Of a stretch of DNA of 64,000 nucleotides, positions 1 through 64,000 are shown in pieces. Position 1 is the stretch's first letter. Every line of letters starts with the position of its first letter. A program made the translations under genes and the position numbers. The notes beneath the pieces are model-generated. The model ran no database searches. It was not told the origin of the DNA and saw only the letters and a list, made by a program, of their open reading frames with translations. Origin of the DNA: Pyropia yezoensis (taxonomy: Eukaryota; Rhodophyta; Bangiophyceae; Bangiales; Bangiaceae); assembly GCA_009829735.1 (NCBI GenBank), contig CM020619.1, positions 23,957,554-24,021,553 of the forward strand, given 5' to 3'.

Positions 1-1
1 A

Positions 2-379
2 GTGGGCCGCGCGGCCCTCCGCGCCGCAGCCGCCACGTTGGTGCGCTCCTACTTCTTTGTGGGCACCCAAGAGGCCTACGCGGCAGGCGCGTGCGTGCTC
101 GCGGCGCAGCTCAACGGCGCGTGCTGGGGGGGGCGCTCGGGGGTGGGCGTTAAGCGGCTGTTGGGGGCGCGCCTGGCGGGCACGCACGAGAACGTGCGCG
201 GGGGGGGGGGGGGGGCGAGGGGCACTGCTGCCGCTGCGGCGGCTGCCGCGGGAGTGAGCCCGGCGCTGGCCACTGAGGTTGCGCAGGTGGAAGTCCTGGA
301 TGGAGCGCTGTACGCGCTGGCCACGGCGTTGCTGGAGGAGAAGCTTCGGTGGTACCCCGAGTGTCAGGTGGAAGTATGA
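2..379 (+). CDS. Sulfotransferase-like protein, C-terminal fragment (cut by window edge)
   Basis: The reading frame is open from the first bases and stops at TGA 377-379, so only about the last 125 residues are present and the true start lies outside. The fragment has the layout of the C-terminal third of Golgi-type carbohydrate sulfotransferases: a YFFVGTQEAY segment resembling the FVGLTE motif, then a Leu-rich helix, an Asn-Val pair near residues 64-65, and near the end a D-x-x-L-Y-A-L-A-T-A-L-L-E-E pattern like the family's D-x-x-L-Y-x-x-A-x-x-x-F ending. Family members transfer sulfate from PAPS to sugars, which would suit sulfated cell-wall polysaccharides. A poly-Gly/Ala insert (residues 67-86) comes from a G homopolymer. 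The catalytic PAPS-binding N-terminal part is not in view, so the assignment is tentative. The gene converges on the deformylase gene with about 100 bp between stops. Confidence 0.45.
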   Translation: MGRAALRAAAATLVRSYFFVGTQEAYAAGACVLAAQLNGACWGGRSGVGVKRLLGARLAGTHENVRGGGGGARGTAAAAAAAAGVSPALATEVAQVEVLDGALYALATALLEEKLRWYPECQVEV

Positions 380-477
380 GAGGGGCGACACTGAGCGAGC
401 CAGGCATCTGCTCACGCACGTGTTTTTTCTTTTAAGTGACCTCCCTGCATCTCTCTCCAAAAAAATGCACGGGTCGT

Positions 478-1251
478 CTAGGGTGCCGCGTCGTCCCCTT
501 CGTACTCCTCCACCAGCTCCCGCAGCCGCCCCCCCACCTCTTCCTTCTCCCGCTCTCCCTCCTCCAGCCGGTCGACGTACAACACCCCATCCAGGTGGTC
601 GTATTCGTGCGCAAAGATGACGGCCTGCCAGCCCGTGAGCTTCATCTTAATGGGCTTCCCCTTGACATTTTGGCCCTCCACCTTGACCGACGTGGACCGC
701 CGGACGAGGCCGTTCATGCCTGGGAAGGACAGGCACCCTTCCACGTCCACCGCCGTCTCCTTTCCCCACGACACCACCCGCGGGTTGACGAGCACCTTTT
801 CTGCCAGCCACTTGCGCGCGTCCCCGTCTGGGTTCCACACCATCATGCGGATGTTGACGCCCACCTGCGGCGCCGCCAACCCCACCCCGTTGGCCGCGTA
901 CATGACCTTGAACATCCCCTTGGCGAGCGCCGCCAGCTCCGCGTCAAACGACGTCACCTCCGCGTTGGGCGCCCGCAGGATGGGGGACGGGTACCGCACG
1001 ACGCGGAGGTGGGTGCCCGGCACGGCGCCGGGGTCCACCTCGTCCGCCGCCGCCACAGACGCGCGCAGGGCGGCGGCGCCACGGCGGGCGGCGCGGGCAC
1101 CGGCGGGGCCCACGGGATGCCGGCGGGTGGTGGGCCGCCGCTGCCGCAGCGGCTGCACGGGGGACCGCCGGCCGGCAGCGGTGGCGAGCGCCGCGACGCT
1201 GCCCGCCCAGCCGGTTACAAAGGCAGGGGGGCGCGGCGGGAGGGGCGGCAT
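478..1251 (-). CDS. PDF1B: Peptide deformylase, organellar (PDF1B type)
   Basis: This enzyme removes the formyl group from the initiator Met of organelle-made proteins, using a metal held by one Cys and two His. All three family motifs are present: GVGLAAPQ (residues 122-129), EGCLS (171-175, ligand Cys173) and HEYDH (215-219, with His215, Glu216 and His219). EGCLSFPG and HEYDHLDG match the PDF1B subclass better than PDF1A. I use ATG at 1251, giving 257 residues with about 75 residues of Arg/Ala/Pro-rich leader, as expected of a plastid or mitochondrial transit peptide. The frame stays open upstream to an ATG at 1524, but that extension is Cys/Pro-rich and looks untranslated. The C-terminus is highly charged (EEGEREKEEVG). 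No intron is seen. Confidence 0.93.
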   Translation of the reverse strand: MPPLPPRPPAFVTGWAGSVAALATAAGRRSPVQPLRQRRPTTRRHPVGPAGARAARRGAAALRASVAAADEVDPGAVPGTHLRVVRYPSPILRAPNAEVTSFDAELAALAKGMFKVMYAANGVGLAAPQVGVNIRMMVWNPDGDARKWLAEKVLVNPRVVSWGKETAVDVEGCLSFPGMNGLVRRSTSVKVEGQNVKGKPIKMKLTGWQAVIFAHEYDHLDGVLYVDRLEEGEREKEEVGGRLRELVEEYEGDDAAP

Positions 1252-2738
1252 GGTGCCAGCAGGCGGGGCGAGCCGCGGGAAGACCGGGGTGGCGGCGGAA
1301 TGTCGCCGGGAGAGCCGTGAAAAACCGCCAAGAGCGAGCGGGCAGACAGAACAGAACAGCAACAGGACGGGAGGGCGACAGGCCAACGGGGTCGGGCGGG
1401 CGAAAGCAGGCGGAGCGGGCCTCACAACAGCGCAGATAGAGGCCGGAGAGTCTGTACCTGACAAGCGTGACGTTAAGCGGGGAGGCGAGCGGCAGGCGCC
1501 TGCAGAAGGGGGCAGAACAAACACCAGCGTACAGGGACAGCAGTGAGGGACACGGCGGCGTCGCCCGGCTGTTGTCGCTCTGCCAAGGCTGCGGCGGGTG
1601 GCCTAGGCGCGGTGGGGGAGCGGGGGGGGCGCTGTGCTCACCGTCACGGTGCCATGTGCGTGGAGATTCGTCCTCCCACGTGGGCCCGCCGTCCCACAAG
1701 AGACGGATTCGTATGAAAAGTTTGGCCCCAATTGAAAGTCCGGTCCTCCTTGTAGAAAGTACGTCCAACCCTTTTCCCATTTGCCCATCTGCGAGCAGGA
1801 CTTGGCCGCCCCCGCCGAGGCGCGGGATCTCCACCAACCGCCGCCACCGCCCACAGCCCCGCAGCGACAGGAAACCCGCCTGCGGGTCAAAGGTCGTGGG
1901 CTGCCCCACCGGGCGCCCCCGGCCACGTCACGAGACACGTCCCCCGCACCCGCCACCACCGCCCTGCATGCCCGTTGCGCGCGCGCCCGCGCGCGCGTCT
2001 CGTACGCGCGGCCCGCCGCCACCGCCGCCACCGCCGCACTCTGCCACGTCCTGGTTGGCCGTGGCGGAGGCACGGCTCTCAAAACCCTTCCACTCCCACC
2101 CCTCCCTCTCCCCCCCCCCACCACACCCTCCTTCCGGTGTGCCCGGCGTGGCCGCCATCGCTGCACCACCCCCCCCCCGCTCTTTGCTCGTGTTGCTGCC
2201 AATCCCGCCACCGCCGCGGCGCACGCCACCCTGCGGAACTGTGCATCACGCGGCTGCGCTGTCCGCTTTCCCCCTCATCCCACCCCGCCAGCCACCTTCA
2301 CCTCCCCGACCACCACCGCCCGTTTGGGCTCTCCCCCCCCCCCCCCCGCCGCTTGCTGTGTGTCAGAGTGAGGAAGCTGGTGGGCGCTCTGGGCGGCCTG
2401 TTTTGGGGGCCCCACCCTCACCGCATGCCGTGTGGCCGTGTGTGGGGGCGAGTGCCGACCGCCGCTGCTGCTGCGGCTGTATCTTTTTTCCCGCCCGTCA
2501 CCCGCTTCTTCTCGGCCGCCACGGCCGCGTCTTGCCAGTGTGAGCGCCACCCCACCCGCCAAGGCAGTGTGCTCTCCCTCCCTCCCCCCCTTCTTACCCC
2601 GCCCGTGCTGACAAACTGTTCACCACCACCCTCCCGCCTGGGCAAAGGCTCTATCATCGCCTCCCCCCACTCGCCCATCCCGCTTCCCCCCCCGCTTTCA
2701 CCTGCTGTGGCGGCTGCGCCGACGAGCACCCCGCCACT
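1252..2738. other. Intergenic region between divergent PDF and ChaN genes
   Basis: About 1.5 kb separates the two divergent start codons and must hold both promoters. It is C-rich on the + strand with several C homopolymers. A less GC-rich patch around 1670-1790 stands out but I cannot identify it. The ORFs crossing the region are proline-rich frames without recognisable domains, and I call none of them. Confidence 0.5.
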
Positions 2739-4661
2739 ATGACGTGCTGCTCGGCGCGAGGCTGCGGCTGCGGCAGCGGCGGCGGCGGCGGCTGTGACAG
2801 CGGCGGCGGCGGTGGCGGAGGCGGCGGCGGCAGCTGCAGCTTGCGCTGCGGCGGCGCTGCCGTCACCAGCTTTGCGCCCCCCGCTCTCCCCGCCCGCATT
2901 GGCGGCGCGCCCCGCGTTGCGCGGTCGCCGCCGCGCCGCCGGGCTCTGCGTATGGACACGGCTCCGGGGACACCACCAGAGGGGTCTACCCCCCCCCCGC
3001 CTCCACCCCCCCCGCCACGCCTGAGCCGGCGGGCGCTGCTGCAGGCGGCGGCGGCCGGCGCGGCGGTGGCGGCCACGGCCGGGGTGGTGGTCGGGGCGCC
3101 CCCCCCGGCAGATGCCGTCGTGTTTCCCTCCTTCCCGTCTGCCGTGATGGCGGCGGCGCGGGCGGGCGCGCGGCCTGGCGGGCGAGTGCCGTCCTATACG
3201 GTGTTCCGGGTGGCGCCCGCTGAGGCGGTTACCCTCCTTCCCTTGTCCACCTCTGAGGCGCTCGACGACCTGACCGCCGCGCGGGTGGTCTTTGTCGGCG
3301 AGCACCACCTGTCCCTGGTGGACCACCAGACGACCGCGAATGTCGTCGACGCGCTGGCGCGACGACGGTCGGCGGCGGCAGCGGCGGCCGAGGGGGATGC
3401 CCCCGCCGATGTGTCAGCGGCCAACCCGGCAGCGTCGGCGGCGGCGGCGGCGGCGGCCGGCCCCGTGGCCCTTGGCCTCGAGTGCATCAATACGTGTATG
3501 CAGGGGGTCGTGGACGAGTACATTGCTGGTCGGCTTTCCGAGGAGGGCCTGTACGAGGCGGTGGAGTGGGACGCCCGCTGGGGGTGGCCCTTTGAGGCGT
3601 ACCTCCCGCTCCTGCGGATGGCCAAGCGCCGGCACATGCCCATTGTGGCGCTGGGCGTCAACGCGGAGCTCATCCACGGGGTGGTGCACCCCGCGGGGTG
3701 GGGGGGTGCCCCCTCCACCTCCGCCGCCGCCACGGGTGGCAAGGCGTCGCCGTCGTCCCGAACCGCCGTCACCGCGGCCACCGCCGCCGCCGCCGCCGGC
3801 AGGCGCGGGGGGGTGGACCTGGGCGCCATCCCCCCCGCTGACCGGGAGCGCCTCGTCTCTGCGCTGGGCGGCGAGGCGGCCTTCCCCCTGGAACCACCCC
3901 TCCCTGGCTGGCCATCCTACGTTGACGCCACCATCCGGCGCTCCTTTGCAGTCCACCGCCGCCTCGGCCACCTCCGCACCGCCACCGACGCGGACGCGTA
4001 CGAGCGGTTTTACACGGGCCGCCTCGTGCAGGACGCAGGCATTGCCGCGGCGGCGGCCGCGTGGGCGGCCGCCCACCCCGGCGGGCAGCTGGTGGCGGTC
4101 ATGGGGGGGGAGCACCTCCACTTTGGCTACGGCACCCCCTGGCGGACCCAGCAGCTGGTGTCTGCGCAGCTGCAGCGGGCCGCCGCCGCCGCGGCGGCCG
4201 CAGCGTCGTCGACGGCGGCAGAGACGGCCGTGGCCGCCGTACCGCCGGCGGGGGGCCCCACCGCCGTTGCCGCCGCCGCTGCTGCCGTCGCTCCCCCCCC
4301 CCCGCTGGCCTCCCCTCGCCAGGCGGTGGCCGCTGCCGCGGCCGCCGCGGCCGCCTCCTTCCCCGTCCGCACGGTGCTGGTCAACCCCGCGCCCGGCGAC
4401 GCGAACGACGGCGGCGGCGCGCTGCGGCTGGCGCTGGCGCCTCCCCCCGGGGGGGCCCCGCCGCAGCCCATTGCCGACATGCTGTGGTTCTCCGCCCCCG
4501 TGGGGGGCGGCGGCGGCGGTGGCGGGGGCGGGGGTGGCGGCGGGGGGGGGGGCACGGGGGGCGCCGCTGCCGCTGCCAAGGCTGCCGCGCGCAGCCAGGG
4601 GGGGGCGTGGTGGCACTGGCTTCGCCGCTCCCTGCCGCCACTCGAGGACCTGCGCGTCTGA
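2739..4661 (+). CDS. ChaN-like (DUF399, haem-binding uptake) protein, predicted thylakoid lumen
   Basis: The core matches the ChaN/DUF399 fold of the Tiki superfamily. It has VVFVGEHH near residue 187, a GLECIN block near 246, a segment with GWPFEAYLPLL and then MPIVALGVNAE, and a closing MGGEHLHFGYG near 456. In bacteria ChaN proteins bind haem; plant and algal members are plastid proteins of unclear role. The N-terminus reads as a bipartite lumen signal: an Arg/Pro/Ala-rich transit region, then SRRALLQ (twin Arg 97-98), a hydrophobic Ala/Val stretch and an ADA cleavage site at 124-126, which predicts Tat-pathway import. The first ATG (2739) starts a Cys/Gly-rich stretch coded by GGC repeats, so Met72 (2952) is a reasonable alternative start. 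Poly-Ala and poly-Gly inserts (after residue 480) lie outside the core. Single exon; 640 residues. Confidence 0.8.
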   Translation: MTCCSARGCGCGSGGGGGCDSGGGGGGGGGGSCSLRCGGAAVTSFAPPALPARIGGAPRVARSPPRRRALRMDTAPGTPPEGSTPPPPPPPPPRLSRRALLQAAAAGAAVAATAGVVVGAPPPADAVVFPSFPSAVMAAARAGARPGGRVPSYTVFRVAPAEAVTLLPLSTSEALDDLTAARVVFVGEHHLSLVDHQTTANVVDALARRRSAAAAAAEGDAPADVSAANPAASAAAAAAAGPVALGLECINTCMQGVVDEYIAGRLSEEGLYEAVEWDARWGWPFEAYLPLLRMAKRRHMPIVALGVNAELIHGVVHPAGWGGAPSTSAAATGGKASPSSRTAVTAATAAAAAGRRGGVDLGAIPPADRERLVSALGGEAAFPLEPPLPGWPSYVDATIRRSFAVHRRLGHLRTATDADAYERFYTGRLVQDAGIAAAAAAWAAAHPGGQLVAVMGGEHLHFGYGTPWRTQQLVSAQLQRAAAAAAAAASSTAAETAVAAVPPAGGPTAVAAAAAAVAPPPPLASPRQAVAAAAAAAAASFPVRTVLVNPAPGDANDGGGALRLALAPPPGGAPPQPIADMLWFSAPVGGGGGGGGGGGGGGGGGTGGAAAAAKAAARSQGGAWWHWLRRSLPPLEDLRV

Positions 4662-5963
4662 GGCGATCGCGGCCGGGGGTGGTGGCGTATGCGTCTTTTT
4701 TTTTGGAGGGGGGGGTTGGTGTCTTTTGTAGGGGGTGCGCGTGGTGCAGCGACCGTATGACTTCGGTGAGGTGGGAGGCACCCCGGGAGTTGACATGCCC
4801 CCCGCTGCGGTCCCGCTGTGTATGTATGATTCGGTGTTTCGTAGCCACGATGCACGTTGGTCCTGTGCGTTTTCTTTCATTTATGAGGGTGGGGGGGGAG
4901 CGTCGCCCCCGCCCACATTGGGGGGGGGGAGGCAACCCGGGGGGTGGTGTGCCCCTCACTACCCGTGGTCCCGCCATCTATCTCTTTGCTCCCCACCTGC
5001 AGGGCTCATCTATGTACATCTCCCCCTCATGCGGGGGAGGTGCCCGTCGCCGAGTCGGTGCCTTATCATGTAGCGGTGGCGGCGGCCCCTTGCCGTCCCC
5101 AAACCCCCGCCAGGATGTGCCTCCCCCTACCCCCCCCCCGATCCCTGCTGCATGGCGCCGCAGCGGCGGAGACCGGCAGGGGCGGACGGGCACGGGCGGC
5201 CGAGGTGCCAGACGACCCGCCGACGCCAAGCCGCCACCGGGGCGACCCGCGTCAGCGACCGCGGCGCGGCGCGGCCGCCACGGCCCACCGCCGCGCGGTG
5301 GGAAGCGGGCGGGCGTCGGCGCCCGCCCCGCACACCCCCCCAGTAAAAGCCCCCGCCACGTCCCCCACACGCCCGCGCCATGTGCCTCCCCCCACCGCCC
5401 CTCTCGTCCAACCGCTCCTCGCCTCGCCGACGGGCAGGGCTGGAAGGCCGGGTTCACCTGGCCGGGTCAGCCATCCACGCCCCCCCCCACCTCCACCTAC
5501 CCCACCGCCACTGCCGCCCCACGCGCGGACCGCGCCCGCGAGACCCCGGCGCACGACAGCGAGGGAGCGGGACTACACACACAGACGGGGCCGGCTGCCC
5601 GCGTGCCGGCGGCGGCGAGGGCAGGTGCCAAAGGGGCAACACCCGCGCCGCCCCACCTGCCGCGGCCGCCTCGGCCGCCGCCATCGCCGCCGCCACAGCC
5701 GCCAGCGCCACCCACCGTCCAGCCGGCTTACGGCGGCGGGGTGTGCGGGCAAAAGGGCGGATCGCGGCGCCCCGCGTCGCGGAGTGGCACCGCGCTCGCA
5801 GGTGCGGCCCCGAGCTGCCCCCCCCCCATGACAAGGAGGAACCAGGCCACCAAGCTTAGTTTAAGAATAGGATGCGGGTAGGGAAGGAGGGGGGAGGAGG
5901 GCATGTCTCTGCCACCCCGCCGCCCCCCCCCCCCCCCCCCCTGCCCCCACTCTCCGACACCGC
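4662..5963. other. Intergenic region between convergent ChaN and DHHC genes
   Basis: The stop codons of the two converging genes are 1.3 kb apart. The sequence is GC-rich with several G and C runs. A less GC-rich patch near 4800-4890 may be the ChaN 3' UTR. Several long ORFs cross it on both strands but all are proline/arginine-rich with no domain, and I regard them as non-coding. Confidence 0.5.
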
Positions 5964-8247
5964 CTACGGCGCCGCCGCGGCGAGCGCCGACGCGAGCGCC
6001 GCGTCGGCCGCCACCCGGCCGGCGTCGGCGTAGCGGCTGCGGCGGCTGTGACCGCCGTTGCCGCCGTGCGGGTGGTGGCTGCCCCCGGCACCGGGGGGGG
6101 GTGCGCCGGCTCCCGCGTCACTGCCGGCCGGTGGCCGCCGTGACCGCCGTGGCCGGCCGCCACTGTCGGGGGCACGCCGGCGGGGCGGGGCGGCCGCCGT
6201 TGCCGCGTCGGCGCCGGCGTCGGCGACAGCATGGACGGCGCCGCTTGCGTTGACGGGGGTGAGCGGGGCGGCCGGGCGGCCACCTCCCCTCCCCCCGCGC
6301 CGGCTGCTGCCCTGCCGCTCGCGAACCTCGTCTCGACGGCGCCGCCGCCCGTCCCGGTCTCGCCCCCTCGATCGCGGCCGGGGGGGTGCTGGCGGTGACG
6401 GGGGGGCAGAGGGGGGCGAAGGCGGCTCCTCGAGGGCGTCCGCGTCGGCAGCAGCGGTGGGGGGTGCCCCCGCCGGCTGTCCCCCCCCGTCGGCCGTCCG
6501 CACAGGAAGCGGCAGCGGCGGCGGGGGGGCCACCCAGTAGAGCGGCGACGGGGACAGCCACGGGGCAGGCTCGGGCGGGCGGGTGGCACCGGGCGGCGGG
6601 TCGGGCGACGGCGGCCGAGGGGGGTCCCCCGAACACCGCCCGTCGGTCGACGCGGACGAGACGAGCGCGTCAAGGCTGTCCAGCCGTGGCGGCGGCGGCG
6701 GCGGGCCGACCGCCCAACCCCCCGCGCCCGGGCCGCCGCCGCCGCCACCGCCGCCGGCCACCGCTGGGCGACGCTGCCCAGACGGTAGGGACGACGACTT
6801 GGGCCCCCACCCCACCGCGTCGTCGTCGGTGCCATCGTCGGCCGCCGCCACCGCCGCCGCCGTCGCGGCCGCCACTGTCGTTGCCGCCGTTGCCGCCAAG
6901 CGCACGCCCCCCTCACTCGGGGAGTGGTGCAGCAGCCCGACGGGCAAGGACGGGAGGGAGCCCTCTGGGTCGACCGGCGTGCAGCCCGTAAGGGACTCGC
7001 GGGGCCCCGAGTACTTGCTCTTGACCCGCGACGGCGGGCGCCCCCCACACAGCACCTGGGCGGCACGGCGGAGGCCCCGCGGCCGCGCCGCCGCGGCGGT
7101 CACCCCTTGCGCGGCGGTGGCGCCGGCGGCCGCAGACGCGGGTGGTGGCGGCGCCGACAGGCGCTTGAACAGCTCGGCGGTGGTCTTGTTGGTCAGCAGC
7201 AGGTACGTGTGGAGGCCCACGAGGGCAGAGGTGAAGAGGCATGCGAGCGTCGCGTAGGGGATGAGCAGCACCGTAACGGCAACGGGGGTGGTGGACAGGG
7301 CCACCCACAGCGCCGCGAGTGGCGGCTTGGGGGTCCGCCCCACCTGCGCCACCACCGCCCACACGCACGCGCCAATCACGGCGCCCGACACGAGCGTGAG
7401 CGTCACGATAAACAGGTAAAAGGTGCGGTAGTTGCGCCGCGCAACGCACGTGCCCAGCCACGCGCAATGGTGGTCATAGTGGGCGTAGCAGTTGTTGCAC
7501 ACGCTGCAGTGGTGCGCGCGGGGCGGCCGCCAGATGCGGCACGTCTCACAGTACTTGACCTTGACGGCCACCCCGTGGAGGAGCACCTGCTTGACCCGCC
7601 GCCCCCGGCCGGCGGCGCCGCCAAGGACCGTTGACGAGCCGCGGCCCGACAGGATGGACCCCGCAACGCTCCCCGCCCCACCACCGTCCGCGTCGGCCGG
7701 CGCCTCGGCCGACCGCAGCAGGATGCCCGGGTCGTCCGTGGCGGTCGCCACAAACGCCCACACCGCAATGACCGCGGGGGCGCCCACCGCCGCGGCGACG
7801 GCGGCGCCCGCGGTGAGCGACACGTCCGCAAAGAGGTACCGGACGGGGACGGCGTAGAAGAGGGCCAGCGGCAGCACAATGGCCGCGCCGGTGGCGAGCG
7901 CGTGCCCCGGGTGGGCGCCGGCGAGCCAGCGGCCGCCGCCGAGGAGGCGGTTGCGGCCCTGCAGGACGGCCGCGTCGTAGCGGGGGGCGGGGGAGGCATC
8001 CACCGCGGCGGTGGTGCGCCGGTTGGCGGTGCGGCGAGGCGACAGGGGGGGGTCCACCAGGGGGGGGGGGGGGGGGGGGCAGGGGCGGGAACCCGACCGG
8101 CGCCGCCGTCCCGTCGGCCACCAACGCGGCGGTGGCGTTGAGGGGCGGCCACCCCAACTCCAGGTCCCCGCCATCCAAATCGCCGCCGTCGAGGTCGACC
8201 AGCTCGTCCAGGCCCTTGCCCGGCGAGGAGCGACGGAAGAGGTACAT
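5964..8247 (-). CDS. DHHC palmitoyltransferase, with an apparent frameshift at a G20 tract
   Basis: Protein S-acyltransferases attach palmitate to cysteines of membrane-associated proteins. The Cys-rich domain is complete: KYCETC, the [21 protein letters not shown] run with the catalytic DHHC coded at 7464-7475, and RNYRTFYLF. Two hydrophobic segments precede it and two follow ([20 protein letters not shown] and [18 protein letters not shown]), the usual four-TM layout. NKTTAE after TM4 is the family TTxE motif. A long Ala/Pro/Ser-rich tail follows. The plausible N-terminus (ATG at 8247, [20 protein letters not shown], acidic) is in a different frame from the DHHC domain. The switch falls at the 20-G tract 8060-8079, so a homopolymer length error or a real indel is likely. 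The catalytic frame itself stays open upstream to 8519 but there encodes Trp/Arg-rich filler. Confidence 0.85.
8060..8079. repeat. G20 homopolymer inside the DHHC gene
   Basis: A run of 20 G on the + strand sits exactly where the likely N-terminal frame and the catalytic frame of the DHHC gene part company. Confidence 0.95.
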
Positions 8248-11200
8248 GGCAGGTCCAGGGAGGGAGGGGGGATGGGGACAGGAGGACGCCAGCGGGCAGT
8301 CTCGACGAGGGGACACCAAACGGGATGGGGGCAGGCCGTACGTGCCGAGCGGGGTAAGATGAACGGGGGGGTGGGGGGGGGGGGCCAACGCGGGCCGCCG
8401 CCCGGTGCGGCGCGCGACCAAGGAACCCCCCCCCCCCCTCCGTCGGCACCCAGCTGGCCCACGCCAGCCGCCGTGCGCCGAGCCCCGTAGCCACTGTCCA
8501 CCACCCACTCCGCCCCCACAAACCCTCACACCCCGATGCCGCTTCGCGCCCACCGACGGTGGGATCCTCTCCACCGCGGGAAAAGGGGCGCGGGAGGGAG
8601 GTAGGGACGTCGACCGCGCCAGCGACCGAGACGCCCCACCCCCAGCGGGGTACGGTACGGTACCGCCTCTGGGCACCGACGGCGGTGCGCCCGGCAGTGC
8701 AGCGCCGCCCTATGCACCCCCCCCCCCCTGCCCCCCCCCCCCGCACAACAACGACGATGCCAGCGGCGGGGGCGCCGCGGGAAGAGACGGACGCCGCCCA
8801 ACGACCGGGGGAGGGGGGGGGGGGGGGGGGAGACCGCCAGCCGCCGGCGCGGGGGGCGCGTCCTCCTCTCCCGACGCGACGCGACGCGACGCGACGTCGT
8901 CCCGACGCCGCCGCGGCATGCGCGGCAAGAAGCCCAGCCCAGCCGCTGCCGGCGCGCCGCGCCCGGGCGGTCAAGGACGCACCACCGCCCGCCGAGCGGC
9001 CCTGCCCCCAGCGCTCGGCACCCCTACCGTGTGGGTGTGGCGGACCCCCGGGGGGGGGGCCCCGCCCGGGATGCTTGACCGGCCCGTCCCCTCCACCCGC
9101 CGGTGGGTGCACCCAGCGAGGGCGAGTGCGTGGCGGGGGGGGGGGGCAGGGGCGGGCGCGGGGGGGTGCCGTCCACCCGCCCCGGCCACGTCAAGGCCCC
9201 CCCGCCTTCCTTCCCCGCGCGCACCCACACACCGCGACGGACCAAGGCGCGCCGAGACGGTGGTGTGTGACACACGGGCGTACCGCCCCGGCGGGGTCGA
9301 CACAAGCCTCCCCCGCGCCCCAGGCACAAACGCCACGCCCTAGAGGGCCCTCTGGCGGGGCGGGGACCGACCGACGCGCCAGCGACGCCAAGCCGCCTTG
9401 CCCCCCGCGCGCCGCCGTCGCGTGGCGGCGCGCCACCGGGCGGGGCGGGGGGGCAACAAAGCGCCGTTCCCCCCCCCCCCCCCCAAGCTGCTTCCCTAAG
9501 GCCGCGTCTTCCAAAAGTCCCCGCGAGCCCCCACCGCACTGCAGGCCACCCACACACGCTCCGGGGGCCCACGTCACCTGCGGGGACGGTCAGAGCGCCT
9601 ACGCAGCGAGCGGGGGGCGGGACGCGGCTCTGCCGGCGCCGGCCACGGCCACGGCAGAGGGGGGGGGGGGCGGGGCGGGGAGGGGCGAGCGGGGGAGAGC
9701 GGGCGGTGTCACCCCTCTGGGAGCAGAGCGCCGTCCCCCCCCCTCCCCCACAAACACACCCCGCCGTTGACGGGGCGGCACAGGGCCAGCTGGCCAGTGG
9801 GGATTCCCCACTGGGGAAGGTGGAAGGGGGTGTGTGGCGTAGAGGGGGGGGGTGGAGTACCCAGCCCTCGGCGTACAGTATAGTACAGTACGAGGATATG
9901 TACAGGACGACAGCACCAGGCCAGCACCGCCCCCCCCCCCCCCCTCGGCTATATACAACCGCGCGGCGTCCCACCTGCCCACGGGCTCCTGTCAACAGCC
10001 TCTGCTGCGCCGGGGGTGGTGTGTCGGCGGCCACGCGCCTACGTTGTGGCAACGAGCAGCCGCTGGGGGCCACAGCGTGGGGGGGGGGGGGGGGGGGGGG
10101 GGGTGGGGGTGGGGGTGGCGCCGCAGAGCCGCCGACCGTCGCTGCCCGCCGGCCCACCCACCCACCACACCCGGTGGGGGCGCGACGGGGGCGGCATCGG
10201 CAGCCCCACCGCTCCGCGGCGGTGGCGGCGGTGTGCCCCCACACACCCCACAGACGCGGCAGGCGAGCAGGGGGGGTGTCTGGAGAGCGCTGGCAGGCCG
10301 GCCGAGGGGGGGGTAGGGGGGAGGGGGGGTTAAACTTAGCGCGGCCGTTTGGAGGCTTGCCGCTGCCGCATCCTTGCGCGCAAAACGCGCGAGGGGAGGA
10401 CGTCGGAGGGGTGGGGGGGAGGGGGGGGGGGGCGGAAGGCCGGTGGGCGTGGCCGCGCCCCGCCGCGCCCCGCCGCCACTCCCCCCCACCCCCAGACAAT
10501 CACGTATGCACCGTCGGTGCCACGTGCCGCCCGACGTGGGCGCGCCCCCCACGCCACCCCGTCGGGGACGACGACGGCGGTATGTAGTCGTTGGGAAACA
10601 CCCCCCCCCCCCGCCCGGGCTCCTCTGCGGCAAGTGAGCGCTCCGAGCACACTCCCCGCCACACCCCGCTCCTCACCGGTCGGGCGTCGTCGTCAGTCGG
10701 GCGCGTTGCGTCCACGGGCCCGCCGTCTCTGCGGCGCGGCCCCGTCGGCCGACGGACGGGTGACTGGGCAGAGCCGGCGGCGGGGGGCGTGCCGCGGCTG
10801 CCATCGTCCCAAACCGCCGTCGATGGGGGGTGTGGCGGCGCCGCGGCGGGGGGGGGGGGGGGGGGGGTCGTATCGATAGAGCTCAATGCGAGAGGCCGGC
10901 CGGCATCGCCAGCCACCCCCCCATCACCGTCCGCGGGGTGTGGGGGGGGGGGGGGGGGGGTGGGGGGCAAGGACGAACAGCGATGGTGGTGATGGCAATG
11001 GGTGGGCGAGAGCAGCAGCCCAGCCGGGGAGACGAGCACAGCAGACGACGGAAGAGGGGGATGTGGGCAAGCGGAGGGGGGCGGTGGGGGGGGGGGGGGG
11101 GGGGGGCGCGGCTTGCACCCCCCCTCTGGCGGGGAAGCCCGGTGGGAAGGGGAGGGAGGAGGGGAAGGATACGTAGCGCCTGCTCGCCACGTGCCGTCCG

Positions 11201-11458
11201 AGCGCCGTCTACGCTGCCGCCGTGGCGGGCGGCGGCACACGTGCGACCGGGCCCGCCGGTCGGTGGGCGGCGCCACGACGCACCGTGACGGCGCGGCGTC
11301 TGGCGGGGCACGGTCGCGTGCCCTCTTGGGCATCGTGTGCCGCGCTGAGGACTTGTATGAGAAACAAGTAAGATTGCACGCAAGTGACGCTCGCTCAGCG
11401 CGGAACAGCGGCGCATTTGCAACAGCATTCCTCCTCACGACATTTGTGTATGCATGTA
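8248..11458. other. 3.2-kb intergenic region, homopolymer-rich
   Basis: No gene is supported here. The DNA is dominated by G and C homopolymers (for example 8817-8830, 10081-10102, 10850-10867, 10940-10960 and 11088-11106). It holds a (GACGC)n run at 8872-8896 and clusters of overlapping GTAC words at 8650-8664 and 9872-9905. Long ORFs on both strands are Pro/Gly/Arg-rich and change composition at each homopolymer, as expected of chance ORFs in GC-rich DNA. Confidence 0.5.
8872..8896. repeat. (GACGC)n microsatellite
   Basis: Five tandem copies of the pentamer GACGC lie in intergenic DNA upstream of the DHHC gene. Confidence 0.85.
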
Positions 11459-11496
11459 CAGTCCCCAGACAAAATCGTTTGTCCACTTCAATTTTG
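11459..11496. repeat. Left terminal inverted repeat of the Tc1-like element
   Basis: Starts CAGTCCCC directly after TA and contains TCGTTTGTCCACTT. It matches the reverse complement of the right end, with a few differences between positions 9 and 16. Confidence 0.85.
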
Positions 11497-11669
11497 GGGC
11501 CTTGGTGCGCCGAGACTTCGGCGCGAAGCACCGCAGATCTTGCGATTTTACCTCGCTGAGCCCCATATCTGGGAGATGCGCGGCCCGAGTCGCCATCTCC
11601 GTGAAGCGCACAAAGAGCGCGCCACTCGTCCACCTCCCCCCCCAAACGTACCGGCGGCACCTGACGTCG

Positions 11670-12000
11670 ATGGCGGGGCACAACCGCACGTCCCTGACGC
11701 CGCAGCAGAGGGGTGCCATCCGGGAGATGGCGTCGCTGGGCAGCAGAAACGGGGCTATCGCAGCCGCTGCCGTGGGTGGGGCAGAGCCCGGACCTCAATC
11801 CCATTGAGAACGCTTGGGGGGAGCTGGACCGTCGCCTGCGGGGGCGCAAGGTCGCCCCTAAGAACAAGGATGAGCTTTGGGCCGCGCTTTGTGAGGAGTG
11901 GGACGCCATGCCGGCGGAGTTCTTCACGGCTCTTGTTGCTTCAATGCCTCGTCGTGTGGCCGCTGTGTTGGCCGCGAAGGGGAGTGGGATTAAGTATTGA
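11670..12000 (+). pseudogene. Tc1-type transposase remnant: N-terminal HTH joined to C-terminal end
   Basis: From ATG 11670 the frame encodes a short helix-turn-helix start (SLTPQQRGAIREMASLGS) typical of Tc1-like DNA-binding domains. From about 11770 a different frame (+1) encodes the family's C-terminus with QSPDLNPIENAWGEL and then a Lys/Glu-rich helix ending at TGA 11998-12000. The SPDLNPIEN block normally surrounds the third catalytic acidic residue. The roughly 200 residues expected between the two parts, including the first two catalytic Asp, are missing. The deletion junction lies near 11755-11775 and also changes frame, so no functional product is possible. The C-terminal part is easy to recognise; the N-terminal assignment is less certain. 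Confidence 0.8.
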
Positions 12001-12195
12001 TGTGAAGGCGAGGTGGGGGGAGGGTGAGGGTGACCGTGGACCCATGAGCTTTTTTTTGTTGTAGCGGTGGGGGCGGGGGGGGGGAGGGGGGGGGGGTGTC
12101 GGTGCCTCCTTTCGCCAAGCCGCAGCCGCTGCCTGCAAATCGGAGCTCCATGGAGATGGTTGGATCCGTGACAAAATCCTTTCGAAAATTGGACG

Positions 12196-12229
12196 TGCCA
12201 AGTGGACAAACGATATTGGACGGGGACTG
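12196..12229. repeat. Right terminal inverted repeat of the Tc1-like element
   Basis: Ends GGGGACTG directly before TA and contains AAGTGGACAAACGA, the complement of the left repeat. Confidence 0.85.
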
Positions 12230-12831
12230 TACAGTACCGTTCAGTACAGTACAGCACCGGCACGGCAGAGCGGGTACAGTGTCAGTGGCCCCCGACGGAA
12301 CAACAGGCCGACAAGCAGCTGCGGGGGGCACGCGCGGGGCGGCTGCCGCGTGACGAGGATCCGCATCGACCCTGTCACTGCGGCCGAGCCGCTCACCACA
12401 CCACCTCCCGCTTTCGCGGGAGCACGCGCCCGTGCTACACAGCACCGGACCCTGTGGTGGGCCTGGCGGCGGGCGGCGGTGCGCCCTCACCCCCCAACCC
12501 CCCCCACTCAACATGGAAGCAGCCCGCCACGCGCACCTACGCGGCGCCATGCCGTTGCGGGGGCGCGGCTGCGCACGTGCCGGTGCGGGGATACGGCGGC
12601 CATGCGGCTCCTCTGCCGCCGCCGACATTGCTGGCACGGTGGCCGCGGCGCTCCCGCCGCCCGGCCGCGCAGCCCGCCCCGCCGTTTCCGTTTTCAGTGA
12701 CCGCCCGTGTGGTGGACCGCGGCCACCGCCGCCGCCGCCGCCGTGCGCGGTGCAGGCGGCGCGTGCGCCTCCCTCCCCTGCCCGCTCCCCCCATCACCCC
12801 CCTTCTGCAGTAACCCCGTTCCCGTCATCCC

Positions 12832-12862
<31 letters not shown>

Positions 12863-12919
12863 CCACCCCACCGTGGCTTTGCGCGCGCCACCACCACCTA
12901 TCCTCCCACCCCTGCCGCG
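12230..12919. other. Intergenic DNA between the Tc1 remnant and the LTR retrotransposon
   Basis: It starts with a GTACAGTAC-type patch (12228-12262) and is otherwise C-rich, with a C run near 12838-12859. No gene is supported. Confidence 0.5.
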
Positions 12920-13458
12920 TGTGGGAGATTGGGCCGGAATTCGGTACCAATACTTTGAAGATTCGGGTCAAGTGGACCTGACCGGAAGTCGAAATTCACC
13001 CGACCCACGATGGTGAAACTTCTGACTTCTGGACGGAAATTCGACTAGGACTTCCGACATACTAGAGCAGGGTAATGCTGCTGGTATTTGTTTCTTGGGA
13101 TTTTTGCACGGGAGCCAGACGGATTTCTACGCTTTGAGTTCTTTGCATGTGGAGTGATATGATTGGTTTGTTTGAGGGTTCATTTTCTGAGTGTTTTGAG
13201 GGGTTGCGTGAGCGTGTGAGGAGGGTTGATAAGGAGGGACAGCAAGGCGGGGAGGGCCCACCTTGGCTGGCCAAGCAAGAAAACACCGTCTGGCTCCGAC
13301 ACATCTTGTTCGTGCTTTGGTGAGTGGACCCGCTCACCACACGCAAGTTCCGTGTTCGGCTGTGTGGAGGTGCTTGCTTCCGGTGTCCCAAGTTGGGATA
13401 TCGGCAATACTCCTCTTCCTTCCCTGACTCGGGGTTGGTGCTTGGGAGTACTGCTACA
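12920..13458 (+). repeat. 5' LTR of the outer retrotransposon
   Basis: A 539-bp repeat beginning TGTGGGAGATTGG and ending CTGCTACA. It appears identical to 30888-31426, and as the 5' LTR it should hold the promoter for the gag-pol RNA. Confidence 0.96.
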
Positions 13459-13460
13459 GT

Positions 13461-13478
13461 TGGTGGATCAGCGGGGGA
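13461..13478 (+). promoter_or_regulatory. Candidate primer binding site, outer element
   Basis: TGGTGGATCAGCGGGGGA begins two bases after the LTR. TGG at the start fits pairing with a tRNA CCA end. The inner element has a closely matching site at the same offset. It is not the usual initiator-Met PBS (TGGTATCAGAGC), and I cannot name the tRNA. Confidence 0.55.
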
Positions 13479-13775
13479 GAGGATATCGACTTTGGTACCT
13501 CCCTTGACCGGAGACGGGACCAAGTTGGCCCCTCTCCCCCTTCGGCACCGAGACTTCCGGTGACACGATCGACTCGCCTACGTTCCGAGCGTTCGCTGGG
13601 CGACGAGGTTGGCCACCGTGAGTCTTGGTGGGAGACCCGGAGTTTCGGGAAACCTCACCGCCTTCCTTGAGGCAGGTGGAGGGGTGGAACGTGCTCTAGG
13701 AACTCCCTAGCTGACGATCCCCGACTCTGGACACCGTTTGGTCGTTTTGGTTGACTCCACGTGACTCTTGTGGAG

Positions 13776-15539
13776 ATGGCTGGTGAGGGAGACCCCCCCA
13801 TTGCGCCGAGTGTACCTGGGGAGGGGGAGCGTAGTCCTCCCCCGACGGGCGGAGTACCACCCAGGCCGGGCAGTGCGGATGTGGTGGGTCCAGAGGTTGG
13901 ACCCCGACGGCGATCGGCCAGGTTCCTTCCCAGGCCGTCACCGGAAGAGACGGGCGGAGTTCGCCCTTCTCCGGTGGGAGCGCCGAGCCAGCGTCAGGCT
14001 CCGGCAACCTCTTCGGGGAGTGACGACACTCACTTCGGCATGGGACCGCCGACCGGCAGAGGTGACGGGACAGGGAGTTCTGTACCCCGGGTTGGTGGGT
14101 CCGCGCCACGACTGGTGCCGGAAGGACCGGGTGGGAGCTCGAGTCAAGCTCCACCTGGATCATCCGGTATCGTGGATAACTCGGTGATGACTGCCATCGC
14201 ACAAGTCGTGCGAGAGGAGGTGGGGAAGGCGTTGAAGGGGAGCACCCCTCCGCCTGAGCAGGCCTCGAGGCGTCAGAAGCGACGGGAGATTCGACGTACT
14301 CTCCGTCGTGAGGTGGACTCGGAGTCTGAGTCCTCTGCAAGTGGCAAGTCGGGTGAAGAAGATCTTACTCGACATGGTCGTGTGACTCACACGGACCGTC
14401 TTGGGACTAGAGTCGTCCCAGGAAAGATCGTGGTGAATAATCCATTGTTCAAGGATGTCTTCGACTGTGAGACATATGGGTTGGTCAACAAGTCGTTGAC
14501 CTACTCAAATAGCCAGGCCCGTACCCTGGGCCGGCGCAAGAAACACGTTGCGCAATCCTTCGGGGTCCGTTCAGAATGGGACGGGACTCCACCCCTGAAG
14601 GTCTTCCAGTTTTTGCGGAAGTTCGCAAAAGCCTGCGATGACAATGATGTCTCTGAAGCTGAAGCGTTTTTCATGCTTCAGGACTTCACCAAGGAGCCAC
14701 TCCGCTCCGAGGTGATGAACGTCATGCCAAGTCGGCATGGTGGGAATCCGGGTGAGGTGACCTCCTACCTGGAGTTGGTTAATTGGATCCTTCGTCTTCA
14801 CGCAGACGAGGCTTCCTTGGCTGTGCAGGTTGAAGAGTTCAACCGCGCCACCCAGAGTAAGGGTGAAGAGGAACGGGAGTTCGCTGAACGACTCCGTCAG
14901 CTGAACGTCCTCTGTGGATTCCTATATCCCCAAGGAGTCATTAAGGGACGCTTTGTGGAGGGTGTCCACCGAGCAGCTCGAGCGACTGTGCGAGAGCGTA
15001 ATACTCCGACCATGACTCTGGCGGAGTTGGCACGCATCGCCCAGACTAAGGGTGATGAGTACCGCTGGCTCGTGTCTGAGCAGCGGAAGGAACGAGAGAA
15101 AGAAGTTAAGGGAATGGAAGCAAGTCGCTTCCGCAGAACTGCAAGGATGCCTTCCTACACGCGGACGTACCCTGCAGTACCTTCGTCCTCAACTCGAGAG
15201 ACGGAAGGTATGGTGGCCGCCATCCCTGATAAGTCACAGGGAAAAGCGGGGCCATCGGCGTCGATGAGTGATCGGCCGTGTTGGCAGTGTTCCAAGTCGG
15301 GACACTGGGCAGCCCAATGCCCCACTCTGGACGTTCGTTTGAGAGCCCTGTTGGCTCGTATTGGGAAGCTCGGTATTCCGAGGACTGATTCGGATACCCG
15401 GCCACACACCACACGTGTGACGGCCATGACTCAACCTAAGTCAGAGGATGAGTCCACGCTTGAGAAGGGGGAAACCTCTTCCCCCAGCTCAAGTGGCAAG
15501 GATACTCCATCATCCGAGTCGGATGAGGGAAACGCCTAG
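13776..15539 (+). CDS. gag: Gag of the outer retrotransposon
   Basis: Structural protein of the retrotransposon particle, 587 residues from the first ATG in frame; the frame is open to a GTG at 13761. A Pro/Gly-rich N-terminal region leads to a retrotransposon-gag capsid block starting near residue 228 (FDCETYGLVNKSLTY ... WDGTPPLKVFQFLRKF ... EVTSYLELVNWI). A CCHC zinc knuckle (CWQCSKSGHWAAQC, about residues 502-515) follows for RNA binding. The last residues are Ser/Glu/Asp-rich. The inner element's Gag has the same layout and clear similarity in the capsid block. The stop TAG (15537-15539) directly follows a slippery GGGAAAC at 15527-15533, so some ribosomes should shift to pol. Confidence 0.93.
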   Translation: MAGEGDPPIAPSVPGEGERSPPPTGGVPPRPGSADVVGPEVGPRRRSARFLPRPSPEETGGVRPSPVGAPSQRQAPATSSGSDDTHFGMGPPTGRGDGTGSSVPRVGGSAPRLVPEGPGGSSSQAPPGSSGIVDNSVMTAIAQVVREEVGKALKGSTPPPEQASRRQKRREIRRTLRREVDSESESSASGKSGEEDLTRHGRVTHTDRLGTRVVPGKIVVNNPLFKDVFDCETYGLVNKSLTYSNSQARTLGRRKKHVAQSFGVRSEWDGTPPLKVFQFLRKFAKACDDNDVSEAEAFFMLQDFTKEPLRSEVMNVMPSRHGGNPGEVTSYLELVNWILRLHADEASLAVQVEEFNRATQSKGEEEREFAERLRQLNVLCGFLYPQGVIKGRFVEGVHRAARATVRERNTPTMTLAELARIAQTKGDEYRWLVSEQRKEREKEVKGMEASRFRRTARMPSYTRTYPAVPSSSTRETEGMVAAIPDKSQGKAGPSASMSDRPCWQCSKSGHWAAQCPTLDVRLRALLARIGKLGIPRTDSDTRPHTTRVTAMTQPKSEDESTLEKGETSSPSSSGKDTPSSESDEGNA

Positions 15540-15589
15540 CCGCTGGGACTAAGACTGACCCAAAGGCTCCAGCGGTAATGAAGCGGGTT
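15527..15589 (+). promoter_or_regulatory. Predicted -1 ribosomal frameshift signal, outer gag/pol
   Basis: Slippery heptamer GGGAAAC (15527-15533, in gag frame as G GGA AAC) is followed by a 6-nt spacer that includes the gag stop. A stem CCGCTGGG/TCCAGCGG (15540-15547 with 15568-15575) comes next. The loop bases GACCC (15557-15561) could pair with GGGTT (15585-15589), making an H-type pseudoknot. The -1 frame is open from 15527 into pol, being closed by a TGA just upstream (15524-15526). The inner element has the same arrangement with the same spacer length. Confidence 0.8.
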
Positions 15590-16246
15590 GCTTCACGCTC
15601 ACCGACCCATGGGAGAGTGAAGGTCCTGACTCGACCTCGAGGGGTGAGACCTAGGGACAAGGCCCCTCCTCAGAAGCACGACCCGAGTCGGATTGTGTCA
15701 GTGCTGGTAGGGAGTAACTACCAGGTCGCAGCTCGACTCTGGCTGCAGGATGGATATGAGTTTACCTCTCGTGTCATATTCGACACAGGCTCTGCTGCCT
15801 CTCTCATTAGGCAAGACTTATTGCCAGAGGGGACGGATGTGAGCCCCGCCGGCTCACCCGAGTGGCGTATGTTTGATGTCAATGGGGGACTCCTCCCCAT
15901 TGTTGGGTCTATTGCATTGACTGTTTGCATTGGGTTCTACCAGACGCAGGTGAACTTTGGAGTAGTCTCCAATATGTCAGTCCCCGTACTCCTGGGAACT
16001 GACTATCTGGACCTCCATGTCCCGGCCGTCTGTGGACCGGAAGGGATAATCCGAATGCGTAATGGAGAGACTGTCCCCATATTGCGTAAAGGGAGGACTG
16101 TTTCCCCTACGACTCATCAACCTAGGGAAAACTCTCCCAAGGGTGGAGGCTCTACGACCCATGTACGAGTATGTAAGGGTACGGTAGTCCCGCCCCGATC
16201 AAGGACCTTTGTGCGAGTACGCACACGGTTTCGAGGGAATGGACTT
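15533..16246 (+). pseudogene. pol: Outer pol, 5' part: aspartic protease region, interrupted by the nested element
   Basis: This is the 5' piece of pol, open in the -1 frame relative to gag from the frameshift site; the first in-frame ATG is at 15578. It contains the retropepsin active site as FDTGSAASLI, with the catalytic Asp coded at 15782-15784, and a second conserved stretch MSVPVLLGTDYL. The frame runs cleanly into the 5' LTR of the inner element at 16247, where the native coding sequence stops. The rest of pol resumes at 25633 in the same frame once the insert and one copy of the GACTT duplication are disregarded. The gene is therefore broken only by the insertion. I see no other stop or shift. 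Confidence 0.92.
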
Positions 16247-16714
16247 TGTGGCAGTATTGACCCCCAGGTAGGGGGCAACACGTGCCATGCAAGGGGCGGC
16301 AGGCCACTAGCCTGATCCGTTCCTCCCCCTGCATTTGGGTCCATATTCCCTAAGTTCGGGATAGTTAGCTTAGTAGTAAATCCAACTTGGATTTGAGGGT
16401 TTTCTGCATTTATCGTCTTGAATTTTCGTGTGGCCCGGTGGGCAGGTGCTGGGGTGGGAGATTCTGAGTGGCGAGATTCTGAGTGGACCCTGGGGGGATA
16501 AGGGGAGGGACAGCGGGGCTTGGCCCTGCGTCCCCGTCCCGACCAAGAAACTGTTGGACCACACACCATCTTCTTGTTTGTCCGTGGGGGGATTGCCCCA
16601 CAACAGGGATAGAGTGTGTGCGACTTGCACTTCTTCCGGTTCCCCCGACACGGGAGGCAGCCCTCGCACACCGCCCCAACTTGGGTACTGTGTGTGCGAG
16701 TGGTTTTTGCCACA
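16247..16714 (+). repeat. 5' LTR of the inner retrotransposon
   Basis: A 468-bp repeat from TGTGGCAG to TGCCACA, so its extreme ends form a short inverted repeat. It holds a tandem pair GAGATTCTGAGTGG at 16458-16471 and 16473-16486. Confidence 0.96.
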
Positions 16715-16716
16715 TT

Positions 16717-16734
16717 TGGTGGAGCAGCAGGGGA
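16717..16734 (+). promoter_or_regulatory. Candidate primer binding site, inner element
   Basis: TGGTGGAGCAGCAGGGGA starts two bases after the LTR, the same offset as in the outer element, and differs from that site at only a few positions. Confidence 0.55.
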
Positions 16735-16833
16735 CAGAGGTAAACTTTACCTCCGGGTGCACCCGGGTGTAGGGGGCCCTCTGTCTCAGAGGAACGGTGG
16801 ACTTGGACCGTGTCATACGGATCGTTAGCCAAC

Positions 16834-18780
16834 ATGGCTAGCTCGGACCCCCCGTCGTCCGGGGAGTACACGGGTGACGCACGTACTTCAGTGCCTTTGA
16901 ATACTGGTGAGACACAGGTGGGTTTACCTGGGGTCGCAGAGGGACTAGAGGTCCCTCAAGCCAGCAGGACTGGAAGTGCGGGCGGGCAACAGGCCACCCC
17001 GACTCAGTCGGGAGTTCACTCGGGTGACACTTCTGACGTGGGTGGGCCGAAGTCTGGCCACCGCGTGGTATACTCAACGGGAACGTCCCAAGGGGTGAGG
17101 ACTGTCCCCGCGAGTTCCACTCGGGTTGGAGCCAACTTTGGCATGGAGCCATCGCCAACTAGGCTTTCGGAGGACGGCGGACCTCCGTTGGTCGGCGATG
17201 GGCTCGCGCCCATGCCCCCGGTTGAGACCCCTGAGGAACGTGGTTACCCCTCAGGTGGACTCCCGGAGGCGGACCGAGACTCAACTGGAGTCGTCAATCC
17301 ACTCCTCGCGGAAACTGTCCGTCGGGAGGCGACCAATGTGTTGCGGCAGACTTTGCCGGACCTGGTGGTCACGATGACGAATACTATTCTGAATCAGATT
17401 GTAGCGAGTTTGCCAGATGGCCTGAATGTCCAGACCGGATTGGGGCTTTCGAGCCCACAGGCGCAGGGGGAATCCCTCCCCACGCCTATCTCGGGTCGCC
17501 CCGAACTGGGGGCGACACCTGTGACTCCCAACGAGGGAGCCACACCATACGCGGTGGGGCGTACGCCCTTCACGGGGGAGTTCCCCTCGGAAACGCCGGC
17601 GGCTACACCAAGCGCGCCGCGCCAGACTACAGGCACTGAGGGTGGACTTACCCCAGTGCCACAGCGGCTGTTCCCTCAACGTGAGGTGCCGCCCAAGATC
17701 CAGGTAGCCAACCCGGTCTACCAGAGGATCTTTGACTGTGAGACCTACGCCCTCCACAACAAGTCGGTGGCGTATGGTCCTGACCAGGCCCGAGCCATGG
17801 GCCGTGCCAAGAAGAATGCACTTCACTCTTTTGGGCACAAAGCGGAGTGGGATGGAACTCCCCCCCTCCGTGTCTTTGAGTTCCTACGTCGTTTCACAAA
17901 AGCCTGTGACGACAATGCCATAAGTGAAGGCATGGCTTTTTACATGCTACAGGAGTTTACGAAGGGAGACCTGCGGACAGAACTTATGTCCGTCATGCCC
18001 AGCTCCTCAAGTGGAGGCGCTGGGGAGGTGACGTCCTATTTGGAGCTCGTCAACTGGTTGTTGAGGGCCATGGTTGATGAAGCGGCGTTGGCTTCTCAAG
18101 TCGAGGAGTTTACGCAAGCCCATCAGGAAGAGGCGGAGGACGAGTTGTCCTTTGCGGAGCGAGTCCGTAAGCTCAACAATCTTTGTGGGTTTCTTCATCC
18201 ACAAGCTGTGGTGAAGAGTCGGTTTGTGGAAGGACTCCACTGGTCAGTCCGGATGGAGACCCGGGAGCATAACACTGCCCGGGCGACCCTGGCCGAGTTG
18301 GCTAGGTTCGCCTACCGCAGAGGCGAGGCCTACCGCAAGTTGCGGGAGGAACAACGCCAGGAGCGTCAGGCCGAGTTGGCCAAGGAACGGGAAGAGGCGC
18401 GCCAGGCCAGAGAGTTGCGAGAGGCACGCCGAATCCGCAAGGAGAGGGTGGTAGCTGCCGTGGGAACTTCCCAAGGTACCTCGTCGTCTTCCCCAGTTGG
18501 GAAGACCCCTCCGGGAACTGATCATCGGTGTTGGAACTGCAACTCCGATGGTCACTGGGCATATGATTGCCCCAAGTTGAGTAAACGCATCCAACAGCTT
18601 GTTAGGAATGCGAGTAAGAAGTCGGCTACGAACGAAGTGCGTTCACGCCGCGAGGGTGGGTCTCGACCAGTGGTGGCGGTCGCCACACCCTCGACGGAGG
18701 GGGCGGACACGTCGTCCTCGGACTCGTCGTCGTCCCCTTCGCCCTCAGATTCGGACGCCAAGTCGGCGGGAAACGAATGA
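16834..18780 (+). CDS. gag: Gag of the inner retrotransposon
   Basis: Particle-forming protein, 648 residues from the first ATG; a GTG lies in frame at 16810. A long Gly/Pro/Thr-rich N-terminal region precedes the capsid block (FDCETYALHNKSVAY ... WDGTPPLRVFEFLRRF ... EVTSYLELVNWL). A strongly charged predicted coiled coil follows (EEQRQERQAELAKEREEARQ, around residues 506-525), then a CCHC zinc knuckle CWNCNSDGHWAYDC (566-579). The C-terminus is a Ser/Asp-rich tail. Its TGA (18778-18780) overlaps an ATG of the pol frame as ATGA and lies just after the slippery heptamer GGGAAAC. The capsid block is closely related to the outer element's Gag; the N-terminal region is not. Confidence 0.94.
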   Translation: MASSDPPSSGEYTGDARTSVPLNTGETQVGLPGVAEGLEVPQASRTGSAGGQQATPTQSGVHSGDTSDVGGPKSGHRVVYSTGTSQGVRTVPASSTRVGANFGMEPSPTRLSEDGGPPLVGDGLAPMPPVETPEERGYPSGGLPEADRDSTGVVNPLLAETVRREATNVLRQTLPDLVVTMTNTILNQIVASLPDGLNVQTGLGLSSPQAQGESLPTPISGRPELGATPVTPNEGATPYAVGRTPFTGEFPSETPAATPSAPRQTTGTEGGLTPVPQRLFPQREVPPKIQVANPVYQRIFDCETYALHNKSVAYGPDQARAMGRAKKNALHSFGHKAEWDGTPPLRVFEFLRRFTKACDDNAISEGMAFYMLQEFTKGDLRTELMSVMPSSSSGGAGEVTSYLELVNWLLRAMVDEAALASQVEEFTQAHQEEAEDELSFAERVRKLNNLCGFLHPQAVVKSRFVEGLHWSVRMETREHNTARATLAELARFAYRRGEAYRKLREEQRQERQAELAKEREEARQARELREARRIRKERVVAAVGTSQGTSSSSPVGKTPPGTDHRCWNCNSDGHWAYDCPKLSKRIQQLVRNASKKSATNEVRSRREGGSRPVVAVATPSTEGADTSSSDSSSSPSPSDSDAKSAGNE

Positions 18781-18843
18781 CCGTTGGAGCTGGTCGTCCG
18801 AAGCTCACAACGGCAGCCTCGGCCAAGTGGGCCAAGAGGACGA
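18768..18843 (+). promoter_or_regulatory. Predicted -1 ribosomal frameshift signal, inner gag/pol
   Basis: GGGAAAC (18768-18774) is read G GGA AAC in the gag frame. A 6-nt spacer (18775-18780) ends with the gag TGA. The stem CCGTTGGAGCT (18781-18791) then pairs with AGCTC plus CAACGG (18802-18806, 18808-18813): 11 bp with one bulged A and a 10-nt loop. Loop bases TCGTCC (18794-18799) are perfectly complementary to GGACGA (18838-18843), so an H-type pseudoknot is possible. Pol is open in the -1 frame. An alternative is reinitiation at the ATGA overlap (18777-18780). Confidence 0.85.
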
Positions 18844-21800
18844 ACCAACCGTGTCGGATACTGCGGCGACCTAAGGGAGTCCGCCCACCTCGGGTGGGAC
18901 TTCCCAAGAACGTAAACCCACGTCGGGTCATCGCGGTGCTGACGGGTGAGAACTTCCAGGTGGCTGGACGGGTGCAACTTGCCCCCGGCCGCGCCTGTTG
19001 TGCCCGTATCGTACTTGATACCGGGTCAGGAGCCTCCTTGATACGCAAGTCGCTATTACCAAAGGGGATGAGGCTCCAACGCTGGAAGTCTAAAGCTGAC
19101 CATCTGATCGATATCAATGGTGGGGTACTTCCCATCGTTGGTGCCGTGACCCTACCAACTCGGCTGGGGACCCATGAGGTCGACGTGACCTATGGTGTAG
19201 TTGAGAATATATCGGTACCCCTGCTTCTGGGTACCCCTTATGTCGTAACACAAGTGCCTTTGATTTGTGGCCCTGAGTACTGGGTCAAGTTGATGAATGG
19301 GGAGACTATCCCCATCCTTGGTAAGGGAAAGTCTGTGGCTCCTGTGACAGTTTCACAGTCGAAGCCTGTTTGTTCTGTGAGGGAAGGGTTTACTGCTACT
19401 CTGCGTTTAGCCCGTAAAGTCATGTTGCCCCCCAACTCGGTGGCGCACGCGGATGTTGTAACTGATTATGCGGGGAACGGGTTGGTGCACCCTAACCCCC
19501 GTCTTGCTCGCAAGCACCAAGTGCATGTTGCCCTTGGCACGATGGACTCCAAAGCCGGAGTCCCGTGGAGGATCCAGGTGATGAACCTGAGCTCGTCGCC
19601 CAAGTTCTTCAAGTCGGGGGCCAAGTTCGGCTATATCGACCAACACGAGGGACCGGTAGTAGCGGTCACCCTCAGCGCGGGCGCAAGTAGCGACCCGAAG
19701 TCCGGAAAGGAGAAGCATCAAGCCAAGTCGGCCGCCTCTCCTCGGCCCCAGGTAAACATGGAGGGTGTTCCACCCAGGTTGAGGGTTCAAGTTGAACGCC
19801 TCTTGGACCAATATCACAAGTTGTGGGATGGTCAATTGGGACTCATGAGAGCTACCCAACACCGGATCGAGTTGAAACCCGGTGCGCCCCCTATACGCCA
19901 ACAACCGTATAGGGGGGGACCCCGTTCAAGGGCCCTCGTTAAGGAGCAAGTTGCTCGCATGGAGGCCCTCGATGTGATCGAGGCCAGCAACGCCGAGTGG
20001 GCGAGTCCGGTGGTGATCGTCCCCAAAGTTGATGGGACCCCCCGGTTCTGTATCGACTACCGTAAGCTCAACGAGAGCACGGTGAAGGATAGTTATCCCC
20101 TACCTCGGATGGATGACTGTCTGGACTCTCTGGGGGAGGCAAACGTGTTCTCTACCCTGGACTGTAACGCGGGGTACTGGCAAATTCCCATTGCCCCGGA
20201 GGACAGGCATAAAACTACCTTTACCTGTCACTGTGGTACCTACCAGTGCAAGCGCCTACCGTTTGGCCTGTGTAACGCGCCGGCAACTTTCCAGCGCGCT
20301 ATGGACATGATTCTGGCCGGAGTACGGTGGCAGATCTGTCTCGTGTACCTAGACGATATCATTGTGTTCTCCCGAAGTCCGGAGGAACACATTGGCCATC
20401 TTGGCCAGGTGTTCAAGCTACTTGCTGACGCCGGAGTGTCACTGAAGGCGAGTAAGTGCCACCTCTTCACTCAAGAGGTGGAGTACTTGGGACATGTTGT
20501 CCGTCCGGGGCGTCTCAGTGTCAACAAGAAAAACTTGAGGGCCATCCGCAAGGCTCAGTACCCCCGGACCCAGACCCAGATGAGGAGCTTCCTCGGGATG
20601 TGTAACGTGTACCGACGTTTCACTAAGGGCTTCGCCAAAGTGGCGAAGCCGTTGAATGAGTTAGTGAGCTCAACGCTACCGAAGAACCTGCCTCCCCCAA
20701 GTCGGGTGGAGCAGGAATCCTTTGAGACTCTTCGGGACCTTCTGCTGAAGCCCCCTATCCTGGCTATTCCCAGGTTGGGAGGCCACTACATCCTGGATGT
20801 GGACGCTAGCTACGACCAACTTGGTTGTGTGTTGCTTCAGCAACAGCCGGACAAGGAGTACTTGCCGGTGGGATACTTCAGCAAGGGGCTAAACTCGGCC
20901 GAGAAGAACTACGGAGTCACCGAGTTGGAAGGACTCGCAGTGGTATGGGCGGTGACGTCACTTCGTCACTACCTAGAGGGTGAGAAGTTCCTCATCCGCT
21001 GTGACCACCGCGCGTTGCAGTTCATCTTCAAGACGGACTGTACGAACACTCGTCTCAACCGGTGGAGGGTGCGACTTGCACCCTTCAACTTTGATATTGA
21101 GTACCGACCTGGCAGGCAACATGCCCTTGCCGACGGCCTCTCTCGGGTACCTACCGAGGGACTGGACACCACCCCAGTCGATGAGGACATCCCCATCGTG
21201 GGGGTAGTCACGCGCTCGGGTCAGGCGTTGAATCCCGAGGCGCCAGGGAACAAGAAGTACTTGCCCCTGTCCCTGGACGAAGTAGTGAAGGCCCAGGCCG
21301 AGGATCCCTTCTGCAAGTCGCAGAGGGATACCCTGGATACAGTGGCGGAGACGCGGTTCTTCCTGGGAGACGATGGCCTCCTCATGAGGAGGGGGGTATT
21401 CCAGGGGACCGAACAACTTGTCGTCCCCGCATCCCTCAAGGACAGTATCCTTGAGAGGGAGCATAACGCTCCCACGGGTGGACACCTGGGGTCTAGTAAA
21501 CTGTACCAGACCCTGAGGACCAGGTACTACTGGCCGTCCATGGTGGTGGACATCTACAGTTGGGTGGCTGCCTGCACAAGTTGTGCACAGAACCGTCTGA
21601 TGGAACGGCGGCCTACTACGGCTATGCTATTGTTCCCGGCCAAGGAGCCCTTCGCCGCGTTGGCGATGGACATCCTTGGGCCACTGCCAGTGACCGAGGA
21701 GGGCAACCAGTACCTCCTGGTCATCTGTGACCGCTTCACGAAACTTACGCGAGCGATCCCACTGGCAGAGATCACGGCCATGTCGGTCGTGTCAGCCTTC

Positions 21801-22760
21801 CTAGATCACTGGGTTGCCGCGTATGGCATTCCGGATAGTACACTATCGGACAATGGACCGCAATTTGCGTCTGTACTGTTTCAAGGAGTGCTGGATATGT
21901 TGGGGGTTAAGGCAAACTATGCCACCCCCTACCACCCACAAACTAATGGGCAGGTGGAGCGCTTCAACAAAACTATTGTTAGGCAGCTGCGCCATTATGT
22001 GAGTGAGCACGTGAAGACGTGGGACCAATACATTTCTATTCTGACCACTGCCTACAATTCGCAGGTTCACTCATCTACCGGGGAAGTACCCCTCGCTTTT
22101 GTGACCCCCCGTCGCGTGCGGTCTATTGCCGTGCGGCGGCCGCTCCCAACTAGGGAGGATGGTGGCAGTACGCCCACTCCTACTGAGAGTAAGGCGGAGT
22201 TCGCTGCTAGGCTTGAAAACCTCATCCCTAAAGTCAGGGCTGAGATGGACAAAGCACAAAAGCGCTACAAGCGTACCTTTGACAAAAAGGTGCGCAACGC
22301 CAAGCATGTCCCCGAGCAGGGTGACTGGGTATTGGTCCACTCACACACCCCAACTGGGGGTAAGTTGGTGTTCCAGACGAAGGGGCCGTACCAGGTCCTT
22401 CGTACTGATGGGCGGCGCTTCACCATCGAAAGTGACGATGGGGTCCGCACAGTGAACGGACAGGACGTGGTCAAAGTTGCACCACCGCCTGCAGGCGACC
22501 CAGCTTGGGCGCGTGCCTTGAAAACGTGGCGCCTGCCCTCGCTGCCTGCAGCCAAACAGGGCCCGCAGGAGTACGTGTTCGACAAGTTCATCGACCACGG
22601 CTGGGATGAGGATACTGACCGCCTCATGTTGAGGGTGCGTTGGTTTGGCTACAAAGCCAAGGACGATACGTGGGAGTATGTGGAGGACCTTCCTGCTGAG
22701 AAGGTCCGGGCGTACTGTGCCCGGAACGAGATAGACCCTAACAGCCCTCCCTCAACGTGA
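18777..22760 (+). CDS. pol: Pol polyprotein of the inner retrotransposon (PR-RT-RH-IN-chromodomain)
   Basis: A complete 1,327-residue frame, in -1 relative to gag. Retropepsin has LDTGSGASLI with DTG at residues 81-83. Reverse transcriptase has FCIDYRKLN near 424 and the catalytic YLDD at 524-527. RNase H starts near 674 (DVDASYDQLG) with the later E and D of the family in VTELEGLAVVWAV and CDHRAL. Integrase has the HHCC finger from His896 (H-x-H with CTSC downstream) and the triad Asp965, Asp1025, Glu1061 with the standard 35-residue spacing. A GPY motif is near 1203. The C-terminus (1265-1318) is a chromodomain with LMLRVRWFGYKAKDDTWEYV, which in related elements steers integration to marked chromatin. 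No stop or frameshift is seen and all catalytic residues are in place. Normally made as a Gag-Pol fusion. Confidence 0.97.
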   Translation: MTVGAGRPKLTTAASAKWAKRTNQPCRILRRPKGVRPPRVGLPKNVNPRRVIAVLTGENFQVAGRVQLAPGRACCARIVLDTGSGASLIRKSLLPKGMRLQRWKSKADHLIDINGGVLPIVGAVTLPTRLGTHEVDVTYGVVENISVPLLLGTPYVVTQVPLICGPEYWVKLMNGETIPILGKGKSVAPVTVSQSKPVCSVREGFTATLRLARKVMLPPNSVAHADVVTDYAGNGLVHPNPRLARKHQVHVALGTMDSKAGVPWRIQVMNLSSSPKFFKSGAKFGYIDQHEGPVVAVTLSAGASSDPKSGKEKHQAKSAASPRPQVNMEGVPPRLRVQVERLLDQYHKLWDGQLGLMRATQHRIELKPGAPPIRQQPYRGGPRSRALVKEQVARMEALDVIEASNAEWASPVVIVPKVDGTPRFCIDYRKLNESTVKDSYPLPRMDDCLDSLGEANVFSTLDCNAGYWQIPIAPEDRHKTTFTCHCGTYQCKRLPFGLCNAPATFQRAMDMILAGVRWQICLVYLDDIIVFSRSPEEHIGHLGQVFKLLADAGVSLKASKCHLFTQEVEYLGHVVRPGRLSVNKKNLRAIRKAQYPRTQTQMRSFLGMCNVYRRFTKGFAKVAKPLNELVSSTLPKNLPPPSRVEQESFETLRDLLLKPPILAIPRLGGHYILDVDASYDQLGCVLLQQQPDKEYLPVGYFSKGLNSAEKNYGVTELEGLAVVWAVTSLRHYLEGEKFLIRCDHRALQFIFKTDCTNTRLNRWRVRLAPFNFDIEYRPGRQHALADGLSRVPTEGLDTTPVDEDIPIVGVVTRSGQALNPEAPGNKKYLPLSLDEVVKAQAEDPFCKSQRDTLDTVAETRFFLGDDGLLMRRGVFQGTEQLVVPASLKDSILEREHNAPTGGHLGSSKLYQTLRTRYYWPSMVVDIYSWVAACTSCAQNRLMERRPTTAMLLFPAKEPFAALAMDILGPLPVTEEGNQYLLVICDRFTKLTRAIPLAEITAMSVVSAFLDHWVAAYGIPDSTLSDNGPQFASVLFQGVLDMLGVKANYATPYHPQTNGQVERFNKTIVRQLRHYVSEHVKTWDQYISILTTAYNSQVHSSTGEVPLAFVTPRRVRSIAVRRPLPTREDGGSTPTPTESKAEFAARLENLIPKVRAEMDKAQKRYKRTFDKKVRNAKHVPEQGDWVLVHSHTPTGGKLVFQTKGPYQVLRTDGRRFTIESDDGVRTVNGQDVVKVAPPPAGDPAWARALKTWRLPSLPAAKQGPQEYVFDKFIDHGWDEDTDRLMLRVRWFGYKAKDDTWEYVEDLPAEKVRAYCARNEIDPNSPPST

Positions 22761-22871
22761 GGGAAGGCCGAGCAACAGTGCCAAGAGAGTGCTTCAAGTC
22801 GAAGTGGTACGCAGAGTGGCTTTAAACTACAGCCCTAACCCTCACACTCTCACAACAAAGGCAGCTGCCAA

Positions 22872-24815
22872 CTAGGCACGCATGCTAGACTCTCCCACTC
22901 CACGGCCCTCGCCCTCACGTGGAGGCGAGCGGCGAGACCCACGCCGATAACGGTCTCCACTCGTTGGAAGGGGCGGCGGCTCCAAGTCGGAACCGTCGCG
23001 CCCCTCACGGTCGCGCAAGTGGCGCCGACCGTGGCTACTCTTCTGCCTGGTCTTGCGCGCAAGTTTGCGACGCAGACGCTGGACAGACTCCGTCTCCGAT
23101 GGGGTAGAGGACTCCGAGACGGAGTAAGACAACTCGTCTTCCGACACGGAGGGAGAGCGCCGCGAGTGACGGCGACGACGGCGAGGAGGCGAGTATGCCC
23201 GGCTCGCACGACGCTTGCCACGCCCAAGTGGGGTTGGCTGGGGCATAATAGCCCCAATGCGAGCCAACTCGGCCGTCATAAACTCCGCCACCGACTCGCA
23301 ACTCGCGGTCGCCACTGCAGTACGAACGCGCTCCTCAAGTTGAGGAGTCTCGGAACTTTGGAGGGTTGCGGTCGACGCGGCCAACCAGGAAATGGTGCGC
23401 ACCAACGTGGTGATCATCATCTCTGAGGTTAGAGGCGTGGGCGGTAACACCAACTTGGGGTATACCGTCAGGAGGGTGGCCCCCAAGTTGGGAGACACCG
23501 GTGTGGATGACTCCACGGCCACGCTGATCGGGATGTTCCCGTGAGGCTGGAAAGGAACAGGAGGAAGCGGAGGGGCACGCCGAGGTGGCGGTACCCGGGT
23601 GTAACTGCGACCCCGACTTGGGGCTCCCGCAGTAGGTTGAGTCATATGGTCATCATATGAGGGCACAGCCATAACTATGGGCTTGTCCGGGGGTGGCGCA
23701 GTGTGACGATCCACCCCCGGGGCATACGGGTAGTCCCCGATGCCCAACCCCTCTCGTAGGACCACACGGCCGTCGTGAAGTTCACGAGCGACCCACACGA
23801 ACTGGCGAAGTGCGCCATCGTCCTTGGGCCCCCGAGTGGGGCGGCGCAACTTGTGCTCAATGCTCTCCCACTCGATAAACTTGTGGAGGCGGAGCATCTC
23901 CTCAAGTAGAGTGAGTTGTCCTGACGAGCACCCCTCAGCAACTAGCTGAGGGGTGAGCTGTTCCAAACCCTGGATGAGCCGGAGGGGGAGATGCCAGAGC
24001 ATCCCCCGCCGCTGAACACATGACACCCAGGTCGACATGACCTCGAGGAGCCACTGGGTGGCCAACATGGCCCACACCAGATGATCAGGGCCAGCCGTCA
24101 ACATGACGGAGCCGAAGTGGTCAAGCAACCGTGGCAACAATGCCGGGAACCCGTAGGGGACCTCAACTTGAGGCCACCACTCGGGCTTCTTCGGGTAGTA
24201 TTGCTCCTTACTGGCAGCAGACTGCTGAGGAAACTCAAGTTGAGCCGAGGTCACCAAGTAGGGACCTCGCCGGAAGTCCTTCTCCATCCGCACATCAAAG
24301 TGATGAGTGTGCGGATCGGCCTCGTGAAGGTACGGGGGGCGAGTTGCCACCGCGTCCCAAGTGAAGGTCGGCAAGTCGCCGGGACCCGGGATAGTTCCCC
24401 CGCGGTCCACCATGGCCTTGGCCCGCTGCACGTCCTCGACCTCCTCGTCGTCCAGGAAGGCAAACTGGTCCGTCCTGAAGCCGGCAGGGAACCCGACCCT
24501 ACGGGGATACTTCTCCCGTAGGCGGTCCCATACCCGACCCATCGCTGCGCCGAGTCGGCCACAGCGAAGAACAGTCAACCCCTCCTCATACAGAGGCCAA
24601 GCGGGGTAAAACCACCGCCCCAAGGCCTCACGCGGGACAACTTGTCCCGCCTCCGGGGGAGATCCTGCCGTCAACCCAAAGCCGGGTGACGCGGGAGTCC
24701 CACCCCCCGGAGCGATCGCGGAGCCCCCGCCGGAAGTCCCGGCAGGCGCTGCACCGTAGGAGGTGTCCTCCATACGCTCATCGAGAGAGTCCGTCTCCAC
24801 TCCCGGAGTCGCCAT
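22872..24815 (-). CDS. Antisense ORF of the inner retrotransposon, SR-rich C-terminus, function unknown
   Basis: A 647-residue frame lies on the strand opposite gag-pol, between the end of pol (111 nt away) and the 3' LTR. The frame is open 57 codons further upstream, but ATG 24815 resembles the start of the related outer ORF best. The N-terminal 60 residues are Gly/Pro/Ala-rich. Residues about 80-330 form a folded-looking part with PYLHEADPH, EWWPQVEVPYG and a helical stretch WAMLATQWLLEVMSTWV. The C-terminal 130 residues are Arg/Ser-rich (RRRRRHSRRS, then alternating SES/RRK), like an RS domain or nuclear-localisation and nucleic-acid-binding tail. I recognise no known domain. The homologous antisense ORF in the outer element argues for real coding. 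It would need its own antisense promoter, perhaps in the 3' LTR or the 340 bp before it. Confidence 0.7.
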   Translation of the reverse strand: MATPGVETDSLDERMEDTSYGAAPAGTSGGGSAIAPGGGTPASPGFGLTAGSPPEAGQVVPREALGRWFYPAWPLYEEGLTVLRCGRLGAAMGRVWDRLREKYPRRVGFPAGFRTDQFAFLDDEEVEDVQRAKAMVDRGGTIPGPGDLPTFTWDAVATRPPYLHEADPHTHHFDVRMEKDFRRGPYLVTSAQLEFPQQSAASKEQYYPKKPEWWPQVEVPYGFPALLPRLLDHFGSVMLTAGPDHLVWAMLATQWLLEVMSTWVSCVQRRGMLWHLPLRLIQGLEQLTPQLVAEGCSSGQLTLLEEMLRLHKFIEWESIEHKLRRPTRGPKDDGALRQFVWVARELHDGRVVLREGLGIGDYPYAPGVDRHTAPPPDKPIVMAVPSYDDHMTQPTAGAPSRGRSYTRVPPPRRAPPLPPVPFQPHGNIPISVAVESSTPVSPNLGATLLTVYPKLVLPPTPLTSEMMITTLVRTISWLAASTATLQSSETPQLEERVRTAVATASCESVAEFMTAELARIGAIMPQPTPLGRGKRRASRAYSPPRRRRRHSRRSPSVSEDELSYSVSESSTPSETESVQRLRRKLARKTRQKSSHGRRHLRDREGRDGSDLEPPPLPTSGDRYRRGSRRSPPREGEGRGVGESSMRA

Positions 24816-25159
24816 GGCTCTCCCCAAGTTGGGGAGAGACGTCCTGGCTATCGCGGCACGAGACCCGCCTCGAGTTGAGGGGGACTCGGATCGTGGGTAA
24901 ACGGGTGGCCTCCCCAGCGTGGGGTGGCCCCGTGTAAGGTGAAGGAGAAGTGGTGGTGGTGGTGAGGTGTGAACCGAGGAGAGCAAGCTGCCAAGTGGGC
25001 AAGCTTGAGGAGAGGGGCGGCCAACGTGACCGCCTCCACATCCGCGTTACGTACTCAAGGGGGGACAGCAAGTCGCGTCCCCCCCCCCAACGCCGAGACG
25101 TGCGTTTACGCACCCCCTCACAGGGCCGACCGGGTCGGTCGGAACTGAGGAGAGGGGAG
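24816..25159. other. Leader of the inner antisense ORF, ending in the polypurine tract
   Basis: This 344-bp segment lies between the antisense start codon and the 3' LTR. On the + strand it ends in the polypurine run GAGGAGAGGGGAG (25147-25159), the plus-strand primer site. It should also contain the antisense promoter or 5' UTR; no clear TATA element is visible. Confidence 0.6.
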
Positions 25160-25627
25160 TGTGGCAGTATTGACCCCCAGGTAGGGGGCAACACGTGCCA
25201 TGCAAGGGGCGGCAGGCCACTAGCCTGATCCGTTCCTCCCCCTGCATTTGGGTCCATATTCCCTAAGTTCGGGATAGTTAGCTTAGTAGTAAATCCAACT
25301 TGGATTTGAGGGTTTTCTGCATTTATCGTCTTGAATTTTCGTGTGGCCCGGTGGGCAGGTGCTGGGGTGGGAGATTCTGAGTGGCGAGATTCTGAGTGGA
25401 CCCTGGGGGGATAAGGGGAGGGACAGCGGGGCTTGGCCCTGCGTCCCCGTCCCGACCAAGAAACTGTTGGACCACACACCATCTTCTTGTTTGTCCGTGG
25501 GGGGATTGCCCCACAACAGGGATAGAGTGTGTGCGACTTGCACTTCTTCCGGTTCCCCCGACACGGGAGGCAGCCCTCGCACACCGCCCCAACTTGGGTA
25601 CTGTGTGTGCGAGTGGTTTTTGCCACA
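25160..25627 (+). repeat. 3' LTR of the inner retrotransposon
   Basis: A 468-bp copy of 16247-16714 with no mismatch found by eye, followed by the target duplication GACTT (25628-25632). Confidence 0.96.
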
Positions 25628-28600
25628 GACTTGTTTCCCCCGTGGACCGAGTCTATTATACTCACCAAGTGCAAGTTGCTTGGGGCCCCATGACTTGTGG
25701 GGATGACCAAACCTGGTGGGTGGAGGTCCTCAACACGTCGGAGGAACCTCGACGACTCCCCGGAGGCATGAAGATTGCGTCGATCTCTACCTTTGAGGGG
25801 AATGTCGTTGCTGTGACTCAACAGCAATGGGAGGATATTGGAATGGCAGGCTCTGCCGACCAATCGAGTTCATCGACGGCTAAGTCGCCGACGGTACATC
25901 GGGAGAACATCCCGGAGTGTTTACATGGACGACTGGATGAGTTAATCCAGAAGCATCACAAGTTGTGGAATGGTGACCTTGGGCTCATCAAGGCCACCGA
26001 ACACAGAATCGTGTTGAAGCCAGGGGCTAGGCCAGTTCGCCTGAGTCCCTACCGTATGGGACCAGACTCACGGGAACTCACCCGAGAGCAGGTCCAACGG
26101 ATGCAAGACATGGGTGTCATTGAGCCTTGCTCAAGTGAGTGGGCCAGTCCCATAGTCTTGGTGCCCAAGTCAGACGGCACGATGCGGTTCTGCATCGATT
26201 ATCGTAAGCTAAACGAGCGGACGGTAAGGGATAGTTACCCCTTACCCCGTATGGACGATTGCCTTGACTCACTCGGTGAGGCACAGTACTTTTCCACGTT
26301 GGACTGCAACGCGGGGTACTGGCAGATACCCATCCGCAAGGAGGACAGACACTTGACCACCTTCACGTGTCACTGTGGAGTTTATCAGTGTACACGGCTC
26401 CCTTTTGGGCTTTGCAATGCACCTGCGACTTTCCAGCGTGCTATTGACTTGATACTTGCCGGAGTCAAGTGGCAGATCGCCCTGGTGTATCTGGACGATA
26501 TCATTGTGTTCTCCGGGACTGCCGAAGAACACTTGTCCCACTTGGACAGAGTGTTTACCCTGTTGGGTGAAGCAGGAGTAACACTCAAACCTACGAAGTG
26601 TCACCTCTTTAGTAATGAGGTGGAGTACCTCGGCCATATAGTCCGGCCAGGTCGCATTCTGGTCAATGAGAAGAACCTCATGGCCATCCGTCGGGCGAAG
26701 TTCCCCCAGACGCAGACACAACTCAGGAGCTTCCTGGGTATGTGTAACGTATACAGACGCTTTGTGGCGAACTATGCCAAAGTGTCTGCACCGTTGAACC
26801 ACTTGGTAAGTTCCAAGATGCCCAAGCGCTTGGATGCTCCCAAACCCCCGGAGCAAGAAGCGTTTGATAGGTTGCGAGAGCTCCTCTGCAACCCACCGGT
26901 GTTAGCGATCCCGAGACCGGGGGCTCACTACATCGTTGATGTGGACGCAAGTTACGACCAACTCGGTTGTTGCTTACTCCAACAACAGCCTTCGGGGGAG
27001 TATTTACCCGTTGGCTATTTCAGTAAGGGACTCTCACCCGCCCAGAAGAACTATTCTGTGACGGAGGTAGAGGGTCTTGGCGTGGTATGGGCAGTCTCCA
27101 TGCTACGGCCATACATCGAAGGAAGGAAGTTCCTCATTCGATGTGACCACAAGGCTTTGAAGTGGATACTCACCACTACAGCCTGTACGAATAACCGACT
27201 CAATCGATGGCGACTCTGCCTCGCTGAGTTCGATTATGATGTTGAATATCGGCCAGGCCCGAAGCATGCGGTTGCGGACGCGTTGTCTCGCATACCGACG
27301 GATGGGAAAGACACTTCCCCTATCCCTGAGGAACTCCCTCATGTGGCAGTGACCACTCGCTCCGGAACTGTCCTCGACCCGAGGATGCCTGGCATGGCCA
27401 AATTATTACCCGTGTCTTTGGATGAGTTTGTCCAGGCACAGGAGAGCGACAAACTTTGTCGACGACTCAGGAAGGAGCTCGACCAGGCTCAACCGACTCG
27501 GTTCTTCCTGAATGACAACGGCATACTCTGCCGTAAGGGATATACCCAGGGGGACAAGCAAGTCGTCGTCCCCAAGGAGTTACGCAAGAGTATCCTCCAA
27601 CGGGAGCACTCCTCACCGTTGGGTGGACACCCAGGGTCTACGAGGATGTATCAGACCCTACGTAAGAAGTACTATTGGCCATCACTCGTGGCTGATGTGT
27701 ACGGATATGTAGCCGCATGCGCGACTTGCGCAAAGAATAGACTCATGGAGTCTCGGCAGACTTCTTCCATGAGACTCTTTCCTGCAACAGAGCCGTTTGC
27801 AGCGATAGCAGTGGACTTACTCGGTCCACTACCACGAACACCTGAAGGATATGAGTACCTTCTGGTGATGTGTGATCGCTTCACTAAGCTCACACGGGTA
27901 TCCCCACTCAAGGATATCACAGCCGTGGACGTTCTGAGTGAGTTACTCGACGTCTGGGTTGCCAGTTATGGCATCCCCGACTCTATCCTTTCGGATAACG
28001 GACCACAGTTTGCGTCCGTCCTGTATCAGGGAGTCATGAAGATGTTGGGGGTGCAGACGAACTTCGCCACCCCTTACCATCCCCAGACTAATGGGCAGGT
28101 GGAACGATTCAACAGGACTCTAGTGCGCCAGTTGCGTCACTATGTCCATGACCATGTAGTCACATGGGCTCGTTATGCGTCACTACTCGTGACAGCATAC
28201 AACTCCCAGGTACACAGTAGTACGGGAGAGGCACCGTTTGCCTTCGTCTGCCCCCGACGACTTCCGTCAGTAGCTGTGGAGCGTCTCACCCAGACTGAGG
28301 GTGAGACTTCGACTCAAACACCGAGTCAGGCGAAAGCCTCCCTACTCCAGAGACTGGAGGAGATGATACCCCTTGTCCGGGCTACTATGGAGAAGGCCCA
28401 AGCCCGTTACAAGAGGTACTTCGATGTCCGAGTCAGACATCGTCGCGATCCGCTCCGAGTTGGAGATTGGATTTATGTTAACTCCCACGACAATAAGGGA
28501 GGGAAATTGGTCTTCAAGACTCTGGGACCATATCACATCCTTAAAACGGATGGACGTCGGTTAACCATCGAGAGTGATGATGGTATCCGGACAATAAATG

Positions 28601-28953
28601 GGAATCACGCGACTCGCGCACCCGAACCCCCAGAGGGAGATCCCGCTTGGGAAAGGGCTTTGCAAGCATGGAAAGTCCCATCCTTGCCGACCTCTTCCAA
28701 TAAGCCATTGGAGGCGGTGTTCGACAAGTTTGTCGGGCACGGATATGATGAGTCGGGGCGACTCATGCTCCGAGTCAGGTGGTTCGGGTATGGACCAACT
28801 TCCGACACATGGGAGTTTGTAGAGGACCTACCAGTAGAGAAGGTCCGTAGATACTGCCAGACTGTGGGCATATCTATACGCCGACGTAGCACTCGTACGT
28901 CGGGGGATGAAGTCCCTGCTCCAAGTCAGAGCAGAGCGGCAAGCCAACCATGA
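25628..28953 (+). pseudogene. pol: Outer pol, 3' part: RT-RNase H-integrase-chromodomain, separated by the nested element
   Basis: Coding resumes immediately after the inner 3' LTR and continues for 1,106 codons from 25633, in register with the 5' piece ending at 16246. Reverse transcriptase (FCIDYRKLN, then YLDD coded at 26488-26499), RNase H (DVDASYDQLGC), integrase HHCC finger from the His at 27607, and the D, D35E triad (codons at 27814, 27994 and 28102) are all intact. It ends in a chromodomain with LMLRVRWFGYGPTSDTWEFV. Similarity to the inner Pol is high throughout the catalytic domains but differences are many, so the families separated well before these insertions. The part cannot be expressed normally because its start lies 9.4 kb upstream beyond another element. 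The final 126 nt overlap an antisense ORF. Confidence 0.93.
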
Positions 28954-29880
28954 GTACAAACACATACCATGGTTCTTCAAAGATTCTCTACTAACAAAGC
29001 CGACTATGGCACAATACAAAACGAGAAGAATACCCACCACTCTTCTCACCAAGGAAAGAACAAGTCGTTCGACCGCTGACTCTAGCGTTCCATATGGCCA
29101 CCCCCACCACCCTGGGAGAAAAGGGTACTGGTGCTCACGCTCCTCCAGAGGTACGTGGGTGAACTCCACCCGCGACCCGTGGATGAGGAAGCCCGAGGAG
29201 CCCCGGAGTCGGAACTCCTCTCGCACCACGCCGTGTTGGGCGTGGGCGTCCTCTCCGCCCAGGTAGGGACGGGGAAGGGCACACCACTCGGTAGACACAA
29301 CCGCGTGGGTGTCGTCGATCTCCTTGTCGCCCGACCCCAAGGCGAGGGAGGTTGACAACGCCTGGACTTCAGGCGCGTCCGCCAGGCAGAGTAGCGCTGG
29401 TAGGTCGCAGACCACCCCATCAGGTAGAGTCACCTGGTTGGGGTACCGACGAGTCCGGCGGTACCATACGTCGGTCCGCCGTGGCTCGGGGATGATCAAG
29501 TAGACATCCTTGAGCTTGCAGTCGGGAAGCTCCCCGACTGACTTGGGAGGCGCCCAGGCTCGGGGCCCCATAGGAGGACGGGGCCGCGGCGGGAGTAGCA
29601 GCCGTGACTCAGGAAGGCGGGGGATGGGAGTCACATCCCCTTCCGCCACCGGGTTGGAAGACCCATCCCCCGGTGGGACCACGGCCGAGGGGGCAGTAGG
29701 AGGTGATGGGGCGGGGACGGCTGAGGCGGCCGCCTCCGACCCTCGCCCGGGACGAGTCGTCTCCATGGCCGACCCCCGGCTGAGAGACTCCTCAGTCCCG
29801 AGGGCCTCCTCTCCCGTCCGTCGCTTGTCCGACAGAGACGTCGGAGACGGGGACAAAGGCCGACTCGGCTCACCCGCCAT
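28828..29880 (-). CDS. Antisense ORF of the outer retrotransposon, shorter homologue of the inner one
   Basis: A 350-residue frame antisense to gag-pol, from ATG 29880 to a stop at 28828, overlapping the last 126 nt of pol tail to tail. After a Pro/Ser-rich N-terminus it shares a block with the inner element's antisense product: YPNQVTLPDG against YPRRVGFPAG, PYLGGEDAH against PYLHEADPH, and QYPFLPGWWGWPYG against QYYPKKPEWWPQVEVPYG. After that block the similarity ends. The product lacks the second half and the SR-rich tail, and its last 50 residues read through the complement of the chromodomain, so it looks like a 3'-truncated version. The frame is also open upstream of 29880 through a repeat-rich segment. 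No known domain is recognised. Confidence 0.6.
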   Translation of the reverse strand: MAGEPSRPLSPSPTSLSDKRRTGEEALGTEESLSRGSAMETTRPGRGSEAAASAVPAPSPPTAPSAVVPPGDGSSNPVAEGDVTPIPRLPESRLLLPPRPRPPMGPRAWAPPKSVGELPDCKLKDVYLIIPEPRRTDVWYRRTRRYPNQVTLPDGVVCDLPALLCLADAPEVQALSTSLALGSGDKEIDDTHAVVSTEWCALPRPYLGGEDAHAQHGVVREEFRLRGSSGFLIHGSRVEFTHVPLEEREHQYPFLPGWWGWPYGTLESAVERLVLSLVRRVVGILLVLYCAIVGFVSRESLKNHGMCLYSWLACRSALTWSRDFIPRRTSATSAYRYAHSLAVSTDLLYW

Positions 29881-30887
29881 CACGCGACCAACCTTGACCG
29901 ACTCGGTGAGGTTGAGCACGGGGGGGGGGACACGACCCGCTCCCCCTCCGACGACAACCAACCTTGACCGACTCGGTGAGGTAGAGCAAGGGGGGGGGGA
30001 CACGACCCACACCCCCCACCGACAACGAAGAAGCCCGACACAAGGGGCAGCGCGGGGAAGACACAACCCCGCCAACGAGGACAAAGGGGGGGGAACACGA
30101 CCCGCGCCCCCACCGACAACGAAGACGCCCGACACAGGGGCGGAAGGGGGAAGACACCACCCCAACCAACGACACCAACCGCACGGCGGGAAGAGACAGA
30201 CCCGCCGACGCGAGGGAGCAGCGGCGGGAAGGCACACACCCGCCCGCACACACGAAGGGGAGAGAAGACCCCGCACCGGCGGCCGAGTCCCACCGCCGGC
30301 GACCGAGTGCAACACCCCCAACTCGGGGTGCGCACACCCCTCAACCCTGACTAGAAAGGGGGGGAAGGAGTGTGGAACACCCCGCAGAGAGCCAGCTGGG
30401 GGTGGATCGAGCTGAAGGGGGGGACACAACCCGACCCCCCGAGAGCAACCGTACCCCAACTGAAGGGGCAGGTGCAGGTCGACGTTCCGAGTGAGAACGT
30501 CGACGCCCTACTCCTCCAGTTGAGGGGCAGGGGGTGTGGCGGAGGTACGCCGACACCCAGATTAGGGGGCTCACCCACACGTGAGTCCACCCGTGGAGCA
30601 CCCTGACCAGGTGGGGGACGACTTTCCCCCACACCTGTTTCGCGTGGAGGGGGCTCCTCTACCCAGTGTCAGGGCAGAGAGCGCACCCCACGGAGAGGGA
30701 CTGCCTCTCCCGGAGGGCCCCGCCGGACGCGAGTGCAACCCCGGCGTAACCCTGGTGCACGCTAGACGCCAGCGATGCACCGTACTTTGCATCTCAACTC
30801 GGGAATTGCATCCTCCTCTCCCGGTCACTGCGACTCGCCGCTGATTGGACGTCCACCGGGACGGCTGGACTTTTGAGAAGGGGGAAA
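29881..30887. repeat. Repeat-rich leader between the outer antisense ORF and the 3' LTR
   Basis: Imperfect tandem copies lie at 29885-30130. CCAACCTTGACCGACTCGG (from 29888) recurs from 29959, each copy followed by a short G run and then CACGACCC. A second unit, CCACCGACAACGAAGA with GCCCGACACA, occurs twice (near 30016 and 30111). The rest to 30887 is unique and purine-rich, ending in the polypurine tract GAGAAGGGGGAAA (30875-30887). The inner element has no such repeats. They may have expanded in the antisense 5' region. Confidence 0.65.
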
Positions 30888-31426
30888 TGTGGGAGATTGG
30901 GCCGGAATTCGGTACCAATACTTTGAAGATTCGGGTCAAGTGGACCTGACCGGAAGTCGAAATTCACCCGACCCACGATGGTGAAACTTCTGACTTCTGG
31001 ACGGAAATTCGACTAGGACTTCCGACATACTAGAGCAGGGTAATGCTGCTGGTATTTGTTTCTTGGGATTTTTGCACGGGAGCCAGACGGATTTCTACGC
31101 TTTGAGTTCTTTGCATGTGGAGTGATATGATTGGTTTGTTTGAGGGTTCATTTTCTGAGTGTTTTGAGGGGTTGCGTGAGCGTGTGAGGAGGGTTGATAA
31201 GGAGGGACAGCAAGGCGGGGAGGGCCCACCTTGGCTGGCCAAGCAAGAAAACACCGTCTGGCTCCGACACATCTTGTTCGTGCTTTGGTGAGTGGACCCG
31301 CTCACCACACGCAAGTTCCGTGTTCGGCTGTGTGGAGGTGCTTGCTTCCGGTGTCCCAAGTTGGGATATCGGCAATACTCCTCTTCCTTCCCTGACTCGG
31401 GGTTGGTGCTTGGGAGTACTGCTACA
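30888..31426 (+). repeat. 3' LTR of the outer retrotransposon
   Basis: A 539-bp copy of 12920-13458, preceded by a polypurine tract and followed by the target duplication CCGCG. Confidence 0.96.
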
Positions 31427-31444
31427 CCGCGTGTTGCAGCCGCC

Positions 31445-32369
31445 ATGAGACTGGCGTCGGTGGTCATCCCGCGTGATTCAGCTGCGGCGGCGGCGGCGGC
31501 GGTGCTCGACAACGTCACAGCGGGGTTCGGGGCTGCGGCCGCGGCGGCCGCCCCGCGAGACCAGACGCTGGTGGTTTCAATTCAAATAGCACCGTTCACG
31601 TCCGCGCCCCGTGGGCGCTCCCAATTGGGCAGGGGAGCGCGCTGCCCTGTCCAATACTGCGCCCCGCGGGCGCGCTCCCATTGGGCAGGGGAGCGCGCTG
31701 CCCTGCCCGATACCGTGCCCCGCGGGCGCGAGGCAGGCAGGCGGTAGTACTGTACATAGCCCGTCTGTACATTTTGTCGACCATTCTTCAAAACGACCAG
31801 GTCGGCGTGGACCCACGACCACCGTCGGTACCGGCCAAAGGGCGGAGCCTGTGCCGACAGTGGTGCGCTCGGCAGCGACAGGCGGCACAGATGTCGTGGC
31901 GCGGGCCGTGGCGTCCGTCTGTAGGGGGGATGGTGCCTCCATGATGCCCCCCCGGCGGGGTGGTGGGGGGGAGGCAGCGACCGCCCTGTGGGGAGGTGAC
32001 GCGCCCGCCGCCGCTATCGCCGACGGATGGACCGGCTGGGGGGGTCCCCCGCCGGCCGTGGCCGCGACACGGCTGACCGATATGCAGCGGGTGTTGTGGG
32101 CAGACGAGGCAGCCGCGGCGGCGGCGCGCGTGTGGGTGGCCGACTCGGTGGCCATTGCCCGCGACGCGGCTGGAGGAGCGACGCTGCGGGAGGCGTTGTG
32201 GTTGGGTCTCCGCACGACCGACGAGCACATGCTGTGGTGGGGCCCCCGGCGGCGGCGGCGGCGGAGCCAGCAACGGCGATGGGAGCAGCGACGGCGACGG
32301 CAGGCTCTGTCGATGCCGCAGCGGGCGGGCATGATGCATCAGCCCTGTTCTGTCGCCTCACAGCGGTGA
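31445..32369 (+). other. Possible unidentified gene directly beside the retrotransposon (weak)
   Basis: An ATG at 31445 starts an Ala-rich stretch (MRLASVVIPRDSAAAAAAAV ... PRDQTLVVSIQ) that loses coding character near 31590. From about 31860 to 32369 another frame looks coding (RLTDMQRVLWADEA, then VADSVAIARDAAGGATLREA, LRTTDEHMLWWG) and ends Arg-rich. A donor-like CTG|GTGGTT near 31569 and an acceptor-like GACAG near 31860 would allow an intron containing the tandem repeat at 31604-31732. This is speculative. I recognise no domain and there may be no gene. The retrotransposon lies 18 bp upstream of the ATG. Confidence 0.2.
31604..31732. repeat. Two-copy tandem repeat of about 63 bp
   Basis: Two diverged copies, each with a GGGCGCGCTCCC-type block, TTGGGCAGGGGAGCGCGCTG, and a GCGCCCCG-type block, lie end to end. 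The unit is internally palindromic in places. Confidence 0.75.
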
Positions 32370-35300
32370 CGCTGCATGCCATCCGTCCAGCGTCACCCTT
32401 GCGTCTGCGTTGCAGCCGTCCTCCTCAGCACGTGGGTCCACTGGGTCGCCCCGGCGGCTGCGACGCGGCACGCGACCGTAGTTTCCTGCCGCGCCGCCGA
32501 CTGTGCCGCTGTGGCAGTCGACGGAGGGGCGGCAGAGGGGAGGGAATCTTCCGGGAAGGGAGGAGGCGGTGAGTGGGGGGGCGGGTGCAGCCACCGAGCG
32601 GGAGGATTCCCCGCGGGTGCCGCCGCTGCCGCGGCACGGGACTGCCTAGGGCGGCCGCGCCGTCGCGTGTGATAGCCTTGGCGGTTGACGGCGGGGCGCG
32701 GGGGGGGGCCCCCCGTCCAGCCGCCAAAGGCAGGGATCCCTGACGGCTGTTGCCTGCAGCAGTCCCCGGGGTAGCTCGTGCGCCTGTCGCGGGGCCTTTT
32801 ACAGCTGGGGGATGACTGCCGCCCCTGCCGCCGTCGCTGCCGCCGCCGCGGACGCCGCCCGTCGAGGTGCCGACGTTCCCGCCGGCCGCGGCGGCGCCGC
32901 TACCAGCGCCGTGGCACAGTGCGCAGGCAGCCTCACCCGCCGCCAGAAGCCGCGCCCGAGGGCGCGCCCTTCTGGCAGCCACGGCTGCTGAGTGGCTGTG
33001 CAGTACGCGTCCAGCAGAGGTAGGCGTGCAAGAGGCGTGAGCCCAGCTAGTGCCGTCTCCAACTTCAACGTACTTCCGTTGCGTACAGTGGTACTGTACG
33101 TCTTGATCTTTACAGTACTCCTTGTACAGTATACGCTGTGCTGGCCGCCCATTTGCAGACTGCAGTGATCCATGGAGGGAACAGGGACACAAGCACGCGA
33201 TAACGAGAGTCTGAGCCGATCGCGAGCCGACTGTTGCACAGTACATAGCAAACCGCTGGCTCTCGAAGCGTGCGCCCATTCGTCCCAGAGTGACGTGGCC
33301 TGCCGAAATGGGTGCTTGGAGACGAGTGCAGCACAACGGGGTAAATCGGTTTGCCTCCATCCCGAGAATGGCAGTGCCCAGGATCAAGTGAGGTGGGCGA
33401 CCGCGTGAAGCTCTGAGGGTGGCGGTCTCGTTCACGCCCAGTCCGGTACGAAACGGCCCAAAAGCAAACGAACTGATGGCTTCTAAATAGTCATAGCATA
33501 GACATCGATCTATTCAATGGAGCATAGCCAGTCTGTACCGAACGTCAACCAGTCTCAGCCGCCGTGGGGGATGCAGGGCACTACGGAGAAAACAACATGT
33601 ACCACCATGAGGAGAATATCGTGCTTTTCTATAAAATGCCCGGACACGGGGCTGCGGCGTTTCTCATGTCAGAGGTGGACCACCAAGTCGCAGGGCGTGG
33701 GCAGCCAATGGCAGCCCAGGCCTGTCCACGTGCCTGGACCTGCTTCCGGTACTTTGGTGAGTGCCGTTGACCCAGGCCAGTCCTCACAGGAGATGTCCAT
33801 ATTTGATGCGAGTTGGCTGCTTGCCTGGTGGCCCCTTCTCCGCGATCGATCGAGGCCCGTTCCTAAGAGACGCAGTGTGAATGGGATCTCCAAGCATTCA
33901 AAGTCTACCTTGTACATTTCCTGGCACATCGCGAAAATTCTTGAGATCGACCGATGAAGGCTCGACAGCCACACATTGGCAAGCCTCGAGTTGGCAGTCA
34001 CTTTTTGAAATCCGTGGAATGCTTTTGGTGGCGGATTGTCCGCCACCGTCGGCGCCTCCACTTACCGTAGTCGCAGCGATCTGGTCCCGCGACGGCTGCC
34101 GGCGATCGGCGGCGGCGGCGGCGGCGGCGACAGGAGCCTTGGTGACGTCGGCGGTAGCGACGGTGGTGGCGATCATGGTGTGCTGTCGTAGTGCTCGCCG
34201 TCCGTCTTTTTGGCGGCGGTGGGTGTCCGTGGCGACTGTGGCGGCGGCCCCGTCCTTGGCGACTGTGGCGGCGGCCCCGTCCTTAGCGATGGCGGCGGTT
34301 GACGGTCGTGACGTCGGTGGGCGTCAGCGCGGCGATGGCTGTCGATGGCGACCTCGACGGCATCGGCAGGTGTGCTCGTCTGTGGTGGTGGAGGGGGGGG
34401 GGGGGGGGGGGGGGCGGTGGAGTGGGGGGGGGGGGGGCGGTGGAGGGGGGGCAGGGGGGGGCTGCGGTGGCTGTGGGTGGTGAGCGACAGTGGCGGGGGG
34501 GATGGTTGCTGTGGCTGTGGTGGTGGACGACGGTGGAGGGGGGGGACGGTTGCCATGATGTTTGATGAGTTGTCGGCGGGGGAGGGGTCGGCGTGGCTGC
34601 GGCGATGCTCGTCTGCGGCGGCGGCAAGGGCGGGTGCGCTCATCCACGGCGGCAAGTGGTGTCCACGTCTGTGGCGATTTAGGTGGGGGGAGGCGCACGA
34701 CGGCGTTATTGGTGTGATGATGGGCCGGGGGGGGGGGCTGCTGTGGTTGTGATGGTGGGGGTGGGAAGGGGGGGGATGGCCTTGTGGGTGACGGGCGGCG
34801 GGGGACGGTGGTATGGGAAGCTATACGGAGGGTGGGGGGGACTTTTTCGTAGAGCGCTCGTGGTGGTAGGGGTGGTGGATGCTTGGAGAGGCGGTGGGTG
34901 GTAGGAGGGGGATGGGTTGCGGGAAAGTGGAGGGGGGGGGGGGGGGTGCTTGAGTTGGTGGGGTGCTTGGGGGGAGCAGGTGCTCGGGGGGCGGGGGGTC
35001 GTTGGGGGCGACCCTGCCGCCTCTGTTTTCTTTTCACTAGTTTTCCCATGTTCTCTTTTCCCGTAGCGTTGAAGTGGTGGGCAAGCGTTATGGCTGGTCG
35101 CCGTGGCTGTTTGGCAGGTGCACGGGACTGCGGCGTTGGCGGCGGTGGGCTGGGGCGGTCGTGGACGGGGACGGTTGCGGGGATGTCGTCGCTGTGGCCA
35201 TCTTCCGCGACGGTCTTCCGCCGCGGTGGTGCTCGTGGCCGCCCCCGGTTGTGACGACAAAGGGATGGGGGTGGCGGCGGCGGCGATTGTGCTCTTGGGG

Positions 35301-35800
35301 TGCAGGCGAGCGGCGACAGCGATTGTGGCTGGGAGGGGTGGTGACCATCGCTGCTGCGCGGTGGGGTTATGGGAGGGGAAGGAGTGGCGGCCGTGAAGGT
35401 GCCACTTCTGGGGACGCTGATTGTCCTCGTCCGTCGTGGTGTAGGAGTGGTTGGGGGGGTGGACGCAACGACTGCGTTGGCGTGCTAATGGGGGCCGGAG
35501 GAGGGGACAGCTGTTGTCGTCTTGTTAGGAGCGGGGGGGGTCGGCGATGATGGTGCCGGCTGTGTTGGGATGACGGTAAGAGGAGCACGACGTGGGGGGG
35601 GGGAAGGGGATGGCCGCAGAGAGCTCGTGGTCGTGCTGCTTGGTTGGGTACTGGGGGGTGGCTTGTGCTGGGAGGAGCTTCGTGCTGGGGGGAAGGCGGC
35701 TGTTAGGCAGGGGGGGGGGGGGCTAGGGGTGGGCGGGGATGTAGGGGTGGTGGGGTCGCCACCGCAGGGTCTTTTTCTTAGCCCAACTGTTGTAAATCTT
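32370..35800. other. Repeat-rich region without a supported gene
   Basis: This region holds a GTACAG-type patch (33085-33132) and one copy of a recurring 30-bp motif (33527-33556). The less GC-rich stretch 33170-34060 shares a 29-bp exact inverted match (33617-33645) with 39124-39152. There is also a hairpin GGTGGCGGA/TCCGCCACC (34027-34047) and a 27-bp tandem duplication near 34226-34279. From 34060 onward the DNA is G-rich with long G runs, and all ORFs there are Pro/Ala or Arg/His low-complexity frames. I call no gene. Confidence 0.5.
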
Positions 35801-37342
35801 CTATTTCTTCTTGCGTTGTTGTGATAGGCCCGCTTCGTGGCTGTTCGTGATGGTGGAGAACGGCTGTGGAGGCGCCGCGGAGGTTGGCTCGTAGAGGGAC
35901 GGGGCGACTTCCCCCTGCCGCCGGGCGCCCCCCTCGTGGGTGGTGGCACGGGGCGACGGCGACGTTGCCGGCTGCTGTGCCGCCTCGGCGCGCGCGGCCG
36001 CCGGCTCCACCGGGCGCCCGCGCTCGGGGCCGCCCGTCCGTGGCAGCGGCGGCCGCTTGCGCACACAACGGGCGACGGCGGCGGCGGGAGTCGCGGCCGC
36101 GGCGGCCGCGTCGGGGGTGACGGGGCCAGCTGCCGTAGCAGGGGTGGGGGGTGCGGCGACCGCGGCGCTGGACTTGGTGGATGCGGTTGGCGGCGGTGGC
36201 ACCTCCTCGGGCGCCGTGAGGGCCACCTCCCCCCACCGCACGCGCGGGGCGGGCGCCGCCGCCACCGCCGCAGCTGCCGCCGATGCCGCCGCGGCGACGG
36301 CCGCCGCCCCCTCGCCCTCACCTCGCAGCCCGCCTGGGTGCGGCAGCGGCGGCGACAAAAGGGAGGCCACAGCCTTGGCACCCGCGGGCGCGCGGGCGGC
36401 CTCCCCCCCCACCGCAGCCGCCGGGCGGGGAGCGCGCGCGGCCGGGGGGGCACGGCGCCCGCCCCCGTGACCCCCCCCCCCCCGCCCCCCCCCCGCGCCC
36501 CTGGACCCTCGAGGGTATACACGGCGGTGGCGGTGTCTTCCTTTTTTTTTGTCGCATGGGCGCACAGCCCGCCCCCGCCCCCCCTTCCCGGCCCCTCCCT
36601 TCCCACCAAGACCATGCCTCCGGACCGCTGCCACCGCCCCCCTCACTCGACCGCTTCCTCTGCCGCAACGGCGGCAATGGCGTCGACCCTGAGCAGATCC
36701 CCCCCAGGTGCACCCCCTTCCCCCCCTCCGCCCTCACCTCCCCCCCCTCCCCCTCTGGCGGCACCCCCCCCGGCCGCCGCCACCGCTGCCGCCACCACCG
36801 TCGGGAGCGACCGCCGCGCCACCCAGCCGGCCGCCGACACCGCCGCCGCAGGCGGCAGCGGCAGCGGCGGCGGCGGCGCCTCCCTCCCCCCCCCCCCCCC
36901 CCCCCCCCAACTGCGGAGCGCCCGCCGCGCTCCCCGCACCCGGCGGGGTGCCCAACGACGCAAGCGCCGCCCCCCCCCCCGACCGTTGCAGCCGCGAGAA
37001 GAGGGTGCCCGCGGCGCTGAGGTCTGGGCGGCCCCCTGGCACGCCCCCCCCCCCGGCCCCGCCGCCGCCGCCGGGCGTGCCGGGCGTGGTGTACCTCCCC
37101 CCCCCCGTGCCGGCCACCCCGGCCCCTCCCCCCCCATGCCGGCCCCCCCCGCCCCCCCCCCCCCCCGGGCGCCTGCCCCCCGCGTCGCGGCGGTCCTCCC
37201 CCCCAACGCGGCCGGCGGGGAAGGGCAGCGAGTGCGACTCCGACGGGTCCCGGCCAACGCCGCCGCGGCCGTCGGCGATGCGCTTGCCGTCGGCGGCGGC
37301 GGCGGCGCCGACCGCTCTCGGCCGCCGCACCAGCTGCCGCAT
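35801..37342 (-). CDS. Possible low-complexity Ala/Gly-rich protein gene, frames broken by C runs (weak)
   Basis: Two reverse-strand stretches have coding-like texture. One runs from ATG 37342 (MRQLVRRPRAVGAAAAADGK ... DPSESHSLPFPAG ... DLSAAGTLFSRLQRSGGG) to about 36910. The other runs from about 36430 to TAG 35801 (RVRWGEVALTAPEEVPPPP ... APSLYEPTSAAPPQPFST). They are in different frames, separated by C homopolymers at 36887-36908 and 36470-36490, so the connection could be an intron, sequence errors or chance. The upstream side merges into the (CCACCG)n array, which in this frame would encode poly-Gly. No domain is recognised. Confidence 0.25.
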
Positions 37343-37384
37343 CGCCTCCTTCCAGCCATCGTCCGCGCCATCGTCGCCGCCGCC

Positions 37385-37475
37385 ACCCTCCTCCCCGCCA
37401 CCAACCGCTCCACCACCGCCACCGCCAACGCCACCGCCACCGCCACCGCCACCCCCCTCCCCGCCACCAACCGCC

Positions 37476-37507
<32 letters not shown>

Positions 37508-37541
37508 GCCACCGCCACCCCCCTCCCCGCCACCAACCGCC

Positions 37542-37573
<32 letters not shown>

Positions 37574-38042
37574 GCCACCGCCACCGCCACCGCCACCGCC
37601 ACCGCCACCGCCACCGCCACCGCCACCGCCACCGCCACCGCCACCGCCACCGCCACCGCCACCGCCACCGCCACCGCCACCCCCCTCCCCGCCACCAACC
37701 GCCCCACAACCGCCACCGCCACCGCCACCGCCACCGCCACCGCCACCGCCACCGCCACCGCCACCGCCCCCCACCGCCACCGCCACCGCCACCGCCACCG
37801 CCACCGCCACCGCCACCGCCACCGCCACCGCCACCGCCACCGCCACCGCCACCGCCACCGCCACCGCCACCGCCACCGCCACCGCCACCGCCACCGCCAC
37901 CGCCACCGCCACCGCCACCCCCCCCACCAACCGCCCCCCCCCCGCCACCGCCACCGCCACCGCCACCGCCACCGCCACCGCCACCGCCACCGCCACCGCC
38001 ACCGCCACCGCCACCGCCACCGCCACCGCCACTGCCACCGCC
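37385..38042. repeat. (CCACCG)n hexanucleotide array with higher-order spacers
   Basis: About 650 bp consists almost wholly of the hexamer CCACCG/CCGCCA. It is interrupted several times by a spacer of the form CCCCTCCCCGCCACCAACCG followed by CCCCAC, giving a higher-order pattern in the first half. The second half is nearly pure hexamer. One strand contains almost no G outside the CCG step. In the six frames it encodes (Thr-Ala)n, poly-Pro, (His-Arg)n, (Val-Ala)n, poly-Gly and (Trp-Arg)n, which explains several giant ORFs that I reject as genes. Confidence 0.95.
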
Positions 38043-39960
38043 GGCGGCGGCCGCCGCGTCGCCGTGCCTGCCGCCACCCGGGTGTGGCCGCAACGGCACG
38101 CCGGGGTGGCGATGATGGTGGGGGGACGACGGTGGTGGATGTGGGTGGAGGACAGGGTGGGGAACGACGGTGCGTGCACCCGGAAGAAAAAGCATCTGGT
38201 AGCTGCCAGTGGTCAATGGGTGCTTCTGGGCCTCACGCTGGAGATCACCGTAAAAACAGGGTGCCAAACTATCTTGTACATCGTGTTCCGTGGCGAATTT
38301 TGCGATAGGACGCTCGTCTGGAGCGTCGGAGGGAGACCCATCCGCTCCGAGGCCCCACGAAGTCACCAAGTCGATACAGGCGCGCCACGAGGACGCAGAG
38401 GCTAGCCCAGCCTCCTTTTCGAAGTGGCCGGTGCGTGTGCCATGGTGAGAAGGCGATCTGTCGGACATGGGTTCTCCGCAGAGTGACCTCACGTCATTGC
38501 CGAAAAGAAGGCAGACGACTCTGTTTCTGACACGAACAATCAACGTCCCCGCGGTTCCCACAACACGAGAAAATGGGAGATCATCTGTGGATCAACTGCT
38601 CTTTGCTCGTCCAATGGCAAGCCGCCATGAAATTCCAACTTGTGTGGGGCAGCGTCGAAAGCTCCCTGACGCGGTCTGGAGCCTGCGGCGTTCCGAGCCC
38701 ATTTCAGGCCTGGCCGGTGTCTGCAGCTGCGGCGTTCCAGCCAATTGGGGGCAGGGGCGCTCCCAGTGCCTCAGTTAGCAGATGGATCGGCCGGAAGCCG
38801 ACCTGAGGAATCGTAACGTGCGGCGTTTGCACCCCATTTTAGAGGGCCACCCGGCGCAGTGCGGAGGTTTTTTTAGCGAATAAGTGGGTCACAGAGAGGC
38901 CCACCAGGAGCAACGGAGAGGCCTTCTTTTCGGGCCAGCAGGTGACACGTCCGGCGGGGAGATACAAATCGCGAGCTTTTCCACGTGAGGCAAACGAGAT
39001 GATTGGAGTTCCCGGGCCTGGTGGCTGGAACGTTTTGCCTCAGTCCGACGTAGTGTCCGGACCACCCCCGCCCAGGCTAATGGAACAGTGTCTGAACAGA
39101 CACCGCAAACGCCGCACGTTCTTGTCCGGGCATTTTATAGAAAAGCACGATAGCGAAGAGATGCACGTCATGATTTTTATTTTTGTATCGCGTGCGTTGT
39201 CGTCGAGCTATGAGCATTCTACATCATTCGGCATGTTTTTTATGTCGACCACTCTCCGGGCCAACCACGGCTTCTTATTCATGACGTGGTGCGCTGCCAT
39301 CGAATCATCTGGGCCGGCCTCAGAGGCCTAGAATTGTCGTTTTGAAGGGGGCGACATCACGGCCTCTCGGAACGCCCTCCAGCAGCAGGAGGAAATACAA
39401 GTCAAGATAAAGACAAGAATAATCACAACACGGATATAGCGCACGTCTCGGACCCCAGTTTTTCATGGAAGAACAAGAAGCCACGCAGGCAGCTCCTGAC
39501 AAAAGGACAGAGCATGAGAACAGGCTCCGGTCCTCGTACAATACCTGGCGTTCCGCAAAGAAAGAAAAACGTCGCTCGGGGTGGCCAGATCGCAGCTCAC
39601 GGCCCTGTGGAGTTGTCGACCATTTTGGAGAATGGTCGACATTAGGTACAGATGGGCTAACTAAAACAAAGGCGTACGAGGCTCCTGCCAACGACAATGG
39701 CCAGCGTCCGCAGAGGACCGCCCGCATCCTCTACAATGCCGCCAACGCCCGGCCCCGCGGCTGGCGGCCAGCGTCGCTGGTGAGGCAACGCCCTTCTGGG
39801 TCGCCGACTGGGGAGATTGCCACTGCGGCAGGATGATACGCCCTACCCATCAGACGAGGTCTTGCGCGATGAGGGTGGGGGCCCCTCCCCGGATGTCACC
39901 GTGACGCGTAGGGCGCCCCCATTCCGCCTGGGAGCTAAGGCGCCCTGTCTCCGCCGGCAG
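38043..39960. other. Less GC-rich repeat-like region upstream of the P450 gene
   Basis: No gene is called, although reverse-strand frames near 38190-38460 (for example WRACIDLVTSWGLGADGSPS) have coding-like texture and could be a decayed repeat. It contains the second copy of an inverted 29-bp match (39124-39152) to 33617-33645. It also has a hairpin TGTCGACCATT/AATGGTCGACA (39614-39624 with 39631-39641) and a copy of the recurring TAGCCC..CTGTAC motif on the minus strand (39632-39663). Confidence 0.5.
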
Positions 39961-39961
39961 C

Positions 39962-39968
39962 TATAAAA
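39962..39968 (+). promoter_or_regulatory. TATA-box candidate for the P450 gene
   Basis: TATAAAA stands out in GC-rich surroundings, 170 bp before the P450 start codon and on the coding strand. Confidence 0.5.
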
Positions 39969-40137
39969 ATGTAGGCATGGGTGCCCGTGGGGCAGCCCGT
40001 GTCCGTCCCATCAACGCGTTCTGTTGGTGCATGCTGCTGCGGAGATCGCCGTTTGGGGCACTTCCTGCGGCTCCTCCCCCCCCCTCCCCCCCTCCTCACG
40101 ACCCCGTGACCCCACCGTGGTGACACCCTTCGGCAAG

Positions 40138-42291
40138 ATGCTGCCCGCCAGCCCCTCCCCGTCTGTGCGCTGCCGGCCGCGCCCTCTTGCGGCGGCGGTG
40201 GTGACGGCCACGGCCGCTGCCGCCGCCGCCGCTGCCGCCACGGCGGTCCGGTCGGTGGTCGACAGCGGGAGCGCCGCCGGCACGGCCGCCGCCGCCGCCG
40301 CCGCCCTGCTGGCCGCCACCCTGGCAGCCGTGGCGGCGGCGGTGGGGTGGCCCCGCCTGGCCACCAACACCCTCCACCTCCACGGCTCGGTGCTGCCCAC
40401 CGTGTCGGGCGGCGGGCGGTCCCCCCTGCGGAGCGCCATCGGCGACTTTGTCGCCGCCCGCCGCGCCGGCCGCCTGTGCCACCTCTACCTCCGCTGGCAG
40501 GCGTCGGTCGGCGCCGGCCGCAACTTTCAGGCCTTTTATTTTGGCACCCGCGTCGTCACGCTGGTGTGCGCGCAGGACGTGCGGCACCTACTGGAGCGGG
40601 TGGACCCGCCGCGCAACGTGGCGGCGCTCCGCCACTTTGGCACCCCCATCTCCCCGCGCACCCTCCTGCTGTTGGGGAACGGGGCGGGGGAGCACGCGGC
40701 GATGCGGCGGCTGCTGGCGCCCTACCTCGAGGGGCCCCCCGCCACCGCCGCGGTGCTGGGGATGCTCAACCGGGAGCTGTCGCCCGGGAAGGGGGGGTGG
40801 GGGGGGGGGGCACCCGTGGACGACACGCGGAGTGGCCAGGGGGTGGTATCCCCCCCCGGCGTGTGGACCGCCCGCTTTGACGCGTGGGCCGCGCAGGGCA
40901 CCGCCCTGGACATCGCCGACGTGCTGATGGATCTGACGCTGGGGGTCATTCACGCCCTCATCTTTACGTCGGGCTGGGCCCACGAGGAGGACTGCGCAAA
41001 GGCAAAGAGTACGCTGCAGGACTATTTTACCCTCCAGTACCTGGCGCTGGTGCCCGCCCCGGCGGTGACCGCCCCGGGGCCCCTGCGCACCCTTCGGGAT
41101 GGGGGCGCCTGGTGGGTGGCGTACGTGACGGCCGCAGAGGCCCGCCGCCGGGCAAGGCGGGGCGTGGCGTCCCCGCCGGTGGACCTGTTTGACATCTTCC
41201 TGGCAGACCTGGAGAAGCCGGGGGGGGCCTTTGGGGGGGACTGGCGCCGCATGGCCGCCGACGTGATGGCGCTCATGTCGGCTGGATACGACACAACGGT
41301 AAGGAGGGTGGCGGCGGGTGGGCCGTCGGTGCAGAGGGAGTGGCCGATGGAAAAGGGGACAGAGGGGGGACGCTTTGGGTTCCTGTGTGCCAAACGGGCG
41401 CAGCCACGGACCCGCGCCCGTCGCGCGCGTCGCGTGACGTACGCTTCGACGATTCGGACAGGCGCGGGGTGGATGGGGGTGAGTGGATGGCGGAAGGCGC
41501 CAGCGCACGAGCGTTTCCCTTCGTGATGGCCAGGTGGTGGCCGGCTACACCCACGGGCGCACCCTTTCCCACTCGATGCTGACTGACCCTGACCACGCGT
41601 ACAACGCCATTGATGGGCTTTCCCATCCCCCCCTCATCCTATGCTCCCCTCCACCCCTCGCCGCCGCTCGCCCAACTGTTCCGCTCCCCCCCCCCCCCCC
41701 CCCCCATAGGCCTATGCGCTGTCGTGGGCCATTTACGAGCTCATCTGCCACCCCGACATGGCCGACCGCCTGCGCGCCGAGTACGCCGCCGCCTTCCCCG
41801 CCGACGGCCCCATCACCGCCGCGCACCTTGCCAAACTCCCCTACGCGACCGCCGTCTGGCACGAGACGCTCCGCAAGTACCCGCCGGCGCCCATCACCGC
41901 GCAGCGGGTGCTTGCCGAGGACCTCACCCTCCCGTCCGACGGGTCGGTGCTCCCGGCGGGCACCGCCATTAGCATCCCCGTCTACCTCGTCCACCACAAC
42001 CCGACTGTCTACCCGGCACCCGACACGTTCGACCCCGCCCGGTGGCTGGCCGCCCCCGGCGCCGCCCGCCGGGGGGGGGGGCGGGGGGCCGACCCAGCGG
42101 CGCTGCTCCCCTTTACGATGGGGCCCCACACGTGCCCGGGCCAGCGGGCGAGTGGGGTGGAGTGGAAGGTGGTGCTCGGCGCCCTCCTCCTCCGGTACGA
42201 CCTGCAGGCCGTGGGGGGGGATGTGGAGCTGGAAGCGCGGACGACCCTTCGGCCGGCGGGTCTGCGCGTGCGCCTCCGCCGCCGGGGGTAG
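40138..42291 (+). CDS. Cytochrome P450, two exons (40138-41298, 41710-42291)
   Basis: Haem-thiolate monooxygenase of 580 residues. Family motifs are in order: the I-helix oxygen-binding motif AGYDTT (about 382-387) at the end of exon 1, the K-helix E-x-x-R in HETLRKYPP (Glu439, Arg442), a P-x-x-F-D-P-x-R-W stretch (DTFDPARW), and the haem-binding FTMGPHTCPGQR with Cys529 as the iron ligand. The intron (41299-41709, 411 bp) is GT-AG, phase 0, with a C-rich tract before the acceptor ATAG. It splits the gene just after the I-helix motif. The first in-frame ATG is 40138. The N-terminus is Arg-containing and then long Ala-rich hydrophobic, fitting a membrane anchor or a plastid transit peptide. 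Substrate cannot be told from sequence alone. Confidence 0.93.
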
Positions 42292-43417
42292 GGAGGAGGA
42301 GGGGGCGGGGTGGCCAGCCTCACTTAAATAGGGGGCGCACATGATGTTTGGGAGGCGTGGGGGGGGGGGGAGGGAAGACGAGTGGCTACACGTCCAGTGG
42401 AAACCAGCGCACAGTACAGAGGAGCGCCCGCCTGGCCTGTGGCTAAAGTGATGAGGGATCGCGGGTGGGAGGTGGATGGGGGAGGGCACACCGACGGCTG
42501 GTGTGCGTCTGTGAGCGCCTGTAGCTGCCTGTGTGAGTATTCGTAGTACAGGGTATACCCCCCCCTCTTTGGTAATGGGATTCCCTGCGGACGCGGCGGC
42601 CCCGCGCGCTATTCTTCTCTTTCTTGTTCTCTCCCGCCCCTGCCCCTGAACTATGCTTGGACGACGCGCTGTGCGGCGCCAAGGGGCGTTCCCAAATCGT
42701 ATTGCGCCCGTGGTTGCTCTGCCTCCTCGCGCCCCGCCGGCTGGCGGCTGCCCCCCCGCGTGCTCTGCTCTGGTGGCTGCCACCCCCCGCTCTGTGCGCG
42801 TAGCCCCTCACCACCCCCCCGCACCATCTCTGCCCTCCAAAGAAGGGCGGGGACCGTGAGGAGGGTGAGGACGACGGCGATGGGTCTACGCTTCGCATTA
42901 CCATCAACGCAGCGGGGGGGGCGGGGTCATGCCACCTCCTTGACTATGTGCCCATTGAAGATGAATTGGGGGGCTGATTGACTGTGAATCTGATCTGTGT
43001 GTCGCGGCGTTCCTGGCTCCTATGCCCATCCCTACAGCGCAGCCGGATTAGGTACGGTGGCACCAGCACTCCGGCCCAGACGCGGCCGCCGGCCATGTCC
43101 ACGCGCGCGCCAGCGTTTTCGAGCTGCCTTCTTTACCGTCCCAGACGCGGCCGCCCGCCGTGGCCAGCCGCGCGCCAGCACATCTGCGCTGCCTACATAC
43201 GTACCCTCTGTTGGACACCCACCCAACCGCGAACGTTTCCGCACAAGGCCGACGGCGCGCCACCTCTGGCGAAACCGGCTCGCCCCACCCACCCCCTCGC
43301 CTGTCCGCCCCCCTTGGCGGTCCCGGCCACCCTCCCTGCTCCCCGCCCCGCCCGCGTCGCCCCAAAAGCGCCCGCCCAGTCCCCCGCGCGCCCGCCCGCG
43401 GCGCGGCCGGGCGCGCC
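42292..43417. other. Intergenic region between the P450 and SDR genes
   Basis: It holds a 12-G run near 42360, otherwise mixed sequence, and an imperfect direct repeat of about 40 bp (43074-43114 and 43139-43179, core CCAGACGCGGCCGCC). The repeat lies in the likely SDR promoter or 5' UTR. The SDR frame is open upstream to about 43160 but has no ATG there. Confidence 0.5.
43074..43179. repeat. Imperfect 40-bp direct repeat upstream of the SDR gene
   Basis: Copies at 43074-43114 and 43139-43179 share CCAGACGCGGCCGCC followed by CGCGCGCCAGC a few bases on. Confidence 0.8.
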
Positions 43418-44188
43418 ATGGCCACCCCCCCCCTGGCTGGCAAGGTTGCCCTCGTGACGGGGGGCTCCCGCGGCCTGGGCCGGGCCGCCGCCCTGGCGCT
43501 GGCCGCCCGCGGCGCCGACGTGATCCTCACCTACCGGTCGGCGGCGGCAGCGGCGGCGGCGACGGTGCGCGACGTGGAGGGCCACGGCCGCCGCGCCGTC
43601 GCGCTGCGGGCGGACCTCACCGGCGACAGCGCCGCCGCCCTGGTCGCGGCCGTGGCCGCCACGCTCGACGCCACGTTTGCGGGCGGCCGCCTGGACATCC
43701 TCGTCAACAACGCGGGGATCAACTCGCAGACGCCCTTCCCGGGGGTGACCCTGGCCGAGCTCAACCGGGTCTTCCAGGTCAACTATGCGGCGCCGTACCT
43801 GCTCACGCAGGGCCTGCTGCCGCGCATGGCCGACGGCGGGCGGATTGTCTTTGTCGGGTCGGGCACCTCCCGGTTTGTGGTGCCGCCCATGTCGGCGTAC
43901 GGGCCGCTCAAGGCCGCCGTCGAGTGCCTCGCCCGGTACGTGGCGGCAGAGGTGGGCGACCGGGGCATCACGGCCAACGCGGTGGCGCCCGGGATGCTGG
44001 CCACCGAGTTTAACAAGGAGGGCATGGCCACCCGCCCAGAGGTGACGGACCACATCGCGGGCATGACCGCCCTCGGCCGTATTGGCGAGCCCACCGACGT
44101 GGCGGGCGTCATTGCCTTCTTGTGCAGCCCAGACGCCCAGTGGGTGAATGGGCAGCGGATTGAAGTTGCGGGCGGCATCTACCTGTGA
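43418..44188 (+). CDS. Classical short-chain dehydrogenase/reductase (3-oxoacyl-ACP reductase-like)
   Basis: NAD(P)H-dependent oxidoreductase of 256 residues, the standard size for a classical SDR. The Rossmann motif TGGSRGLG is at 14-21, NNAG at 97-100, and the catalytic set is Ser148, Tyr161 and Lys165 in SAYGPLK. The PG motif after the active site (VAPGMLATEF) and the C-terminal WVNGQRIEVAGG match FabG-like and glucose-1-dehydrogenase-like members. ATG 43418 is the first in-frame ATG and starts exactly at the expected N-terminus. There is no transit peptide from this start, so a cytosolic location is likely unless a non-ATG start is used. Single exon. The substrate is undetermined. Confidence 0.92.
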   Translation: MATPPLAGKVALVTGGSRGLGRAAALALAARGADVILTYRSAAAAAAATVRDVEGHGRRAVALRADLTGDSAAALVAAVAATLDATFAGGRLDILVNNAGINSQTPFPGVTLAELNRVFQVNYAAPYLLTQGLLPRMADGGRIVFVGSGTSRFVVPPMSAYGPLKAAVECLARYVAAEVGDRGITANAVAPGMLATEFNKEGMATRPEVTDHIAGMTALGRIGEPTDVAGVIAFLCSPDAQWVNGQRIEVAGGIYL

Positions 44189-44680
44189 ACCGTCTCGGCA
44201 AGTGCACCGTCGCGTTGACATCAATGGGGGGGAGGGTGGTGTACTGTACAATACTTTTCGTCGCGAGGGTGTTGCGTGGATCGTTGGCCGTCGGACGCTC
44301 CGTCGTGCGCCGCCGATGTTGAATGGACAGGCGCTGACGGCAGTGGTGCGTAGCAGACGTGGGCGTGCTGTACAAAAACGGGACTCGAGTCGACAGCGCG
44401 TGCAGACCTGCTCGGTAGGCGCCCCCCGCTCAGTGCAGTCGACAGCTTCTTGGGGGTGATGGCGGTTCTGCTGTTTTTGCCCTCAGTTCAGTATTACTTT
44501 TGACGTCGAGCTCGATGCCCGGCGGCAGTGCCGCAACGCCGCGACCTCACCCTCCCCTGTGCGGCGGCGGGCAGCCGCCAGCGGTGGGGCGAGGGGATGT
44601 CCGCTTCGGGTGGACGCCAGGGCGAGTGGCGGGTGCTGCCGACAGGGCGCGTCGACGGCCACACGGGCGCCGCAGCTGCA

Positions 44681-44712
<32 letters not shown>

Positions 44713-45254
44713 TGCCGCCGCCGCCAGCCTGGCGCGGGCGGCCCCCCTCTGAGCGGCATGCCTCCTCGGCCGCCTCGGCGGCTGTGACAACGACGGCGGC
44801 AGCGGGGAGGGCGACCGCCGGTGTGTCCCTGTTGGCTGTCGGGGCTCCGCGGGGGTGGCCGCCCCCCGCGGCGGCCGCTCACGTCCACGCTCCTTCCAAG
44901 GGCGGGCGGAACGGCTGTGGACGATGGTGGGGCCACCGTTGCCGGCACGCTGCTGCGGGGGGCGTGTTGTCGGTGACCGTTGGGAAAGGGGGGAAGGGAG
45001 AGGGCGGCGCCGGACGAATGGACCGTGTCGACGTCCGCTCTGCAGGGGACGGGGAGGGCGTGGTGGGCGGGCAGAGGTGGCCGTCGTGGCCGAGGAGGTG
45101 TGTTGGTAAGCGGGTTGGGGACGGGGGGGGGAGACGGAACCCTTTGACGACCGTCGTCGCCGCCCAAGAGGGGGGGGGGGGGGGGGCGGGTCGGGGGCAG
45201 TGGGACAACAGGCGCGGGCGGGGGGGGAAGTCAAGGGGAGCTAGGCGTGTGACC
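44189..45254. other. Intergenic region between SDR and the LRR-like fragment
   Basis: It includes a GTACTGTACA patch at 44241-44255 shortly after the SDR stop, a (GCC)n run near 44687-44727, and G runs near 45170-45187. No gene is supported. Confidence 0.5.
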
Positions 45255-45915
45255 CCTACGGCGGCCACGGCCGCCGCCACCCTCGCCGCCCTCCCCCGCC
45301 TGACCTCCCTCCGCATTACTGGGCCTGTGGAGAAGGCCGCCAAAGACCCGCCATTTGATTTGGAAGCCTTTATTGCGGGCGGCCTGGTCAGGGGGGGGGC
45401 GGTGGTGTACGGGCCGCACAGGCGGCGCGGGTGGTGGCGGCGGTGGGCCCCCGCCTGACGCGCCTCACCCTCCTCGCTGGCCTCCTGGACGTGAGTTCCC
45501 CCCCGAACTGGCCGCCATCCCGTCTGCCTGGGGGGGGCCGGGCGACGTGGAGGGGTGGGCGCTCCCGCGGCTGCAGCGGCTGCAGCTGGCCAACACGGGC
45601 GCCTGGGGCGCCCGCGTGGTGCGGTGTCTGGCCATGCCGTCGTTGGTGGAGCTCCAGCTGTGCGCCGCCACCCGCCTGGTGGACGATGGCGGCGAGCTGC
45701 GGGCCCGCTGTCCCGCCCGCCGACGCGTGGCGCTGTCGTCTTGTGCAGTGTCGGTGGGCGCGCTGATGGCGCTGCGGCGGTCGGGGGTGGGGGGCTTGAC
45801 GCTCCTCGACTGCTCCGTGCACCCGCGGGCGTCGGACCCGTCGCTGGCGGGCCTCCGCGGCTTCACCGCGTTTGGGTGTTGGCATGACCCGTCGGGGAAA
45901 GAGCTGCAGGGATAG
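45255..45915 (+). pseudogene. Leucine-rich-repeat-like gene fragment with frame breaks
   Basis: Three consecutive stretches in different frames look like parts of one LRR (RNI-like) protein: AATLAALPRLTSLRITGP, then GPRLTRLTLLAGLLD, then ALPRLQRLQLANTG ... MPSLVELQLCAATRLVDDGG ... GLTLLDCSVHP, ending at TAG 45913-45915. The switches fall near the G8 tract at about 45391 and the C7 tract at about 45497, so homopolymer errors or real indels may be responsible. No start codon can be assigned. The repeats have the spacing of plant and algal intracellular LRRs that act as protein-binding scaffolds. The function is unknown. Confidence 0.45.
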
Positions 45916-46259
45916 GCCTGCGGGGGGGGCGGGGGGGGTGGCAGCCGGGGAGCTCCCCGCGCCCCTCGAAAGGCGCCAGCATTAGGCTGAGGGCACGCGC
46001 AAGTGAAAGCCGCGCGTTTGCAACAGCACTAGGTCTGCGCAGAAGGACAAAGGTCAAGCCAAAGACTGTTTCACGTGTGTTTGTTGTGATTGCGCACCAA
46101 TAGGTGTGGCCAAGGATGGATTGCAAAGCGGTGTATGAAGAGGGGCAGCACGCCCCCCGCTCCCCTCCCCCCGCCCCACCCCCCGACTCACGGTTTTCAA
46201 CCCCCCTCAACCCGCCGCATCGATGGCCGAGTGCGTGGCCGACCACCCCCGGCACCGAC
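45916..46259. other. Short intergenic region between convergent genes
   Basis: 344 bp, with a less GC-rich centre (46000-46120) that shares words such as GTTTGCAACAGCA with sequence near 11415-11430. No gene is seen. Confidence 0.5.
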
Positions 46260-48809
46260 TCAAGCACACATCCCGTTGACACACGACAGACCCAACCAGC
46301 AGCGGTCGCCCGGCGTCGCGCACGACGCGCCGGCGGGGCCGACCCAGTCAAAGCACCGCAGTTCCTCACCCCCCCCCGGCGTCCTGCGGCAGCTCAAGCC
46401 GTTGGCGCAGCGCTCGTGGGGGCCCCCACACACCCCGTCCGCCTCCACCTCCCGGCCGCAAACGGTGGAGGGTGGCCAGCCGCCGCCGCCGCCGGGGCAC
46501 GACAGGCCGTCACCACAGTCGTCGGTCGAGCCGCAAGGCGCGCCCGCCACCCCCGTCGACGCGCACACCCCACCGTCGGTACAGACGAGGCCGTTCCAGC
46601 ACGCTACGCCCGCGCCGCCACACGACCCGCCGAGGGGCACCCACCGCCGGCACGTTTGCGCGCCCGTGGTGCCGTTGGTGTGGCACCAAAAGTCGTCGAC
46701 GCACCTCTGCCACTCGCCACCACAAGCGCCGCCGCCGCCGACCACCGACCGACACCGGGTGGTCGCGTCCCACCGGCCGGCCACCAGGCCAGCTGGCTCG
46801 CAGACAGACGTGCCGCCTGCCTGCGCACAGTCCTCAGAGGACGTGCAAAAGGCGCCGTCCGTCGTGTCCGACACCGCATTGACGCACGTGCCGTCGGCGC
46901 CGCAGGTCAGGCGCCGCGCGCACTTGACCGTCGACGAGTCGCAGGCCGCCCCAAAGCCGACCCACTCGCGGCACGTCGCGCCCGCCGCACGGGGCCCGCG
47001 CCAGCACTCCCCCTCGACACAGTCCCAGTTGATGTTGCACGCGCCGCCCAGGGGAGCCCGCTTCACGCACACCCCGTCGCGGCACTGGTCGCCCGTGACA
47101 CACTGTTCCAACTCCCAATTGCACGCCCCGCCCGTCGGCACCGACGTCACGCACACCGATTCAGACCATGGCAACGAGGCCGTGCTGCGGCACACAAGCC
47201 CGGCATCGGCGTCGCATTCGTCATCGCGGGAGCAGGAGGCGTTCTTGGGCAACCGCAAGTCATTGCGTTGGCGGCAGGTGCCTAGCACACACGTGAGGTC
47301 GCTCGCACACTGAAGGCCAGAGTTGCACGGGGCGCCCACCGGCCGCTCATAGACGCAGACAAACAGGGATGGGCCATTTCCGGGGCGATACTTGCAAGAG
47401 AGCGTAGCGCCCGTGCCCTCCTCCACAGTCGCCGCGCACGGGGTGTCGTCATTGAACCTGCACGGCTCCAAGGGGCCCGGCAGGGCGCCAGTCGCGGTGC
47501 ACACGCCAGCGATGCAAGAGAGGCCCCCACGCAGGTCACAAAAGCTAAACGTGTCCTCGTCACATGCGCCGCCGGCTGCCACTTCTGTCGTAGCACACAC
47601 CCTCGATTCCCCCACAGATGTGCAGGTGGTACCGTCGCTACAGGTCCGCGCCTCGCGGCACTCGTCTCCGCGAACCGCACGCTCGTCCGTCTGGGCGCAC
47701 ACGCCACCAACGCACGGCAAAGTCCTTGGCGAGCCTGTGGACCCACAGGGTGACGTGAGGGAGCACGACTGCCCCACTGCCTTGGCACGGACACAACGCC
47801 GGTCAAACGGCACATTGACGCCGCCACCAGTGCCCAAGACGGGGATCCCCAGGCACTTCAGGTCGCGCTCAACGCGGTCGCATCTCAAATCAGTACAGTC
47901 GTCACCCTCGACGGGCAAACGGCAGGTACCCGCCACCCCCCCGGGGCACCCGTCGTCCCGGCTACACGTGTTGCCGTCAGCGGTGGTACACACGTAACCC
48001 ACCTCGCAAGCGTCGGCGCCACCACTGGCCCCGCACGCGACGCCAACCAGGCCCTTGGGGGTGCACTTGTCGTCCGAGCCGCACTTGAGGTCGCCCCTAC
48101 AGGTGACATTGTCCCCGTCGTTGGGGCCGGAACACCGGTCACCCGCCACAGGAGCGCGACAGGTGCCCGCCGCCCCTCCCGGGCACTCATTGTCAACACA
48201 CTCGGTGCCGTCGGCGGTGGCGCACACCAAGCCCCGACACGCCGCCGCAGGCGTGCCGCAAACACCGCCCTCCTCGAGTGTGAGTGTCATGCACACACCC
48301 GGGCCGGCCGCCCCCCCGTCAACGACACATTGCAGCCCCTCGTCGGCACACGAGCGGAAGAGGGAGGGGAAGCACCGCTCTCCTGCCGCGGCCGGCAGCA
48401 CCGGCTTGCACCGCCCGTCGCGGCACTCGACGGAGCCCACTTCGCCACCAGCCACCGCATCGGGACACGCCACCTCCGGGCCGCCACAAGCGGCGCCTTC
48501 GGCCACGTACGTGCGGCAGGTGCGCATGCCGGCACCGGCGCCGGGGCCGGCGCGGCACCACAGCGGCGGGCTCACCGCGTAGCCGCCACAGTCATTGTCG
48601 GTGGCACATGGGCTGCCGGCGACGGCGCGGTCTTGGCGGTCCATCACCGCCAACGCCGCCGCCGCCGTGCCCGCCGCCGTGTCCGCTGCGGTGGCCGCAT
48701 CCGTGCCGCCACCGCCAGAGGGAATGGTTGCGGCGCTGGCGCCGGCAGCAGCGGCCGCAGCGGCGGCAACGGCGACAACAACAACCACCATCCAGGACGA
48801 GGACCGCAT
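46260..48809 (-). CDS. Large secreted cysteine-rich repeat protein (Dickkopf-N-like modules)
   Basis: An 849-residue protein with a clear signal peptide (MRSSSWMVVVVVAVAAAAAA, then ASAA). It is followed by a mature chain made almost wholly of short modules with the pattern G-x-x-C-x(5-8)-C-x-x-G-L-x-C-x(5-9)-C, repeated well over ten times (for example CNSGLQCASDLTCVLGTC and CATPGDRCWLGLSC). The cysteines are very numerous and evenly spaced, so all are probably disulfide-bonded outside the cell. The module resembles the Dickkopf N-terminal cysteine-rich type found in many algal and protist secreted proteins. ATG 48809 is chosen because it begins the signal peptide; the frame is open upstream to 48890. 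Single exon of 2.5 kb. The likely site is cell wall or matrix, and the role is unknown. Confidence 0.85.
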   Translation of the reverse strand: MRSSSWMVVVVVAVAAAAAAAAGASAATIPSGGGGTDAATAADTAAGTAAAALAVMDRQDRAVAGSPCATDNDCGGYAVSPPLWCRAGPGAGAGMRTCRTYVAEGAACGGPEVACPDAVAGGEVGSVECRDGRCKPVLPAAAGERCFPSLFRSCADEGLQCVVDGGAAGPGVCMTLTLEEGGVCGTPAAACRGLVCATADGTECVDNECPGGAAGTCRAPVAGDRCSGPNDGDNVTCRGDLKCGSDDKCTPKGLVGVACGASGGADACEVGYVCTTADGNTCSRDDGCPGGVAGTCRLPVEGDDCTDLRCDRVERDLKCLGIPVLGTGGGVNVPFDRRCVRAKAVGQSCSLTSPCGSTGSPRTLPCVGGVCAQTDERAVRGDECREARTCSDGTTCTSVGESRVCATTEVAAGGACDEDTFSFCDLRGGLSCIAGVCTATGALPGPLEPCRFNDDTPCAATVEEGTGATLSCKYRPGNGPSLFVCVYERPVGAPCNSGLQCASDLTCVLGTCRQRNDLRLPKNASCSRDDECDADAGLVCRSTASLPWSESVCVTSVPTGGACNWELEQCVTGDQCRDGVCVKRAPLGGACNINWDCVEGECWRGPRAAGATCREWVGFGAACDSSTVKCARRLTCGADGTCVNAVSDTTDGAFCTSSEDCAQAGGTSVCEPAGLVAGRWDATTRCRSVVGGGGACGGEWQRCVDDFWCHTNGTTGAQTCRRWVPLGGSCGGAGVACWNGLVCTDGGVCASTGVAGAPCGSTDDCGDGLSCPGGGGGWPPSTVCGREVEADGVCGGPHERCANGLSCRRTPGGGEELRCFDWVGPAGASCATPGDRCWLGLSCVNGMCA

Positions 48810-50412
48810 CGTGCGCGATGGTAAAGGGCACTTGCAAGATGTCGGGGGGAGGAAGAGCGGAGGAAAGCCAGTCCAATAGACAAATAGCATGGACCGCCGT
48901 GCGCTCAGGACGCCGCCGTGTGGTCGGCGCCACAGACGCCGCCGTTATGAACTGTCCACCGCGACGCCGGGGACGCCGCACCACCACACCATCCGGTCGG
49001 TCGGCCGCCCGTCGGATCAGCCGCCCACCTCCGCGACGCCTCGGGCAGCTAGGCCCCCCATGGGACCCACCTTCGGTGCCAGCCGCCGAACACGTCGGCC
49101 GGGGTCACCCCCTTAGCCCCCCGGGATCCCCCCATCGACACGGCTCACCCACCCCACTCCAGCTCACCCCACCGCACCCCACTACCCCAGACATCCCCGC
49201 ACCTTCCTGCCGGCCCTTCCCAATGCGCGTAGGCATGATGCGCGTAGGCATGATGCCACCTCCATCACCCCCCCCAACCAGCCCCCCCTTCAGCAGTCCA
49301 CCAACCCCCCCAACCCATCGCCCCCACACCATCATCTGCGACGCCATCCGACAGCATGCACCACCACCGAGCCCCCGTCGTCGCCGACGAAGAGGTGGGG
49401 GGGGGAGGAACCACACACCCACCCACGAAATGGGAATCGCCCGCCGGTGGGAACCCCCCTCGCCCCCGCCCGCCGCAGCCAAAACGGCATGACAGCCGTG
49501 GAAGCCCCCCCTTCCCTGCGCCGCGCACACAGGCTTCGCGCCGCACGCATGAGGGGCGTGGCGCGAGGAAGGGGGTGGTCCTCATCATGATGGCCACGGG
49601 TCCACGGCTGGGGCATACATACGCAACCGTATGGCCGCATGTCCCACTCGTGATGCGTTCGCGAGGACGCGTTGGTGGGTATGTTATATAGAGCGGTGCG
49701 AGGCGCCTGGTCGTTGTGACAACGATTCTTTGTGCAACTCTCCAAACCGCACGTGAAAAATTACACGACAGACCGGCGAGAACTTATATGACTAATACAC
49801 TTGATTACTGGTGTTCAAGTCACTTCCCCACTTCAGGAGCTTTTTAGATTGAAACCCCCGTAGATAATTTGAATCGAATAAAGTAATTTCGTTCACTGTC
49901 TTGGCCCCACTGGGCCGTGAGCCCTGAGCCCCGCAATCTCAGCAGTAAGCGGCTGGGCCACCACTTTCGCCTCGCCTCCCGCCCATTGGCCGCCCACGCT
50001 TTCCAGTCCGGGCGTCGCTGGCGGGGGCCTCCCGACCACCCGCAGCCACGGGTGCGTCCGGAAGGGACTCATCGGCCCACCGCGCTGCCGGGTCGCTCGT
50101 GGAACGTCGGCAGGCGCTCGACCCCACCTCTTGGCCCGCTGCCCACCGCCAACGGCGACGCCCCTTCCACGCTACCTCTTCTCTGTTGACCGCGCCAGCG
50201 CTGGGCGTCTTGTCGTGCCCGTTCCATTACGTCTGCGTCTTCCTTCCCTGTGACCATATTTTGCCTCGTACCGTGTGCGCTCGCTCTTTGCCCCGCCCTG
50301 CTCTCCGCGTACACGTCCCGGTCCCGTCTGACGGGGTCCACGCCGCGTCCACCGTCCCCATCTCCTCCCCCCCCCCCCCTCCCGCGTTTCCTTGCTTCAC
50401 TCTGCCAGCAGC
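48810..50412. other. Intergenic region with an AT-rich island
   Basis: Mostly C-rich DNA to about 49600, including a 15-bp tandem repeat ATGCGCGTAGGCATG (49223-49252, two copies plus a part). From 49680 to 49905 it becomes AT-rich for this genome, with TTATATAG, ACTTATATGAC and AATAAAG-like words. No gene is supported. The island may be a promoter region, a decayed transposon or a matrix-attachment type sequence. Confidence 0.5.
49223..49252. repeat. 15-bp tandem repeat
   Basis: ATGCGCGTAGGCATG occurs twice head to tail, with the start of a third copy. Confidence 0.9.
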
Positions 50413-51036
50413 ATGGCGCCCGCGCTGGTGGCCGCGCCGGCCTTTGTTGGCGCGGCGGTCGGCCCGTTGACGGCCCCCCCCAGGCGCCCACGGACGGCCG
50501 TTGCCGGCCGCCGGCGGGCGCCTTTCCTCCCCGCCACCGCGGCCGCCGCCTGCCGTCCCCGGAGGTCGACAGCGCGCATGATGGCGGGGGCGAGCAGCGA
50601 CGGGGGCTCCACCCCCCCCCCCCCGCCCTCTTCCAGTGGTGGTGGCAGCAGCAACAGCAGCAGCAGCAGCAGCAGCAGCGGGGACGCCCCCGCTGACGGC
50701 GATGGCCCGTCGGCAGACCCCGCTGAGCAGCACGACATCCCGCCGAGCGCGGTGGACTGGAATGCCGAGTGGTCCCGCTACGCCGCCACCGGGTACGCGC
50801 CGACGGGGGCCCCCAAGGGCCGCACCCCTATGACGAGCGCGGAAAAGGCGGCGCGGGCGGTGAACGCGACGGTGGGCCAGACGCGCGCCAAGGTGGCCAA
50901 CACCGTGCCGCCGTGGTCGTCGCTCAAGGGTGACTGGCGGTTTTGGCTGGCCGTCATTGGGGGGATAAGCCTCGTGGGCGCCGCCCTCAACGCAGTGGCC
51001 ATGCAGGCGGGGGGGGCGGGCGTCGGCACCGTCTAG
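50413..51036 (+). CDS. Small plastid-targeted membrane protein of unknown function
   Basis: A 207-residue single-exon protein. The first 58 residues (Ala/Arg/Pro/Ser-rich, almost no acidic residues, RPRRSTARM near 48-56) look like a plastid transit peptide. A Ser/Gly/Pro low-complexity stretch follows, with eight consecutive Ser coded by an AGC repeat (near 50660-50680). The conserved-looking part is DWNAEWSRYAATGYAP (115-130), a short amphipathic region, and one C-terminal membrane span (WRFWLAVIGGISLVGAALNAV, about 176-196) with a short tail. This is the layout of small thylakoid or envelope proteins. I do not recognise the family. ATG 50413 is the first in frame. The AGC run could vary in length between individuals. 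Confidence 0.7.
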   Translation: MAPALVAAPAFVGAAVGPLTAPPRRPRTAVAGRRRAPFLPATAAAACRPRRSTARMMAGASSDGGSTPPPPPSSSGGGSSNSSSSSSSSGDAPADGDGPSADPAEQHDIPPSAVDWNAEWSRYAATGYAPTGAPKGRTPMTSAEKAARAVNATVGQTRAKVANTVPPWSSLKGDWRFWLAVIGGISLVGAALNAVAMQAGGAGVGTV

Positions 51037-51730
51037 GGGGCTGGATGTGGGTGGCCTCCTCTGCGCGCTGCGCTAGCGTCGCGGAGAGGCTGAAGGGGCG
51101 GGAGGGAGGGGAGGGTGGACTTGGGGGAGAAGGCAGTGGAGGGGGGGGGGGGGGGAGAGTGGGCGCGGGAGTGACAGAGCGATGATACCCGAGGGAGGGA
51201 GGGCTGTGCACGGCACACCCTGTGGATGTGGGGACAATGCGGCTCCTTTGGGATTGTGAAGGGGGGTGGGTTTGGCGATGAGGGGGCTCGCTCCCCCTCT
51301 TCCCCGCCGCTCGCGCTGGTGGTGTGGGGACAAGGGGGAGTGGGGTTGCGTATGCGGTGCTCAGTTACTTTTCTTTCTCTTTTGTCTCTACCGGTCAGCG
51401 ATGCGGCGCCGCCTGTTATCGCCAGCCGGCCTGGTCGTCGCTGCCCCCCCCGCCCTCCCCTGGTTACCGTCTTGGTATGGCCGTCTACGGTCACGGAGCG
51501 CGCGTCGCCGCGACGCGAGGACGACGTAGCGGGCGGGGGACGACTGGCCGTCCACCCAACCCAGACGCAACCCCTCTCCGGCACCCCCGGGCACCCGTGG
51601 GATGGGCTCTTTTGTTGGCTCAGATGGGCTCTTTTGTTGGCGCAGTGCACTGTGTGGCCTGCACGTGGTGGCGCTGGGCTGGCGCCCCCGAAACTCTTGT
51701 TCTTTTGCTGTTCTCCCCCCCCCCCCCTGG
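51037..51730. other. Intergenic region between convergent genes
   Basis: About 700 bp with a G run (51141-51155) and a near-duplicated GGGCTCTTTTGTTGG (51604-51618 and 51628-51642). No gene is supported. Confidence 0.5.
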
Positions 51731-53095
51731 CTAGCGCACATAGTACTCGGTGCGGACCGACGCGCGGAACACAGACCGCGCCGAGTCCCTCCCTCCGCTG
51801 CTGCTGCGTCCGTCGAACGAGTCGGCGTTGAGGCTCGCAAAGTTGAGCCGCCCCACCCGAGCGCCCAGCCCCGCGGCAATGGCGTCGGTCTGGGCGCGCG
51901 CGCGCGCCGCCGCGGCGCGAGTCGCGTCGATGCGCACGGCCGACGCATTGGCCGCCCGGTACACAATCCCCGGGTACGAGTCAATGCGCAGGCGGGAGGC
52001 GGGGAGGGCCTCGACGGCGGGGAGGAGGGTGGTGCTGACGCCCTGGGCGGCAGCGAGGCCACGGACGACGGCGCGGACCTGGACGGTAAAGAAGTAGGAG
52101 GTGGGGATGTTATCGCTGGGGGGGCAGGGGGTGTGTGAGAGAGTGGAGGGGCGAGGGCGGGGGGCGGTGGGGGCCAGGAAGGGGTGGGGTGGGCGGTTGA
52201 CCAGGACAAAAACAGAGAAGTGAGCCAAACGGAGGGACAGTAAGCGGTGGAGCGTAAAGGGGTTAGGGCGGGGCACTCGCAGTGGCCAGGGGGAGTTCCA
52301 CAGCGTCTCGCATGCCTCGCGGTGGACGGTGGCGGGCCCGCACGTCGGCCAGCGGCTCGGTAGTGCCGAGGGGATGCGTGGGAGCGGGGCGGGCGGGGAC
52401 AGCGGCCGGCACGAGGCCCTTTCACGTCAGCGGCGGCGGCTTGCAAGAAAAACGGCACCCAACAAGCACCTACTCGTTTGTCCTGGTGTACATGTACAGG
52501 TTGAGTAGTGTGACATCGCCCGCCTCGGTCGACCCGTAGCGGTTGCGGAGGATGGTGGTCAGGCCCTGCGGCGCTCCGTGGTGGGTGATAGTGGGGGTGA
52601 ATAGTGAGAGCGGGGCGGGCGCGGGGGGGGGGAGAGGCGCACACGCATATATAGCACGGATAGCCAACCAGTCAGACGGGTGCTGCTCGGAGCAGCAAGC
52701 AACCCCCACAGAGCCCAACCACCATCCTATCTCACCCTACTCTCCCCCAGGACTCCCACGCACGCCTCCCCTCCCCCCTTTCCACAAGTTGCCACGTCCC
52801 TTATCTCCGCCTTTGGAAAACTTTGCCCCCACACCTCCTGCGAACGCACCTGCTGCACCTGCTCGACCTTGGCAAGCGCCGCCAGGTACCGCCCGTCGCT
52901 GACCGTGTACTGGATGGTGACCTCGGCAATGTCCCCCAGCTGCGACGCCACCCCCGTGGCGGTGGTTTGGATAAACATGGCGCCAACGGCGGCGGCCGCG
53001 GCGGCGGCCGCCACCACCACCACCCCAACCGCCGCGGCGACAGCGGCCAGGCGGCCGGGGGCGCCGTGCGTACAGCGGCGGGGGCGGGCGGCCAT
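51731..53095 (-). CDS. SIMPL/DUF541-like protein, three exons (53095-52850, 52565-52534, 52115-51731)
   Basis: A 220-residue predicted protein. Exon 1 encodes a hydrophobic signal anchor (VVVVAAAAAAAAVGA) and the start of the domain (GDIAEVTIQYTVSDGRYLAAL). A 32-nt exon 2 encodes GLTTILRNRYG, and exon 3 the rest (NIPTSYFFTVQVRAV ... ARAQTDAIAAGLGARVG ... SVRTEYYVR). Donors GTGCGT and GTCGAC and acceptors CCGCAG and CCCCAG keep one frame with lengths 246, 32 and 385. The order of a beta-rich N-part, then the A-x-x-x-A-x-x-L-G helix, then a final strand matches YggE-type SIMPL proteins, which are periplasmic or signalling-associated in other organisms. The choice of the exon 2 donor is the least certain point. 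A second gene of the same type lies divergently at 54590. Confidence 0.6.
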
Positions 53096-54589
53096 GGCGG
53101 GCAGCAGCGGGTGGAGACGGTGGCGAGCGGGGGGGGCGGTGGCAGCGGCAGTGGCGGCGGTGGCAGTGGGCAGTAGGGGTACCGGTGGCTCGGTGGCGGT
53201 GGCAGTGACGACGCCGTGGGTGGGTGTGGAGTCGGAAGACAGGAGGGACTGGAACACTCTGAGTCACGCTAGTATACTAGCACGCCCAGTTGAGAGGGCC
53301 TGTTTGCGGTCATCTGGCTGTGTGCACCGTGAAGCAGAGTGAAGCACAGACGCTACAGACAAGGAAAAGTGTGCATATCTAGAAAAGAGGAGCTCATACA
53401 TAGATTAGCGCGTGGACTTTGGCACGGGTGTTTCTTAGATATCTAAATAGATATATTCAACCTGGCCTCAGGTTCCTACAGGCGAACAGTCGTTTGTGTC
53501 TCTCTCTTGCGCAGCCTTCCACATTCTCTCTGGGAGTTGCAGAGGGTTTTCAACCAATGAGATGTGTGCATCTTCACCCAGGAGACCGCTCTTAACCGGG
53601 CGTGAGTCAGGAGTGCGGGGGTATCGTCGTCCTTGAACGATCGACGCGGGAGCTTTCCACTCGCCGTGCGCCTCGCTGCAGTCGAGCTAGAAGCCAGCCC
53701 CCCCACCGAAGCCGCAAACGCCACGCTTCATGGAAGCAAAGGAACGCGGGGCATGACCTGCTGCGGCTAGAGAGCGGCCGCCCCCTCGCCGCCTCCGTCC
53801 GGACGGGGACGTCCCTGCCCGCCGCGCCGGCTGGCGGGCTCGCGTGTACATGTACCCTCAAAGCGTTTTCGAAAAACCCTTGCCTTTTCCCTGGATTGCC
53901 AAAGTCTTTCATGAAGGCCAGCGAATGTGTAATCTTGCCCCCACTTATAAACATTGCTTAACTAAAATTCTGGCGCGGGCACGGACGAATCAGCGCAAAC
54001 GCGACGGCCCTAAACTTTAGGCAGATAGCACCGCATAGATCACAAAATAGTTGAACATGTGGCCCGTGGCGTTTGAAACAACTGCACTCGCCAGACTCAG
54101 ATGTCCGACCCTCTCCAGGGGTGTGCCAAGGGGGGGGAACGGCCAGTTTCCAGTACTGGCACTGCAGTGCCGGCTCTGAAGACCAGAGCTGCCGGGCGCA
54201 ACCTTCCGCCCGTCCCCTTCAAGGCCGGGGCTGTTGAGCACTCCCACCCCGCCCGCCCAGCAGCAGCGGCGACGCTGAACAAGCGGTTCGTGCCCTTGCC
54301 CCTTGCGCGCCCCGTGCCGCAGCGCCGTCCGACGCCGGCCCATCACCAGTCCTCCCCCCCGCTACGTGTGGCCACCTCCCCCTGCCGGCTTCTTACCCTG
54401 TCCCCACGGACGCTCCGCCGCGGCCCATCCCCCCCTCCCAACCTCCTCGCCCCAACCCGCTCCCCACTCGGCCATCATCCCCCTCTTCCCTCACCGCCGC
54501 CCACCCGCCCGCCCCGCCGTCCCGCCCCGCCCCGCCCCGCCCGCCCGCCCGTCCGCTTGCCCGCACAAACGCCCCCCCCCCCCAGGAGC
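53096..54589. other. Divergent intergenic region between the two SIMPL-like genes
   Basis: A 1.5-kb shared upstream region. Its middle (53330-54110) is AT-rich for this genome, with TAGATATCTAAATAGATATA near 53435-53455, a CCACTTATAAACATT stretch near 53940, and TGTACATGTACC at 53845-53856. It flanks both promoters. Short ORFs here lack domains. Confidence 0.5.
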
Positions 54590-56426
54590 ATGGCTGTGGG
54601 TGTCCCCCGCCTCGTGGCGCTCCTTGCCGCCGCCACCGTCGCTGCCGTCGCCGCGGCCATGGCCCTCCCCGCCCCCGTCACTGCCGATGAGGTGCACGTC
54701 CGCTCCGTGTCGTCGGTGCGGCTGCCGCTGACGTCGTCCATTGACATCAACCTGCGGGTGTACGGGGCGGGGCGGGGGGATGCGGACGGGCGCCTCCGCC
54801 GCGCGCGGGAGGCCTTCGAGGCGGCCGTCGCGGCCGTGGAGGGGCTCCCCGCCGGTGCCATTGCGCGGAGGAGGAATGAGGTGTCGCAGAACTCTGACGG
54901 GTGCGTTATGAAAGTGGGGGGGGGGGCAAGGAAAGGTGGAAGGGATGAGAATGGGGGTTGGACGGGAGGGTGGGGGGGGAGGGGGGGGAAGGGGGTGGGG
55001 AGTGGGGACGGGAGGGATGCTGGGGATGTGGTGGCGGCGAGCGGCGGGCGCGACGGGCGGCGTCCCTCCGGCACACTGCCACCCCTCTCCCAGCTCCAAG
55101 CCTCTTGATTGTGTGGTGGCGGGGGGGGGGGGGAGGGGGGGGGGGGGGGGGGGCGGTGATTGGGAGGCGCGGGGGGGTAACGGTGTCGCCCCGGGTGGCG
55201 CCCTGCATAGCATCTGACACGCGCCGCCGCCTTGTCCCCGCATGTCCTCGCCGCCCCCCCATGCACGGGCTGCCTGTTTCTTTTCTCTCTCTCTTCGGCG
55301 CCCATCGCGCTGCCCCTCCCCGCCCCGCCGCGCCCGCGTGTCGTGTGGCCCCCCGCGGCGGGGCGGGGCGGGCGTCGCGCAGCCGGTGGCAGGGCAGCGC
55401 CGACTACAAGGTGGACGCCCCCGCGGAGCGCATCTTTGCCGTCCTCCGCGCGGCCGACGCGACCGACCAAAACGTGGTCAGGTACGTGGTGGGAGGGGCG
55501 GACTGTCGAGGACAGGGGCGAGGGGGCTGGTGGGCGGAGGTGGGGGGGGGGGGGGGGGGTGCGGGGGGGCGGCTGACCGGCGCGTCGGCCAACGGGCACG
55601 CCGCCCCCCACGGTGCGGCGTCTGTACCAGCGCACGGGGGGGTCGGCGCGGGCAGCTCCGCGGGGAGACAGCGCGGGCCACCGCCGTGGCGTGGCGGTCA
55701 GCTCCCCCGGGGGCCGCGGCGGCGGCGGGGCGCTCTCGCGGCATCACGTCAATGGCCGCGACGACCGCTGTTGCAAAGTACTCACACACGCCAACGGTGC
55801 CCCGCCCCCCACCCCTCCCCCCACCCCGCCCCCCCCACCCGCCGCAGTTATGTGAATGTGGACTTTGAGGTGGCGCGGTCGGCCAACGCGGGGGGCGTCA
55901 ACGCGGGCTTCCGCGCCGCGTCTGACTCGGCGCGCCTCGAGGCGACGGCCTACCTCGACGCGGTCGGCCGCAAGCTGGGCCCCCTCCTCGGCACCCAGTC
56001 GTACGACAACAGTACGTTCCGTTCTTGCTTTTTTCTTTTTTTTTTTTTTCGCGTGCGCGTGGGTGCGGTTGGGTCCGGGGGGGGGGTGGGGGGGGGAGGC
56101 GGGCGGGGGGGGGGGGGGGGGGAGGCGGGCGGAGGAGGGGTTGGGGACACGCGCGCTTGCCGTGCGCCCACCCCGCCGACGCTGGGGCGTGCCGGCGGTT
56201 CCACCCTCTCCCCAACGCCTCGTGACCTGACTGCGTCTGTGACTGCGTCAGCGGCTGCCCGCCCGATGCCACCTGCTCCTCCCCTCCCCCGTTGCGCCTG
56301 CCTCGCTCTAACCCCTCTCCACCCCCCCCCTTCATCGTCCACCCACACACAGGCCGCTCCCTGTCGTCGTACAACCCGCTGCTCGAGACGACCGTCGAGG
56401 CGCAGTACTCTATCCAGCTGCCGTGA
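54590..56426 (+). CDS. SIMPL/DUF541-like protein, four exons (54590-54900, 55383-55481, 55848-56011, 56353-56426)
   Basis: A 215-residue prediction with a signal peptide (RLVALLAAATVAAVAAAMAL, then PVTADE). Exon 1 continues with IDINLRVYGAGRGDADGRL and a helix. Exon 2 has GSADYKVDAPAERIFAVL. Exon 3 has SYVNVDFEV and RLEATAYLDAVGRKLGPLLG. Exon 4 has the last strand (TVEAQYSIQLP). Donors GTGCGT, GTACGT and GTACGT are good. The acceptor of exon 2 could be 55383 or, less likely, 55393. All three introns contain long G or C runs. The layout and the A-x-x-x-x-x-A-V-G-x-x-L-G helix match the divergent neighbour, so the pair are probably old paralogues. The likely location is the secretory pathway or a membrane-bounded lumen. 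The function is unknown. Confidence 0.6.
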
Positions 56427-57071
56427 GGTGCGCCCCGCTGCGGGCACCAGGGGAGCGCGCCGTCGTCTCGGTCGTCTCGGCAGGCGTCTGGGGGGATGGC
56501 TCATTCACTGGAAGGTTGCAACGTGGGATAATTGGTGGCAGCAAGGGGGCAACCCACCGCGCGCGGCGCACCTTGCGTTATCTATTGTGCACCTTGGCAG
56601 GAGGTCAGGGTAAGAAAGAAAAAAAAAAAATCGAGTCTGAAGGAGGGTGAGGGTACGATACCTGCCGTTGCGCGCCCAGTCCCGCGCCACAGCGGCGGAC
56701 GCCGCCCTCGAGTCCCACGCAGCACGGCCTCTGCGCTGTGCCACCTCTCCCCACACCATAGGCAGCGACAGGGCGACCGGTCCTCTATGGATGTATTGTA
56801 CATACACCTCAGGGCGCGCGGAGCGCGGCGGGGCGGGCGGGGGGGGCTGTACTGTCCCTCCGCGGCAGCACCCGGTGCATGGGGGACAAAAAAAAACAAC
56901 AGGAAACCAGACTCGGAGGGCGGGAGCGCCCTGTGTGGTCCAGGGGCCGACCCGGCGAAACTGAGGGAGGGGGGGGGACAAAGCGTGCGCACCCGCCGCC
57001 CGCTCCTTCCCATCAATCCAGTGTGCACAGGGGGGACGCGCCGTGGACGGGCTGGCCCCCCACCCAGCTCC
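56427..57071. other. Intergenic region between convergent genes
   Basis: 645 bp of mixed sequence with an A run (56620-56630), a GTATTGTACATAC patch (56792-56804) and a second A run (56889-56895). No gene is supported. Confidence 0.5.
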
Positions 57072-57238
57072 TCACCCCCAAAACGACCCCACCCACCACT
57101 GCTCGCACGCCCACACAGCACAGCACAGCGACGCGGCCAGCCGGTCGGCCGGCCCGCCGCGCACCTCCCCCCAACCACCTCCCTCTGCTCCGCCGGTGCC
57201 GCCGCCCCCCCCCCCCCCCCCCTTCCACACACACGACG

Positions 57239-57270
<32 letters not shown>

Positions 57271-58337
57271 CACCCCCGCCCCCCGCCCCCCCCCCCCCCC
57301 CCCCCCCCCCCCGGCGCCCCCCCCCGTGGCCGCCGTGCGTACAGCGCCTTGGTCAGCGCGTGGGGGTCGTCCCGCACCCCCGGCGGGCGCTTGCGGAGGC
57401 CAAGGGTGGCCGACGGGGCGGCGGCGCCTCCCCCCGCCCCGCCGCTGCCGTCGGGGCGCGGCGAGCCTGGCGGGTCCTCCACCCACTCGTCCGCCACGTC
57501 CGACAAGGACGGCGCGCGGCGGTGGCCGCGGCGGCCACCGCCGCCGCGGGCGCCGCGGAGGGTCGGCAGCGGGGGGAGGTCGCTGGCCTCGCCGGGGCCG
57601 CCCAGGTCGCCCAGCCCATCATCGTTGTCGGCGTCGTCGTCGTCGTCGCCGCCTGCCAGGTCGTCCAGGCCATCCACGTCGTCGTCGACAGCGTCGTGAG
57701 TGGCTCGCGGCCGGGCGGGGGACGGCGCCCGCCCCGCCGCCGGGTGCAGAGGGGGGCGGACCAGGCGGGGGGGGGGACCGCCGAGCGACCGCCCGCCGAG
57801 CGACCGCCCGGCGGCGGCGGCGGCGGCCGAGGAGGGAGGGGCGGCCGCCGTGGCATGGCCGGCAGCGGCCGCCCCCGTTGGTGGCGTCCCTCCGTGCGCG
57901 GGGGCGCTACCCGCACCAGCGGCGGCCGCCGTGCCGTGCGACTCCTTCGGTGCCGGTGGCGCGGCAGCAACGGCGGCAGCGGCGGGGGCGGTCGCGGCAG
58001 GCACCGGCGGCGACGCCGTCCACGACCCCGCGGTGATCACGCGCGGCTCGGCATCAGCGGCGGTGTCAGCAGGGGCAGCGTCGGCGGCAGCGGCAGCGGC
58101 AGCGTCGGTGGCGGTGGCGGCGGCGGCGGCGGCGGCCGCGGCGGCGGTGGCGGTGGCGGTGGGGGTGGCGGTGGCGGTGGCGGCGGTGGGGGTGGGGACG
58201 GGCGCGACTTGTTCCGCGCCACCGCCCACCTTGGCCCCCCGGCGTGGCGGCCGCCGCCGGGCGGTGGCGGTCGCCGCAACGACGGCGGCGGTGGCGGCGA
58301 GGAGGAGCGCCCACGCCAGCCGCACCGCCATGTCCAT
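57072..58337 (-). CDS. Predicted secreted Ala/Pro-rich protein with an acidic cluster
   Basis: From ATG 58337 (or 58331) the frame starts with a signal peptide (MAVRLAWALLLAATAAVVAA) followed by a basic stretch RRRPPRRGAK. The first half of the mature part is Ala/Thr/Pro-rich low complexity partly coded by (GGCGGT)n. Then comes an acidic cluster (DDDVDGLDDLAGGDDDDDAD) and a basic/Ser segment ending GLRKRPPGVRDDPHALTKAL. After that the frame runs into long poly-Gly coded by C runs at 57240-57312, so the true C-terminus is unclear and the last 100 residues to 57072 may not be real. No known domain. The composition suggests a disordered extracellular or wall-associated protein. Confidence 0.45.
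57209..57313. repeat. Cluster of long C homopolymers
   Basis: Several C runs of 10 to more than 20 bases occur within about 100 bp, interrupted by a few other bases. They make the 3' end of the minus-strand gene unreliable. Confidence 0.95.
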
Positions 58338-60768
58338 CCGCGGCAGTGGCGGGGCGGCTTGCCACCCCCGCGACTGGGGAGCGCGCGCGGGGGGAGGGAG
58401 GGAAAGAGACGCAGTGGAGGGGGGGGGAAGGTGGGGGGGGGAAAGGCAGGAAGAGGCACGCCACGGTCGGTCGCCGCGGTCACCCCAAGCGCGGTACCCA
58501 CACCAGGGCGACACGGCCGCCGCTGCCGGAGAAGGGGGGGGGGGGGGGGGGTGGATGCGACCGCGCGTCGACGCTCGTAGTCGATGGGGGGGGAATGGAT
58601 GTGAGGAGTGGCGGCAGACGGGCACGCCGCCACCGCCAGCGGGGGTCGGGGCGGTGGGGCGGGAGGCGGCCCCGTGCGGCAGGCGCGCGCGTGCCACGTC
58701 GGCGTCGTGGGGGGGGGGGGAGAGGGGGGTGGCCCGGGGGACAAGGCGCAGGTGGGGAGCGGGGGGGGCCCCACGGATGCAAGCGACAGGGGGGGGGGGG
58801 GGCGGGGGTCAGGGAGGGCGGGATGGAGGGGAGGCCTCCCCGCGAGGGAGAGGGGTTGGTGGGGGGGGCAAGGGGGAGGAGGAAGGGGAGACACGCCGCC
58901 GCGTCGTGGCGGTGGCGGTGGCGGCCGCGCGGTGCGGCGGCGGTGGGGTGGCGGCGGCGGCGGCGGCGACGGGCGGGAGGGCGGGAGGGAGGAGGGCAGA
59001 GGGGCGCTCGACCGGGGGTGCCACCCGATGCCACCCAATTGGCCACGCGCCCCCCGTCGACGACACCGCCCCGCCCCAGCGTGCGGGCGGGCGGACAAGG
59101 AGTGGGGCCAGACGACGCCGACGACGGCGGCGGCGGCGACGCGCCGCGCGTCACCACGGTGGTGCCGGGGAGGGGGGGTGGGACGACGCGGACGACCCGC
59201 GCCCTCCGCCCCCCCCCCCCCGCGCGAGAAAACAGGGTGGTGGCGTTGGCGGTCCTCCCGTGCGTTGTCCCCTGCGAGCCGGCGCGGTGGCATTCCGTGG
59301 CGGGCGTCCAAACTACGTACGGCTCCGTTGACAGGGGCTGTCGCAGCGGCGTGGGGGACCGGTGGCCCACAGTCGGTTAGGTGTACTGTACTGTACTGAA
59401 GCAGGGCCAGCAGGTTCAGGTGGGTGAAAGGTCTTTAATTATGTATGTACATGAGGGCATACCCACCCACGTGGACTAACGAGGAGACTAAAACGAGGCC
59501 ATATATTGGCTTTCGATATTCAAGTCCTACTTACATTTTGTCACAACTTGAAAATCACTTCAGCCAATCAGACGCGTGTATCAGCACAAGCCCTTATAGT
59601 CTGTTGACTATCGGTGTGACTAAAACTCGCTGCTTTGGTCACTCTGATAGTCCACGGACCAACGGAGGTCCCCCTGGGCTTGATCTGATTGACTGTCGCT
59701 TCGTTACAAGAATATGCGATTTTGCTCCGTAACGTTACATTATAGTCCATTGTCGGATAGTCACGTTGGTGGGTACGCCCTGTGCCCCGCTGCAGCAGTG
59801 TCTACGCTGTGCCAACCAGTACCGTACGCAACGAGTGCATTTCAGTATGTGCCATCGTGAAAGCGGGACGATGAAAGTGCCACGACTCCCTCCCACCTGG
59901 CGTACAACCCAAGTCCGAAATAAAATGACATGGTCGACGCGTGATCAACAAAAAACCCACTATTTAAACCAGATCAACTCTAGTAAAACTACAGCAGACC
60001 GCTTGTGCGGGAATACGAGCTCCTGATTGGCGCAAGCGGCGTGATCTGCCCTGGTTTGCGTCGAAAGTGGGGCCCTGTCGATGAGGATCCGCGCTGCAAA
60101 CGGGTGGATGGGCTCGACCGCGACGAAGGGACGACCGAGGGTGGTGGTGGCGTGTGGGGTGGCGGGGCGGGTGCGGCTGTGGCTTTTCTTCAGCAGCGTC
60201 TACGGCGGGGGGCGACGCGCTGGCGGGGGGCGACGCGCTGGCGGGGACGCCGCGCGAGGTGGGAGGCGGTGGACGCCACACAGGGACGCGAACCCCGATG
60301 GGCAGCGGCCAAGCAGGTCGATTCGGCAAGCGCTGAGCGCAGCGCAGCACGTCCATCCCCAGTGTACGGCTCACGGAGAATGTGCCTTCTTCCCTGTATG
60401 GAGAATGTCCCTTTCTTCCGTGGACGGAGAGTCGCCGTTGCTGGCGGCACAGTGCCCGCCGCCACCCGCACTCCGTGTCACCCCAGCTGGTGGGGGGTAA
60501 TGGCCCAAGGCAGACAGCTCGTCACGACGCATGGCGGGGCGGCCGCCCAGCGAGGGGCAGCCACAGCGATTGTAAGGCGCAAGCCGCGTGCAGCGGGGTG
60601 AGAGTACGGGGTGACGGGCGCGCGGCGGGTGCTTTGAAAGCAGGGAGCACCCACTGCTCCCCCGCGGGGTGGGGGGAAAGAGGAAGAAGACCTACTCCTC
60701 CCCCATCCCATCCACCGATCGTCTGAGACCTCTAGCCCCCAGCGCCTCCAGAGGCTACCCCTCGCCCC
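58338..60768. other. 2.4-kb intergenic region with an AT-rich island
   Basis: 58338-59380 is G-rich with many G runs. A GTACTGTACTGTAC patch lies at 59383-59398. 59420-60010 is AT-rich for this genome and contains repeated words such as GACTAAAAC (59486 and 59621 regions), which may be the remains of a transposon. An 18-bp tandem repeat lies at 60205-60255. No gene is supported. Confidence 0.5.
60205..60255. repeat. 18-bp tandem repeat, about 2.5 copies
   Basis: The unit GCGGGGGGCGACGCGCTG is repeated head to tail; a further part copy has GCGGGGACGCC. Confidence 0.85.
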
Positions 60769-61347
60769 CTATGCCCCGCACACCGACGCCACGACCGTCA
60801 CATTGACAGCCGTCACCAGGTCACGGTCGCCGCCCACAAACGCGCGGATGGTAGTTGGCCCCGGCTGTAGGTGCCGCAGCGCCCAATAGTCCCCCTCCGT
60901 ATCCTTGCCCAGCGCGTAGGGCGCGTACCGTTCCGTGTGCCAAAAGGGGGACGTGTACGTCACGTTGGGGGCCACACCCGGCCGAGCGCCACCACACTGC
61001 CCCGCTCGGCCGTGGCCCTTGTTGTCGCCGCCACCACCGCCACCGGTGGCGGTGGGGGCACCCCCCGCGGGCGCCGCCCAGCCCGCCACAATGTTGAACG
61101 CGTAGCAGCCGCGGCCGACCGTGTCCCCGTCGGCCAGCCGCCGTACCACCGTGTTTGTGTCAGCATTCACCAGCGCAAAGTGATCAATGGCCAGCAGCGG
61201 CAGCAGCCGGGGGGCGGTGGCAGCGGCTGCGGTGGCGGCGTGTGCCGCGGCAATGGTGGTGCCGTCCACGAGGCGGCCGGCAGCGACGGCCACCGCCATT
61301 GCCATTGCCGCGACCAACGCGGCCACAGAGGCTGTTGCGGTCGCCAT
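60769..61347 (-). CDS. Small secreted protein with a single beta-sandwich-like domain
   Basis: A 192-residue protein starting at ATG 61347 with a signal peptide (MATATASVAALVAAMAMAVA). The mature part contains FALVNADTNTVVRRLADGD, then AFNIVAG, and later APYALGKDTEGDYWALRHL and PGPTTIRAFVGGD. This order (L-x-N-A-D-T-x-x-x-x-x-x-L-x-D-G, then N-I-x-A, then P-Y-A-L-G-x-D-x-x-G-D-Y, then a G-x-x-T-x-x-A strand) is like a beta-sandwich module seen in multi-domain secreted proteins of marine bacteria and algae, often next to carbohydrate-active domains. Here it stands alone with a Gly-rich insert. ATG 61347 is preferred over the upstream open frame because it begins the signal peptide. The function is unknown, possibly wall or matrix binding. 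Confidence 0.65.
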   Translation of the reverse strand: MATATASVAALVAAMAMAVAVAAGRLVDGTTIAAAHAATAAAATAPRLLPLLAIDHFALVNADTNTVVRRLADGDTVGRGCYAFNIVAGWAAPAGGAPTATGGGGGGDNKGHGRAGQCGGARPGVAPNVTYTSPFWHTERYAPYALGKDTEGDYWALRHLQPGPTTIRAFVGGDRDLVTAVNVTVVASVCGA

Positions 61348-61672
61348 GTAAGGTGGGTGGGCGGGTACGAGGATGGGCAGGACGAACCAGAGCGGGGAAG
61401 GGGGGGGAAGGATGAGATGAATGAGGGGGGGGGGGGGGAAGGGGGGTGGCGTCGGGGAACCGACCGACGGCAGCGGGGGACCAGGAGGAGAAGATGTAGA
61501 GGAGGTGGGAGGCGTGGAGGTGGGGGAGGCGTCGGCGCACGAGCGGCCGCGACGGTGGGTCGGCAACTGGCCCGACGGTCGGCAGATGAGGTCGCGGCAA
61601 CGACACCGTTCGGCGGCTGCCGGGGGTGGGCGGGCCGTGCAGCTCTTCGACGGGTGGGTCGAGGGGACCGCG

Positions 61673-61742
61673 GGCGGCCCGGTGGGCGGGCGAGCGGGCG
61701 GGCGGGCAGGCGGGCGGGCGGGCGGGCGGGCAGGCGGGCGGG
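61673..61742. repeat. (GGGC)n minisatellite
   Basis: About 70 bp of GGGCGGGC/GGGCAGGC tandem units on the + strand. Confidence 0.9.
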
Positions 61743-62128
61743 CTGCTTGGCTGTTGGGCCTTGCGGGTCACCGAGTGAGGGGCAAGGGTGGGGCAAGCGG
61801 ATGAGGCGCGGCCCCACCACCCCGTTGCACCGTTGCACGTGCCCGCCCGCACCTCGCGGCGGGCCTCCTTTTCCCCACGATGACGGGCGGTGCCACCCCG
61901 TGTGCTGCCCTTGCCAACCACTGTCAGGCAGCACGTTTGCAGGTACATGTACAGGTGTACCGTACCGAGGCACCAATTGCACTGTCAGGGGGGGGAGGGG
62001 GAAAGAGAAACGCGGGCGCCTTGACGGTGGCGGCGCGGCACGACCCACGGCGGCCTCGCGCGCACCAGGCGGTTGAGGGTGAGGGGGACAGAGTGTACTT
62101 CACACGGTGTGGTGGAGGGGTGCGGGGA

Positions 62129-62180
62129 GGCAGAGGTAGAGTTTGGTAGGCTGCGCAGCCTGCCAAACTCTACCTCTGCC
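62129..62180. repeat. 52-bp near-perfect palindrome
   Basis: The left arm GGCAGAGGTAGAGTTTGG (then TAGGCTGC) meets its reverse complement directly at 62154/62155, with no loop and a single mismatch in 26 pairs. Transcribed RNA could fold into a long hairpin, and the DNA could extrude a cruciform. Confidence 0.95.
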
Positions 62181-64000
62181 TGCCGCATGCGGCGGTCGCC
62201 GTCGGGGTTCAACTCACCCCGGCGGGCGGGCGGTCGGTTGTGGACGCCGGCGTGGCCCCACGCGTCTCGCCGCGGCATCGAGCAGCTGCCGCTGCCGTCG
62301 CAGCCCGCCGCGGTCCGCCACTACCTCTGCTGCCGCGCACTCGCTCCCAGAAGGTGCCGCACGGCCCCCCCTGCGGCCTCGCCCGCCGCCGCCGTCCCCC
62401 GTCCCGCCTCCATCCACTGGGGGGGTGGTGGGCGGCCTTTTTGGAAGCACGCCGCCGCCCCACCCACAGGGCCCGTCACCATCCCCATGCATGCAGGCAC
62501 CCCCCCCCACGCAATTGCCCCCTCCAGCCGGAGGTGAAGTTCAGTGCAGCCGCCGTTGCGGCAGGACGGTCACCAGCCGCCGTCAGCGCCTGGTCCCGCC
62601 ACACCCTCCCCTCGCACCCAGATTTCCACGCCAGTCTTTTGTGGAGCGCGGGTGCCTGCCGCCGGCCGGATGGCTGCGGCAGGCGGGCGGGAACGAAAAA
62701 CAAACATACACCACCTCCCTTCCATCGCCACAGCGGTTCAGGGGGCAAAGCGACTGGCCAGCCCGCTGCGTGTGCCATTGCCCACACAGTCAAGCATGTG
62801 GTATCGCACGTCTCTTGGTGATCACCCCCCAACCGGCCACCACCGCCATTCTTCTCTTTTCCCACGAGCGGACAGCGGTATGATGCACACGATTCCATCG
62901 AGGGCTTTGCAATCAGCCCACCGCAGCCGTGGTGGCGCGGGCAGAGCATCAGTGGTCACTCGCTGAATCAAGTGCCCCGACCCGTCCACGCGGCGGCCCC
63001 GCGCGACTCGGTACCGCGACTGCCGTCCGGGGTCTTGGTGAAGGTGACGACGTTGCCCCCTCGTGCCGCCGTCGGCCACGGTGGCCATGTCGACTCTGGA
63101 GTACGCAGCGCTGAGAAGGAACGTGCTCGCTCGTGCTGGTAAGTTGCCGCGCATGATTCCACTGATCACAAATTCTGTATTATGTGCCGCCTCAACGAGA
63201 TGTGTGGCGTGCCATGTGATTGGCTGCTCTTTTTCAACGGTTTTCTGAGGCACAACTTCAAGCTATCGTCGCCGTCCGTCCGCCTCTGCGTGACCTCCCG
63301 GTGGAGTGTGTCGCCGAAACGGCCAGCGCGAAGCTGTCGCTCGGACGCTCGTCCGTGTCCCCGTCGCCTGCCTCACCGAGCCGCTGTCCCGTCGACTCTA
63401 CCCGACGGCGCCAACGCCGCCACTCTTGTGTCACAGGCTGGCTGGGGTGACCCTCAGCCCAGGCTGGCTGCGGTGGTCGGCAGCCCCTGTGTTTTCGACC
63501 CCGCCCTGCCCGTGGCGCGCTCCCCGTGCGGCTCGTCTGGCAAGCGGTCGCCATGCTGTGCCCGGCCTTCCTGCCTTCCCCCGCGCTGCTCGTTGGGGGG
63601 CCCACCTCCCGCGGATGGCGACAGCCGCTGCAGCTTCCTGGAAGCCGGTCGTGGGTGTCCGCCATCCCCGCGGGTGCGGGGCGGGCCATCCTGCGGGGAT
63701 GCCCACCATTGTCCCTCCGCGCTGCCGCCGCCGCAGGCCACCACTCGGCGGTGGCCGCGGCCGCGTCTCCGCCTCCGCTACCCGCTGACAACAGCGGCGC
63801 GGCCACGGGGGGGGACGCCGGTGGGGGGGGGGGGGGGGGGAGGCGCCGCGCGGCACCGCGTGCAACGGCGGCAGCAGCATCCGCGACGGGCAGCGGCGCG
63901 ACCTCACCCGTGGCGACCGCGGCAGCGACGCTCCGTGCCGGCCGGCACCGGGTGGGTGGCGGTGGCGGTGGCGGCCCTCCCCCGACGAGAGCGACGACAG

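Follow-up and report, generated by a model that had tools for sequence, protein, structure and literature searches.

The Gag-Pol protein of a Ty3/gypsy element in the red alga Pyropia yezoensis (nori) is very probably made by -1 programmed ribosomal frameshifting at the heptamer GGGAAAC, to judge from the layout of its gag/pol junction. An earlier note on this DNA had proposed such frameshifting, and the proposal gained support when the same slip-and-stop layout was found in three further families, one of which has its -1 frame closed directly 5' of the heptamer. The fungal setting did not hold, as the host is a red alga. By the features that can be tested in sequence, the pseudoknot excepted, the junction is a -1 frameshift site in a Ty3/gypsy element. 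The signal recurs in distant relatives and is therefore probably real and old.

Two nested elements and the inner gag/pol junction

The window, by which we mean the whole stretch of 64,000 nucleotides that was analysed, contains two nested LTR retrotransposons, the inner one sitting inside the pol of the outer one. Their main features are as follows.

12920-13458 and 30888-31426: LTRs of the outer element, 100% identical to each other, flanked by CCGCG
13761-15539 (+): gag ORF of the outer element, ending DEGNA-stop
15527-15539 (+): outer cassette GGGAAAC GCC TAG, with a TGA directly 5' in the -1 frame
16247-16714 (+): 5' LTR of the inner element, TG...CA, 100% identical to 25160-25627
16810-18780 (+): gag ORF of the inner element, first ATG at 16834, with a zinc knuckle (zf-CCHC, E 2.2e-05), ending SAGNE-stop
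18768-18774 (+): slippery heptamer G_GGA_AAC in gag phase; a canonical heptamer is likewise placed in three other families
18775-18780 (+): 6-nt spacer GAATGA, with the gag stop TGA at 18778-18780 and the ATG of the pol ORF at 18777
18777-22760 (+): pol ORF of the inner element, -1 relative to gag, with protease, reverse transcriptase (RT), RNase H, integrase and a weak chromodomain
25160-25627 (+): 3' LTR of the inner element, 100% identical to 16247-16714

Because the LTR pairs of both nested elements (12920-31426) are 100% identical, both insertions look recent. GACTT flanks both LTRs of the inner element and constitutes a 5-bp target-site duplication. This element has the attributes of the Ty3/gypsy group, namely LTRs, a gag with a zinc knuckle and a pol in the order protease, RT, RNase H and integrase. 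Its protease was placed by eye from the DTGSG motif in the translation and not by Pfam, and the Chromo match in its Pol (E 9.6e-4, 19.5 bits) lies under Pfam's cut-off of 25.1.

Read directly from the sequence, the inner gag ends G GGA AAC GAA TGA. The earlier note had described GGGAAAC in gag phase, a 6-nt spacer ending in the gag TGA and a pol open in the -1 frame, and all three were confirmed, the -1 frame being open from 18618 to 22760. The junction thus has the X_XXY_YYZ of a eukaryotic heptamer-type site in the 0 frame within the ORF overlap, together with a downstream ORF in the -1 frame that is open across the site. Readthrough of the gag stop was rejected as a route to Pol, since it cannot reach a pol that is in the -1 frame and not in the 0 frame.

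Could such a layout have arisen by chance in decayed copies? Slippery-like heptamers number 70 and 72 per 64,000 on the two strands of the window, or about 1 per 900 positions, and this rate is what speaks for chance. However, the spacing is identical in four diverged families, and in both elements of the window the paired LTRs are identical and the ORFs long. Among the 2129 stop codons in the window (any frame, both strands), 4 have a canonical X_XXY_YYZ at the spacing of the cassette, and 2 of these 4 end the gag ORFs of the nested elements. We consider chance so improbable as to be nearly negligible.

Several other features of the window were recorded. Both nested elements have a long antisense ORF between pol and the 3' LTR (22872-24986 and 28828-30459, both on the minus strand). 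Their predicted products are related to each other, at 30% over 132 aa and E 5e-11, and have no Pfam match; the inner one has one relative (97%) among the public proteins scored. If such a third, antisense gene is conserved in these elements, it would merit separate study. A dense array of direct repeats lies at 37306-38075, with related inverted copies near 58072-58202, and there are two probable host genes, one with a ChaN/Tiki-like haem-binding domain (2739-4661, plus strand) and one encoding a DHHC palmitoyltransferase (5964-8519, minus strand). According to the P. yezoensis genome report (PMC7423979), repeats make up 48% of the genome and LTR retrotransposons predominate among them.

The junction in other families and copies

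The gag of family F ends GGGAAAC GAG TAG and that of family G ends GGGAAAA GAG TAA, in which the Asn codon has become a Lys codon and the site is still canonical. In each family read, pol is in the -1 frame relative to gag. Identity between the inner and outer Pol proteins is 60% (the outer represented by the public protein P0005, whose start matches the outer pol) and between inner and G it is 44% (G represented by the public protein P0012, whose first residues match family G). The Pol of family F, taken as 500 residues of one copy, is 51% identical to G, 40% to inner over 490 residues and 38% to outer. The Gag proteins of inner and G share 29% identity over 69 residues. Despite sequence differences between the gag tails, inner, outer, F and G all end in G-N-x or G-K-x. 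Because the families are related by descent, the layout that they share is a case of conservation and not of independent origin.

To survey further copies, we picked loci through protease or RT motifs and not through the heptamer. The sample represents part of the copies in the genome. Four loci that repeated another locus were left out before counting. The matches listed comprised 97 distinct loci, of which 79 could be placed on the junction and 18 could not, these being masked, truncated, with the junction outside the stretch in view, chance motif matches, members of another clade or, for some, unexplained. Loci L001-L008 are outside the 79 as they were found through the heptamer itself, and one search motif was built to pass over the form found in the window's inner element, so that the 79 under-represent this form. 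L085 and L086 form the other clade, a separate group of nori retroelements whose gag is different and for which no junction of this kind was in view.

Among the matches listed, 64 of the 79 placed copies carry a canonical heptamer: 21 of 22 in the outer group, 21 of 28 in the inner, 6 of 8 in B, 1 of 2 in C, 12 of 13 in F and 3 of 3 in G. It is broken in the other 15, among them the single listed copy of each of L039, E (GGGGAAC) and H (GGGAAGC). Two of the inner group's 21 canonical copies (L018 and L019) have the natural variant GGGAAAT, which is still canonical. An A-to-G difference at position 6 of the heptamer (...AAGC) was seen in eight placed copies from different subfamilies (L062, L065, L067, L070, L073, L075, L081 and L106); it could reflect common descent, a hot spot of mutation or an alternative site.

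For 53 copies at least 390 gag codons and at least 500 pol codons were in view. Both frames were open in 12 of the 41 copies whose heptamer is canonical and in none of the 12 in which it is broken (Fisher one-sided p 0.03, a comparison that age confounds). As old copies lose everything together, this result is consistent with a need for the heptamer and is not proof of it. An intact gag and pol without the heptamer, set beforehand as the refuting case, was not seen among these 53 copies. In L081 and L106 the heptamer is lost, and too little sequence is visible to judge the frames. A pattern search of viral contigs for DNA of relatives gave 23 matches, none of which was confirmed as a relative.

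The same ending was found in public proteins, where gag tails were compared as protein sequence, the codons not being seen. Exactly Gly-Asn-x (GNE or GNA) closes 17 of 31 gag homologues, another 6 come close (ENE, RNE, KND, ENK, or extra residues past GNE or ENE) and the remaining 8 have other tails. One of the 17, P0126, has the tail of the outer family, and two are from Pyropia vietnamensis, in which five of the gag homologues are annotated. By comparison, 72 of the 15919 positions (0.45%) in the 31 proteins have a G with N or K after it (binomial 3e-32, a value that ignores relatedness).

It could be speculated from these 17 proteins that the tail is kept for a protein reason, such as the Gag terminus, and that pol is expressed otherwise, for example by splicing. 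Nevertheless, family G has replaced Asn by Lys and retained a canonical slip site, and the G that precedes GGA is in the wobble position of four different codons, for four different amino acids. The -1 position of pol in each family read, and the outer -1 frame that opens exactly at the heptamer, likewise tell against a protein reason. We regard it as highly improbable.

The point at which the pol frame opens bears on how ribosomes would enter it. A TGA stands immediately before GGG AAA in the -1 frame of the outer element. Upstream of the heptamer this frame is open for 9 nt in E, 12 nt in B (two of the three copies read) and 15 nt in F, compared with 51-54 nt in G and 150-186 nt in inner and C. 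Because the -1 frame is closed or nearly closed 5' of the heptamer in outer, E, B and F, entry into pol by a -1 shift must lie at or next to the heptamer.

The earlier note had offered a rival to frameshifting, coupled termination and reinitiation, in which gag ends at its TGA and a restart on the overlapping AUG (AUGA) yields a separate Pol, as in victoriviruses. The inner element does have ATGA at 18777-18780, the first 32 bases of its cassette have 287 exact genomic copies that all carry ATGA, and a junction ATG in frame occurs in 23 of the 79 placed copies. All 23 belong to the inner subfamily, however (23 of its 28), and AUGA is not conserved family-wide. The first pol-frame ATG past the stop is at 38 nt in outer, 98 in E, 158 and 275 in B, 185 in F and 323 in C, and none is in view in family G, yet the heptamer persists in most families whose first pol ATG is distant. 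Moreover, the structure is 3' of the site here and 5' of it in victoriviruses. As the junction AUG is confined to the inner subfamily, stop-restart is not the shared mechanism, and the comparison across families led us to reject it as the main one. Although some Totiviridae use reinitiation, as mentioned in PMC5009743, we judge it very unlikely for these elements.

A combination of the two was also considered, in which frameshifting is ancestral and restart on the AUG of the inner subfamily gives some extra free Pol. The AUGA is kept in 23 of the 28 placed inner-subfamily copies beside the heptamer or its remains, as such a combination would have it. On the other hand, the ATG is one or two changes away from the GTG or GTA of sister copies and may be incidental, and the copies are young and related. 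We think the combination unlikely, and frameshifting by itself remains the preferred reading.

The hairpin and the putative pseudoknot

The following structures are predicted downstream of the two heptamers.

15540-15575 (+): outer hairpin CCGCTGG...CCAGCGG, from the first base past the stop (MFE -12.6 over 36 nt)
18781-18813 (+): putative stimulatory stem 1 of the inner element, arms 18781-18791 and 18802-18813, bulged A at 18807 (MFE; pairing in 32 rows)
18794-18799 (+): proposed loop strand TCGTCC of pseudoknot stem 2, complementary to 18838-18843
18821-18833 (+): candidate small hairpin GGCC-AAGTG-GGCC between stem 1 and the downstream pseudoknot strand (in the 75-nt MFE; no double change)
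18838-18843 (+): proposed downstream strand GGACGA of pseudoknot stem 2, complementary to 18794-18799

The 11-bp stem with one bulged A that the earlier note had placed at the base after the stop was recovered within the ViennaRNA minimum free energy (MFE) structure. Stem 1 (CCGTTGGAGCT / AGCTC-A-CAACGG) starts at 18781. Over the next 36 nt the predicted structure has -16.8 kcal/mol and z -3.35, and 0.7% of 300 dinucleotide shuffles fold as low. The stem is unchanged over 48 and 75 nt, where the shuffle share is 15% and 3%, respectively, and 1.9% of 5890 33-nt windows of the gag-pol region fold at least as well.

We aligned stem 1 across the inner clade in 52 rows (51 loci, which include L001-L008, and the window's own copy), which reduced to 32 distinct rows; four of the loci are the same place twice, and no row was dropped for gaps. 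In the distinct rows 95% of the pair cells of stem 1 are standard, compared with 28-45% in slid controls. Compensatory changes, which the earlier note had suggested looking for in both stems, were found in stem 1 at a single pair of the inner clade (17-43 of the cassette, T-A to C-G in 11 rows). Among 1000 shuffles, 2 reached the observed share of paired cells, 2 the observed number of double-change cells and 942 the observed number of double-change pairs. Stem 2 fared differently: 88% of its cells pair in the 32 rows, a share equalled by 263 of 1000 shuffles, and no covariation was found in them.

The loop TCGTCC is exactly complementary to GGACGA, but this match is at chance level when taken alone, since 201 of 500 shuffled downstream stretches equal it (G-U allowed). 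All 6 pairs of stem 2 form in 13 of the 32 rows and the 5 core pairs in 24, with the first pair lost in about half. In L039 an 8-pair helix is kept in the stem-2 register (19 of 500 shuffles; 172 for subfamily B and 64 for C), and it may be read as the one hint of a pseudoknot. With the pairing at chance level and covariation absent, we rejected the pseudoknot as an established fact; in the inner element it is possible. For the outer element, a loop-loop contact between TGACCC and the loop GGGTTG of the next hairpin was dropped, as 106 of 500 shuffles equal it and the loop differs in L012 and L037 (compared by eye).

In 36-nt folds a hairpin starts 6-7 nt past the heptamer in inner, outer, E, F and G, those of outer, E and G having the same place as the inner one and another sequence. 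The stable 3' hairpin expected 5-9 nt downstream of a heptamer-type site is present over this length in inner, outer, E and G, is weak in F (-9.2) and is lacking locally in H. The outer hairpin has z -1.91, with 4.3% of shuffles as low and 19% of 2439 36-nt windows of the region folding equally well. The combined p for inner, outer, E, F and G is 9e-6, and with H it is 4e-5; here the 0 of 300 shuffles for E was entered as 1 of 300, and the length of 36 nt had been chosen to fit the hairpin. Over 48 nt significance fades except in E, the shuffle shares being 15% for inner, 28% for outer, 1.7% for E, 85% for F and 26% for G, so that E alone is below 5%. Support for the hairpin is moderate and varies with the length folded.

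Proposed mechanism and known systems

The mechanism that we propose would run as follows. A ribosome that reaches G_GGA_AAC would hold tRNA-Gly in the P site and tRNA-Asn in the A site. The hairpin just past the gag stop, 6 nt downstream, would have its base at the ribosome entry tunnel and would hold ribosomes there. The tRNA-Gly and tRNA-Asn (Lys in family G) could then slip in tandem on G_GGA_AAM, and the fraction that moves one base back to GGG_AAA would read into pol (...S-A-G-N-R-M-T-V...). Ribosomes that do not shift would read GAA and stop one codon after the slip. That ribosomes slip in the living cell, how efficiently they do so and what the hairpin contributes are inferred from the established behaviour of such sites. 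According to PMC5009743, G_GGA_AAC is one of the most shift-prone heptamers on mammalian ribosomes.

Beyond the single element, we lean towards the view that an old, clade-wide module of 13 bases (GGGAAA[C/A] NNN stop), followed by a hairpin, governs Gag-Pol synthesis in most bangialean gypsy families. In this module gag ends one codon past the slip, the -1 frame is nearly closed upstream in several families, and stems are freely replaced while heptamer and spacing stay fixed. Among the open-access papers listed on frameshifting and on red-algal genomes and retroelements, we found no red-algal frameshift site and no account of how the ratio of Gag to Gag-Pol is controlled in nori LTR retrotransposons. 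If the module is real, no earlier -1 frameshift set would have been described for red-algal LTR elements, and perhaps none in Archaeplastida. The nori site would also offer a native candidate -1 frameshift element for red algae, and the natural variants (TGA, TAA and TAG stops, an Asn or Lys slip codon, swapped stems) a comparative set on what a stimulator needs.

Signals like the one in nori are already known from retroviruses. The closest parallels are the gag-pro or gag-pol -1 sites of the retrovirus SRV-1 and the lentivirus FIV, which combine GGGAAAC with a pseudoknot. The heptamer is identical, and the spacer, the presence of a 3' structure and the purpose of making Gag-Pol are alike. In contrast, the nori element differs in clade and host, its gag stop is one codon past the slip, and its pseudoknot is only putative.

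Victoriviruses use AUGA stop-restart with a structure 5' of the site. They share the ATGA overlap with the inner subfamily of nori but differ from nori's other families, where the AUG was not found, and from nori in general, where the structure is 3' and not 5'.

Among LTR retrotransposons, plant elements as of 2003 had only +1 arrangements, according to PMC5009743, which also relates that a 2003 survey found gag and pol in a -1 arrangement in 28 of 51 animal elements. The nori elements resemble the animal ones in having pol in the -1 frame and a classical heptamer near the end of gag; they differ in that the set is red-algal and in that the window for the shift is very narrow in several families.
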